Source: Chrysoperla carnea (taxonomy: Eukaryota > Arthropoda > Insecta > Neuroptera > Chrysopidae). Taken from it: a DNA stretch of 64,000 nucleotides. Position 1 is the first letter of the stretch; each line of letters opens with the position of its first letter. The position numbers and the translations under genes were made by a program. Positions 1-64,000 of this stretch are shown here, piece by piece. The stretch spans positions 133,755,960 through 133,819,959 of the forward strand of contig NC_058337.1 in NCBI RefSeq assembly GCF_905475395.1. The letters run 5' to 3'. The notes under the pieces were generated by a model. The model did not search any database. It was given only the letters and a program-made list of their open reading frames with translations, and was not told where the DNA came from.

Positions 1-184
1 TATACCCAATGAATTATGACCATTTTACACTTAAAAAAATTGAAAATTGTGCAAATATTTAAGCTGTGTTAAGCAATTTCTTCGAGTGTTATGAAAGAGA
101 AATAAGTTAGATCAAGAGAAGTGGAAGCTATAAAGCAGTGGTTTTTACTTTTAAGCCCAATGAAGCGGGTTGGTATCAAGCTAG
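1..184 (+). mobile_element. Helitron family A, 3' part (5' end outside window)
   Basis: The stretch matches the 3' part of the full copy at 16868-17335. It carries the short hairpin region around 'gaagcgggttggtatc' and ends in CTAG (181-184) followed by T. That is the standard Helitron 3' end (hairpin, then CTRR, inserted before T). It is non-coding; the 5' part lies before base 1. Confidence 0.7.
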
Positions 185-259
185 TAGTTAATACATTTTG
201 TTTGACGCTCCAAGAATTTTCCTCTGAATAATTGTAATTATTTACAATCAAGGAGCTGA

Positions 260-430
260 CATACTATTATAATATACGTTATAGATGTGAAAGCAAGTTT
301 ATTTATTTGTTTATTTGTTATGATTTCACGCGAAAACTACTCAATGGGCTTTAATGAAACTTTAGAATAATATAGCTCATACATCAGAATAATACACGAG
401 CTATAATTTATTTGACATTTTCCACAATGA
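260..430 (+). mobile_element. Helitron family A, 5' fragment
   Basis: The sequence begins near 'ataatatacgttatagatg' and continues through 'gtgaaagcaag', a T/G-rich 'tttgttatgatttcacgc' block and 'catcagaataatacacgag'. It aligns with the first 170 bp of the family A copies at 16868 and 47668. It is truncated and has no 3' end. Confidence 0.55.
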
Positions 431-540
431 ATTGCTATCAATTACTAATTAGTATACGCAAATAACATATATTTATTTTCCCGACTTCTATGTGAAATAT
501 CTCGCATACTTTTGATTTTTCTATCCTGTAAATTCCTGTC

Positions 541-865
541 CATGAAGGTTATAAGAAGGAGAACGATCGCTATAGAAAATATTGTCCCCGAAATATGGAT
601 AAAATAAGTGAGGCGCTGCGACCGCTAAGTAGTATCAATAAAAGCGGGCTGTTGTGTGCTAATTTGAAATGATATATCAATTAGTACATTATGCAACTAA
701 CTTCATCTACTTGTACTCATAAACAGCTAACTTCGCAGATACTACTTCTTGATGACAGCGCGGCTGGTGGCTGAAAAATGAACTATAAATTCTACAAATT
801 TTCAGGGACAGGCGCGATAATGCTTTAACACGTAGCGATCGTTCTCCTTCTTTATAACCTTCATG
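541..865. mobile_element. hAT-type MITE with perfect 8-bp target duplication
   Basis: Terminal inverted repeats of about 32 bp begin CATGAAGGTTATAA at 541 and end with the complement at 865, and both continue into an 'aaggagaacgatcgcta' motif. The element is flanked by the perfect 8-bp direct repeat TTCCTGTC (533-540 and 866-873). An 8-bp duplication is typical of hAT elements. There is no coding capacity (325 bp). Confidence 0.8.
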
Positions 866-873
866 TTCCTGTC

Positions 874-2739
874 TAAGATTGACATTTCACAAAAATAATA
901 TTACCAGAACTACGTTTTCCATAAAGAATGTGCGTCTTACTGTATCTTAAAAAATAAATTTCTTGTCATTTTGCTTCGACCCAAGGTCTTGGAAACATAA
1001 CAAATAAGATGATTTTATATAGAAGTGTTTGGATGTTTTCTATAATCACGTAATATTTTTTCCCATGTTTGTATATTACATGATCAACGTTTTACAAAAT
1101 GTTATGTCAAGTTTGACCTATTATATGCCAAGAATAAGTTACTCCCATGTGAGTTTTACCAAAGTTATCTAAAGTCTTTATATAATAATAATCATTCACT
1201 GTATATAAGCTCTTATATAATAGTTCGTTCTCTCGTTTAGCTCACCGTAATTCTTCAAAGACACATACATAGTCGTCAAATTCTATTTCATATTTTTACC
1301 AGTAAGTGTGTTATTTGGTATAGCTAGTTATTAAATGTAGTTTTTATAAAAATAGATTAAATAAATATGAAAAAACTAAATGAGGACACTGTAACGTGTT
1401 TTTATCTATTTATTGTAAGCTTTAGAATATTCGTGGGCTTATTAGTCCTAGCAAGTTAGGAATAAAAATTCGTAAAACTCTGAAACGAGCTGTTTCTCAA
1501 GTGTTCTTAAATACAGGCAATTATTTTAAATATTCTGATTTCGAGTCATAAAAGCACATTTTTCTTTTAAAATATTAAAATTAAAAATGGTAATTTTTAA
1601 ACTGTATATCACGTGATCTAAAACGCGGGTAAGCCCTGCTGTGATGTCATAGCGGTATGAGTCATAGACCATCAGTTAGTTCAGTGTAGACAGCTGAGTA
1701 TAATATATACATATAGATAATAAGTATTTATATTTATTATAATCAGATGTCTATGAATATATCTGTCAAAATTATTTGTGTTATTTCGTATATAGTGATA
1801 CCCAAATTACGTCATCAAATTGGATACCCGCGTTTTTGACAGTTTAAAGAAGGTTTAAAATTTAATTTAAGTTTTTGGCAAGAAAGCGTGTGTATTTTTT
1901 CGAAATTAATTTTTGGTGGCTTTTTATTAGCAAAATCAACATTTTGAAGTACTTTTTCAAAAATAGTGGAATACCCTATTGTTATCCTGTCATCTTACAA
2001 TAAAATACCACAAAAACGGGTATTCATCAATTTTAATCCCCTCTGGCGCTTGAAAATAATTTCACCTTAGAAAATATATTAAAGTGAAAACTGAAAAATA
2101 AATTTTATATGAAAAATAATCATAATAATATAGGTAATAATTTAAGACTATTTATAAGAACACCGTGTTTTTTTATGAGTTTGTTTTTTACGATATAGAA
2201 TTATAATTTTTTTATAATTTGAGAGTAATAAAAAAAAGTTTGTTTTTTATTAAGAATGATAAATATTTTAAGTATTATAACTGAAACTAAGTAACGTTGT
2301 TGTATTAAATGATTTTATGTTTATTTGAATTAAATAGAGTACCTATCCACATAATTCATGTACAGCAAAACTTGGTTTTAGCGAAAACTGCATAAGTGCG
2401 AATTAGTATCGCAAGTGTGAATGATTCGCACTATTTTTACGTATTTTCTTGAAGTTTTGACTCACTTATTTCAATAACTATTAAAACAATCAAGATAAAA
2501 GTCATCAAAGATTTATTTATATCTCTTTCTAGCAAAACAGAATTTAACGTGGAGATCTTATAACATACGTAGTATATGTCGTCAACTATTATGTCCGATC
2601 TCTCTGTCTAATATCCGTCTAATAAGTAGTTTAAATGATTATATCATCCATATTTCCTGTCCGATTTAAATTTATCTACACTTTATTGTCTTCTCCTTTG
2701 ATTAAGTACATCTTAATTTTTTGTATTTATAATAAAAAC
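874..2739. other. Gene-free AT-rich stretch
   Basis: I see no gene, RNA gene or clear repeat boundary here. The sequence is A/T-rich with frequent stops in all frames. Only short simple-sequence patches stand out. Confidence 0.6.
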
Positions 2740-3275
2740 AATTGAAAACAAACAGTTGACTGAGTTAATTGTTGAAATACCATGCATAGACAGTGTTGAT
2801 TACTTTATCACATAACACATACATACATGTCACACATACATAACTGATATCCCCCAAATAATACAAACTATATACAATTTACGCCCTCACGAGTAAACAG
2901 TGATGCTTACGAAAAAATGTTTCAAACAAAAGTTGGTTATTTTTTTATAAGGAATATTTTTTATATTTAAACTTTTGCTCTATCTCTAATGGTTTTCATG
3001 ATGGGTCCTACGGACCCAAGACCCAATTGACCTATGTTGCTCATTACTCTCACTTTTTATGCCTGAGTACGCAGTAAAAATTTCAGCTTGATATCTTTTT
3101 TCGTTTTTGAGTTATCGTGTTGACAGACAGATGCACAGACGGACAGACTGTACAGACGGACAGGCAGGCAGACGGACAGACAACCGAAAATGGACTAATT
3201 AGGTGATTTTATGAACACTTTTATCAAAATGTTATTCATAGCATCAATATTTTTAAGCGTTACAAATCTTAACGT
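2740..3275 (-). repeat. Dispersed repeat family S, copy 1 (truncated)
   Basis: Inverted relative to the copies at 28646 and 34061. It starts at 'gaaaacaaacagttgactga', runs through 'cgtttttgagttatcgtg' and 'gactaattaggtgatttta', and fades near 'aagcgttacaaatctt'. The middle is expanded into a GACA/GACGGACAG-type microsatellite (3121-3182). It lacks the 'ataccatgtatat' terminus of full copies. It is non-coding and its class is unknown. Confidence 0.75.
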
Positions 3276-6200
3276 TCTCATAAAATCTACTAGACTTTGT
3301 ATCAAAACAATCAAATGTTTTTCGAAATTTCTTGACATGTTAAAAGGAACGTAAATTGTGGCCATATTAGTGTTACAGTGCATTTGCCTAAAAAGGACAA
3401 CTATCGTAGCAAATTTTCTTAATCAAATCCTATTATTTCATATTCACCGGCTAGAAATATTGTCAGTCCCTTGAACTCTTTATTTATTCAGGTTCAACTG
3501 TAATAGCTAAGTAATATCAATAATACATTGCTTACTAGCTGGAGTTAGCATCCATTTTCATGGTAATTACCTTTCACATTATATACATTTTTTTAATATA
3601 TATAAAACATAAAAATAATTATTATAAAAATATATTTTATGTTGGTAAAACTTTTTAATTGAAATATTAAAATTTGTTATCATATAATATAAAATTCATA
3701 TCTTATAATTGTCCTTAAAGTCCTCTGAATGATGTTGCTACTTTGTCCTTTTTGTATCCGACATTTGATGTCTTCTATGAAAAATTCTAATGTTCTCACG
3801 CGTAAAAATTTTAATATCCAACACGAATTTTGAGGCATTTAAAATACATGTATACAGCGAAGAGAGAGTGGACAGCCTGTAATACCTTAACATGGTTTCG
3901 AGCAAGATATTCCCCCATTTTCTACCTTCCAGCAGGCTTGGGATAGATCCCAAACATTTGCGATTAAAATAATGACAATTATTAACAACTTTTTTACCTT
4001 GCGTGATATGTATCAACTGTTAATTTTCAATGAGTTTCAGCTAATATTTTTTTTATAGCTACGTAATTTTAATAATCCAACAGATTCCATTTATAAAATG
4101 CACGTTTATAGGCAATTTACATCACATTTATGAATAAATTTTTGCATATACCTTAAACATAATTGTAGAATATTGTTTATTAACTGATAAAAAAAGTTTT
4201 TTTTTATTATATTATACATTACATTTAAAAAATAATGTCTTAATTTGCATCAAATTTTTATTTATAAACATGAATTTTAGATTATTGGCACAAGAATTAT
4301 CAAATTATTCATTAAACATAAACGCATAAAAATTATTGAAAAATTGTTCAAATATACCTTCTACTATATGCACAAATTTACATAAATGAAATGTAAATTG
4401 CATATGAACATGCACCTTATCGAATCAAATAAATGGCTTTTTGAAATAAAAAAACGGAAATTAAAAATTTTCATAAAATAGAAGAAACAGGCGCAATCAG
4501 TCCATATGCTGCCATCGTAACTTTGCCCGAGTTAAAACTATTTTATAGTAAAGAAGACATTGATAAAATAGCTATTCAACTGCCATCTATGAAAGATTTT
4601 TCATTAATATCGACAAATATGAAAACCCACTAATAGTCAAGTTAAAAACCGATGTAATATACATTGTAGTACGGTTTGATCAAAACTTATTGCCATCTAT
4701 GAAACAAAACTCGAAATATTACGTGCAGAACATAACAATAGTATTGTTGAACACAATAATAGTAATATTTTAGGATATGGCACGTAAAAAAGTCCACGAA
4801 CTCTAACTTTCTTCCGAGTGGTAAATAAGCTCCTGAGTTGATGTTGATCATTTTCTCTCATACAACATTTGTACGGTAGTTAGTAAAAATTGAGAAAAAA
4901 TTTTGCTCCTTATCAAATAAGCATCCTAATGAGCTCGAAAGCATTACATGATGCTGGTAGACATTATTCCAACCCGGAACAATCTTGGAGGATAAAATAT
5001 CTTTTTTTTAATCAGTTACTTCCATTTTTATTAATAAAACGGCCTAATAACAGTGAATCGTTATCAAGTTTTCCAAAGATAGTTTAATCCATTCCAGACA
5101 AATTGATTTGCTCTCGACAAAGTACTTGAAGATAAAATATCTACTCGGATCACTTAGAAAAAATGTGGTCCACAAAAATATGGTAAAAAAGGTCAATTTT
5201 GCATAGCTCTATCCAAGGACACTTTGTTCCTTCAACATCATTCCGTGCACAGCAAGACACGTTATTTACACCTTTCATTAGTCATTACTCCTACACAAAG
5301 TGCATAATCTGTCCTAATACACAAAACCACACACTAAAAAATACATTTATTATTTTTTACACACATGGTTATCACGTGGTCTATGCGTGAGCTAAACGTG
5401 CAGTAAAAACAAAATAGGCAAGGAGCTTACATGCATTTTTATGTAAAAATCTAATAGCAAGAACGATAGCAATCAATGCTTTTTGTAAGACGGTTCAATT
5501 TTTTATTGAACTATAAGTATTAAGAAAACGGATGAAGTACTTCCTGCAGCTGAGAGTGGTTAATTCAAACTGATTGCAAGCTGGTAAAGCAATTACAATT
5601 TATATTGCTAAAAGTATATGAAAAATTGGCAGCTTTTTCGGGCATGACATTTTTTACTCCACAAAGTCTGCTTGGTAAGTTAATAGGTAGTAAGAATACA
5701 AGACTTTCGTTTCTCTGAACTTGGAAAAACCAAACTTTGGATGCTGGAAATAGTAAAATTAAAAATTGTGTCTGATCTTCTAGCCGGAAGTTATCGGGTA
5801 CCAAATAAACCATGCGACCAAGAAATTTTACCTCTTTTTTTGTAGTTAAATCGTTATTGAGAAAAGAACTGGAAAGTTTTGTTAATATTAAAATATAAAA
5901 TATTTATGGTATCATTCGGTGTTTCCAAGCTAAGCGTAGAAGAAACTAAGGGTCTTAACTTATCACCCACTCAGAGTATTTTTCACATATAAAGTTGTAT
6001 ACAAATTGCGCAGTTTTATTTCTGATTTCTCCAGTTCTTGTTGTTGTGCAGTTCTAAGAATTGCTTTTCATGCTTCATGTCTTGTGTTTCTATATTTCCA
6101 AACCTATACAATGTAGAAATGCTGCGCGGGAACTCTTTCTGCTTGCTTTGCATTAGCGGTGACACCCGAGTAAGGAAAAAAAATTTTTAAATACCTTTGG

Positions 6201-6299
6201 GAAAAATTCCAGTAAAAAAAATGATACACACTGATATTTTTAAAGGTTCAATGCCTTATGGCAGTTGATCCGATACAACATTGTTAAAAAATTTTGAAG
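3276..6299. other. Gene-free stretch with possible decayed coding relics
   Basis: No recognisable gene. Around 4490-4640 and 4890-5087 (+), and 5565-5813 (-), the base composition is more even and short open frames occur, for example a frame at 4890 reading ...SSKALHDAGRHYSNPEQSW. None matches a family I recognise and all are short, so they are most likely relics of old elements or chance frames. Confidence 0.4.
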
Positions 6300-6476
6300 T
6301 ATATGCCCGGTAATAGTATATGAGCCTGTAGTGTAATGAAGTATAATTTTTATCTAATACTGTACCAACGGGAGGCTTCACACACACAATACTCAGTGTG
6401 TGATCACTTGTTTACAATACTCTACTATAGTTAATAAATTTCGATTTTTGCCCCAATTCCTAGATCAGTTTTTTGT

Positions 6477-6527
6477 ATTTTTAAAATACGTATTTTCGAC
6501 TACCAAGTAGTCATCATCAGTAAGAAT
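6477..6527 (-). ncRNA. Hammerhead-ribozyme-like motif, left arm of copy 1
   Basis: Complement of the right-arm motif. Core CTGATGA is followed by one extra T, a perfect 6-bp stem II with a 3-nt loop, GAA, and a self-complementary stem III (AATAC/GTATT). A closing stem I pairs the 7 nt before the core with the 7 nt after the predicted cleavage site. It is read on the minus strand. Confidence 0.6.
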
Positions 6528-6719
6528 TAGCTAGTGAATGTTACTCTTTGTTAATTTGGTGGCGGACTGCACACTGTTACTTTCGTGTTTTTACAATTTA
6601 TTAATTATATTAATTTATTTGCATTTGACAGATACTGTGAACAGTATAAATTGTAAAAACACGAAAGTAACAGTGTGCAGTCCACCACTAAATTAACAAA
6701 GAGTAACATTCACTAGCTA

Positions 6720-6770
6720 ATTCTTACTGATGATGACTACTTGGTAGTCGAAAATACGTATTTTAAAAAT
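6720..6770 (+). ncRNA. Hammerhead-ribozyme-like motif, right arm of copy 1
   Basis: Stem I 5' strand is 6720-6726 (ATTCTTA). Core CTGATGA is 6727-6733, with an unpaired T at 6734. Stem II is GACTAC/GTAGTC with loop TTG, then GAA at 6750-6752. Stem III is AATAC/GTATT with no loop (6753-6762). H17 is T6763 with predicted cleavage after it, and stem I 3' strand is TAAAAAT (6764-6770), giving six pairs and one C-A mismatch. A loopless palindromic stem III is like the short-stem-III class that acts as dimers. The extra T after the core is the main deviation. Confidence 0.65.
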
Positions 6771-7353
6771 ACAAAAAACTGATCTAGGAATTGGGGCAAA
6801 AATCGAAATTTATTTCGACATATCCTAGAGTTCTCATTTATTATCTTCGATAATATTTATATCTACTATAGTTGCTTCTGTTACACCCATAATATTCAAC
6901 TATAAATGTGTGATTATTTTTAATTTATTTAATTTTTTATTTCGCAATTATCTCTTCTGTATGGTAAAAATCAATTATATGGTTATCATCTCCACGTTAA
7001 AACGGTGGTAAATCTCCTTCAAATTGTGCATCTTATTACTTATTTTCCAGGTTTTGTAAATTCCTAAATATATTACAATCGCGGGACAACAACCTTTATG
7101 TGCAGTTCCAAGACTTGGGAAGACAAACCACTGCACCAACAGTCAACATATGTTACCTCCAAACCATCAGACGGTTAGGATTTTAACATAAAAATGAATG
7201 TCAGCTCCTTAACTATAATAACAATGAAGTTGTGATGAAAACGCTATACAAAAGTAATATTAAAAAAAAACCAGTGGCGAAGTAATTAAAACACATATTT
7301 TTGGAATGTATGATGATCGTTATTATTGCAACGTTTTATATTTTATTTTTATA

Positions 7354-7848
7354 CTATCTGTGAACTACCCGCTTTGCTGGGCAACATCCCCACTTGCACC
7401 CCTCCCTCCACATTTCCTTGCGTGGGATAACAGTTTTGTAATGTACACGTCATGCTCTTTTATTTGATACCCCACTTAGGTATATTTGTAAATATTCGAT
7501 AATTCCTTCCCAATTTCTCGCTACACCTTTCTATCCTCCGAAGGTTAAAAGTAGATAAAAACAATAGATCTTTGAAGCTGGTTGTATATCGTGTCAATAT
7601 TTGAGCTTAATCGATGCACAACTTTTTTAGTTTTTGAAGCATATCCCTTTCAACCCCTATTTCAACCCCTTACTCTACTATAATATGGATGTATTATACA
7701 TAAAAACCTTCCTCTTGAATCACTCTATCTATTAAAAAACCGCATCAAAATCCGTTGCGTAGTTTCAAAGATTTAAGCGTACAAAGGGACATAGGGACAT
7801 AGGGACATAGGGACAGAAAAAGCGACTTTGTTTTATACTATGTAGTGA
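7354..7848 (-). mobile_element. Helitron family B2, full copy
   Basis: On the minus strand it starts TCACTACATAGTATAAAAC and ends with a hairpin region (cccagcaaagcggg) followed by ...cacagATAG. It lies between A (7353) and T (7849), as Helitrons do. The 5' side holds a four-unit 'gggacata' microsatellite. It is non-coding. A truncated relative interrupts the SINE at 26.5-27.2 kb. Confidence 0.75.
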
Positions 7849-9293
7849 TGACCTGCTATAGTAAATGAATATGTCCTTGTGATTTTAAGTACAATATTTT
7901 TTTTTTAATAAATAAATAAAATGTACACAGTTTAATTAAAAAAATATTTATAATTGTTTTTAATTAAATTCGCCACCCACATCATCATATGCACAAAGTA
8001 ATTAAATTATTACACAATTAAAATTGCATAATATTTGCCGGTCATAATACGTCAAGGAACAAATTTTTATATTCAAATATTTATTTAAAATGGAACCTTA
8101 GACAGATTTTATGTTTTGAAAAAACTTTTTGGGCATGTAAATAAAAAAAAAATTGTTAAAGTAGTCCGGTTGTTGTGTAGTCAACTAGGCAATTTGTATG
8201 GCGTAAATCTAAATTTATAAGAATGGAAGGTGACTGATCGATCAACGCACAGCTGAAACCGCTGGGTCTAGAAGCCTGAAATTTTGTACACACGTTCCAT
8301 AAGTCACGTAATTTTTGGAAATCCATGTCCTAAGGGGCTCAAAAGGGAATGTGAATTTTGTATATGCAAACTGCAAAAAAAAATTTGAAAAAATCGAGAA
8401 AAACGCAAAAAAAATTGTATTGTAGAATTTGATGAAACTCGGTGGATGAGGTAATTTTGACCCAAAAAGTATAAAAATTAGGTTAATTTACTGTTTGGAT
8501 GCAGATTTTCTGAGATACCGCAATTTTTGGATCGATTTTAGTCCGTATCTCAAAAATTATTAGACCAGTCATCAAATGCACACGATTTTTGTACTTTTTG
8601 GGTCAAAATTACCTTATATACTGAGTTTTATCGAAATCGAAGATAAAAAAAATTTCTCGATTTTTTGCAATTTTTTTAAGGGACACCCCTTTGAAAAAGT
8701 CGAGAAAATCGAAAAAAAATAATTTTACTTCGGAATTAGCAAAAAAAAATGTTGTATCGTCTCATATTGATTATTTTGTGACGTTAACTATCCTTCATCA
8801 CTGTCACCATAAACGGTACCTCAGTTGTTAAAATCAGTTCAGGTTTTTGGATAAAACTACTTTTTTCACCTAGGTAGCTCGAAATAAATAAAATTTATGA
8901 ATGAGAATTAAGTATACTGACTGCCACTGTACACTGCAAATACTTTCTTTTTAAGTCTGATGTATTTTGTAATAATCTTGAAGTAAATATTTAATAAATT
9001 ATTAAAAAACAATTATTATTAATTAATAAATACTTGTAGTACCTATATATACTTATCATACGACTGACTGACAAAGGTGATTAAATGTGTTACAAAAATA
9101 GTTAAATAAATAATTAAATGATAAAATTAGTTATGAGAAATTAAAAAAATGAAAACAGGAAAATTATATTGTAAAAAAGAAGCAAAATTACAAAACTCAA
9201 AATTGATTAAAAAAAGATTCAAATATTTATATAAAAATATCTCTTAAGATACGATAAAATGGGGGATTTTCTGTAATAAAATAGAGGAAAACC
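7849..9293. other. Gene-free stretch with an imperfect inverted repeat and a MITE fragment
   Basis: At 8155-8220 'ttaaagtagtccggttgt' and 'ctaggcaatttgtatggcg' match the TTAA-type MITE in the sugar-transporter intron (38213-38402). At 8430-8480 and 8590-8640 'ggtaattttgacccaaaaag' recurs inverted as 'ctttttgggtcaaaattacc', forming an imperfect hairpin of about 210 bp. Nothing else is recognisable. Confidence 0.55.
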
Positions 9294-10144
9294 CAGTGAT
9301 GCATTTAGGCCTAGGCCCGAGACGTCCGGGCCCTAGGGCGGCAGAATTTGATGGGCGGCAAAATTTATGAAATGCCAAAATTTTAGAGTCACAAAAAAGT
9401 AAAGACAATCAATTATAAAAATTGGTTCAGAATAGTTTTTATAAAAAATTTTCGATAGAAAATATTATAATCCAATTCATTAATTTACTTCTAAATGTGT
9501 GTGGATAAGATGTTAATTTTTTAATCGATCAATAATATTCTTTATCGAGTAATGTTCTATACTTTCTGTTCCTTTAGTGAGATTAATCTCACGTGTATGA
9601 AGCATTTTGAAATTATTTAATCCAAATGACTTCTTAATTTGTTTTTAATTTGTTTTTAGTGTGAAATAAAAATACCGAAGATTTGTATGTCCCATGATGC
9701 ATGCTACGCATTAGAAAATGAGTGGCCTGCAATAAGAGTGGTAGACAATGAATGCATTCATTTACATTGTCAACTCAAAGATTCCTTGGCAAATATGGAA
9801 GATGTACGCTATGCACAAAAAATATGCAATGTATTGCATTCACGGAATCTTCAAGATGTTTATCCGAATGTGGACATTGCTCTCCGTATTTTTTTGAGTA
9901 TTCCGGTTACAAATTGTTCAGGAGAAAGATCTTTTTCTACTCTTAAAAGGGTAAAAACCTATTTACGAGCAAGCATGGGCCAAGATAGACTTAATGCACC
10001 TGCATTACTGTCTATTGAAGCCCAACTAGTCCAAGAAATTAATTACGACGACATAATTGATGTTTTTGCACGGACCAAAGCCAGGAAAAAGAAATTTTCA
10101 AATTGATTAATATTAAAAGAAATATGAATTATTTATCTGTCTAA

Positions 10145-10179
<35 letters not shown>

Positions 10180-10343
10180 TTATCTGTTTTGTTTATCAGT
10201 TATATTTAAAAAATTATATTTCAATAAATTAAGTTACTTTAAATAAAAAAAAAACTTGATCAAAATTAATGAAATTCATTGTATCAAAAAGGGCGGCGCA
10301 TCGAACGGAGCCTAGGATGGCAGCAAGCCTAAATCCGTCACTG
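9294..10343 (+). mobile_element. Degenerate hAT transposon
   Basis: The left end begins CAGTGATGCATTTAGGC and the right end is the inverted GCCTAAATCCGTCACTG, a typical hAT start (CAGTG). The flanking octamers are ggaaaacc (9286-9293) and ggaaaatt (10344-10351), a 6/8 match consistent with an old 8-bp duplication. At 1.05 kb it is much shorter than an autonomous hAT and keeps only the C-terminal transposase part. Confidence 0.85.
9687..10106 (+). pseudogene. hAT transposase C-terminal fragment
   Basis: A 139-residue open frame ends with the hAT C-terminal dimerisation region. It includes LRIFLSIPVTNCSGERSFS (about residues 65-83), the TLKRVKTYLR helix and a following DRLNAPALLSIEAQL segment, the diagnostic core of zinc-finger/hAT transposases. 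The N-terminal zinc finger and the DDE catalytic residues are absent. Full hAT transposases are about 600-800 residues, so this is a remnant inside an element with recognisable hAT ends. It may still be translated but could not act as a transposase. A (TA)n run follows at about 10149-10173. Confidence 0.9.
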
Positions 10344-10351
10344 GGAAAATT

Positions 10352-12500
10352 TCTTCGATAAAAATTCGATGTCGAGTTTTCAACGGAAATATCAGTTTTA
10401 AGCATCCCTGAATTCATTTTGACTTAGTTTTGATGAAACGTCTATCACCGCGAGACGTCTTTTAACATCGGTAGTTATGCGTCTTTCTCTTTTCTAAAAT
10501 TCTCTGTAAATACATGATAATATCGAAATTTCTGAAATTACACATCTTATGGATCAGAGGGGGAGGCAAAATTGGAATTTTTGTTCAAAGCAAGGGCAAA
10601 TTAGAAATATTTTACCTAAAAATTGTATAAATTCAATAGTATTTTGGAATAAACATCTACTTAGCCTTCAAAATCAATGGAAAACCAAGTCTAGAGGGCA
10701 ATTATACTGGCCTGCCCTCCCGTTGATACGCAGATTGCATTTATCACCTGGTTACTGAGGAACTTCTTAATCTCCTTCCAGAAGGTAAGAAACTATTTGA
10801 TCTATCGTCTTAAATCTTTGTGTAACTTCTTGCAAATAGCCAAAATCTGTCAAAAAGTAAGTAATGTTATTAATACCATTTTAATATCAATTTTCAAACA
10901 ACCACCCCCCCCCCCTTTGATTGAAATTTGTTTAATTACCTATAATTAATTTTAACATTTAGAGACCAGAATAAGATATTACTAACAAATTTCTGTTTCT
11001 AGCCACTGAACGAAAGTGGAGATCGATTCGCACCTCATTTTAGACCTATCGCCCTGAAGGTATTGTAAACATGAGTTTTTAGTCGAAAAAAAAAAACAAC
11101 AAAAATATTGTTAAACTCTTTAATACTTGCATAATATTAGATGTTATTTCCCTTTTTTAGTGCCATAAATAATAAATTTTGTCCAAAAACGGCCATTTGT
11201 TGTCTAAACTAGGAAGATCCCTTAAATTTCACATGATTTTCGATTTAAAACCTACAAAACCTTTATTGGATATTATTTCGCCGAACTTTTTTAATTATCG
11301 GTAATACATAATAAAAATTCCTTTTCAAAATAATTCTCCCGTCGGCTATAAAGGAAAGCAATCGTTTTTGCATTTGCCCAATAAAATGGTAATTTGTTGT
11401 TGCGATATTCAATGATATTTTCATAAAAAAATTTTACAATGCCATAAAAAGATGAAAGACTTATTTATGCGCAATTAAGACTTTCAAGATTATACAATCA
11501 AAGGTAAACAAAAAACAGACAACAGGCAAGCTATAGCAAAAAAATTAAACAACGACATTTTTACGTTTTATCTGTCTTTTGTCACACTCAAAGCCAAAAC
11601 AATACCATCACATTTCCCACCTGAAAACTAAAATCATTCGTTAAACGTTGTAACCGTTTAACGGAGCCTAGAAAAAGAAAAATACATTCGAGAAGTAATA
11701 AGTTTTTAGAATCTGACACCCAGTTTTGTTGAGTTTTGAGATAAAGAATTCTGTAATTGGTACTGAATTATCGTCTTTGTACTAAAATTTGAGCTAATGG
11801 CTCATTTGAAGATTTCCCGGATCCGTCGAAATAGAAATAATTGACTATGCAAATTTTCCAATAAGTGAGAGTAGTTTGATAATAGATTTTCAAATATTTG
11901 TCTCGGTCAAATAAGTAGCCAAAATAATATCTTGATCTTTAGACCTTTAATATTGCGTAAGTCTCAATGAAATTGAATTTTGATTAAGCCAATGATGCGA
12001 CATTTTTTTTCTCCAAGTGTAGTTAGTAATATACATTATTTAACTATAAATAGACTATTAAATAATAGATTAAAAGCTAGTGTACATTTTTTTGAATTAC
12101 TTTCAAGTCAAAAATTTGCTTAGATGTAGTTCTCAATCACTTTAAAAAGGAACATTACTTATTAAGAAAACGTCTGTTTTCTTATTATAATAAAAAAATA
12201 ATCGACTCTTCGAAAGTGTTGGCTTTGGTCCGGCACTCAACAAACCAGTATCGTAAGACTTTCTTTAAAATCTTAATTTTCAAAAAGTCAGACCATAGGC
12301 ACGTTATTTATTGAGTTACAAACAAAAGTCGATTGTATCGGGAATCGATTATATTCTTATCAGATCTAGAAAAATAGTTAATATTTATTAATTTATTTGC
12401 TCGTTAGATAATTTAAAATTTCTGGGACTCTGAACCAAAGAAGGGTTTCTATTTCAATTTCACGCGAGCTCAGTGGAGTTAAATTTCTCAAAGACTAAGT
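10352..12500. other. Gene-free AT-rich stretch
   Basis: No supported gene. There is a long C tract near 10902-10915. A short frame at 10549-10758 (MDQRGRQNWNFCSKQGQIRN...) has no family I recognise and a single-exon length of 69 residues; I treat it as chance or relic. Confidence 0.5.
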
Positions 12501-12795
12501 CGCCCTATTAGCTCAGTTGGTTAAGGCGTTACCAATTCTGTCCGCGGTATGCTTAGTGTAGCGGGTTCGATTCCCGCCGCGGCCGTTGCAACAGAATTAA
12601 TTTAATTAATAGTTGTGATTTGCTGGCGTAGTGCATGGTATATGCATGAAGGAGGTGCACTCAGTCTCTGAAATTGAGGAACTAATAAATGAAATTATCA
12701 GCGGAAAGGTGGTAAAACACAATGGGCTTTATATAAGTTTGTCCTTTGTGGACAGCCAATATTACCAAACCTAACCTAACCTAACCTAACCTAAG
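12501..12795 (+). mobile_element. tRNA-derived SINE, full-length copy
   Basis: The 5' 85 bp are tRNA-like: box A 'tagctcagttggttaagg' and box B 'gggttcgattcccgc'. A non-tRNA body follows (to 'gtggacagccaatatt') and then a tail of CCTAA units (about 12769-12793). CTAAGT occurs on both sides, a possible short target duplication. The body is shared with the copy at 26513-27163, which argues against a working tRNA gene. Confidence 0.85.
12770..12794. repeat. CCTAA tandem tail of the SINE
   Basis: About five CCTAA units, complementary to TTAGG, the common insect telomere repeat. The position at the 3' end of a retroposed element makes this a SINE tail rather than an internal telomere. Confidence 0.85.
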
Positions 12796-13124
12796 TCTAC
12801 CCAAATTTTTGGCTTCTTCTCAAATAATTAAAAAAAAATTACGCCAGCTTTATGTATATTTGTACACATAGATTATCAGTCTCATTATCAAATTTTTTAT
12901 TTTTTGTTCTTATTCAAATATTTATATCCTATTTTTGTATATAATTGAGTGAAAACCAACAATATAATTATAAAACACTCATCCATTTTTAAATTCACGT
13001 GATTCGTCGTGATTTAAAATATAAACATTTTTAAAATTAACAAGTGTGAATTGGATGCTATCATTAAAGATTCTTTATAATAATTGTTCGATATAAGACT
13101 TCAAAAAGTTTTGGATTATATACA

Positions 13125-13500
13125 AGGTAAAAGTATATGACCTTGTAATGAAATGTGGTACAATTTTTTTCTAATACTGTTCCAACGTAGGCTTCACATA
13201 CAATACCCCGTGTGTGATTTGTTGTTTACAATATTTCTGCTGTAGTTGTTTCTGTTACAGCCACAATATTCTACTATAATTTTCTTGTACATATAATTAT
13301 TTCTGCGTTCCTTCCACTAAAAAGTATCGTCTAAATATGTGATTATTTTATCATTGAATATCAGTTTTTCGTAAGAATGGTGATATTTCTACTAAACTCA
13401 TGCTGTACGTGTAAAAATGTCAATTTTAATCACAATTATCTCATAAACGGTATGGTAATTCTCCCTCAAATTTTTACTTATTTTCCAAATTTTGTAAAAT
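13125..13500 (+). repeat. Dispersed repeat D1, uninterrupted copy (empty site)
   Basis: Aligns with both flanks of 6300-7075. At 13255-13270 it reads 'tctgctgtagttgtttctg' exactly where copy 1 carries the ribozyme element between two TCTACTATAGTT copies. Confidence 0.75.
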
Positions 13501-13639
13501 TTTTGGCTTGCAAATAATTAGTCAGGAGCAACTACATAGCTACTTAATCACCTTTCAAACGGTAAAAGATACTTGGCTGAAATTCTTTATGAATTCAAGA
13601 AGATTTAATACGCCTCGTTTAACGATAATATCGCTCTTG

Positions 13640-14055
13640 GAACTCCCTTATGGAGTTATGTCACAGGAAGCGAGGATATTTCTTTTAATAGAACTTTAGA
13701 TTGAGTGATGGCTCATTTGAAAGGGCTTTTCGATAATGATGATTAATTTTTGTGGAGTTATGTCACGGGAAGCAAAGATCTTTCTTTTAATAGAACTTTA
13801 GGTTGAGTGATGGCTCATTAGAAAGGGATTTTCGATAATGATGTTTAATTTTTGTGGAATTATGTTACGGGAAGCAAAGGTATTTCTTTTAATAGAACTT
13901 TAGGTTGAGTGATGGCTAATTTGAAAGGGCTTTTCGATAATGATGATTAATTTTTGTGCAGTTATGTCACGGGAAGCAAATCTCTTTCTTGTAATAGAAC
14001 TTTAGGTTGAGGGATGGCTCATTTGAAAGGGCTTTTCGATAATGATGCTTAATTT
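13640..14055 (+). repeat. 102-bp tandem repeat, about four units
   Basis: Units start at 13651, 13753, 13855 and 13957 with the key string 'gttatgtcacgggaagc', followed by 'ctttcttttaatagaacttt', 'gagtgatggctcatt' and 'ttttcgataatgatg'. The period is 102 bp and is constant. Units differ by scattered substitutions, so the array is not brand new. No coding frame runs through all units. Confidence 0.9.
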
Positions 14056-14387
14056 TCACCTATCACTCTATGAAAAATCAAATTATTTCATAATTACATA
14101 CAGATATAAAAAGTATTACTCTCTAATTATAATCTCTTTATATATAATTATACAATGATCATATGAATAATACATATAATCTTCTAAACAAAGTCTAAAG
14201 AGTCATATGATTGATACAATAATACTCCTAGTTAGTGTGAATGGTTTGAGAAATTAAATGCTCATATACTTAGTTCCATTTTTTTAAATTGATAGCAAAT
14301 TATTTTATTAGCCTCGAAAATCGAAAAAAAAAATTTAGAACCTTTACTAAAAATGTTTTGGGTAAAAAAAAACAAAAAGCTCTGAGT

Positions 14388-14570
14388 AACAAGTTTGGAA
14401 TCAAAACTCATTTTCATCTCTATTATCTCATTTATTATTTAATGCATGTAAGTTATGCAAATTACATATTTTTAATTTCGTATAAATCAATTTGGGTCAC
14501 AAAATTCCCTGACGATCCAACGAATCGAATGCCGAAAACCGTATTCAATTTTTCGATCTCCAACCATTTT
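14388..14570 (+). repeat. Dispersed repeat D2, copy 1
   Basis: Shares with 19130-19325 the order 'caagttt', 'tcattttcatc', 'ttatgc[at]aatt', 'ttataaatcaa', 'tcacaaaatt[ct]cctgacg' and 'aatcgaat[ga]ccg'. It is non-coding and of unknown origin. Confidence 0.6.
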
Positions 14571-16867
14571 TAGTGTTTTGTTTCTGCCACTAATGTTAAT
14601 ACTGTAAGAGTTGTACGAACGACTTGCACCAAAATTTTTTAAAGATTCATTATAGTATAAAAAAATGCGCTTATCATTCAATTGCTAAATATATCGTCTA
14701 AATAAATGTACTTATTTATACAATTTATGATCTTTGAGGTCAAAGGTCAATTTTTTTTTACAATAAAGTTTTGGATAAAATTACTACGATGTGCTTAATT
14801 GCAAAAACCGTAAACACAGTTGGTTTCCAAAAATAGTTTTCATCGATAAAAATACAGTGAATCTTCTAGATAATACCTTTTTAAAAGGTTTCTTATATTA
14901 TGGATCTAAAAACTGAGCTTAAAAATTTAAAAATTGACTACAATTAGGTTCTAGCTCAAGAACGGAATGAAAAATAAGTTATCGGCGGTTTCTTGAAAAT
15001 AATCGCTGCTATATGAGAATAAATCAAAGGATAATTGTTTTAGCTTATTTTCAAAAGTAACACATCTCGGCAAATATTTCAGTTGCCGCATGATTTTCAA
15101 ATTATTAGTAATCGCTTCAGCAAAAATCGAATGCAAGGTATATTTAATTACTCCCTGATAACGTCTATCTGTGGACTTATCGGCTCAACAAAACTAGAAA
15201 ATTTGTACCTTTCATACCATTAAGCGCCGAGCCGAGGGTGGATCAAGTTAAGCGGGCGCTCCACGCCCCAGGTTGCAAGGAGCGTCAAAATGCCAAATGT
15301 GCAAAATCAATCTCGTATTTTAAGTGTCGATTGAGGGTGGAGCCGTTGCCGATACCATTATTTAAAAAAATTGGCTTTGCTGTTGAAGAAACCGCGAAGT
15401 TTGACTGTAGATTTATTATAATTTTAAAATAATACGTAAAAAAATTATTGAGAATAAAAGTTTATGAGTTCAGAATGTTATCATTGGAAGCAATATCCGA
15501 GCAAATTTTTATATATTTTGACCACTTGCACTGAGTAAATAAAAGTAAGTTATATGTTGAGTTATTTTTAGACTTTATAAGTTTAAAAACGATTTAAAAA
15601 CAATTTTCTGAGAAAAGATAAAACAAATTCCTTGGGATTTCCCAAATATTTCTTTGATTATTGATTCTGTAGCGACTTTTAAGCAAGCGAATGCACAATT
15701 TAGCAGAGTGCAAATTCGGTATAACCGACAACCCTTCTGCCAAGTGTTCAATTTTATACTCGGGCATTACATAAGAGAATTACAGAAACCTACCCTAATC
15801 TAATCTTGGGCTTCAGCAAAAGCCTTAGATGTTTGACTTTAGGATTATCTTGAAGTGCACTCTCTTGTGTACTTCGTTGCACGTAATGATGTCGAAAATT
15901 GTCAAAAGCTCGCGTTACTTAAAAAACTATTCTCGATAGAATCGTGAAATTTTCGATTTAGAACTGTTCTAACATTTAATTATAACACCTCCTTTCTAAA
16001 TGTTCTAGTACGTAGCGATGCCCACAGTTTTCAGTTTTCAATAGTAAATTTTTTTGGACATTCTGTCAATTAATGTTGCCTAATTTATAGGGAAGAGTGG
16101 TTTGTTGCGAATCAGAACTTATATCGCACCGAGCGGTTTGCTCATGGTGAATTTTATACGAAATCGAAAATCAATTCTTAAACTAAATCATATAGATTAG
16201 TAATCTAGACAAAAAAAAATTACAATTTTATCTGGCAGTAAAATGTAAAATATATAGGCATAAAAAAATCATATACCTAAGAAATTATAATATTTTGATT
16301 GTACCATGATTCTTAAATGGTCCCTAATACAGAGTTCCAACAAGCTTTCCATTAAATTTCTATACTAAACATAGAGTAAAAGTTTTATTCCATTTTAAAG
16401 GACACGATTTTGGCTAGTTTCCCCTAACTAGAAATTTAAATCATGTTATACTGAATCAAATCATCAATTTTTTTTTGTAATAATTAGTAATCAGAATTTA
16501 AAAAAAAAAACTATCATATGATTATGTAAATTATGAATAAAATGTCACACGAAAATGAATGTTTTAAATAAATAGGAAAATTAAAAGTTATATTTATTAC
16601 ATGTCTGGGCTGGAATTTATTATAAAAGCTTATCACTTGAGTTATAATAAAAATATGTTGATAAATTTACTACCTGTTAGACTTGTTTGAATTATCATAT
16701 CTCTCAAGTTTTAAAAATAAAATAAAAAATTTTTAATAATCATATGATCCATTAATTAATTAATTCAACCAATTTTAATTTGATTTATTGATACAATATA
16801 TTAATAAAAATATTTATTATTCAGAAAAACCATTTACTTTTTTTTTGTTAAATCTTCTCTATCTGTA
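14571..16867. other. Gene-free stretch
   Basis: No gene or RNA recognised. A GC-richer island at about 15220-15360 ('agcgggcgctccacgcccca') stands out from the AT-rich surroundings. It holds a 64-residue frame of no known family and could be the relic of an inserted element. Confidence 0.45.
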
Positions 16868-17335
16868 TCTCTATATATTATAAATGCGAAAGTAAGCATG
16901 TTTGTTTGTTTGTTTGTTACGCTTTCACGCTAAAACTAACGAATGGTTTTTAATAAAATTGTACAGCAATATAGCTCATACTTCAGAATAACACATGAGA
17001 TATAATTTATAAAGATATATTAATAAAAAAAAAATTATAAATTAATTTAATTTGACATTACCATAAATTACACATTTCTGAAAAAGTAGTCATATGACAT
17101 TACCATAAATTACAGATTTCTGTAAAAATAGTCAATACAAAATATTTCACAGTCATCTTTTCTGATATACTCAATGAATAATTACGACTATTATACATTT
17201 AAAAACATAGAAAACCATACATATATTCTACCTGTGTAAAACAATCCTTACCATTATTTCGAGTGTTATAGAAAGGGGATAAGGGAGAACAGTCTTTACT
17301 CTTAAACCCAGCGAAGCGGGTGGGTATCACTCTAG
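16868..17335 (+). mobile_element. Helitron family A, complete copy
   Basis: Begins TCTCTATATATTATAAATG after A16867. It ends with the hairpin-forming 'acccagcgaagcgggt' and CTAG (17332-17335) before T17336. A|TC...CTAG|T with a subterminal hairpin is the Helitron signature. It is 468 bp and non-autonomous. An internal 39-bp duplication contains 'catatgacattaccataaat'. Confidence 0.85.
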
Positions 17336-19129
17336 TTAAAAAATAAATACCAAAGACTATTTTAATTACTAGCATTGTAGCTCGGCACTTGCCAACTAAA
17401 AAATGTACCAATCTGATACGTTATTAATTCTTTAACTTGTGGTATAACAATTAAAACAAACATTTTGGTTTAAAAAAAATGAATTGACTAGAAATGGAAA
17501 AGCTAGATGCATTTATTTATAAGTATTCGATTCAATTTTATTGAATAAAATTGTACAGTAATTTGCATAAAAAAGACATGATGACAAAGTCTCATTGTCA
17601 AGTTTACCTTAATAAAATAATATTAACTTAAGTTTTGAAGTCTTTGTCCTCAATAAGTACACTTATTTTAAGTAAATACATCTTTTTACATTTTTATTTT
17701 TGCAATATAAAGAAGTAATTACGATCAAGTGATCAAAAAAATATGCAATCATTAAGATCATGAGTGATTTGGATTCTAATTTTTTTTTAAAATAAAGTTA
17801 CTTTGAAAGTTTTCTGCACTCGTAAATTAAATAACTTAAATATCATAGAATAAAATTGATCCTTGTTGTCGATTTGCGTCGGCTTAGTAACTCATCAGTT
17901 CCTTTAAAGATATTACCATCTCCAATACAGGAACTAGATTAAAAAATATTGCTTTTAACACAAAAGGCAAGCAACTAGAAGAATGATTGTCCATGTGCTT
18001 CTGTTTTCAAGTAAAATAAAATAATTGTATTTATATTTATTTAGTCACAAGTTCACTATTGTGTTTTATACTCTAAGTCACATTTGTATCAAAATCTCAG
18101 GTTTTTATCGATTATTTTTTTATACTCTATTTAAATTTCAAATAGAAGCTAAATGATTCAAATTGAGTTTCCGAATAATCCATAAAATATGAAAAATTAT
18201 GTCAGCCAATTGGCCGTTTCCTACTGCAATAGCTGATCCGTTCTAAGCAATTTTTTCTGGAACGCAAATACCTATGCAAAATATACAAAAGAAGCCAAAA
18301 GAATGGCCCAAAACTTACGAACGACAGCGAACTGATAATTTCAGATCTTCCACTACTCTATGAATCACAGAAACAAAGCACGCTTCTCGAACTTTAACAT
18401 AATGTTGCGAATTATTTGCTCAGTAGAAAGCCATAATCTTCTTACAAAAGTTTTCCATTTACTTATTGCCAAACAATTTTATTGTAAATAATGCACCAAT
18501 AATCAAATATTAAAAATGTTTTTTAATAAGTGGGTAGAAGAACTGGTTCTATACCAATATAAGAAGTTGAATTGTTTTGAAAAATTAATATCATTCTGAT
18601 AGAAACACTAAAACAAAATGAAAGTGAATGTAATTTATGTAATCAGAGACGGACCTTAAACCAATTTCACATTTTTTCAGGCCGTACAATCCAGAAAAAT
18701 TGAGATGCTAGGAATCAAATCTTAGATTATTTTGTTTTATTTATTTATACCCGAAAAATTATGTACAGATAAATGATATATTCTAGAATATGTTCTAGTT
18801 CTGGTGAGAGAGTATTTTTTGTTTATTCCTTTTAATTAAAAATAAAGATTTTATTTTAATTTTCCTCTATCCCTTAGCACTTGCGAACATGGACGTATTT
18901 TTAGATCTCCACCGTTGGACTGATTATATAACGAATTTCTCGAAAACTTTAAGAAGCGACTGGGGATACCGTTTAACCTATGCACCAGCTACCTCTGACA
19001 CCAATTCTGTCACGATATTCGTGTTCAACGACCCTCAAAATCCTCGAATAGCGAGTTTAGATCGATTATATTAATAATTTTCCGAAGACTCCAGGAGACG
19101 ACGGGGGGCCCTTTTACCCAAGGCACCAG
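17336..19129. other. Gene-free stretch
   Basis: No supported gene. A 61-residue frame at 18889-19074 (MDVFLDLHRWTDYITNFSK...) has even base composition and ends directly before repeat D2; it may be a relic of a larger element. I see no homologue. Confidence 0.4.
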
Positions 19130-19325
19130 GTACCAAGTTTGAAATCATTTTCATCACTTTTAACCGAATTGTGAATTTAAAATTTACGGATAAATTAAAA
19201 TGCAATTATAAAATGCCTATTAATTATGCTAATTCCATATTTTAATTTCTTATAAATCAAATTAGGTTACAAAATTTCCTGACGCTCTAAAGAATCGAAT
19301 ACCGCATTCAAATCCGGCTTATTGC
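19130..19325 (+). repeat. Dispersed repeat D2, copy 2
   Basis: Partner of 14388-14570; see that entry for the shared blocks. Confidence 0.6.
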
Positions 19326-19475
19326 TCAAATTTTTCGATTGCTCAAAACTTTATTCCTTCGTTTCTTCGTCTAGTATAAAGTAAACTTATTTCCAAACAC
19401 AAACAAAATTAATTTTTGTTTTAGTTAAATGCTTGCAATAGGCTTTGTTAATTCAAATATGCTAATCAAAGTATA

Positions 19476-19771
19476 TACCACTAGTTGGATTGACATCTAG
19501 GCATATAAATATCACGAGTATGACAGAATACATGCATTAAGCAATGTATCTAAGTGAGAGGTATTATATACATGTGTTGACCTCCACTCTCTGCAGGTAC
19601 ACAACAGAAGAACAATTGTATAGCTTAAAAGACGTCAAAGCTACGATACAAGTCACTTTTGCAATTTCATGTAAAATCTATAATACCTCTTACTTAGATG
19701 CATTGCTGAACACATGTACTCTGTCATACTCGTGATATTTATATGCCTAGATGTTAATCGAACTAGTGGTA
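19476..19771. mobile_element. Inverted-repeat MITE with TA target
   Basis: About 60-bp inverted ends begin TACCACTAGTT and contain 'catctaggcatataaatat' on the left and its complement on the right. TA flanks both sides, pointing to a Tc1/mariner-type origin. The central 170 bp is non-coding. Confidence 0.75.
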
Positions 19772-19774
19772 TAT

Positions 19775-20454
19775 TTTTTTCTCATTACTCCACAATCTTT
19801 ACAGTCAACACAAAAGACACAAAAAAACAGATGTTTTCTGAGAGAAAAATGAATTTTTAGAAGTTCAGAGACGAATTTTAACACAGAAATTTAACACTGA
19901 TGAGGACAAAAAAAATGAAACAACATTAAATTTAAAAAAGAATCAATTCTTTTTAATAAATATTATTGATTAATCAATATATTATCCTTAAAGTTAAATT
20001 AATACTCAGTAAATGAAAAAATCAATTAACACAATAGACAATTACTAATTGGCATTGATCACAATATTAATCTTTGAAATTGAAGATCAATTGATAAATG
20101 GAATATCGATAAAAATACCATTTAATAATTGTGATAAAAATTTCATTGATTTAATCTTAACACTTCAGGGAAGGTTTTTGAGAGTGTCACACATTAAACA
20201 GGTCAACATAAAATAATAAGGCATAAGAAACTTTTTTGTTTATTTCTCTCACCAAATTTAAATTCTGAAAACTTTTACATCGAATGACTGACGTGAAAGT
20301 TGGTTTGGATTTAAAAGCGTGGTTAACTTTCATAGTTGAAAGTGGGCATTCTAAGATTATAAACAAATTAGTATAAGGTTAAATGAGGTTTATGAAAAGT
20401 TCGATAAGTATTATTATGATCTTGTTTTCTAAACAAATTTGTCTTTGTACTTCT
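19775..20454. other. Gene-free stretch
   Basis: Nothing recognised; A/T-rich with no long open frame. Confidence 0.5.
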
Positions 20455-20945
20455 TTAACATAAATCAGAACGCAAAAAATTTAATTTTGCTCTATCACAT
20501 CCAAATTTTATCTAATTTTGATAAACCAAGCATGTAATCCTACTAAATTTGGGTCATACTTTTCAAATTTCTGATCAAAATTAACCTAGCTATAGTATGT
20601 TTCGAGAATGTGGAGTCCTAGTTCCGGAATTAAGCGCATAAGTGATAGCTAGCGAAAAACTGACATCACAGCTGAAAAGAATGACCCAAAATTAGTGAGT
20701 TTCAAAAAAAATTCCAATACGATCGGATCAAATTAGCCCGTGTTATCAAAAAAATGGAATTTTTTAACTTTATGACGTCATTAGAATCCAAAAAATTTAA
20801 TTTTGGGTTGGGTTGGGTTGATATCTCATTCAAATTTTATCCTATTTTGATAAACCAAGTATGTAATCCTACTAAATTTGGGTCATTCTTTTCAAATTTG
20901 TCATCAAAATTAACCTAGCTATAAGAGGTTTCAAGAATGTGGAGT
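20455..20945. repeat. Repeat family R3 with internal direct and inverted copies
   Basis: The block 'gataaaccaag[ct]atgtaatcc' followed by 'actaaatttgggtcat' and 'gaatgtggagtcctag' occurs twice (about 20520-20625 and 20848-20950), with a partly inverted copy ('gacccaaaattagtgagttt') between. The same arrangement recurs at 27645-27985. A short (GGGTT)n patch lies near 20805-20820. It is non-coding. Confidence 0.6.
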
Positions 20946-21863
20946 CCTAGTAGTATTTGTGGAGATCTTTATATTGTAAATTAATGAGCGCCTTTTACAT
21001 GATTCTTTACTAAGTTTTTTTTCTACATATAAAACATACTTTTTGTTTTGCGCCTGTTTATTTTTATACATATAATAGTTACACACGTGACTTTTGTTTT
21101 TACCAATATTACGTCACCAATATGGCTGACAGCGTTTTGCGATACTATAAATAACGATAACGAAAGGAATACATTTTTTATGTCTTTTTATTAGGAAAAT
21201 TAACATTTTGAAACACAGTAGAATACCCTATAAATCAATAATAGATACAATATAAATCAATAACATCATACTGTGCCAATTGGCATCACAGTTAATATAT
21301 TGGAACAGAGTGATAGTAAAAATGTAAATTGATGACACCAAACTGTGATACCATCTTCGATGTTATCAATGAACAAACAGAACCTAAATGAATTAGCACA
21401 AATTTGTCTAGATTATAAAGAAGAATTAACACAAATTGTAAATAAAATAACAATACCAAAATAAGTAAATAAATATACATATTTTATGATAAATCCGCCT
21501 CTGATAAATATCTACTTACATTGTAATAATATTTCAGTGTGTTTTGTTGTTGTCTTTTAATTTATGTTGATAAACAATTAACAATATAATATTTTAAAAG
21601 TTGAATGTCCTTCATTTTATTTATTAATCATCTAAATTCATTCTAAATATATGGCACACTGCCAAGTAGTTTTATTGTGGTATTACATATGTTTTTTTTT
21701 TACCAAAAAAACTGTATTTTTAAAAGTTTTTAAATACGTAGTATCATCATCAAATGCATTCGAGTTGGTTTATTTTTGGAATCAGTTGATTTTACTTAAT
21801 ATTTTTTTATACGGATGTAAAAATAATACTTATTAATTCAAAATTTAAATTTTTGTTTATTGG
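20946..21863. other. Gene-free stretch
   Basis: No gene recognised. Short leucine- and tyrosine-rich frames at 21292-21480 (-) and 21651-21836 (+) reflect the A/T bias. Confidence 0.5.
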
Positions 21864-21871
21864 GATCTCAT

Positions 21872-22214
21872 CAGTGGCGTAGCTCGCCTTGGAGGGGCCC
21901 TATATCAAAATTGGTTGGGGGGCCCCATTGAGCTGCGGGCCCCCTTCGGTTTTAAAATAAGTTATTTTACAATAGGATCATAATTAGGTATAAATCTTTC
22001 CAAACTGTAATTTTACTATTGATTTCACTTTGCAATAAAATATCGATGGTATTTTCTTGTAACCAAATATTATAAGATAGGGATGCATTAATATGCTGCT
22101 GTGAGTTTACATGGTTAAATATACATTAAATTGTAAATTGTTAGTCTGGGGGCCTCTGTAGCCCAGGGGCCCCGTATCATTGATACGGCTGATACGGCGG
22201 TAGTTACGCCCCTG
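21872..22214. mobile_element. hAT-type MITE (CAGTGGCGTAGCT ends)
   Basis: The left end is CAGTGGCGTAGCTCGCC and the right end is the inverted ggcgg...ttacgcccctg. Flanking octamers are gatctcat (21864-21871) and gatctgat (22215-22222), a 7/8 match. GC-rich blocks just inside both ends read 'ggggccc'. It is non-coding, 343 bp. Confidence 0.85.
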
Positions 22215-22498
22215 GATCTGATGCAAACATTATTTTACTGCATTTAAGAAATTAATCACCCATGACACCAGACCTTAATGTCCCGAGTGTTGGTGTTTGT
22301 AATTCATTGATCACAGTTTTTCCAAAAGACAAAAATTAAAAGACAGCGGCTGTCGTAATTTAATAGCAGTCCATTTTCTGACTTGAAAAAGCTACGAATA
22401 GGCTCATTTATATCAACAAGGTAATCATAAAACAACATAGGGGAGCAATTGCGTCAACTAATGCTTGTCAAATTCATTTGATTTAAGGATGTATGAGC

Positions 22499-23137
22499 CA
22501 GTGGCGGATTTAGAGATTTGCCGCCCGTAGGCTATTAAATTTTTGCCGCCTCTAAATTTTGATATCTTAGTTCACAATCATATCAATTATCTATCAATAA
22601 AATTGCAACTTTATGATTTGTGCTCCATTATCCTCATTACATCAACTTTTCCCGTATGGTTAGTATCATCGAGAACTATGGTACCGTGTTAGATCCTTGA
22701 TTATTTTTACAGCAAAGAATTATCAAAAAACAATATTTTATGCAAAAAATATCTCAAACATGTACCAATTTTAAAGTAAGTTAAGGTATGTGTTAAAACT
22801 ATACAATACTTATGTAATAGGAATAAAGCTTACACAAAAAATCTATATTTGGCGAACGTTGATAAATATTTATTATTACACTTACAGTTACAAAACAACA
22901 CAATAAATATATCCTTTCTTAATTATTTGTTAGTATTATAATTCAAGTCAAATTATAAAAGCATTACAATACTATTTTGCGACACTTTGAATTCGCAAAA
23001 TCATTTATTATATCGTCGTACGAAATCTTGTTTATTTTGTCAATCGAAATAAAAAATTTATGAACTAAATTTGCCGCCCCTTAAAATTTGCCGCCCTAGG
23101 CTCCAGCCTACTCAGCCTGCTGGTAAATCCGCCACTG
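22499..23137. mobile_element. hAT-type MITE (CAGTGGCGGATTTA ends), perfect 8-bp duplication
   Basis: Ends CAGTGGCGGATTTA and TAAATCCGCCACTG are perfect inverted repeats, followed inward by 'ttgccgcc' blocks. The flanking octamer GTATGAGC is identical on both sides (22491-22498 and 23138-23145). The ends resemble those of the transposase-bearing element at 9294-10343, so that family may have mobilised it. It is 639 bp and non-coding. Confidence 0.9.
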
Positions 23138-23489
23138 GTATGAGCATGACAACAATGTTTGATTTAAAGGCTCAAAATTTGTTTGTAGGTAGTCTTTTAC
23201 TCAAAGAATATGTGGTTAAAATTTCAGCTTAGGTAACCGTGCAAATTTTTAAGAAAAAAGTCATTAAAAATCGATATAAAATACATTGGCTCTTATGGAG
23301 GAATCTCAAAAAACGACATATTTTGGAAGTTTTTGATAATTTTCATTTGGAATGAATGAAAACAAATTAAAAAAAAACTTTTTAACAGAAAGTAAACATA
23401 TTAGCAATGAATTAGAAAAGAAAAAAACTAAGTGTCACCGTCCATATAAGGGATGTAAGAGCAGGGTAGATTAAGGGTTGAAATTATTT

Positions 23490-23745
23490 TTACCTTATTT
23501 TCAACTTTGATGATGAATTTTGTTATAACCTCATGAATGTAGACGAAAAATAAGAATAAAATTTTTCGATATGTGTCTTGGTTTTCGAAATATCGAAAGC
23601 TAAATAGTTAAACAAAATTTTCAATTTTCGATATTTTGAAAATTAAGCCAGATATCGAAAAATTTTATTCTTACTTTTCGTCTTATTTCGCCAAGTAATA
23701 ATATAAATTTATCATCAAAATTGAAAATATCTATTTTTAAATTTG
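23490..23745. repeat. Imperfect inverted repeat
   Basis: 'gacgaaaaataagaataaaa' followed by 'tttttcgatat' near 23545 is mirrored as 'aaaaattttattcttacttt' near 23660, and the outer 'caactttgatgatgaatttt' as 'aaatttatcatcaaaattga'. It forms a hairpin of about 250 bp and could be an old foldback element. Confidence 0.6.
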
Positions 23746-23869
23746 TGCCCCCACTACCATGCTCATACATCCTTAAAATCAAATAGCAATTTTTTTTTGT
23801 CAAAATATATATTTAGCACCATGGAACAAAATAATTAAAAATGAAAATTATCAAATATATCAAGGGATA

Positions 23870-24150
23870 GGTGCTAAGGTTAATCCCAAGTTTGGAACGC
23901 TTCAAAATATTGCTGCTACGAACAAAAGTTTGGTATACTTGATCATAAAATTAACTAATTAATCTATTTCCGATTGTCTGTCTGTTTTTCTGTTCATCTG
24001 TGAACACGCGAATTCAAAAAACTAAATGAGATATCAAATTGAAGTTTTTATAGTGTACTCAGAACGTTAAAAGTGAGGTTAAGTTCGTAAATGTTCGCAA
24101 ACCGTTAGAGATAGAACAAAAGTTAAAATATAAAAAATGTTTTTTTAATC
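23870..24150 (+). repeat. Dispersed repeat family S, partial copy
   Basis: Contains 'cccaagtttggaacgctt', 'ctaattaatctatttccg', 'gtgtactcagaacg' and 'aaaccgttagagatagaac', degraded relative to the copies at 28646 and 34061 and lacking both ends. Confidence 0.65.
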
Positions 24151-24205
24151 GAATCAATGGAGAATATACAATTTGTAAATCATATCGTTAGCCATTTATA
24201 TTATA

Positions 24206-24663
24206 CTAGCTGTTACCCACCCGCTTTGCTGGGCAACATCCCCACTTGCACCCCTCCCTCCACATTTCCTTGCGTTGGATAACAGTTTTGTAATGTACAC
24301 GTCATGCTCTTTTATTTGATATCCCACTTAAGTATATTTGTAAATATTCGATAATTCCTTCCCACTTTCTCGCTACACCTTTCTACCCTCCGAAGGTTAA
24401 AAAAATCTTCTAAATGTAATTTAAAACATTCTGACCAAGTTTTGAACTATTAAAAGCCATAATTGAAAAATATGAATTTTTTATTCATGAACACCCCCGC
24501 AACCCCCCTTGTGGGTGGAATTTCGTAAAATCCGTAGCTGACCTCTACTTGGCAAAAGGAATATTCCTGCCAAATTTCAAGTCTCTAGGTCTTATAGTTC
24601 CAGAGATATCGTGATGAGTGACTATCTATCTATATCTATAGAAAGTCTCCTATATATATAAGA
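24206..24663 (-). mobile_element. Helitron family B, complete copy
   Basis: Minus-strand element starting TCTTATATATATAGGAGAC and ending with the hairpin region 'gcccagcaaagcgggtgggt' and CTAG. It sits between A24205 and T24664. It is nearly identical to 60617-61079 over its length, indicating recent spread. It is non-coding, 458 bp. Confidence 0.85.
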
Positions 24664-24694
24664 TGAAGTAAGAAGAATTCTTACCGACGTTTTT

Positions 24695-24855
24695 ATGTAT
24701 AAAACAAAGAGAGATTGTATATTTGTATACATTAAATCAGCCTATTAGATTCATCACATGAAGTTGAACACATACAATATACCAATCACACACAGTAACC
24801 CATAGCCATAACAAACTATAACACAGTACACATTCCCTCTTTGTTTTATACATGA
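24695..24855. mobile_element. Small inverted-repeat element
   Basis: 'atgtataaaacaaagaga' on the left is mirrored by 'ctctttgttttatacat' on the right, about 160 bp apart. I could not define a clear target duplication. Confidence 0.45.
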
Positions 24856-24862
24856 GAACTTC

Positions 24863-25737
24863 CATAAAACTCTTTTTCCTTCATATATTTTATATAACTA
24901 TTGAGTTGTGCAATGCACTATTCAATCTCATCAATAAAATACATGTTTCGATATTACCAAATTGATTGATGAGCAACTCAAATTTTCAAGTATCTGTGTA
25001 CGTTATCAAATAATTTGGAAAAACCTCACAACTATTGAGAAATATTTTTTATTCTTACTTGTTATGTATTCATTTCTAATCATGATTTTACATCATGTGG
25101 ATTAATCTCCTATTTTTTATTGATTTCCTTTCGAGTATGAGATTAACTAACTCATTCATAATATTTTTTATGTTTTTTTCATAATCACATGCTAAGATAA
25201 ATAATGCACTTCATAATAGCCGGGTACTTGAAACTTTATACAAAACTTTGTCCTTAGAATCAACTTTCAATTATTTTAGGAAAGGATTCTAGCCGGTTTT
25301 AAATATACTATATGTAGTGAGCGCGTTTTTGTATTATTGTATTTTTAAGTGAACTTCATTCGAAAATTATCAAAATTGATTCGGACTTAGTCCAACTTCA
25401 TATTAAAAAAATCAAAACTTATATCCAAAATTACACCGGCGCTCGTACATCTTTAACTCTCGGAAACTGAGAAATATTGAAACGAACTGAATCTACTTTC
25501 ATCCAGGTAGTTCAGAGTCCTTCTTCATATAAAAAAATCAAGCCTTTTATCCAAAATTGCCCTGGCATACTAACATCTTCAACTATCGGAAACTAATCAA
25601 TAATGAAACGAAGTTGATCTACTCTCATCCAGATTATTCCTCGTGTGAGAGAGTAGCAAGAATCTACTTAATCCAAACTACTTAACTTTAAAGGCTCTCT
25701 AATGTAACCAGTGCATCAACCTGATTTACTTTTTTTT
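24863..25737. other. Gene-free stretch
   Basis: No gene. A block of about 100 bp recurs: 'aaatcaaaacttatatccaaaattac' type sequence at 25410 and 25540, with 'tctttaactctcggaaactga' and 'tcttcaactatcggaaacta' following, a diverged direct duplication. Confidence 0.45.
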
Positions 25738-25767
25738 AACAGATGATAGAGTACGTATTAATTTGTC

Positions 25768-25900
25768 AGTTGGTTATAATAGCCACTGAAAAGCGTAGCG
25801 GGGATAGAGTACAAGGGTCTACTTGACTAGGTGCTCTGAACCATTGCTTCGAGGCGCGATGCTCGAGCATGGCCCGCTAACCTCCATACCATACCATACC
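25768..25900. mobile_element. Candidate SINE-like insertion with ATACC tail
   Basis: A GC-richer 133-bp insert ('gcttcgaggcgcgatgctcg') ends in three to four ATACC units. It lies between imperfect direct repeats of about 30 bp (25738-25767 and 25901-25932, both starting aacagatgatag and ending ttaatttgtc). I do not recognise a tRNA, 5S or 7SL head, so the class is uncertain. Confidence 0.45.
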
Positions 25901-25932
25901 AACAGATGATAGCTAGAACGTTTTAATTTGTC

Positions 25933-26498
25933 TTCACGTTATCGAGCTAAATATTTATTTATAATCAATTATTATTAATATTTTCGCTGTTGATTAAAAT
26001 TCATCAAAAATTGCCATTTTAGCAACTTATTTCATAAATAGTAATCCAGTAAATTTTTATATTCTGAACACCGAATAGATCTCACTTAAATAATTTCTAA
26101 TATTGAAAAATAAGATAAGCCATTATATTAATAAATAAATAGTTTCTTTCAATAAAATCAAATATTTTTCTTTTTATAGCGTCAATAGGCCAAGGAATTT
26201 ATTTAGAGATAATTTTAAATTAGAGCTAATTTTACCTAAATAATAAGTATCAATATCTTGAAAGTTATCAAACTTTATGTAAGTACGATGTAGTGATGTG
26301 ACCCCCTCCGTTTCCTAGTCAAAATTGTTGTTATGTACATTAATTATGATTTGTTGGGGTGATGACCTGTACCCAAAAAAAAAAAAAATTGATTTTAATA
26401 GTCAATACAATAATTTCTTTCTATATTGAAGAAGACCAGGATCAAATGACAAAACCGTTTTAAAAAACTTTCATAATTTTCTGAAAAAGTTAACTTTT
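25933..26498. other. Gene-free stretch
   Basis: Nothing recognised; A/T-rich non-coding. Confidence 0.5.
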
Positions 26499-26512
26499 TA
26501 TCAAAAATCAAG

Positions 26513-27163
26513 TAAATCCTAGTAGCTCAATTGGTTAAAGCGTAACCAAATCCGTACACGGTATGACTTGGGTAGCGGGTTCGATTCCCACCGTCACAAA
26601 ATATTAATTAATTTTATAGTTGTGATGGGCTGGTGTAAAAAGAATGTGCACTCAGCTAATCCCTATGTATGCTTAGATCTTTAAAACTACGCAACCGATT
26701 TTGATGCGCTTTTTTCTAATAGATAGAGTGATTCAAGAAGAAGTTTTTTATGAAATAATACATGTACATTATAGTAGAGTAAGGGGTTAAAAGGGGTGTG
26801 TTTCAAAAGACAAGATATGCAATCAGCATCAAGGATTGTTTTTATCTATTTTTAACCCTCGGGGGGAGGAAAGATCGAGCGAGAAAGTGAGGATGAATAA
26901 TCGCATATATTTTTTAAATACCCAAGTGGAGGTTTCAAACAAAAGCATAACGTGGAAATTACAAAACTGTAGCCCCTACACAAGGGGAGAGGAGTGAAAG
27001 TGTGGATGTTGCCCAGTAAAGCGCGGGTAGTTCACAGATAGTATCAAAATAATTGTGAAGTTGATAAATGAAATTCACAGTGGAAAAGGTGGTAAATCAC
27101 AGATATAGTATCATAATGAGGCATATGGCCTAAGTCGGACTCTCGTGGACAGCTAATATAACC
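26513..27163 (+). mobile_element. tRNA-derived SINE, interrupted by a Helitron
   Basis: The tRNA-like head has box A 'tagctcaattggttaaag' and box B 'gggttcgattcccacc'. The body after the interruption ('gataaatgaaattcacagtg', 'ctcgtggacagctaatataa') matches the copy at 12501. The perfect 14-bp direct repeat TATCAAAAATCAAG flanks the unit (26499-26512 and 27164-27177), as expected for LINE-driven integration. A Helitron B2 copy occupies about 26660-27041. Confidence 0.85.
26660..27041 (+). mobile_element. Helitron family B2, nested in the SINE
   Basis: Matches the complement of 7354-7848, from 'ctatgtatgcttagatcttt' to 'gcccagtaaagcgcgggtag' and the end ...cacagATAG before T. It is shortened at the 5' side. 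Because it splits the SINE, it inserted later. Confidence 0.75.
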
Positions 27164-27177
27164 TATCAAAAATCAAG

Positions 27178-28645
27178 CTTGCCTAGTGGATTAACTTATT
27201 CAATTTTCCTTGGCAAAAATGAAAACTTTTAAAGATATAGTTAAAACTTGCATGACAAGTCCTGACTAACCCATAATTATAAATGTTAACGCCGTGTTTG
27301 CCCAGTTTAAACAATATAATTAATAAGTATTTATTTATTTATTAAAATATTTTTATTGATACTTTATAAGCAAAACATATTTGTTTTATTTATTTAAAAA
27401 AAATATATATATCAAAAATTCAAGGACAATTTTAACTGTAAAATGTAAACAAATAATTACTAAAGCAAACAGAAAATGTACATAAAATATCTATTATTTT
27501 GTTTACATTCTAACAAACTATTAATTGATGTTTAATTTTACGAAGAAAACTGGGAGAAAATATTAATTTTCCACCTTTCCTTTTTTCTTTAATAAAAAAA
27601 ATAGATTCTATTATGGGATTATAATTCTATATAGATAATAAATTGATTTTTGAACTTTTGGCGTCATAAAAACCGAAAAAAATTGATTTCACTCTACCAG
27701 GCGCAAATTTTATCCAATTTTGATCAATCAAGTATATAATCCCAATAATTTTGGGTCATACTTTTCAAATATTTGGCCAAATTTAACGTATCTTCAATAA
27801 ATTTCGAAAATGCAGTATCATTGTTCTCACATTTGGTATAAGGGCTAATATAATATTAACGAATAACTGTCATAAAAAAGGAAAAATATGACCCAAAATT
27901 ATAGGGAATCAAAAAAAATTTCATTCAAATACGATAAAATTTGGCCAAAATATTTAAAAAGTATAACTTTTATAAGCAAACATTTTTAAGAAAATCTTTG
28001 CAGCAAATCATAAATTTGTGAAGATCCCAAACTGAAGAATAAGACGTTATTGCGAAACTGAATATATAAACTAATTTCGTCCAAAATTAGTGCACGTTTA
28101 GCAAAAATTCCGGGATCAAAAACCTTTTACGACCTTTCAGGTTTAAGGTCAAACATTTTCTGGCCTTTTGAAGTCAAAACCTTGATTGTTTTTCTTGTGT
28201 TTCTAGTAATCCCATTTCTATTTTTCCAAAGGTCTAGTGACGCCACTGTATAAAATTGAAGGTCGTTCAAAATGTTCCACTTTTACACAAAAAAAAAAAT
28301 TAAATACAGCTAATGTATAAATTTACTTAAATTATTTAAAAATATTCCATTAAGTTAATTTTTACCTAATTATACGCAAAACGTTTTGTAAATATTATTG
28401 AAAAAAACATTTTTTTAAACAAATTTTATTAGAAATTAAATAAATTTTTATTAATTAATCATTTATACCTGTTACATAATTTTGATATTTTACAGTAGAG
28501 TCTCGATAATCCGATTACTGGGATTATAGCGAAACATTCATTATAAATACAATAAAGCATTGGAAAACAGCATTGGAATGTATGTATTTAAACTAGACTG
28601 TACACACAGCATAAAACACGTGCTATTGTGATGTTATTGTGTTTT
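27178..28645. repeat. Gene-free stretch containing repeat R3, second copy
   Basis: At 27645-27985 the R3 blocks recur: 'tccaattttgatcaatcaag', 'ttttgggtcatacttttcaa' and, inverted, 'atatgacccaaaattatagg'. The rest is A/T-rich without a gene. Confidence 0.55.
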
Positions 28646-29196
28646 TATATCATGGATATATGTAATATGCAAGGTATACTAAGTTTAGTCCCAAGTTTGT
28701 AACGCTTAAAAATATTGATGCTATGAACAAAATTTTGGTATAGGTGTTCATAAAATCACCTAATTAGTCCATTTTCGACTGTCTGCCAACACGATAACTC
28801 ATAAAAGAAAAAAGATATCAAGCTGAAATTTTTACAGCGTACTCAGAACGTAAAAAGTGAGGTCAAGCTCGTAAATGAGCAACATAGGTCAATTGGGTCT
28901 TGACCTATGAGTCCGTAAGACCCATCCTGTAAACCGTTAGAGATAGAACAAAAATTTAAATGTAAAAAATCTTCCTTATCAAAAAATAAACAACTTTTAT
29001 TTGAAACAGTTTTTCGTAAACATCATTGTTTACCCGTGAGGGCGCAAATTAGGCGTAATTTGTATAGTATGTAATTATGGGATTATCAGTTATGTATTTG
29101 TGACATGTATGTATGTGTAATGTGACAGAGTCATCAACACTGTCTATGCATGGTATTTCAACAATTGACTCAGTCAATTGTTTGTTTTCACTTGTT
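28646..29196 (+). repeat. Dispersed repeat family S, near full copy
   Basis: Runs from the 'atatcatggatatatg' end through 'agtcccaagtttgtaacgct', 'cacctaattagtccatttt', 'gataactcataaaagaaaaa', 'aaaccgttagagatagaac', 'catcattgtttacccgtgag' and 'gtatttcaacaattgactca', to 'gttttcacttgttt'. The two ends each carry a short palindromic motif. It has no coding capacity. Confidence 0.8.
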
Positions 29197-29329
29197 TGAA
29201 TCATAACAATGAATCATATTACATGTATATACAAAGAAACACTATCATTAATGAGAGATCAAAAGAGAGCGGCGTGGATAGTTATAGACTCTACTGTATT
29301 TATTTTTATTTTTGACACGTGCAAAGGTA

Positions 29330-29620
29330 TTTTTTAACCCCCGAACTAAAAAAAGGGGTGTTATAAGTTTGACCGCTATGTGTGACTGTTTGTGGCATCA
29401 TAGCGCTTAAACAGATAAACCGATTTTGAATTTTTTGTTCTTAGCTATGTTTCAAGTGTGCGTTTAAGGTTCCGTACCCGAAAAGACTACAAAATTGGCG
29501 ATGATCTTCAAAATCGGCTCAGTTTAGACAAGGCTTTAACAGAAAAAGGTGATTTAATCGAGAGTGTTTTTAGATCCATAGCCGAAAAATTTGTCGGGGA
29601 TTTTTTACATATTATGAAGT
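29330..29620 (+). repeat. Arthropod-type 'CCCCCGA...AGGGGTGTTATAAG' repeat
   Basis: 'aacccccgaac' then 'ggggtgttataagtttgac', 'tgtttgtggcatcatagcgc', 'cagataaaccgattt' and 'cgatgatcttcaaaatcggc'. Related blocks occur at 49330-49990. Sequences of this type are widespread in arthropod genomes; I cannot assign a class from the sequence. Confidence 0.6.
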
Positions 29621-30101
29621 AGGTAAAATGTAATAAAAAACTGCATTTTAAATCTCAAAAAGTACATTTTAAATCTCAAATCTGAAAGAAATAAATTGTT
29701 TTTTAATCTGTGTAATAAGGAAATGTACACGAAAAATAAATTATTACTACATTATTGATAACACAAAGATTTGTTTTATACAGGGTGGACCGTTTTAATC
29801 TACCGAGTGAAACAAAATAAACTGTCAATATTCAAGGACCATCTTCAGCACTACAGGCCTCAGAGATTTGTACATTTCATCGCAGAATAGTCCTCAAAAA
29901 GATAATCACTTCTTACGTTATTTTTCATAATGATTTTCTAAAGAAAATAAGTTCAAATCTCATAGTTTGAAAGAAAATTTGAGGAAGTCTAGGATAGAAG
30001 AGATAAAAGAGTGAATCAAAAAAACATTTTGAAACAATTCGGAGACACATTAATCAGAAATTTTGGATATTGTTTCGTGTTTATTCCCAATTCTTGAAGA
30101 A

Positions 30102-30585
30102 AACAAGTGAAAACAAACAATTGACTGAGTTAATTGTTGAGATATCATGTATAGAAAGTGTTGATTAATCTGCCACATTACACATACATACATGTCACAC
30201 ATTTGCGCCCTCGCGGGTAATCAGTGATGTTTACGAAAAATGTTTCAAACAAAAGTTGTTTATTTTTTTATAAGGAATATTTTTTACATTAAAACTTTTG
30301 TTCTATCTCTAACGGTTTAACCTATGTAGCTCATTTACGAACCTAAGCACGCTCGACCTCACTTTTTACTTCCTAAACACGCTGTAAAAATTTCAGCTAG
30401 ATTTCCCTTTTCGTTTTTGAGTAATCGTCACAGACGACAGGCAGACAGCAGCCGGAAAAGGACTAATTAGGTGATTTTATGAACACCAATATCAAAATTT
30501 TATTCAAAGTATCAATATTTTTAAGCGTTACAAACTTGGGACTAAACTTAGTATACCTTGGTATATTTCACATATACATGGTATA
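30102..30585 (-). repeat. Dispersed repeat family S, copy
   Basis: Starts 'aacaagtgaaaacaaacaat' and ends 'catatacatggtata'. It is the reverse orientation of the copy at 28646, with an internal deletion around 30190-30200. Confidence 0.8.
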
Positions 30586-31313
30586 ATAATCGATAACAAT
30601 TATTGAATAAAATTAGTAAATTTGGAAAATTCCATAAAATTAAATTTTGAAACTCTACACCCGTCTAGAACAAGTATTTTCTACAATATTCGAATCACCT
30701 CTATACAAAAAAAAAAATTTTATTTATAAATGATAAACCAAAACCGTATTATTATCACTTTTAACACATTAAAAAAAAAACGTAATAATTGATAACAAAT
30801 ATTTAATTTGCCCCCACTTTTTTCAATACACATTCAACAAAATATTTAAAATTCATGTTCGAGCGAGTAAAAAAAATATACCGGCATTTAATAAAGTTTT
30901 TTATAACGAAGAAGAAAGAGACATTTTCAACTAGTTTATAATAAACAACATAAATGTAATCATATTATTCATAAATTCATTAAAATATCACGCGCGAAGT
31001 GAACATTATCGTAAATGATATGCGTTAAACGTGCGAGTACATTTAACATACTTTTTTTTTAATTTAATTCAATTTAAAAAAATAATACAAACTAAACGCA
31101 TTTTTATTTAAATGTATTTGTTTATTTATTTATTTTATTTAATTAATTTAATTTGAATTAAATTCGAAACAAAATAACAAAACATTTAAATGGATGTTTA
31201 TTGTCATCGTGTTTTATTAGAAACAAAATCTTTTTCTTTGTGATCTCTGTTTTGTAAAGTGTGTTTTTTTTTATTGTGATTTTGGTTTTACTTTGTTCTT
31301 CATCGAAATCATC
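30586..31313. other. AT-rich stretch upstream of the sugar transporter
   Basis: Low-complexity A/T sequence with no repeat boundary. It probably contains the promoter and 5'UTR of the transporter, but I cannot assign a TATA box or start site with confidence. Confidence 0.4.
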
Positions 31314-31324
31314 ATGAATCGCGA
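31314..31324 (+). other. Inferred tiny first coding exon of the sugar transporter
   Basis: ATGAATCGCGA is followed by GTAAGTAAAT, a strong donor. It encodes M-N-R and two bases of a codon completed as E by the first base after the acceptor at 36635-36636. The phase match and total length divisible by three support it. Another upstream exon cannot be excluded. Confidence 0.55.
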
Positions 31325-34300
31325 GTAAGTAAATATCGTTACTTTTTCTTTGTGTTTAAGTTAAATATGATGTTTTGTATTGTGTTAAATCGTCGGCACT
31401 TCCATCCAAAAAATACTTTGAACCTATTCCGATAATTCTCAATCACGTTTACTTAGAAAAATAACCATTTAACGATTATTTCCTTTTGTTACGACAAATG
31501 GATCATTACACCATTTACACAATCGATAAAAAATGCAAATAGTGTCAGGATTTTCACATATTTTTAGGACAGACGGGACAGGCAATTAAGCAAAAGTTTA
31601 TGTATCAGAACACAGTCTCGGCTCGTTTTCTGGCAGTCTATTAAGTTGACGAAAAAAAAAAATTTATTGAATTGGTAGCTCACAATTGAAGTGAATAGTT
31701 TTTGAATTTTTGTAACTGGTTTTTGTTGAGTTAAAGGTAAGTTAGGTAATAAAAAAAATTGAAGGTTTTTCCTTTTCATGGATTTATAGAAAATAAATTT
31801 ATACCGATTCCCTTGTTTTTGAGGACGTCTAGGAAAATTTATTGAAAACAATTTTTAAAAATATTTATTTCAATAAGTTTGTTATTGTTGAAAGAATTGT
31901 AAAATGGTTTTTTTTTTCAAGTGCTTCCCATTTTTCAGCACTTTCGACTCTTGCGAACTTGGAAATTTTTTTTACATATTTTATTGTCCTGACTTTTTTT
32001 TTAATGTACACGGTAGACAAAAAAAAATCGATGAAAAACTCGAATTTCATACATTCGATATTCGGTTCACTAATTAAAACCTAAATTTTTTTATTAACTT
32101 ACTTTTAAACTTCAAAAGGTAGACAAAAGAAAACCCAGAGTTTCCACTTAATGATATATGCTCATCCGCATATATTTTCCTTAAAAAATGCCAATCTAGA
32201 AATGACTGTTTGACTTAATTTTAAGTAGAACTTTCTATTTCCCACGAAATCGCGTTCCTTAGGATCATCTTTAAATCGTGTATTATGAATGTCGTGTATT
32301 ATGAAGAAGGTAAATTTTGTAATACTCCTTTACGATGCTAAATTTATAGATTTGAGCTGTTAAAGCTTACCCCCCTTACAGTGCTAAATTTATAGATTTG
32401 GGATATTGTTGAAGTTTCCGTTCAGCTGTTAAAAGGCTAATTTTCTTAAGAAAAATTCTGACTGTGCTAAATTTATAAATTTGAGCTTTCAATTTATAGA
32501 TTTTCGATGTTATTAACGAGAGATATTTTTGTTTCTCGAAGAACCATCGCCAGGGATAGCATCAACAGTTAGACGCTCCTATTTTATTTATTTGCCTTTT
32601 TGTCTGCTTACGACATGAATTTGTTTTGCAATTTTTTTTTTAAACAATGTCTAAATATAAATGCAGTCTGCTTTGATAAAATTCTGTGTTATCTATGCAC
32701 AAAAGATAAAAATTGTTATATTTCCGTTTGTTTACTTAACCACTAACATACAAAAATGTAATTGTAAACAAACGTAAATTCGACCTAATCTTTCATACTA
32801 TTAGCATTATATTTATGTAATAAACTTTGCCTATATATCAAAGGTGAAAAATCAAACATCTAAAAAAGGTTAGAGATTGATTTTGTCTAAACGAAAATTT
32901 AAACATTTTCAACGCACTGCGAAAATCAGCAATAATCAGAATATGTAATTATGAAAATTAGAGGAAATCTAAGAATTGGGTGTCTATATTTTTTGAATAT
33001 TTAGAGGGAATAAGACCAAGTATAGCCGAATATCTCTCCAAAATACAATATTGTAGATGTGTCGGATTTTTTGGATATATTAGATTACAGAAAATACTCG
33101 ATCTTTACTTCAAATTAACTAGATTTTCGTATTTTTTGGGCCAAAATTACAAAAATTGGAAATTTTATCAAATTTCGAACAAAAAATTGTTTTCGATAAA
33201 ACTTAATACTTTCATACTCCAAAATTCTATACTAATTTTTCGGTACGATTTCAGGAAAAATGTTTAATAATCAAATGAACTGATATTCAAACTGATGAAA
33301 TTTTATGGATCTCTTTTAGATGCATTTCATTAATTGTCGAATAACCTTTATCGTCACTTGTTTGAATATGAAAGGTCTAAATGAAAAATTTCCATAAAAA
33401 ATGATTGAGTATTCAGATGAATTAAAATTTAATGGAAAATAATTAATTTATTTAACATGTGAGTCACATGTTTTAACAAACCTGCTCTATACTATACAAA
33501 TAATAATTTATGACTTTTTATTTAAAAAACAACTACACAATTTATTCATTACATATTTCTATTTGTCTATTTATCACATAATTGGTAAATTTGAATTCAT
33601 TAAAATCTGAATAAATATTTGCATATAACATGTAAATAAATTAGACAATTATAAAGTGTTTAGACAAAAATTAGCATCAACATCAAATAATTTAGCAAAG
33701 TGTTCTTTCAGATCAAAGTCTTTCTTTCATCTTAATCGCACGATTTCAATGAAAATTAGATATAAAGGCTATTTCTGTCATATTCTCGGCCAGCCTATTT
33801 TTTTAATCTTAGTGGTTAGATTAGGTTAGGTTAGGTTATCTTGGCAGCGGGAATCGAACCCGCTACGCTATGCATACCGTGGACGGAATTCGTTACGCTT
33901 TAACCAACTGAGCTAATAGGGCGATAATCTTAGAGATGAACTTCAGAGATCTCTTTCAGACTGACACCTATCATTAAGTCGTAGGTAAGTGGTGAAGTTT
34001 CATGATAGATATGGTCAAAAAAACAAAAAATTATCTATATATTGGGCTTAAAACGTTTTTATACCATGTATATATGAAATATACATAGTATATTAAGTTT
34101 AGTCCCAAGTTTGTAACGCTTAAAAATAATGATGCTAGGAAAAAAATTTTGTCATAGATGTTCATAAAATCACCTAATTAGTCCATTTCCGGTTGTCCGT
34201 CCGTCCGTCTGGTGACACGATAACTCAAAAACGAAAAAAGATATCGAACTGAAATTTCAGCGTACTCAGGACGTAAAAAGTAAGGTCAAGTTCGTAAATG

Positions 34301-37300
34301 AGCAACATAGGTCAATTGGGTCTTGGGTCTGTAGGACCCATCTTGTAAACCGTTAGAGATAGAACAAAAGTTTAAATGTAAAAAATGTTACTTATCAAAA
34401 ATTAAACAACTTTTGTTTGAAACATTTTTTCATAAACATCACTGTTTACCCGTGAGGGCGCCAATTAGGCGGAAATTTTATAATATGTACTATACTTGAT
34501 TATCAGTTATGTATGTGTTACATGTTTGTATGTGTAATGTGATAAAGAAATCAACACTGACTATGCATGGTATTTCAACAATTAACTCAGTCAATTGTTT
34601 GTTTTCACTTGTTAAATTGTAGCCTGAGATGCCAAAAGTGAGAAAATATACTTGGCTGACAAAAATGTGCTCAACTTATTGATTGAGGAAATTTTTAAAA
34701 ATAATAAAATCCGACCCTTTGAGCCAGAGGTTGAAATGCTGATTATTTACGTGTACAAAGCTCTTCAGGAATCTTCGGAAAATAAGTTCATCTATTAGCC
34801 AAGGATTACCTTACGCTTAGAATATCGGTCAGATATCGACAGGTGATTAATATAGTTGTGAAATATCTGTTGTTCCGTCTTAATGATGTCCTCTGTATTA
34901 GTAGAACATCAATAAAAACTACCACATTTGCCTATTAAACTTATTATTTAAATTTATGATATTTTTTCGTTCTAATTTATTTGTCTAGCGAGTTTTTTCC
35001 TAAGCGGAACATTTTTAATCCGTGAGTATATTTTTCGTCAAAACTAGACATGATAAGTTTGGAAATGACGGATGAATCATGGAATTTGATAAAGGAATAA
35101 GAAAATAAGAGTAGGACAGAAAAAAAACATAAGATAACTAATTATTATTTGTCATCTTTTAGAATAATAACTGATTATTTGTCATCTATTAGAAATTATG
35201 TTGAATAATTTATTATTATAAACAATTTTTTATTAGTATTATACTTGTTGACATTTAAAATGTATTTAAAAACCATGTGATTTTACTTTTACAAAAAAAA
35301 AACGTGATTACAAGTTTATTTACCTTATAATATCTTTCTACATAAAATTTTCTTTTTCTTGCTGTGCTAATTTTTATACCCTGCATTGGTTGTGTGCCAA
35401 AATTTGCAATAAATCACACGTTTTATTTTAAGTATGACTATTTTTCAATTGTTTACATGTAATTGGTTAATTTTCAATTGGTTAAACTTATACTGAGGAT
35501 AAATTTTTATAGCGTCTTCAGGGCGTAACAACTGAATTTGAGTTCTAAAACGAACAATACCGGCCAATTGGGTCTTGGATTCATTATGGACCCAACCCTC
35601 TCGTAGGATTAGTCCTTTGGGCTGCCCATATGACTCATCCTGTAAACCGTAAGAGACAGAAGGTGACAGAACAATCCATAAAAAAAATTGTAAAAGATAG
35701 AGATTGAAAATTCGTAAGGAGCTTCAAATAGCGGGACTATCGGCCCTAAGTTCATGTTAAACACATTCGATAATATTAAGGGGATTATTTTTGGGGGAAA
35801 AATTTTGTTTGTTTATTAAAAATTCTCTTTTAAAGCATGTAGATTCCAAAAAACAGAAAAAATTTTGAGCAAAGAAGATAGCATAAAGAAAACTATTCAG
35901 AATTATATTGTTTCTATGGAAACAAATAATTCATCTCTTTCGCAGACAAGTCAAATTATGAATAATTTTTTTAAAATTATCTTTTAATTTTAATATAATC
36001 ATTTATTTTACTAATTAATTTTAATTATTTCCATGAAATCAAATAATCAAAGCCAAACTGTAATTGTATTGGAGTGAGTTTTATATTTTACTTTATCATT
36101 AGTAGAGACTGACTTCCAATATCGGGTACTTCGAGTTCAGCCTAAATTCCTGTGGGAACTTACAAAAGACTTTTTTCTTTACTTTGTGTGGCCTACCTCT
36201 TCTGAAGTAAAGGAAGTTTATTCCCACCCGTTAACTAATTTAAGGAAATTGCCCCATTTGGGCAAAGTCAATACATATATTGTCGTTTTTTTAGTGTTCG
36301 TTATTCATCTTGGTGCCCCCCTTATGGTTCCCGTTCCTACATAATTTACCTTTTTTTCTTTTTTTTTTAGTCTTCGTAAATGCACTTTGGGCCCTCCTTG
36401 TGGTGCCCTTCCCTACAAATTTGCTTTTTCTCCCCCTCTTTTTTTTAGTCTTCGTAAATTCACTTCGAGTGACCAGTGGGAAACTGCTCCTTTGCCACCA
36501 CTGCTTTCACCAGTTTTTTGAGAGTTATAAATTTTGTACCTACGTGTAAATATGGTCGAATTAAATTTGAAAATAGTAGTTTAGAAAATTAAAAAACATA
36601 TAGGTTGGAATTATTAATACATTTTTGTTGTTACAGAGATCCAACGCAACCATGCATGATACCAAAAAAGAAAAGTTACGTCAATTTAGAAAATCCAGAT
36701 GCAAAACCAATACGGGGCTCGTCATTTCGTCAAGTGATAGCAGCATTTATTGCAAATCTTGGCACAGTTAATACTGGTTTAGTTTTTGGATTTTCAGCTG
36801 TAGCTATACCACAACTTGAAGCTAAAGACAGTATAATTCCAATTGATGAATATCAAGCTAGTTGGATTGGTAAGTTTTGCCCCCAAAATCTGATTATATT
36901 CAAAGGTATTGAAAATTTCTAATAATAACTTTTTTTTCACAGCAAGTTTAAGTTCAGTTACGACACCAATTGGATGTATATTGAGTGGATATTTGATGGA
37001 TAATTTTGGACGTAAACCTACATTAATTTTAACTGAAATTCCATTAATTTTAGGATGGTTTTTAATATCGATTGCTCAAGATATTACAATGATTTATATA
37101 GGTACGATTCTCCTTATTATTTATAAATTATTATATTTGTTATTACTTTTCTCACGCACGTACAAAGTACACACAAATCCTTTTTTTTAATTATACAGAC
37201 TCATAAAATTCAATATTTGTAAATATTCCTGTAAATATTAGTTTTACAGAAAAAAATGATCAGTTTCCTAATATTAAAAGAAACCTTTCAAGTTTTATTT

Positions 37301-40300
37301 TTCTCCTCCACCAACCCCCTAATTTCAATGCACAGCTTTTGTCAGTCTGGACGTTATTAGAATGCTATTACGCAACGATTGGCGCAAATTCGATATCGTT
37401 ATAACCTTTCATTTACGAGAACATGCGTACACGCAGACGTGATGATATCAATTTAAAATTGGTGTTAATACATTGCTCTGATTATATGAAACGTTAATTT
37501 CGATTTGAATTTTCAGAACCATGAAAAACAGGGTATGAAAAACGCCTTAAGGACAGTCATTTGTTCAAGCGTCTTGTATAGTTTTCCATTGTTCTCATTC
37601 TATTCTGTTTAAGAAAGGCTCATGCTTTCCTCATCAAACCTGTATATGTCCGCCACTTAATGGTGTAACACCCCAACCAGAAAAGTCTAGCTTGATAAGC
37701 AGTTTTCATATTATATTAAATAATTTTTATGATTTTAGGACGATTACTTGTGGGACTTGGTTCTGGGATGGTTGGAGCCCCAGCAAGAGTATACACTTGT
37801 GAAGTAACACAACCACATTTACGAGGAATGCTTGGTGCACTAGCTAGTGTTGGCATTTCATTAGGTGTTTTAGCTCAGGTATGATAAAGTTAAAATTTTC
37901 TTTTGTTAAGTTGAAAAATTAATTTTATTTTTTATTTTTAGTATACTCTGGGTTCGATATTAGCATGGAAAACTTTAGCAGCGGTTTCAGCTGTTGTTCC
38001 AATTGTTGCATTGCTACTAATGTTAATGGTACCTGAAACTCCAAGCTATTTACTTTCTAATTCCAAATCTGAATCAGCACGGGAATCATTGAAACGTTTG
38101 CGTGCATCTGCCTGTAATGTTACGCAAGAAGTTGAACAAATGCAACTATTTAGAGAGAAAAATAACTGTAAAAGGTAAGTTTTTTTAACTTAATTGACTT
38201 TCAGTTATTTAAAGTGGTTCGGTTGTTTCAGCAAGTACGGTGGATGTTCATTTTTTTGCGGTACGATATTTTTAGGGCATTTTAATACATTTACGTCATA
38301 CAAATTGCTTAGTTTACGATATTTTTAGAGCATTTTAATACATTTACGTCATAAAAATTGCCTAGATGACTAGTTGACAAGTCACGTGACAGCCGAACCA
38401 CTTTAACTGCTTATTGCCAACGATATTTTTCAGTGATTTGTATTTCTACCACAAATATCATATTTTTGTAGGTTGCAAACTTGGAATGAAATTTTTGAAG
38501 CTTTAAAGAAACCATCGACAATGAAACCGTTCTTCATTCTTACTTTTTATTTCTTAATGTATCAATTTTCTGGTGTCAATATTATTACATTTTATGCTGT
38601 CGAAATATTCCAGGTAAGTTGTATAAAACAAATTTTATATTATAAATATTATCCACACCTTCTAGCATATTTCGAAAAGTCAACACTTCCTGAGTTATTG
38701 AAGGTTGAAATTCGGAGTATTTAACGAAAAATAACTGAAAAATTGGACGATTTTTGAAATAAGTATTTTGTACACTTTTTAAAGTACTGTAAAAACTCTT
38801 GAAAATGAAAAAAACTTTCAAGGCATTTCCACGAAAATTAACAGGAGTTATAATGAAAAGAAAGTTTCTCGTACCACAAAAACTGATGGATTTACCACGA
38901 GAGCTAAAATTAATGCTTTCCACTTTCCAATTTACTTTATTTAGGTACTGAACACATGCTCAAAAAGTTCTAGCAGTTTCGGATATGTTTTTTTTAAATA
39001 TTGGAATTTAAATGCAAAAAATTTTTTCGTAAAAAACAAAGAAAATGTCTTTATCCTTAATAACTCCAAAAATAATAAAGTTACAAAAAAAAGTTGAGAG
39101 AGAAAAACCCGTTGCCATTTTCAACATATATTTTTCCACACTTCCAAAAGCACCACTATAGGCACGATATAACTTTTGATCTAGAGGATAAACAAAGCTT
39201 AATCCCAAAATCAATGCTATAGGTCGAAATTTAGAAATTTCATCTTTTTTTCTCTTCGTTTATTGAAGTAATTTAAAAGTTTTAAAATCTGATTGAATGT
39301 ATTGTTTTTAGAAATCTGGTGTTTCAATCAATAAATATTTAGCAACAATAATCCTAGGAGTAACACGAGTAATTTTCACCATTGTTGGATGTATATCACT
39401 CCGAAAATATGGTCGGCGTCCATTAACATTCATATCATGTATTGGTTGCGGTCTTACAATGCTTGGATTAGGAACGTATATGTTCTTCCTGGATAAATGG
39501 ACCAGCACAAATACTGAACCAATTTTAACATGGATTCCATTAGCATGTATTCTACTATTTACTACAACATGTACGGTTGGATTCTTGGTTGTACCATGGG
39601 TGATGATTGGTGAGGTATATCCACAAGAAATCCGGGGTATTGTTGGTGGTATGACCACATGTTGTGCTCATATGTCTATATTTGTGGTTGTTAAAACGTA
39701 TCCGATGATCACACATTTAATATATCGGTATGGAGCTTTCTGGGTTTATGGATGTATTTCACTTTTAGGTAAATATTTTTCATATAATAACAAAATTCTT
39801 AACTCCAGAGGAGGATATCTTCTCAAAATGTCTCAAAAATTTTCATTAGAAGAGGCATATTTTAAGCCACGAAGGCTTTTAAATTTCAATCTAGAGAAAA
39901 CGCGAAGAAGCCGCAAACTAATTAGCACAAGAAAGGTTTGTGCAAACGCCCTTTTCATATTATTTTGAGGCTATTTCTTTGGTCGTTTCCTAAGAAACTT
40001 ATCGTTCAATCGAAAAACTAAATTTTCGATTGAACAATGAATTATTTGAAGTTACTAGGACTTAACAAATTCAAGCATATTAAAAAACGTGTTTCGTACA
40101 GAATTTTAGGTGATATCTCAAAAACCATTAATCCAATCGTTAACTGAATTCCAAATCTGTACTTTTAGAGTCAGAAATCAGAGAGCTATCAAATTACGAA
40201 ATAAAAAAATTACCCTCCACGTCCTAAGAAAATAGATTAAGAGCGAAAAAACTATTTTGTATCTAATTTGGTACAAGAAATGCAAAATCCGAGTCCATAT

Positions 40301-40687
40301 TTGATGATTGAATTAGAAACTTATCATTCAATTCCACAATGAACCTGATTTTCGTTTTTATATATACTCCCCGAAAATATAGATTTAAGCAATGTATAGA
40401 ACAAGGTCAACGAGAAAAGGTTGAGGAATTTAAGTGTAGATATTATAAATCTAGAAAGGTTCCCCCCCCCCTTGTTCCCCCCCCCACTTGAATTCAGCCA
40501 TAAGTAGCTAATCAATTTGTTTATTAACATTCCAGGCACAATAGTACTATACGTCTATCTACCAGAGACCAAAGGAAAAACTTTGCAAGAAATTGAAGAC
40601 TATTTTTGTGGTAGAACGGAATCGTTAAAAAATAATAATAAAAAAAATACGCTTTTGACAGTGCCCAAAGGAGAATTGTTACCTTAA
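31314..40687 (+). CDS. Tret1-like: Facilitated trehalose transporter Tret1-like sugar transporter
   Basis: Major facilitator sugar carrier of the plasma membrane; insect relatives move trehalose or glucose by facilitated diffusion. Coding exons: 31314-31324, 36637-36869, 36943-37101, 37739-37878, 37942-38174, 38472-38613, 39312-39768, 40536-40687. All have GT/AG borders and sum to 1527 nt (508 residues plus stop). Family marks in order are SWIASLSSVTTPIGCILSGY (TM2), the DNFGRKPT loop, GRLLVGLGSGM, VTQPHLRGMLG, PETPSYLL after TM6, YQFSGVNIITFY (TM7), RKYGRRPL, PWVMIGEVYPQEIRG (TM10) and VYLPETKGKTLQEIEDYF at the end. The first exon (ATG plus 8 nt) is inferred from its GTAAGT donor and exact phase fit; without it the frame has no good start. 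Intron 1 is 5.3 kb and repeat-filled. AATAAA follows at 40746. The exact substrate cannot be told from sequence. Confidence 0.92.
31325..33812 (+). other. Intron 1 of the sugar transporter, first part
   Basis: Non-coding. The string 'tgctaaatttatagatttg' recurs three times between 32335 and 32490. Overlapping open frames on both strands at 31564-32084 are A/T-biased and look like chance. Confidence 0.5.
33813..33924 (-). mobile_element. tRNA-only SINE copy with CCTAA tail
   Basis: Minus-strand tRNA-like head (box A 'tagctcagttggttaaag', box B 'gggttcgattcccgct') runs straight into a CCTAA tail, without the roughly 180-bp body seen at 12.5 and 26.5 kb. The 9-bp direct repeat TAATCTTAG flanks it (33804-33812 and 33925-33933). 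It is not a normal tRNA gene, because of the tail, target duplication and transposon relatives. Confidence 0.85.
34061..34613 (+). repeat. Dispersed repeat family S, full copy
   Basis: From 'ataccatgtatatatgaaat' to 'gttttcacttgtt', 553 bp, the best-preserved copy in this orientation. Both termini contain the ATACCATG/TGCATGGTAT-like motif and short palindromes. It lies in intron 1 of the transporter. Confidence 0.8.
34614..36636 (+). other. Intron 1 of the sugar transporter, last part
   Basis: Contains a decayed family S segment (35500-35680: 'ggccaattgggtcttgga', 'ctgtaaaccgtaagagacag') and a local duplication of about 75 bp at 36340-36460 built on 'tttagtcttcgtaaat'. The latter gives a chance frame of phenylalanine/leucine-rich type and is not a gene. 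Confidence 0.55.
38213..38402. mobile_element. TTAA-type MITE in intron 5 of the sugar transporter
   Basis: Inverted ends AGTGGTTCGGTTGT and ACAGCCGAACCACT are flanked by TTAA on both sides (38209-38212 and 38403-38406), as for piggyBac-type elements. Inside, a block of about 57 bp starting 'tacgatatttttag' is repeated twice. A related fragment is at 8155-8220. Confidence 0.75.
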
Positions 40688-40745
40688 AAAGATGTACCTT
40701 AATTTTAAAATGAAGTGATAACAGATATATTATCTGTCCATTTTA

Positions 40746-40751
40746 AATAAA
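40746..40751 (+). terminator. Polyadenylation signal of the sugar transporter
   Basis: AATAAA 59 bp after the stop codon, followed by an A-run at 40772-40785. Confidence 0.7.
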
Positions 40752-42400
40752 CAAAAAATCATTTAGTTTTTAAAAAAAAAAAAAACCTTACAGTAATTAA
40801 TATTTTTTAGTTTCTTTGTACATAATTAGTTAATTATTTGATAAATAAGAGATAAGATGTTTCCCTTTTAAACTAAATCTCCCAGTTATTGATTGGATTG
40901 TAAAAAACGCAGCGCGCTATTACAATTTCTCCGCATGTATTTCAGAATCGGAGACCTTCGATTATGACGTAAGTGATTGCAGTCTTGTTGACATAAGCAG
41001 CAGACTTTAAAAACTTCAAAAGGAAATCGGAAAAGTGTGTACGGAAAATAACTCTCGGTCCAATATGGCTAGAATTTGGGAAAATATTCTTCTTATCATT
41101 ATGAACAAATGTCTCAATGAGCACAAATCTCGACAACGTGGTTTTCGAGATAACTTTATCTGTAACTTTGGCAGATACCAATTCCTGTCCTCGTTTCAGG
41201 CGTAAATGTGTCGATTCCTTATGATGTAACACTTCTTGAAATTCAATGAAAATCGGGCAAAAAACTTTGCCGTCAGAATGACAAGAATAATTTTTTCCCA
41301 AATTCTGGCGACATTTGACCATTTTCCACATTACAGTGGTCATGGGGCCGGTGACAAGACCGAACATATGATACAGTATGATCTCATAAGTATTCAGAAA
41401 CACATGTCCAATCAAATGTACATATTTCTGGCAAAAACCAGAATATGTTTGTTTCTTTTTTAATAGTCAATTCACTTTTCCGTACAACTCAAACCTTGCA
41501 TTAATTTTGATCACCCTGTACAACAATTGACTATCCTTCTTACATATATGCATCAAATCCGTAGCTTTCTTTACAATCAGATAAAAATAGTGAAGGGTAG
41601 GAGGAATAGTTTGTTTTTTTCCCTCTCACCGACTTGAGCGAAAGTTTCGTCTAACAGCGTAATTACGATTTTTACACACTACTTCTGTACTATTTTTCTT
41701 CATTTACTAAACAATGACGTCATATGTGATTTACTTTACAAGGGAAACAACTAATTGCGTTCAGATTCAAGTGCATTATATAAAGTCAGTTAGGTACTTT
41801 GACTCTATAATTATAAAAAAAAATAATCATATTAATTTATTGTGATAAAATAGTTTTTATTTGTATTTTTTAATTAATTATTTTGTTATTTTTAATATTC
41901 TATAATTAGTGTTATGATTTGATTGATTATTGCGATATTATATTATACACAATTTTGATATTTATTAAAAGAAAAATCTGTTCAATTTTTATTCATTCTG
42001 TATTTGTATTATTATCCTCCATGCTTAAAAAATGATAGCGCTTAACGCTGGCTTTGAGGGTCAAATTAGGATTCTATCTAGCCGAAAAAAATAGTTTTGT
42101 ATCCAGCGGTCAGCGTCAAATTCTAAAAATGAGCGACAAAAAAGTTTAGTAATATCGAAAGTCGATATCCATACTAAAAGTAATTCCTAACCTCATTTTT
42201 AACAAAACACATAATAATAGACAACTATATCCATAATGAATGGTGAATATGATTGTCATTTGTGGGTTTACCGCCCCAACTTCCCGCTGGAGCGGCAAAC
42301 CTCGTTAGTCTCCTGGTGAAAGTAAGGGAGTTTGGTTACGGTGAAGTGGGTGGTTGTGGGTGACAAAAATGTGAAAAAATATATATCTGTCCTTTGCTTA
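40752..42400. other. Intergenic stretch, one unassigned open frame
   Basis: No recognised gene. A single 157-residue frame runs at 40942-41415 (listed separately). Simple A/T sequence lies at 41800-42000. Confidence 0.5.
40942..41415 (-). CDS. Unassigned open reading frame, 157 residues
   Basis: I do not recognise this product. The frame is long for the local composition and less A/T-rich than its surroundings. It has basic stretches (HLRLKRGQELVSAKVTDKV) and scattered cysteines, with no signal peptide or clear membrane segment. No polyadenylation signal or splice structure was found. It may be an old mobile-element fragment, or a chance frame on the strand opposite a non-coding repeat. Confidence 0.2.
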   Translation of the reverse strand: MIGHVFLNTYEIILYHMFGLVTGPMTTVMWKMVKCRQNLGKNYSCHSDGKVFCPIFIEFQEVLHHKESTHLRLKRGQELVSAKVTDKVISKTTLSRFVLIETFVHNDKKNIFPNSSHIGPRVIFRTHFSDFLLKFLKSAAYVNKTAITYVIIEGLRF

Positions 42401-42404
42401 CTCA

Positions 42405-42535
42405 TGAAACTTTCGGAAATTTCCAGAACAAATTTCTGGAATGATCTAGAAAGTTCCAAAATGTGTGTAACGGTCAAAATCAATTCGAAATTTTCTAGAA
42501 TATTCTAGAAAGTTCTAGAAATGATCTAGAAAGTT
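42405..42535. promoter_or_regulatory. Heat-shock-element array
   Basis: At 42493-42520 six alternating TTC/GAA pentamers run without a mismatch (TTC at 42493, 42503 and 42513; GAA at 42498, 42508 and 42518), followed by a partial unit 'gatctagaa'. A second cluster holds GAAatTTCcaGAA (42416-42428) and a five-unit run with one mismatch (42434-42456). Three contiguous units suffice for heat shock factor binding in known cases. No promoter elements or open gene lie directly beside it; the flanking DNA looks like a Helitron. Confidence 0.8.
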
Positions 42536-42656
42536 TGTTTAAACCGACAACTATAGTCATGATCAACTTTAAACTTACCGCCAAGAGCCGTTAATGCCAT
42601 CTCTCGACGATCAGTAGAACTATCAAGCTAGAACCGGGCACGAACTTTCTTAGACC

Positions 42657-45051
42657 AAGATCCCGGTGCCCCCAGACGTTACTTATTTTCTCATAAGAAA
42701 TATAAATGGGATAAAGTAGTGTTAGTACGTACTTTGAGTGTGTGCATACCTGCTACCTTGGGTCGACGGCCAATTCATAGGTACCAGGTGCTAAAGGTAG
42801 ATAAATACAGTACTGATTTTTCTCAAATTCTCAGTGCTGATTTTTACATATGTTTTAGATATTTTTGTTAAAAATCAATAATCATTATTGCCAGACACTT
42901 TCCATCGGCGCTTACCCTTACCAGACGCTTTAAAGCTTCAAAAAAAAAAAACATATTCTTACTTATATTCTCACTCTTGATTTTTATATATGATACTAAG
43001 GGAACTATTTGAACACTCCTGGTCAGCAGCCAGACCAATTGGAGGGGTCAAACATCCCCCCAGACACACATAAAGTGTTGCTAAAATTCTGCTCTGTTCG
43101 ATGTAATCAAGAGAGATTAAAGATTCGTTACATGCAAAATGGAATCGAACCTGAAGATTACAAGGTATTTTAAAATGATCTGGGTTGAGAAAATTCTATG
43201 AATAATAAATATAAGTTTCTTTAACCTATGTTTTACATCTTATCATCGAGTAAAATTGAATACTACTATTTAAAAAATTCATGTTTATTAAATCTTAAAA
43301 TTATAAAAAGCTATACATGTCATTTTACAATTCAGCGTGATCTTTACTGTCATCATCGTCTAAGTTTGATAAGTCATCATCAACCCAATGTTGGCAAGTT
43401 CTTCGTCTCCTCGTCTTCGAATTTAAAGGTGGTCTCATTGTTAACAGCGGGTAAACTTATCAATTGGGATTCATCTGGATTATCTAAATCAATATTTTGA
43501 TAGATGATCCCGACAGTATCGTGCAATGTATCTTTGCCACTGTTAGTTTCCACAAACCTATCAAAATTATCAAAAGCAACCCCAGTACAGAGATGTGGTG
43601 ATTTTACAATTGCTTCAGGACATATACTTGACTGCTGTATTGAAGTATATGTTGCTTCGGTTTCCAGCTCTTCTACAGCTGGATAACTAATGCAATGACC
43701 GTACCTATGAATTACATCAATAATTTTGCGACTACTTGTTAAACTTTTCAAGGACATTCCGAGCACAATATGTTTCGACGTTTTGACTTGTCCGTTATAA
43801 ACACCATACACGACATCTTCACAGTAAGATTTGACTTGACGAATACATTTTGGATTATTTTTGCGCTTTCGATTGCTACCGGCTATCAGAGTGTAATAAA
43901 AGTCTAATAAATCTTGTGGTATCGATATTTCACCTTCTTTAAGGTTTTGTGCGGTTATAAGTTGTGGCAATTTTTTTTTCAGTTTGCAAAATAGATTTTC
44001 GCAATAATAAAGCAGCTTTGTGTAACATATCTTCATCCTTCAAATACTCAAATGATTGGTCATCAATAGAAATTAAATTTTTCGGAGCTACTAATTTTTT
44101 ATTCTGAATGATAAAAAATTTAATTTGCTTATCAAATGCTTTTATTATCTTGATTTCTAAATTGTGTGGAGTGAAACTTCCTTTAATTTTTGTATAATTC
44201 CCTTCTTCACTTTCATTTAATATTTCCATGTAATATCTATGAAGATAAGTCAAAAAATAGCATCGTCCTTTTTTTTTTTATATTTTCATTAATTAAAGCA
44301 GATATTTCCTCAAAAGCAGTTTGATGATGCTGACGAACATCATGCCAATCACTTTTGGGTGTTTCTTTTTTTACTGATGTTTTATAAAAAAACTCTAATT
44401 TGCAAGGATGATGATAATAAATTTTTGAAAGCGAATAATTTTCAAATTTATTAATTAACTCCTTATGCTTTTCATTTTCTTCATCTAGTTTAGAATCACA
44501 GATGCACTGAATCGAGTAGCACGGAATAGAGTAGCCTAGAGACGACAATAATAAAGAAAGATATCCATAAATAGATATCTCTCTCACACTCAAGCGTACA
44601 AATAATGCCCTCGCGCTTATACACATAGCGACACTTTATGTGTGTCTGGGGGGATGTTTGACCCCTCCAATTGGTCTGGCTGCTGACCAGGGGTTATCAA
44701 ATAGTTCCCTTAGTATCATATATAAAAATCAAGAGTGAGATTATAAGTAAGAATATGTTTTTTTTTTTGAAGCTTTAAAGCGTCTGGTAAGGGTAAGCGC
44801 CGATGGAAAGTGTCTGGCAATAATGATTATTGATTTTTAACAAAAATATCTAAAACATATGTAAAAATCAGCACTGAGAATTTGAGAAAAATCAGTACTG
44901 TATTTATCTACCTTTAGCACCTGGTACCTATGAATTGGCCGTCGACCCAAGGTAGCAGGTATGCACACACTCAAAGTACGTACTAACACTACTTTATCCC
45001 ATTTATATTTCTTATGAGAAAATAAGTAACGTCTGGGGGCACCGGGATCTT
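42657..45051. mobile_element. Transposon with 425-bp terminal inverted repeats
   Basis: The left arm (42657-43082) and right arm (44627-45051) are nearly identical inverted copies. Both start AAGATCCCGGTGCCCCCAG at the outer edge and reach 'ataaagtgt' inside. The 1.5-kb centre contains one minus-strand gene, broken into three frames. I could not find a convincing target duplication, so the superfamily is open. It sits within a region that ends in a Helitron 3' terminus at 45153, suggesting nesting. Confidence 0.85.
43380..44626 (-). pseudogene. Frameshifted transposon-borne gene of unknown family
   Basis: Three overlapping frames on the minus strand, 44237-44626, 43939-44253 and 43380-44036, read as one protein of roughly 400 residues with two frameshifts. 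The shifts lie near the A/T homopolymers at 44269-44280 and 43971-43980. The C-terminal 218 residues are well kept. They contain a basic KRKNNPKCIRQ patch, SCEDVVYGVYNG-like text (CEDVVYGVYNGQVKTSKHI) and CTGVAFDNFDRFVETNSGKD. I have the impression that this last motif belongs to uncharacterised proteins found in many arthropods, but I cannot name a domain or confirm catalytic residues. The position inside long inverted repeats marks it as the element's own gene, possibly its transposase or an accessory protein. Confidence 0.65.
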
Positions 45052-45153
45052 ACTCTATCTGGGCTTTCTTTTGAAAATGGATCTTAAAATATTATTTATA
45101 CCATTAAACATCCGATGTATTTTAACCCGAGCAACACCGGGTTTGGCTGCTAG
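45052..45153 (+). mobile_element. Helitron-like 3' end downstream of the long-TIR element
   Basis: 'aacccgagcaacaccgggtt' forms a hairpin (AACCCG...CGGGTT), followed by 'tggctgCTAG' (45150-45153) and T. This fits a Helitron 3' terminus. Its 5' part would lie left of 42657 and would include the heat-shock-element array, but I could not place the 5' TC end. Confidence 0.55.
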
Positions 45154-45450
45154 TTGAATATAAATATATGTATCCAGTACTGTCAAAATAAATTCTGAGA
45201 GTAAAAAAACTGTATTTAGCTTTTTATTCAAATACGATCATGCGCATTGAATACCATGCTCTGGTATTGTGTTTCCCTGTCAACTTTTTGAATATTGTAT
45301 TTGTATTGTTGTCTCTGTTAATCTTCAAGCCATCTTCTCTGTAAAGGAAAAATGTACATACTTGATGCACGTTGGCCCTATCTAGTAGTACATAGAAAAA
45401 AAAAATGAAGGCGTTATAAATAAGTCAACGGAAATTACTTAACAAATATT

Positions 45451-45460
45451 TTTATTTATT
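45451..45460 (-). terminator. Polyadenylation signals of the small heat shock gene
   Basis: Two overlapping AATAAA hexamers on the minus strand about 95 bp after the stop. A further AATAAA overlaps the stop codon itself (45550-45555) but is too close to be the likely signal. Confidence 0.55.
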
Positions 45461-45550
45461 AAATTTTAAGTCCAATATGACAAAAAGAAAAACTTAACAA
45501 AAAATCACAGGTAAAAAATAGTATGTTTCAAAATTATTTAATAAAAAAAT

Positions 45551-46060
45551 TTATTCTTCAGCCTTCTTTTCAACGACTTTCGCCGCTGTTCCAGTTTGTG
45601 TGATTGGAATAACACGTTCGTTACTTTGGATTTCTGGTAATTTTGGTGCCGTGACTGTTAAAACACCATCAGATGAAAGTGTCGATACAATATTGTTGAC
45701 ATCATGACCATCAGGTAACACGTAACGTCGTGTAAATTGTCTGGATACAAAACCATGTTCGTCACGCTTTTCTTCATGTTTGCCTTCCACAACAATTGTG
45801 TTGTTATCAACTGTTTTTACAGTGATTTCTTGTGGGGTGAATTGTTGGACATCGATATTTACTTTAAATGCGTCTTTGTCGTTGGTTATTGTTGCTCCAC
45901 TGTCCCAGTGTGACAATTCATTTACCCAAGATGGTGGACGATATAAACGATTAAATGGTGTTACAAGATTATCAACATCCCAATCTCGATTGAATCGCGA
46001 TGATCGCAATCGATCTAATTCACTCCAAAAGTCACGGAAAACCATTGGTACGAGAGACAT
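45551..46060 (-). CDS. Small heat shock protein, lethal(2)essential-for-life type
   Basis: A 169-residue alpha-crystallin/Hsp20 chaperone that holds unfolding proteins in the cytosol. The N-terminus MSLVPMVFRDFWSELDRL is the insect l(2)efl-type start. The alpha-crystallin domain covers about residues 53-140, with VNIDVQQFTPQEITVKT, VVEGKHEEKRDEHGFVSRQF, TRRYVLPDGHD and the SSDGVLTVTAPK strand near its end. The tail is VVEKKAEE. The whole protein is one coding exon. An acceptor (tttcag) lies directly before the ATG, and a matching donor at 47225 gives a 1.16-kb intron in the 5'UTR, unusual for heat shock genes, which are often intronless. Which family member it is cannot be settled without a tree. 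Confidence 0.95.
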   Translation of the reverse strand: MSLVPMVFRDFWSELDRLRSSRFNRDWDVDNLVTPFNRLYRPPSWVNELSHWDSGATITNDKDAFKVNIDVQQFTPQEITVKTVDNNTIVVEGKHEEKRDEHGFVSRQFTRRYVLPDGHDVNNIVSTLSSDGVLTVTAPKLPEIQSNERVIPITQTGTAAKVVEKKAEE

Positions 46061-47225
46061 CTGAAATTAAGAAATTATTATTATGAAATTTCGAATCATT
46101 GATGAGAAAACATTTTCCCAAAGTTAATTTTACTGGATTATAGCTGGCTCGTAATACACGATCGATGTAAAATAGCGCGTTAAATGAACTTAAAAGGTTC
46201 AGAGTTTAATTCCTGATTTCGACAGTTTCTCAAATATAATTAACCAGGGTGTGTAATAGATTAAGTAATCAAATGTGTGGGTAAAAAGGATGTAACCTGC
46301 GGGCTTTCTCCTTCACGAACTTTTAATTTTCATACAAAACTTCCCACCATTAAAGCAAAAAAAATGATACAAGAGATCGTGGTTTGAGACCGTATAGTAT
46401 CTAAAAAACTAGAGGCGTCATGTAATCTCGAATTACGATCTAAAATAGCCTATAAAATACAGCCTCGAATTATGACATGAATTATTAATAAAAATGAAAT
46501 TTTAAAAAACTGCATCTCGATAGACACTAAAGCTAGTTACGATTTTATAAAAATAAATTAAATGAATGCATTGGCTTGATTGATATGACAATTGTTTGCA
46601 ATTTACTCGAAAATTATGCAGTTTAGTGGAAAAAATAGGTGCTGCGGAAAAACCCGGAAAATTTTTATTTAAATATCGATTTTTCCGAAAATGTGAAAGA
46701 TTGAAGACAATCAAAATATATAGATCGGTAGTAAATTTTTAGCTTAACAGCTTTTATTGGAAGTATTTTTTTCTCTAAATTGCACAGCTTTTCAGAAAAA
46801 TTTAATAAAACCACTAAAAACATGGAAAATTGTATATTAATTTAGATTTTTCAAAAAATATGAAAGATAAGTAAAAGTTTATATACACAAATCGACCGGA
46901 AATTTTCCATCCGATAACTTTGAACTGATATATTTTTTTCTCTAAAATGCATTTACAAAAAAGTTGTGAAAAAGCTTCTTTTTTTTTTTTGCGCATATGA
47001 AAATTTTTATTCTACAGTTAAAAAGCAGAAACTTGGCATAAGTCATGGGCCAAAACTTCAGTAAATATTTCACCTTATTTGATGGGAGTATGTACAGGTC
47101 ATTTAAACAATCAGCTTTGTTAGTATAGGGAGAATTTCTGGAAACTTAAATTTTTACAATTGAAATAAACTTTGAGAAAATAAAAATTATTGTGGTAAGT
47201 AAGTAAAGAAAAAAAAATTTCTTAC
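46061..47225 (-). other. 5'UTR intron of the small heat shock gene
   Basis: Bounded by GTAAGA (donor, 47225-47220) and TTTCAG (acceptor, 46066-46061) on the minus strand. The interior is A/T-rich without a clear repeat or gene. Two diverged blocks near 46620-46800 and 46800-46980 share 'ttttctctaaa(t/a)tgcac/t' and 'aaaaaa[gt]tgtgaaa', suggesting a local duplication. Confidence 0.7.
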
Positions 47226-47344
47226 CTTTATAAAATTTGTCTTAATTGCGTTGTTAAAAGTTTGATTGTTGAATAAAAATTCGCTTGCAGTGTTTCGTTT
47301 TTCGTTACTATATGCATTCGATTGTAAGTCGTTCTATTTATATA
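47226..47344 (-). promoter_or_regulatory. Core promoter and 5'UTR exon of the small heat shock gene
   Basis: TATATAAATAG on the minus strand (47334-47344) places transcription start near 47305. The roughly 80-nt leader ends 'tttataaag' at the donor. Upstream DNA to about 47460 has only weak heat-shock-element matches ('gattctagac', 'cgcgattcttc'), no run of three perfect units. Confidence 0.6.
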
Positions 47345-47667
47345 CGATAACTCCTGTAATTGTTTGAGTGGGATGCATGTATGGACGTAATAACTAATAA
47401 GACGTCTAGAATCATCGATGGTCATTGTTACGTGTAGAAGAATCGCGAATGTTTATTTTAAAAACACACACACACAAAATGAATCATATTTGTTTATAAA
47501 AAAACATTTTTATCATTCATAAAGTATTTTTATTGAATGTATTATATAGATTCAATTTATAATATTTATTAATCCTTAATTAATTAAAACCTGCTGCCTG
47601 TTGACAAAATTTACGATGCCATTACAACTCTTTTACATTCACCTCTTAATTTTCTAGAAATTAAAAA
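47345..47667. other. Upstream region of the small heat shock gene
   Basis: Contains an (AC)n microsatellite at 47464-47476 and no gene. An isolated TTCTAGAA occurs near 47652. Confidence 0.5.
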
Positions 47668-48137
47668 TCTCTCTATCTTCCTATAAATTATAAATGTGAA
47701 AGTAAGGATGTTTGTTTGTTTGTTACGCTTTCACGCAAAAAAAATATCCAATGGGTTGGAATGAAACTGTGCAACAATATAGTTCATACATCAGAATAAC
47801 ACATGAGCTATAATTTATAAAGATATATATGAAAAAATAGATAAAATTTAATCTGACATTTTACTGCTCTATCTATGATCATCATTTTGATCCATAAATT
47901 AAAGATTTCTGTAAAAATATAAAATAGTAAACCTAAAACAATTCATGGCCATCTTTTCTGATTTACACAAACTCAATGAATTATGACTATTTTACACTTG
48001 AAAATTGTGCAAATATTTTAGGTGTGTAAAACTATCCCTTCAAATGGAAAGGGGATAAGTGAGATCATGAGATGTGGAGGCTACAAACCGGTGATTTTTA
48101 CTTTTAAGCCGAGTGAAGTAGGCGGGTATCAAGGTGG
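47668..48137 (+). mobile_element. Helitron family A, first of a tandem pair
   Basis: Starts TCTCTCTATCTTCC after A47667 and runs to 'gtaggcgggtatcaaggtgg'. It matches 16868-17335 throughout; the terminal CTAG has decayed to GTGG. Confidence 0.7.
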
Positions 48138-48139
48138 TA

Positions 48140-48466
48140 TCTCTATATATTATAAATGTGAAAGTGAGTTTGCTTGTTTGTTACGATTTCAAATAAAAAC
48201 TACTGAATGGATTTAAATGAATCTTTAATAATATATAGCTCATAATACATCAGAGTAACATATGAGCTTTACCTTAAATAAATGATTATATTTTCATAAA
48301 AATTTAATTTGGCATTTCACTGGGCCATCTATAAACATCATTGTAAAGCATAAATTAAAGATTTCTATAAAAAGAGTAAAGAGTAAAAGGATACAATTTA
48401 TGGCTATCTATTCAACCAGGGTTTTCCGATATATTCAATGCATTATGAAGCTATTTTACTTTTTAG
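48140..48466 (+). mobile_element. Helitron family A, second of a tandem pair (3' truncated)
   Basis: Begins TCTCTATATATTATAAATG two bases after the previous copy ends, in the same orientation, and fades near 'cattatgaagctattttac'. Head-to-tail copies can arise from rolling-circle transposition. Confidence 0.7.
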
Positions 48467-50685
48467 CGAATTTCCAAAGGAAATGGAGCTTTTGCTTTCT
48501 GAAGATACGAGTAGGACAGAAAAAAACTTGCTAGAGTAATAATATATAAGATAATGGTAAATTGTAGTAAATTTTATTCCCTACGATTTTTCGTCTTCGA
48601 ATTTCGGCATCTATCGACCAGTTTTCTGTTGTTCATTACTTTTGACATCCTGTATATGGAATTTGCATGAGCATTTTTTACACTCTTGTCAGTTTATTTC
48701 AATAAATAACGATAAAGTTTTGTAAACATAAACATTCGAAAATATCATCTGCTTTTCAACATTTATCTAACAAACAATTTATTTTAAGAATAAAACGAGA
48801 TAAGTAAATAATATACCAGGTGCTTTCAATAAAGTAATGCGTTTTTATCTGAAGTATCGAATCTACTAGAAATTGTAACAAATGCATCTTACACAGAGGC
48901 GAATTAAGAAATTTTGTGATCGTAGCTAGAATTAGCACCGCCCCCCTTTGTAAGTCCATCAATAAAGATCTTTTTTTATGTATCAAGTTCTTTATTTCGT
49001 GGAATATGTAAAATCACGTTAGTTGTTCGGGGCAGTTCTCCAGCTCGAGCTATCGTTGTTAAATCACACTAAACTGACTAAACAATACCTAAGTTTTCCA
49101 GGATTCAATTAATTTGATAAAAAATTTATAACGCATTACAATAAGCATCCGGTATAATGACTTGAAAATTGTAACTAAATTAAAATATTTTTGCTTTTAA
49201 AAATAACAATTGATTCTTTGCAAAATTGTATCACTTTTAAGGTTAAAAATCTGCATGCGACATCGAAAAGACAAGGAGTTGCATAAAAATTAAGTCCATA
49301 CCTGAAAATTGTATGACACAAATTAAAAATTTAATGAAAACCCTCACACAAAATCAGGTCTGATCGATTCGTTTGTGGTATCGTAGCTCCTAAAAGGATG
49401 AACCGACTTTTTATTATTTTTTTCAAGGTAATTTAATCGTGAATGTTTTTAGCTCGTCAATGTTTTTAGCTGAGCAGAATTTCAAGTAAATCTGCTCAGC
49501 TGTTTGAAGATCACCTCTTTTCTGGTTGTTATCGGATACCGAGTCCAAAACTCGAACTTAAAAGAACGCTCTCAATTAAATTATTTTTCAACAATAAAAA
49601 TTAAAATCGGTTCACCGTTTAGGAGCTACGATATCCCAGAATCAAGTTTGACCGATTCGTTTGTGTCATAGCTCCAAAATGAATGATTTTTGTTTGTTTA
49701 GAAGGTAACTTAATCGAGTTTCATTAGCTGTTTCAAAAAATTCTTCTCAGCCGTTTGATCATCCCCTCTTTTTGTTAGTGGGTACAAATGTCTAAGCTCG
49801 AACTTAAAACATAGCATAGCTTAACATAACACTCGATTAAATAATCTTCAAAACATAGATTAAAATCGATTCGTCCGTTTAGGAGCGTAAAGTTACCAAG
49901 CATTTGGGAGTTACCATGCCACGTTTAGCAGCTACCAAACAAAATTAAACTTAACACCCCCTCTTTGGTAGTCGGGAGTTAATATCTTTAATTTATTTCG
50001 ACATATATTAACCCAGAACTGTAGAAGCGATTCCGCTGACCGGTATTTTCTATATTTTCCTTAGCTCGAATTAACCGAACCCAACCAGAGTAATAACTAT
50101 TATTACGTCAGATTTTGAGAAAATAATAGATTAAAAATTAAACTTTTTTTAGTAGTTTTTGATTAATTTAACTTGGTGTTACGGGTTGCGATTTCGAACA
50201 GGGCACTATGAAATTACACACAAATTTTAAAAACTGAAAGGACGATAATTTATTTGGACTGAATTCATACAATTCAACATCGTAATAATAATAAAATAAC
50301 ATACAATGAATTTTTTTTAATGAAAACTGGAATAAAAATGAGTGATTTTTGCAGAATTATAAACTAGAGCTCATTTCACATTATGTTTTGATCGAACGGC
50401 AAAAAACATCCCATCGTACGTCGCTCCAAAGTCGTATCTCACGGTAAACGGACAATGTACGTCACTAAGTTTACAATACTGTTTCTCCAACCGAGCTTCA
50501 TATTTTCGAACAGTAAAAATCACGATAGAAGCAAAAAGTGCGTCAGCTAGTACGTCACAGATTTTAATAGTCTTTTACAAAATTTGAGCCATAAAAGTCT
50601 CAAAGTCTTGTGATGTTCTTCTAATCGACTAAAAATGTTTCAAAATCGTGCAATATGAAACGAGCATTACATTCAGAAAAACAAT
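48467..50685. repeat. Gene-free stretch with diverged direct repeats
   Basis: 49370-49560 and 49640-49870 share 'gatcgattcgtttgtg' or 'gaccgattcgtttgtg', 'atcgtagctcc', 'aatttaatcg', 'tcagc[tc]gttTgAaGATCA[CT]C' and 'aaatcg[ga]ttc'. They are related to 29330-29620. No gene recognised. Confidence 0.5.
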
Positions 50686-50691
50686 TTTATT
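50686..50691 (-). terminator. Polyadenylation signal of histone H2A.X
   Basis: AATAAA on the minus strand about 60 bp after the stop. There is no histone stem-loop near the stop, matching a polyadenylated, replication-independent transcript. Confidence 0.65.
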
Positions 50692-50751
50692 AAAAAAAAA
50701 ACTTATCTAACGATTTCCGCTTAAAAATTACTTAATTAAAAAAAATATAAA

Positions 50752-53700
50752 CTAATAGTCCTGAGATTGTGAAGATTTTTTGCCTGCACCTCCAGAGGAT
50801 GTCGATGTCTTTTTAGGTAGAAGTACTGCTTGTATATTGGGAAGAACACCACCTTGGGCGATTGTCACACCAGAAAGTAATTTGTTTAATTCTTCGTCAT
50901 TTCTGATGGCTAGTTGTAAATGTCTTGGAATAATTCTGAAATTAAAACAAAATCGCTTATCAAGACAAAATTCTTTCAAAAAACTGAAATCTGAAAGTTT
51001 TACATAGATTTCTTTAGTTTTTTTACCCTAAACCCAATGAAATTTTAATATTTACAAGCCAGTGTTTTACCAAAAGGAAATTCTCTGACTTTCCCATGTT
51101 TTACAGTTGAATAATTCAAAAATCCCAGACCACCAAATTAGTACTTTTAAATTGCTTTGAAAGAAAGTGGAACGAAAATTTTACAAACAACGAGCATGAA
51201 AACTTACGATCACTTGCGCATCACAATTTTTTTTAATTAACTTGAATAGAAAAATAAAACTATAAAAATACTTTTAGAAGTTTATTACGAAAATGATAAA
51301 ATTCCACGACTTTGCCCTTTTTTCACGGTATCATCTGAAATTTCCAGGTTTTCTAGAAGTTTCTCTTGAAACGCGCCATTACCAACCAGGGTGATGATCT
51401 CATTAATATGAAATCCCCTAAATTTTCCATGATTAGGCTCGAGTACGATAAATGTTGCGCCACGATTTGACAAAAGAATATTGTCAGACACACATAAATA
51501 AAGCGAAAATGAAGAATACCAATTTTCGAGTTTTGGCTTAGTTCTCGAGATAATGAAGTCTAAAAAATGAAATTTTTATGTCATTAAATTCGCCATTTTT
51601 GTAATTTAATTCATAATCATTGTGCTAACACGACCCCATTAAAGGTATGGCCAACCTGTAGATCAGTGAATGAATTCAATCACAGGGTAAACGCAAGGGC
51701 TAAAAACTCGCAGGCCTGTGCTAACACGACCCCATTAAAGGCATGGCCAATCTGTAGATCAGTGAAGAAAAAAAATTAACTAACGAATTTGTTCGACGAA
51801 ATTGTAATACATATTTCAATTTAAAATCAACTAATGTGTAATTTTGTAATTTTTAAATCAACTAAAGTGGGTAGTGTAGTGTTATAATTGAAAATCGATA
51901 ATATTAGTTCAAAATCGACATATTAAAAAAAATTATAGGTATGTTTTTCAGAATTCTTTCAAAGTATTAGCTTTAAATTTTAGTATCCATAGGAACTTGT
52001 CAAATTTAAACGATTCAACATACAAAAAATGGCCATATGTGTTATTTCAAATGTAGACTTTAGAGGTCGATTACTTGAAAACTGATCCGAAACTCGAAAA
52101 TTAGCACTCTTCATTTTCGATTTGTTTTACTTTGTTTAACCATATTCCATTGTCAAATCGTTGCGCCACAGTTATCGTTCTCTCCCCAAACAAAATAAGT
52201 GGATTGAAATTGTATATTACATATACTAGTGTGATCAAATAAAAAAAAAATGGCGTCAATTTTTAGATAATTCTGAGTTCGGAGAAAAAAATTGAATTTA
52301 GTAGATCATTATGATAAAAATTGAGGAAACTAAAATCTAACATTTTTTGATGGTCGGAAGGGGTCCAAAAAAAATGGTAAAGTGGCCTAATCCGGTCTTT
52401 CGCGTCAGACACCGTCGGATTGAGTTAAAAATAAAAAAGTGTTTAATAAGCTTACGCGCCGTAAAAAGGCGAAAAGAATGAGCTGAGAATGAACCCGATT
52501 GGTCCATCGATGTCCCCACAAATTGCAAAAAACCATCGATTTTGCTCGAAATTTCAAAACTTCATAGCTCTTGTTGTTTTAAAGATTCAAAGCTGAGATT
52601 TAAATGGATTGTAGCTTTTGTACCCATGAAGTATCACACACAATTTCAGCAAGATCGAATGTATACTTTTTGCAAACCGCAGCTGAATGCAAAAGACAGG
52701 ACTTTTGTAAAATGGCCCTAAAAAAGTTGTGGTGCGGTAACGCGCTATTTTTTTACGCGAGCATATGCTTCAATAGTTAAAGTAATACCTACTAAAGTGC
52801 CAACCTCTCATCTTAAGTAAAAGTTACTAAAATATTAATTTTATATTACTATTATTTTAAATTATAACATTAAAAATAGGATGGGGGTAATGGGAGCAAT
52901 TATTAAGACTATAATGTCACATAACTTCTGTCTCTTAATAATTGCTCACATTACTCCCATCCTATTTTTAATGTTATAATTTAAAATAATAGTAATTTAA
53001 AATTAATATTTTAGTAACTTTTACTAAAGATGAGAGGTTGGCACTTTAGTAGGTATTACTTTAACTATTGAAGCATATGCTCGCGTAAAAAAAATAGCGC
53101 GTTACCGCACCACAACTTTTTTAGGGCCATTTTACAAAAGTCCTGTCTTTTGCATTCAGCTGCGGTTTGCAAAAAGTATACATTCGATCTTGCTGAAATT
53201 GTGTGTGATACTTCATGGGTACAAAAGCTACAATCCATTTAAATCTCAGCTTTGAATCTTTAAAACAACAAGAGCTATGAAGTTTTGAAATTTCGAGCAA
53301 AATCGATGGTTTTTTGCAATTTGTGGGGACATCGATGGACCAATCGGGTTCATTCTCAGCTCATTCTTTTCGCCTTTTTACGGCGCGTAAGCTTATTAAA
53401 CACTTTTTTATTTTTAACTCAATCCGACGGTGTCTGACGCGAAAGACCGGATTAGGCCACTTTACCATTTTTTTTGGACCCCTTCCGACCATCAAAAAAT
53501 GTTAGATTTTAGTTTCTTCAATTTGTATCATAATGATCTACTAAATTCAATTTTTTTCTCCGAACTCAGAATTAAATTATTCAAAAAGTTAATTTGATCA
53601 CACTATACCTACAGGGATTGAATTTCCATACTTTTTAGATTTGTATAGCTTCGAAAATTTTGAAAATTGATATAAAAATGAAAATTATTTATTTTCTTGC

Positions 53701-54093
53701 AATAACGTTTCTAACCTTCTCGAAATTATTTATGTTATGTATTTTATACCTTGTTTTTTTGTTGTCTCTTGCTGCATTTCCCGCCAATTCCAAAACTTCA
53801 GCGGCCAAATATTCCATTACAGCTGCTAAATATACAGGTGCCCCGGCACCAACTCGTTCTGCGTAATTGCCTTTCCTTAATAATCTATGGATTCTTCCGA
53901 CGGGAAACTGAAGTCCTGCTCGATTGGAACGGGATTTTGCCTTTCCTTTAACTTTGCCTAATGATAAAAAGAAAATTTTTCGAAAAAATAAAATAAAATA
54001 AAATAAAAATTTATCAATTTTTTGAATAAATATCTTGTAAACAAAATTAATTATAAAATTAATAAGCTTACCTCCTTTGCCACGTCCAGACAT
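50752..54093 (-). CDS. H2A.X: Histone H2A.X (SQDY tail), three exons
   Basis: Nucleosome core histone of the H2A.X type; its C-terminal serine is the DNA-damage phosphorylation site. Exons: 54072-54093, 53750-53957, 50752-50935 (414 nt, 137 residues), all GT/AG. It starts MSGRGKGGK, then [20 protein letters not shown], the acidic-patch region [53 protein letters not shown], and a Ser/Gly-rich linker before SQSQDY. The final SQDY fits SQ(E/D)-aromatic, which canonical insect H2A lacks. Introns and a poly(A) signal instead of a histone stem-loop fit a replication-independent gene. Intron 2 (2.8 kb) holds a large palindrome. A family S copy begins about 260 bp upstream of the ATG. Confidence 0.95.
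50936..52228 (-). other. Intron 2 of H2A.X, outside the palindrome
   Basis: Contains a direct repeat of about 45 bp: 'tgctaacacgaccccattaa' with 'ggccaa[ct]ctgtagatcagtg' at 51629-51675 and 51718-51764. The remainder is A/T-rich and non-coding. Confidence 0.6.
52229..53603. mobile_element. 1.37-kb palindromic foldback element in H2A.X intron 2
   Basis: Two arms of roughly 650 bp are nearly identical inverted copies around a short spacer near 52895-52935. The outer ends are GTGTGATCAAAT and ATTTGATCACAC with TA on each side (52227-52228 and 53604-53605), which points to a TA-targeting DNA element. The same 63-codon frame occurs identically on both arms, so the arms diverge little and the insertion is young or kept identical by conversion. 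It is not a coding gene. Confidence 0.9.
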
Positions 54094-54354
54094 TTTTATT
54101 AATTGATATTAATTAATTTGATTACCGAAAAAATATAAACGTTGGCGTAATGGAGCCTTCTACAAAATAACTTTAACTGGCAAACGATCACAGAAAAGGC
54201 GGTTTGTAATTTTAGGAATAAAATATTATATGACATGCGCTTGAAGTATTTTACATAGTTACGAATTTCAACCAATCATATTTGTTTATTTATAAAAGAA
54301 TTGTCTCGAATAAAACATTATTCAATAATTCTATCTAAGATTTATTACGGTCAT

Positions 54355-55294
54355 TATACTCTGTATATATGAAATATATACCAAGGTATCCGAATTTTAG
54401 TCCCAAGTTTGTAACGCTTAGAAATATTGATGATACGAACAAAATAGACCTTTTTCATGAAAAACAAAAATGCTTTTTGATAATTTTTTATGAAAATATA
54501 AATCGAGTAGAGCCTATAACTCAAAAATTACGCATTTTTAACAATAAAAACACTACGAAAAAAATTGTTATAAAGTCACAATATTTGAAATATTTTAAAA
54601 CGATTTTTTTTTTTTGCTCCACCGCACACGTGATCTGTGATGTCAATCCGACAAGCAATAACAATAAAACAGTGTCAACATTTGTATTAATATATCACTC
54701 AAAGACTATAGGATAGGCAAGAAGCAGAAGTATAATTATAAGTGACATCTGGAGTCTGAGGCGATCAACTATTAAGTTTGTAGGCCTTTGCGGGTATGAC
54801 TATTAAGTTTAACTACTTTGCGGGGGTGACTATTAACTATTAAGTTTGAAAGCCTGACTCGGTAGAGGCGCTGAAACTCGTATACTACGATTTTACATTA
54901 GCTCATATGGGCTGCTTCTCCTCTATCCTATGCTCTTTGATATCACTATTATCAACTTTAAATGACGTCAAATCAACCTTCGTGTAACATCGTGTGTTTC
55001 CGGATCGTTTTCGCCAATTTGAATTTTAATGATTTTCATTGTCTGCCTCCTCGGTCATATGGCTTCAAAAAAATCGGGGGAAAAAATTAGCCCATTTATG
55101 AAGACATTTACTTTCATTTAAAAAAAAGAAAAAAAAAATGTGAAAAAGGTCTATTTTGGCGCTGGTATAATATGATAGTATAGTAGGTGTTAATAAAATC
55201 ACCTAATTAGTCCATTTCCCTAAGAAAGTCTGTTGACACTGTGTATACAGGGTATTTCAACAGTCAACTTAGCCAATTGTTTATTTTCACTTGT
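54355..55294 (+). repeat. Dispersed repeat family S, split by a nested MITE
   Basis: The left part 54355-54444 ('agtcccaagtttgtaacgct') and right part 55154-55294 ('cacctaattagtccatttcc', 'tcaacttagccaattgttta', end 'ttttcacttgttt') are family S. The insert at 54447-55151 separates them and the middle of family S is deleted. Confidence 0.75.
54447..55151. mobile_element. MITE nested in family S (GACCTTTTTCA ends, TA target)
   Basis: Inverted ends GACCTTTTTCAT and GTGAAAAAGGTC are flanked by TA (54445-54446 and 55152-55153), a Tc1/mariner-style arrangement. About 125 bp of a second copy is at 59516-59638. The 115-residue open frame inside has no recognised domain and is probably chance. Confidence 0.75.
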
Positions 55295-55295
55295 T

Positions 55296-56141
55296 TTTAG
55301 CTAATTGAAAGAGACCGGTAATATTTTTCAGTTTCTCCTCATTATTAAAATATCTTTAGAATGTTTTTAATTAGTTCATGAATAAAATGATTTTTTAAAT
55401 AAAGCATTGATTAGACCTACGGTTTCATTGACAGAAATCTTATATATAATAATCCAAATTAGGCCTGCCAGAGTGCCAGTAGCTCTTCAGTTTTGGATCA
55501 GATTTTCAAAAAACTAGAGTTAATTATTATTATTTATTTTTTTTATAAAAATATTATTTAATTGAATACAGTGATAGTATGAATAATTAAATAGTCAAAC
55601 TAATGTACTTTTAAATTTTGAATCATATATCTAGCACCCTTTTTCTAAAAGATATTCAAAAAATGAGAAAACGATCTAATTTCAACAAGTAATATATTGC
55701 TTTGGAGGATTATTACGCCTTATGATGACTTTTTGGTAGTTGAAATATCTATTTGTATACCATATAGAAAACAATTTGAAATATTTTTTTATACGTATGG
55801 GAGGTGAATTAAAAGTTCGGTGGCAGGGGAGCAAGATAATTTCATAATTATAAAGCAAACAAATCAAACAAGTTAATACTTTCAAAAAAATTTAAAGTTC
55901 CTCCTTTTCTAAGCTATTTCATTATTGATTGATTGATTGTTAGGTGCTAATTTTTGTCAGGGTTGTAATATGACGTCATATACCATGGTTGCTATCAGTG
56001 TTGCCTGATTTCCCGCTAAAACCGTTGTACCGTTTTGTACCAACTACCGTTTTTTGCTCGAAATGGTCTGGCAACATTGTCTGCAATTGGTTAATTTCAA
56101 AAAATGTTAAATGAAAATATCAATTTTACATATTAAAAAAT
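55296..56141. other. Gene-free stretch between H2A.X upstream repeats and the mTERF gene
   Basis: Nothing recognised; A/T-rich with short frames only. It probably includes the 3'UTR end of the mTERF gene near 56142. Confidence 0.5.
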
Positions 56142-56147
56142 TTTATT
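56142..56147 (-). terminator. Polyadenylation signal of the mTERF4-like gene
   Basis: AATAAA on the minus strand about 190 bp after the stop codon. Confidence 0.5.
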
Positions 56148-56334
56148 TGATAAACCAATTTAAAAAATACATCGATTATAATTTGAAACTCATCTTCTAT
56201 CCAACACTTGTATACGTAATGGACATTTTTTATAATGAAATTCGACAAAATTATTTACTAAACGATGCATAAAGATCACAACACTGGATTTTTATCCTTT
56301 CATCTAGAGGAAACACAATGGCGGACAAGAATAT

Positions 56335-57159
56335 CTAATCTAAATCTTCATTGAAATCATCTTTGTTCTTTAGTTCTCTCTCAAACAATTGTTGAAAAAC
56401 TCGAAACTCTTCTAAACTAACTTGGCACACACTTTTAGCAAAAACTGTATCATCCGTATCAGTAATTTGTCGTAGTTTTGGATTAGTACAGGGATCTAAA
56501 GGACTGGCTTTTGGGTTACGTGGTTTAAACAATCCTAAACGTACCAAAAAAGTGTGTCGGCATTGTAGCTCTTCCAAAGGTAATTGTAACGCGCTTGATT
56601 TATAAATTTCAGACATTTCTATCTTCATAATATTGGTTAAATAATCAATAGATTGTGTTATTTGATTCCAATTTACGACCATTACGTTTGGATTTAATTC
56701 AATTAACTGTTTAACTTTAACTCTTGACGATATTAACGAGCTTAAATTATTTGTACGTTCGTAAATTTGATTAGATGGAATATCAATGAAATGTGGATGA
56801 GTTGAAAGAAGATGAATAGCAGCGCTCTCACCAAATTGGCAATTTCTCCAATTTTCTAAACCATTGATTAAATCCTTCTCTTTTTTATATAACAATTCGG
56901 GATAATTTGTGACCATACTTAAACATATTTCGGGTTTAAAACCTTGATTTGTTAAAGTGTTGAAAAAACATTTCCAATGACTAGAATGTGTACGATTTAA
57001 TTTTGCATTCTTTCGAAAAGCTGCAGCTAATCTTTCTGGTTTTATTTTTATAATATTTCCAATTTCTTCAAGTGGTAAGTGTTCAGTTTGTTGCTCGATT
57101 TTTGCTACGTAAAATCGATATTGTGTTTTCAATATACTTCGTATTGATTTATGAAACAT
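56335..57159 (-). CDS. MTERF4-like: mTERF4-like mitochondrial factor
   Basis: A 274-residue mTERF-family protein. Mammalian MTERF4 works with the rRNA methyltransferase NSUN4 in mitochondrial large-subunit assembly. The first 20-25 residues (MFHKSIRSILKTQYRFYVAK) are basic and lack acidic residues, as in a mitochondrial import signal. The repeats show the family's leucine/proline spacing: GFKPEICLSMVTNYPELLYK, then AAIHLLSTHPHFIDIPSN, then VKQLIELNPNVMVVNW. The C-terminal part, LPLEELQCRHTFLVRLGLFK followed by PRNP and QITDTDDTVFAKSVCQVSLE, is the MTERF4-type signature. The tail is acidic (DDFNEDLD). It is a single exon. The start is the first ATG after the shared upstream region; the RBM7-like gene begins 336 bp away on the other strand. 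Confidence 0.9.
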   Translation of the reverse strand: MFHKSIRSILKTQYRFYVAKIEQQTEHLPLEEIGNIIKIKPERLAAAFRKNAKLNRTHSSHWKCFFNTLTNQGFKPEICLSMVTNYPELLYKKEKDLINGLENWRNCQFGESAAIHLLSTHPHFIDIPSNQIYERTNNLSSLISSRVKVKQLIELNPNVMVVNWNQITQSIDYLTNIMKIEMSEIYKSSALQLPLEELQCRHTFLVRLGLFKPRNPKASPLDPCTNPKLRQITDTDDTVFAKSVCQVSLEEFRVFQQLFERELKNKDDFNEDLD

Positions 57160-57494
57160 TTTTAAAATCTAAAATAAAATTTAAGCGTTTTTTACTATTG
57201 ATTGAAAATTATAAACGTAAAGATAAAAATATTAAGTATTAGTATTAAATAATTTTAAAATTCCCGCCATAATTTAATTGCATAAAAACTTGTTCGTTTG
57301 AAATAGGAAACAAACGCTATCTACATCTAATTTCTATTTAATAATACAAAAAATTGTGGAATATTTATTACTGAATTTAAAATAGTTAAAACTTACAAAA
57401 CTGAAAGATTTTTTAATTTTAAATACTGTTTAAAGTCCCAGCCGTTAATTTAAAATGTTTTATTAATTTACTTTAAATAAGAGGTTAAAAAAAA
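57160..57494. promoter_or_regulatory. Head-to-head promoter region of mTERF4-like and RBM7-like genes
   Basis: The 335 bp between two divergent start codons must hold both 5'UTRs and both core promoters. It is A/T-rich; I see no clear TATA box or conserved element beyond an inverted pair of 'cccgcc' and 'cccagcc'-type sequences. Confidence 0.6.
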
Positions 57495-59092
57495 ATGGAA
57501 AACGAAGATACAAAGTCACGTACGATTTGGTGTGGGAATTTAAGTAATCGTGTCAATGACGAAATTATTTATGAATTATTTTTACAGGTAATTCTAAGAT
57601 TTATTACAAAAAATTATTACTTTCAAGAATAAATTATGTGAAATTTAAAGTATTTTATTAAATGTAAATATTATCGCCCATCTTGATTTTCAATGAATAA
57701 TATCTACTCTAGTATTTATTTAGCGAAAATTTTTCGAATATTCTCTCCTTGATTCGAGTTTGAAGGTTTTTTTATCTAATAATCTTGATTTTTAAAATTA
57801 ACCCCAGATATTTTATATTTTTTCGATGTAACGGAAAATTCACACGAGAAAAAGTACAGCTTTCCAATTTGATTCTGATATTCGAATATAGTTTACCAAG
57901 AAATAAAAAGTTGTTGAATTGAAAACCCTTATAATAAGAAAAATATTGAAATAAATTTCGATTTTTGCCCCAATTTCCTAGATCAGTTTTTTGTATTTTT
58001 AAAATACGTATTTTCGACTACCAAGTAGTCATCATCAGTAAGAATTAGCTAGTGATTATACTCTTATTATGAATGTTAGTCTTTCCTAATTTGGTGGAAA
58101 TAAAGGTGCAGTCCGCCACCAAATTAGCAAAGAGTAACATTCATAATAAGAGTAATCACTAGCTAATTCTTACTGATGATGACTACTTGGTAGTCGAAAA
58201 TACGTATTTTAAAAATACAAAAAACTGATCTAGGAAATTGGGGCAAAAATCGAGATTTATTTCGATATATCCTAGAGTTCTCATTTATTATCTTCGATAA
58301 TATTTATAAGAAAAATATTGTAAATCAGCATTTTACCGTACGTAAGTTTTACTCTTAGTGCAATTCTAAAACTCAAAAATTCTGCGATTTATCTGAATCT
58401 CTAATGTATCAACTTTCTGATATTCTACCGAAACCTCGATACCTCGCAAAATAAACGAAATATGGACAATTTTTATTTTGTCACACTAATTATATACCTT
58501 AATACCTTAGGCAGGCCCAATAGAAGAAATATCTCTCCCGAAAGATCGTGGAGTAAATCGTGGATATGCTTTTATTACATATAAACATCAATGTACTGTT
58601 AACTATGCGATACAATTATTTGAAGGAACATCTCTTTACGATCGGAAACTACGAATTACACCACGAGGTGGTGGACCTATGAAAAAATCAGAACAAATTT
58701 TAATAAATCCATTCATGATGAACGGATCTATGAACCAAAAATTAAATCAACAGATTTCAAATAATTCCCAAGAAGACTTTCCACGATCAAAAGCATCTGA
58801 AGAAGACTTCCCACGATCAAAAGCGCCTGAAGAAGACTTTCCACGATCGAGAGCTCCTCGAGAAGATTTTTCACGGTCAAAACCACGATCTCTTATGGAA
58901 ATGCCATTCGCAATGTCTCCCATACCACTATCCGAAGCTAGTTTAAGAGGACAATGGAGTCATAGTTCACCGTATCAACAATCCCCACCAAATAATCGTA
59001 GACATGAACCGAATCGACGATATCAGGATCGATATCAATCGAGTTATTACGATCGTAAAAGGGATGATCGTAATCGTAAACGGCGAAAATAG
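57495..59092 (+). CDS. RBM7-like: RBM7-like RNA-binding protein
   Basis: Putative RNA-binding subunit of the NEXT complex, which with the MTR4 helicase and ZCCHC8 directs nuclear transcripts to the exosome. Exons 57495-57587 and 58511-59092 give 224 residues. A single RRM covers about residues 9-85: RNP2 TIWCGNLSNRV, then the RBM7/11-type helix IIYELFLQAGPIEEISLPKD, and RNP1 RGYAFITYKH. After it come four EDFPRSKAP-type repeats (about residues 117-150), then LMEMPFAMSPIPL and a basic Arg/Tyr-rich tail ending RKRRK. The 923-bp intron lies after FLQ and contains a ribozyme-like inverted-repeat element. RBM11 is the alternative vertebrate name; one insect gene represents both. AATAAA is at 59185. 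Confidence 0.9.
57995..58045 (-). ncRNA. Hammerhead-ribozyme-like motif, left arm of copy 2
   Basis: Identical to the left-arm motif of copy 1: CTGATGA core, extra T, 6-bp stem II, GAA, palindromic stem III and 7-nt stem I strands with one mismatch, read on the minus strand. Confidence 0.6.
58165..58215 (+). ncRNA. Hammerhead-ribozyme-like motif, right arm of copy 2
   Basis: Core at 58172-58178 and predicted cleavage after T58208. It is base-for-base the same as 6720-6770 and lies on the sense strand of the RBM7-like pre-mRNA intron. Confidence 0.65.
58768..58882 (+). repeat. 30-bp coding tandem repeat in the RBM7-like gene
   Basis: Four units of 'gaagactttccacgatcaaa'-type sequence encode EDFPRSKASE, EDFPRSKAPE, EDFPRSRAPR and EDFSRSK. 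Differences are mostly synonymous or conservative. Confidence 0.85.
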
Positions 59093-59184
59093 TGTTTACT
59101 GGAATTAGTTAGAAAATGGATGTTAATATATTGCAAGACAATTTAAGTGTGTGATTTTGTGACAGATTGTTCAAAGAACATGTC

Positions 59185-59190
59185 AATAAA
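59185..59190 (+). terminator. Polyadenylation signal of the RBM7-like gene
   Basis: AATAAA 93 bp after the stop codon, followed by A/T-rich DNA. Confidence 0.7.
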
Positions 59191-59192
59191 AA

Positions 59193-60078
59193 ATTTATTT
59201 TTATAATAGTTTAAAGATGAATTATTATTTTTTTATTCCAGTGGATGCATATTGGCGAAAATAGTAAAAAAAACTGGCCGAAACTCATTTTTTAAAAAGG
59301 TCAAATGACCAATCTATCATTATTATCTGAAACTAAGATTATTCGAACAGTTTTCGAGATGGTTTTTTATTAATATAGAGGGTAGGATTCGTTTAAATAC
59401 ATATTACACGCAGAAGATCACTGAAAATAATACAAAACTCTGTGGAATGCAAAACTAAGCGATAAAGTTATGGATTCCATAGAATTCGAATTAATATATA
59501 GCAATAATATTAATAGACCTTTTTCATGAAGAACAGAAATGCTTTTTGATAATTTTTTATCAAAATATAGGTCGAGTAGAGCCTGTAACTCAAAAATTAC
59601 GCATTTTTAACAATAAAAACACTATGAAAAAAATTGTTCTCTAACGGTTTACAAAATGGTTCCTAGAAGATCCAATGTTACTTATTTACGAACTCAAACT
59701 CATTTTTTACGTCTTGAGCACGCTATAAAAATCTCAGCTTAATATCTCTTCGTTTTTGAGTTATCGTTTTCACGAACGGATAGACGTACGGGCGAGCAAA
59801 CGGAAAGGGACAAAATTAAGGAGAATAAAATTAAGGGTATAAAAACGGAAAAAACTCGAACATGTGTTAAAAAGACAGACCATAAAATTGCCCGATGTAT
59901 AACAAATAAAATAAAGTCTATATGCAGGAAACCAGAACAGATACATGTGAAGTTTTTCGCAACACAGTCCAATTTGCCTTTTTAAGAACTCTAAAAGCTA
60001 ATATAATTTTAACAACAGAGATTTTAGCTACAGCCTGCTATTCCAAAATTAGATTATTTTTCTAATTATGTAACAAAG
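59193..60078. repeat. Intergenic stretch with MITE fragment and partial family S
   Basis: 59516-59638 is the left end of the GACCTTTTTCA element also found at 54447. It runs directly into decayed family S (59640-59770: 'ctctaacggtttacaaaatg', 'cgttttTgagttatcgt', minus orientation). No gene. Confidence 0.6.
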
Positions 60079-60158
60079 TTTATTTCTTGAAAAAATATAA
60101 TAGAAAAGTTACAAGTTTCTTAATGTTACGATTAAATATTACTATGCTTGAAAAAAAG

Positions 60159-63100
60159 TCAACTATCAACCTGAGCCATGTGTTCGGGAGGATTGTGAAC
60201 ATTCATTATACGTTTTCTGAAGTATGTGATTATATTAAACATAAACAACCATGAAATTAAATACAGAATTAAGTACATCAACCATATTTCCCAATCGGTT
60301 TTTACCACTATCATAACTAATGTTCCACATAAAATTCGGACCATAAAAAATAAGAGGCTAAATAGACATTCTGCTATCATAAAACTAAAAAAAAAAATAA
60401 ATAATAAATTAAATTTCAATCTCAATCAAATCCAATAGAGAATATTCATGAAAATTTTTGTCGCGTTTCTTTAGGCAGTATTCTGGTCTAGAAATTTTAA
60501 GAAATCGATTTTTTTGTGTGCATATTTTTAAATGTTAGACCCTTAAGAATATGCTCTTCAAGTTTCAGCTTCTGCTGCTTCAAAAATTCACTCGAAGCAC
60601 TTAATATATATATATATACTAGCTGAGAACTACCCGCTTTGCTGGGCAACATCCCCACTTGCACCCCTCCCTCCACATTTCCCTGCGTTGGATAACAGTT
60701 TTGTAATGTACACGTCATGCTCTTTTATTTGATACCCCACTTAGGTATATTTGTAAATATTCGATATTTCCTTCCCACTTTCTCGCTACACCTTTCTACC
60801 CTCCGAGGGCTAAAAAAATTTCTAAATGTAATTTTAAACATTCTGACCAAGTTTTGAACTATTAAAAGCCATAATTGAAAAATATGAATTTTTTATTCAT
60901 GAACACCCCCGCAACCCCCCTTGTGGGTGGAATTTCGTAAAATCCGTTCTTAGCTGACCTCTACTTGGCAAAAGGAATATTCCTGCCAAATTTCAATTCT
61001 CTAGGTCTTATAGTTTCAGAGATATCGTGATGAGTGACTATCTATCTATATCTATAGAAAGTCTCCTATATATATAAGATATATATATATATATATTATG
61101 CGTTTCCGTAAATTTACCAAATGCTTCGCGTTCTAGCCCTTATGACAACAGCGACGAATGAACGCTTCTTTTTAACTTTGTCTAAACGGTTTAGCTTCGC
61201 TCAATATACATCGCGATATAGAGGTCGATACGCACGAATTTTTGGAAAAGTTTTTTATGTACGTCACAGAATTAATTTTATTGAAAAATAGGTGACTGAA
61301 TATCTCATTTTGACATAATAAAATGTTCTCTTACTGGAAAAAGGAATTTTTATTGACTTGAAGACCTAACATGAAGAATAAATATTTTGAATCCCAACCC
61401 TCAAAAGTTAACATGCTTCCACGAAAAGCTTATATGCTACACGAAAGAAAAGATTGAACGTCATGAATTTAGACACTTACGTGTAAATTTGTTTACGCCT
61501 CGTTATTTGCCCTTAAAAGCAAGGCGGGAATTGATTCGTATATAGAAAAGAGTTACGTGTATGCCTTTTGTATAACGTCATGTTTATTCAAAAACTCTAC
61601 TCCTCAAAATTATGGTAAAAACAGCACAGACTAAATGTTAACTTACATAATACTTTCCCTATGGCCGGCGTATCTTAAGAACCATCTTAACTGAAGTAAT
61701 GGATTAGTAATTTCTGCCCCTCCTAGAGCACAACATGCTTGAGCTCCTGATGTTGACCGCGAAAACAAACGTATTAGTGCACTTAAACTAAATATATGAT
61801 GACAAAGCATTAAAAACGATTCCGTTTTATATACTAAACACCATAGTAAATCATGTATGAAGTATCCTGCACTCCCTGCTAAAAGAAGCCTTTGTACATT
61901 TGTACTAGGCTGATCTAAAACAGAAAAATTGTGATGTGAGAAATATGTAATTCAAGAATTAATCCCAGAATATTTATGTCATTTCAAGTTCCTGTCTAAA
62001 GAAGCCTATAATTTCCAAAATAATATATTCGTTTCCAAATCAGTCATAGATTGCGACAAATTGTATTGCAACCCGAGTAAATGCCCGACGACGTACCAAA
62101 TAGAAGTTGTTAAAAGTTTTTCCTGATTGTTGAGATTTTTCAGAAGGTAGGCAATAACAAGACCTTGGCTCAGTTTTGATTACCTACACATACCTGAACA
62201 AATACGTTTCTCGGCGGCTGTATCTCGAAAACTAGGCGAGAACTACAAAATTTTTACTTTTTTCATCTTTTTTTAACCTATAGTTCTTTTTTTAGTTCTT
62301 CATGTATAGTATGGTGAAATCATACATTCAGGTTTGAGTTAAATCGTTACATCGAGGTCCGGAAAAATTATGATAACACGTAGGGGATGCCCTCAGAATA
62401 CAACTTAGTTTCACCCCTCAGGGGAGGAGTAGGAACTTAAGTGAAGTGCTGTGGTGGTATACCCTACTTACTATTTGTCTCCGAACCAAAATTAACCTCT
62501 TTTTTACAATTCTACTACACTTTGTTGATGATTTTGTCGGTATATATTAAGGCACCTAAAAAATCTCAGACTCGTCATGCCAGAGCTGATTAGCTGATTT
62601 AATTAACATTAAGAATATTCTGAACTGTTGTTAAATTTATTTAAAAACAAGTGAAAAAAAAACAATTGACTGAGTTAATTGTTGAAATACCATGTATAGA
62701 CAGTGTTGATGCGCAATCATTTGTTTTTTTGACGTCACGTAAATAACAAAAGATATTCACTTTTAAATAGACACACACACAACTGATATTCCTATATTAA
62801 TACATACTATAAAATTTGCACCTAATTAACGCCCTCGTGGGTAAACAGTGATGTTTACAAAAAAAAGTTTCAAACAAAAGTTTTTTAGTTTTTTATAAGG
62901 AACATTTTTTACATTTAAACTTTTGTTCTATCTCTAACGGTTTACAAGATGGGTCCTACGGACCCAAGACCCAATTGACCTATGATGCTCATTTACGAAC
63001 TTGACCTCACTTTTTAAGAGTACGCTGTAAAAATTTCAGCTCGATATCTTTTTTCGTTTTTGAGTTATCGTGTCCACAGACGGACGGACAACCGGAAATG

Positions 63101-63468
63101 GATTAATTAGGTGATTCTATGAACACCTATACCAAAATTTTTTTCGTAGCATCAATATTTTTAAGCGTTACAAACTTGGGACGAAACTTAATATACTATG
63201 TATATTTCATAGATACATGGTATAAAAAAAACTAACTTTTAATAAGCAAAGGGCAAGGATTTCCAAAACATTGTTGCATTCCAATTATTCCAGCAATTGC
63301 TCCATGGATGATAGATACAAGTCTACATGACCATTCTGGAGATTTGCTTGGTAAACAACTTCGTAAAATGCAGTATAATGTTTGCCATAAACTAATACTA
63401 AACAACACTAGTAATATATTAATTTTTAAACCAAATGGAATTACAATTGTTTCAACGATTTCAAGCAT
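60159..63468 (-). CDS. TLCD5-like: TLC domain-containing protein 5 (TMEM136-like)
   Basis: Multi-pass membrane protein of the TLC (TRAM/LAG1/CLN8) family, TLCD5/TMEM136 branch; its biochemical role is not established. Exons 63237-63468, 61647-61914 and 60159-60384 (726 nt, 241 residues) have GT/AG borders and consistent phases. Family marks are SPEWSCRLVSIIHGAIAG in exon 1, GYFIHDLLWCLVYKTES and LMLCHHIFSLSALIRLF (the paired histidines of TLC proteins), then GGAEITNPLLQLRWFLRYAG in exon 2. Several hydrophobic helices follow in exon 3, and the tail is HNPPEHMAQVDS. Hydrophobic segments fit six or so membrane passes. Intron 1 holds a family S copy ending about 10 bp from the donor; intron 2 holds a Helitron B. 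A minus-strand AATAAA is at 60079-60084. Confidence 0.92.
60617..61079 (-). mobile_element. Helitron family B, complete copy in a TLCD5-like intron
   Basis: Minus-strand element starting TCTTATATATATAGGAGAC and ending with a hairpin region and CTAG, between A60616 and T61080. It is very close to 24206-24663. A (TA)n run borders it on both sides. Confidence 0.85.
61080..61646 (-). other. Intron 2 of the TLCD5-like gene, remaining part
   Basis: Non-coding; a moderately GC-richer patch at 61120-61220 and no recognised element. Confidence 0.5.
61915..62645 (-). other. Intron 1 of the TLCD5-like gene, remaining part
   Basis: Non-coding; nothing recognised apart from a C/G-richer patch near 62380-62450. 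Confidence 0.5.
62646..63226 (-). repeat. Dispersed repeat family S, full copy in a TLCD5-like intron
   Basis: From 'aacaagtgaaaaaaaaac' to 'atagatacatggtata', the reverse orientation of 34061-34613 and well conserved ('gggtcctacggacccaagac', 'gattaattaggtgattctat'). Its outer edge lies about 10 bp from the intron 1 donor at 63236-63231. Confidence 0.8.
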
Positions 63469-64000
63469 AATAATTTTAACTTGTTATTTTAAAAAAATAT
63501 TATTTATTGATAATCCCACGCATATACCCACAAGATTTTCAAAATAACTCCATAATAACTAAAATTGATGTTTATGACCTATGTCATAAAATTATTGTCA
63601 ATTTGACACTGTTGTTATGGGAAATTATTCCGGATATTGTACTCGTAAAATACAACTGTAAGGTAAAAAATCATTACCTAGAATGATTTTGGTCCAAAAA
63701 TCAATCATTTTTAAAAATTTTATACATAAAGTTTCTGAGATGTCACCTAAAATGTTTAACTCTAGGCAATATCGCGGAACAGTTTTTGAAAATTGTCTAT
63801 CCATCGCAAGAAACTAGATTTTTCAAGTAAGTAAAGGTTATATTGCCACATAATTTTCTGGCCCCTTGTTTGCCCTACGATATATTAACATAATTAAGTA
63901 AACATTGTGTAATGAAATGTTAATGGCGTATGAGTTTTTACAGTTTGTAGATGTGGATCAGGCATTCGTGAGTAGGTATTTCTACAAGTAGAAACAATTC
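63469..64000. other. Upstream region of the TLCD5-like gene
   Basis: Should contain the TLCD5-like promoter. At 63618 (+) a short open stretch, ATG followed by GNYSGYCTRKIQL and then GTAAGG, looks like a possible first coding exon of a divergent gene running out of the window; this is weak. Confidence 0.35.

Follow-up and report, generated by a model that had tools for sequence, protein, structure and literature searches.

Penelope-like elements (PLEs) are the closest described counterparts of the two insertions analysed in this paper. According to those sections of the Adineta vaga study on which we draw (PMC3846280), PLE copies in this species carry inverted pseudo-LTRs (pLTRs), mostly placed head to head, and one of the two pLTRs optionally bears a 31-bp tail. 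Target duplications of 8 to 10 bp accompany the A. vaga copies, except for some inverted-pLTR copies and one subfamily, which have none (PMC3846280). Since palindromes recur at the inverted junctions, the authors of that study proposed that the inverted copies arise by self-priming. The main text of the same paper contains no mention of hammerheads.

The second system is the anole PLE (Poseidon PAc, from Anolis carolinensis). As the relevant parts of its description have it (PMC11167929), the PLE protein cuts and extends both strands of its targets, which are AT-rich, and an optional tail of 30-40 bp corresponds to the stretch between two adjacent start sites of reverse transcription. These start sites show no difference between the two strands. 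The ORF begins directly behind G8 in the hammerhead; from this start, the cut is 26 bp downstream. Cleavage by the ribozyme was obtained only with the protein added; mutants of the hammerhead left insertion in vitro unchanged, and the cut coincided with neither the start nor the end of any read (all from the same parts of PMC11167929). The route by which PLEs produce inverted copies is debated, with the A. vaga study favouring self-priming and later work on the anole enzyme showing that both strands are cut and extended (PMC3846280 and PMC11167929, in the parts concerned).

Three further observations from the literature bear on the motif that we describe. In the pertinent part of a hammerhead review, PLE hammerheads are characterised as minimal, usually lacking helix III and tertiary contacts (PMC6155905). 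Short non-autonomous Penelope elements are mentioned for butterflies in a passage of another paper (PMC6685494). Finally, the account of the plus-strand hammerhead of CChMVd, a viroid, reports in the portion used here that a natural extra A between A9 and G10.1 lowers the rate moderately, and that changing this A to U raised trans-cleavage 3-4-fold (PMC3705267).

With these systems we compare two insertions found in a window of 64,000 nucleotides from Chrysoperla carnea (contig NC_058337.1, positions 133,755,960 to 133,819,959, forward strand). The window is the whole stretch of DNA that was analysed, and all positions below are counted from its first letter.

A 429-bp insertion and its second copy

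The first element, which we call e1, occupies positions 6433-6861 (429 bp) and consists of two pseudo-LTR copies placed head to head. Its left arm (6433-6601, 169 nt) has its sense on the minus strand and its right arm (6646-6814, 169 nt) has its sense on the plus strand, with a central loop of 44 nt between them (6602-6645). The arms are 99% complementary, differing at 2 of 169 positions, which confirms the facing arms of about 160 bp that an earlier note on this DNA had described. A palindrome, ATACTGTGAACAGTAT, spans the right edge of the loop (6632-6647). Adjoining the right arm is a tail of 47 nt (6815-6861, plus strand), made up of a 7-bp hairpin followed by TTTATA at the end; the left arm has no counterpart to these nucleotides.

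The whole of e1 is flanked by a 12-bp target-site duplication, TCTACTATAGTT, present on the plus strand at 6421-6432 and again at 6862-6873, just as the earlier note had claimed. The chance of a 12-bp match at the exact ends of e1, calculated from base composition, is about 3e-7. The target itself lies in a member of a dispersed repeat, and another, diverged member of this repeat is found on the plus strand at 13103-13279, where a single copy of the target (TCTGCTGTAGTT, 13236-13247) stands without an insert. When the flanks of e1 are joined and aligned to this paralogous empty site, the two agree at 81% over 180 aligned positions (E 3e-42). Because a diverged paralogue of the target exists without the insert, we conclude that e1 is a true mobile insertion.

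Two other repeats of the window may be recorded here. One is a dispersed repeat family, about 500 bp in length, whose five longer copies (2725-3266, 28632-29206, 30100-30598, 34055-34613 and 62635-63228) share 70-86% identity over alignments of at least 400 bp. The other is a short ACCTA array at 12764-12794, which we take to be the arthropod telomere repeat TTAGG read on the other strand. Together with the intron-bearing genes of the window, this array points to an arthropod host.

The second copy, e2, lies 51 kb from e1, at 57949-58308 (360 bp), and has the same layout, including the head-to-head order. Its left arm (57949-58097, minus strand) lacks a tail, and its right pseudo-LTR copy (58106-58262, plus strand) is followed by a tail of 46 nt (58263-58308, plus strand) that shows one difference from the tail of e1 and likewise combines a small hairpin with a terminal TTTATA. 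The two pseudo-LTR copies of e2 have unequal truncation points and are joined through a filler of 8 nt, AAATAAAG (58098-58105, limits set by eye from the alignment). The target-site duplication, AGAAAAATATTG, found on the plus strand at 57937-57948 and 58309-58320, measures 12 bp, or 15 bp if a shared ATA is counted. The targets of the two elements are unrelated, and each element has its own, different duplication. Within the window we find no empty site for e2, whose flanks match nothing else there at E up to 0.01.

The ends of the two elements can be compared directly: the left ends are 1 nt apart and the right ends are identical. Both left ends map inside another small hairpin, which in the right arm immediately precedes the tail. 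Between the right arms of e1 (6800-6822) and e2 (58247-58270), this hairpin differs at two bases, and in each case pairing is preserved or gained.

The arms also carry information about the history of each pair. The two arms of e2 differ from each other at 3 of 141 aligned positions and by a 2-nt gap. Common to both arms of e2, and absent from both arms of e1, are an insertion of 15/17 nt, an added A and one substitution (in this comparison the left arm of e2 was taken as 57949-58091, 6 nt short). Since such variants are private to one element and yet present in both of its arms, each pair derives from one type of template. Judging from these variants, the inverted pairs of e1 and e2 were probably formed separately, each of them anew. 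Of the 124 columns compared, four are variable, and none of these falls in the 79-nt block that all four arms share, a number too small for a claim of constraint.

It is also conceivable that the elements belong to a non-autonomous family in which the inverted unit is itself copied ready-made; in favour of this, the layout of the two copies is the same and their ends nearly so. The centres of e1 and e2 differ, however, and variants shared by the two arms of one copy and absent from the other copy would require conversion from arm to arm, so that we consider this explanation unlikely. For the inverted dimer inferred in the earlier note, too, the private variants suggest separate formation rather than spread as a ready-made unit.

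The surroundings of e2 deserve a brief description. The element sits in intron 1 (57588-58510) of a gene for an RNA-binding protein, presumably RBM7-like. Exon 1 (57495-57587) codes for MENEDTKSRTIWCGNLSNRVNDEIIYELFLQ and is followed by GTAATT, and exon 2, from 58511, continues the RRM.

Long inverted repeats are also the hallmark of a foldback or MITE-like DNA transposon, in which case the likeness to a hammerhead described below would be accidental. Other palindromic stretches do occur in the window, for example at 52268-53574, 23496-23729, 19473-19774 and 8377-8677. In e1 and e2, however, the terminal inverted repeats do not reach both ends: they stop short of the right end, and a tail of 47 or 46 nt stands on the right side only. 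Moreover, the longest direct repeat within at most 15 nt of the ends of the four palindromes measures 8 bp and does not coincide with the ends, whereas e1 and e2 have repeats of 12 and 15 bp, respectively. We therefore regard a transposon of this kind as very unlikely.

The largest of the four stretches, 52268-53574, is a near-perfect palindrome of 1,307 bp that matches its reverse complement at 97.7% identity. Direct repeats of at least 5 bp are absent within 15 nt of the two ends, and the window contains no second copy of this palindrome. A further inverted pair, of about 432 bp and 98% identical, is found at 42651-45057 around minus-strand frames of 219, 112 and 132 aa. These frames have no Pfam match, and the whole is perhaps a transposon with long terminal repeats.

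The hammerhead-like motif and the hairpin around it

Each of the four arms contains a hammerhead-like motif. In the right arm of e1 the motif extends over 6720-6770 on the plus strand. Its core boxes are CTGATGA (6727-6733, with C3 at 6727) and GAA (6750-6752); stem II pairs 6735-6740 with 6744-6749 (6 bp, closed by a 3-nt loop); stem III is the palindromic, loopless AATACGTATT (6753-6762); T6763 stands at the H17 position, with the cut predicted after it; and stem I forms 6 of its 7 pairs. One unpaired residue, T6734, separates A9 from the start of stem II. The motif thus has the parts of a minimal PLE-type hammerhead, namely the core CUGANGA...GAA, stems I and II, and H17, with one extra U after A9. 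The left arm of e1 holds the identical motif of 51 nt, with 7-nt stem I strands, on the minus strand (6477-6527, C3 at 6520), and an identical motif is found in both arms of e2 (57995-58045, C3 at 58038, and 58166-58216, C3 at 58173). All the hammerhead parts that the earlier note had listed on both strands are indeed present; what it missed is the unpaired U after A9.

In order to express how unusual this arrangement is, we use a motif descriptor that allows either 0 or 1 nt after A9. The descriptor matches at four places in the 64-kb window, which are the arms of e1 and e2, and all four carry the extra nucleotide. In 300 dinucleotide shuffles it has 0 matches, a result that argues against the accidental likeness implied by a foldback origin. 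Because the four arms are homologous, the four matches count as one motif, that is, as one independent event.

No Rfam hammerhead model matched, whether in the whole window at gathering scores or, with E up to 10, in stretches of 701 and 90 bases, in searches run without a PLE hammerhead as positive control. The lack of a covariance-model hit is one of the outcomes that the earlier note had named as counting against its reading. The extra U10 might be one reason why the motif escapes the standard hammerhead models. Neither the exact 27-mer of the motif nor a gapped pattern with 23 fixed bases occurs in contigs of viruses and prokaryotes, where the motif would not be expected, and the literature searched yielded no mention of sequence words taken from the element.

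Below the cut-offs, the Rfam scores on the element belong mostly to hairpins of microRNA type, together with a few other chance scores. Some of the microRNA models score on the arms with E down to 2.6e-17, which raises the question of whether the unit is a hairpin-RNA or microRNA locus. Such a locus seems to us extremely improbable: all 25 listed scores lie below the family cut-offs, with none at gathering, the scores mostly reward the long hairpin, and the unit is mobile and flanked by target duplications.

Computed folding sets the hammerhead fold against its competitors. For a single motif, the hammerhead fold has an energy of +1.4 kcal/mol, compared with -6.5 for the best fold; for a dimer of the motif, the corresponding values are -13.1 and -26.7 kcal/mol. 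For the whole e1 RNA, the computed fold is a hairpin with an energy of about -282 kcal/mol. Whichever strand is transcribed, the motif's complement would be made first, so that the hairpin should win over the ribozyme fold; the earlier note had spoken of a competition between the two. With the antisense arm transcribed first, a long RNA hairpin would form, and the inverted copies are therefore probably silent as ribozymes; they may serve as input to a small-RNA pathway.

Coding capacity and the formation of the inverted pairs

Together, A9, the extra U and G10.1 spell an AUG (6733-6735 in e1, plus strand), whose frame is interrupted by an in-frame TAG at codon 5. Further on, the frame in e1 is shifted relative to that in e2, and between the AUG and the end of the tail each of the three frames is short and broken. 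The TAG at codon 5 implies that the e1 and e2 copies are non-coding. Since both are short (429 and 360 bp) and their frames from the AUG are broken, neither is an autonomous PLE, and neither contains an ORF with a telomerase-like reverse transcriptase and a GIY-YIG endonuclease. A Pfam search of all 35 stop-to-stop frames of at least 85 aa in the window likewise found no reverse transcriptase and no GIY-YIG endonuclease.

We also considered a coding reading of arm plus tail. In e2, no stop interrupts the frame in the 38 codons after the TAG; since stretches of this kind lack a stop in about 8% of cases in the window, we set the reading aside as weak. As a separate observation, the window contains a fragment of a hAT transposase, from its dimerisation region, at 9660-10103 (Pfam E 1.2e-12).

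How, then, might the inverted pairs have arisen? We think it likely that e1 and e2 are ORF-less, PLE-derived insertions, each composed of two 5'-truncated pLTR copies joined head to head, that they were made by two-ended priming from opposite ends of the target, and that the hairpin probably silences the motif. From the observed anatomy, the insertion of e1 and its second copy, we infer a course of events in which a PLE protein, acting in trans, would cut the two target strands at points about 12 nt from each other. The 3' ends freed in this way would each prime reverse transcription on a pLTR RNA. One cDNA would begin at an inner start site, leaving no tail, and the other at an outer site 46-47 nt downstream, yielding the tail. 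Both cDNAs would reach a length of some 150-260 nt, ending upstream of the hammerhead, before being joined at their 5'-derived ends, with gap filling producing the target duplication. In the parent element, the hammerhead would have the role of trimming tandem transcripts, probably as a dimer or with help from the protein, and the extra U10 would create an AUG about where the ORF starts in one characterised PLE. Two-ended priming would account jointly for the single tail, the head-to-head order, the variants shared between arms and the short duplication.

Self-priming, the route proposed for the A. vaga copies, shares the PLE origin and differs in how the pair is made: the end of a cDNA would fold back and copy itself, giving a hairpin with a central loop. 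The palindrome at the edge of the e1 loop recalls those that recur at the A. vaga junctions, and a pair copied from itself would also share private variants between its arms, as the arms within each element do. A simple fold-back, however, should put a tail at both ends, whereas both left arms stop without one, within 1 nt of each other; and the junction of e2 is an 8-nt filler rather than a clean loop. Self-priming therefore appears rather unlikely to us, and we rate two-ended priming above it, a rating made on two copies only. The junctions of these copies fit both routes, and that of e2 could also stem from a deletion in the centre of an older inverted element.

Returning to two-ended priming, we note a consequence. 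As the start sites of the anole element are alike on both strands, copies with two tails, or with none, should also exist; neither is known among the two elements of the window. It is possible, and we put this forward tentatively, that two-ended target-primed reverse transcription, with one cDNA from each start site, makes hairpin-forming, ORF-less, one-tailed insertions as a regular product of PLEs. If two-ended priming is the correct reading, a self-cleaving retroelement becomes, through its inverted copies, a source of double-stranded RNA with its ribozyme shut off. Very short insertions such as e1 and e2 display both ends, the tail and the central junction together, and many of them could decide between the two routes.

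Comparison with described elements

Several features relate e1 and e2 to known families of small, ribozyme-bearing units. Like animal retrozymes, they are small, non-coding and low in GC, and they contain hammerhead or hammerhead-like motifs; the duplications of retrozymes, if present, exceed 4 bp, as the part of the retrozyme paper considered here states (PMC7229834). The retrozymes described there, however, consist of direct tandem repeats with canonical type I motifs, whereas in e1 and e2 the paired repeats are inverted and the motif is minimal (PMC7229834). We accordingly rejected an animal retrozyme as an identification: the units are inverted, and 0 of the 29 tandem-repeat entries for the window overlap e1 or e2.

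The motif itself resembles the CChMVd plus-strand hammerhead, as presented in the portion cited above, in having an unpaired extra residue between A9 and G10.1. The extra residue is an A in CChMVd, where the hammerhead belongs to a viroid and has loop-loop contacts, and a U in e1 and e2, and the likeness implies no relationship (PMC3705267).

A further comparison, made by description only, can be drawn with the anole PLE, as set out in the same parts of its description as before (PMC11167929). In both cases a hammerhead lies in the pLTR region, with a start codon just after G8. The predicted cut falls 30 nt downstream of the AUG in e1 and e2, against 26 in the anole element, and the outer end lies 129/130 nt into the AUG frame, against a start site at 111-118. 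The two systems differ in that the anole PLE has a full ORF, whereas e1 and e2 meet a stop at codon 5, and the tails of 47 and 46 nt are somewhat longer than the published PLE tail of 30-40 nt (PMC11167929). Because mutants of the anole hammerhead left insertion in vitro unchanged, the ribozyme may not matter for mobility.

The earlier note's proposal of a mobile, non-autonomous element of Penelope type is supported by the one-sided tail, the inverted head-to-head pseudo-LTRs, the short duplications (12 bp for e1 and 12-15 bp for e2), the second copy and the paralogous empty site of e1. The inverted-pLTR copies of A. vaga, for example Pen2a_Av, share with e1 and e2, in the sections concerned, the inverted pLTRs, the tail on one side, the short duplication and the head-to-head order (PMC3846280). 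The tail measures 31 bp in A. vaga, compared with 46-47 nt here, and the A. vaga copies shown there hold remains of the ORF or captured DNA between or beside their pLTRs, whereas in e1 and e2 pLTR stands against pLTR with no ORF (PMC3846280). In our view e1 and e2 represent a real mobile element, most likely derived from a PLE and built in a way that has already been described, in an unusually small form.
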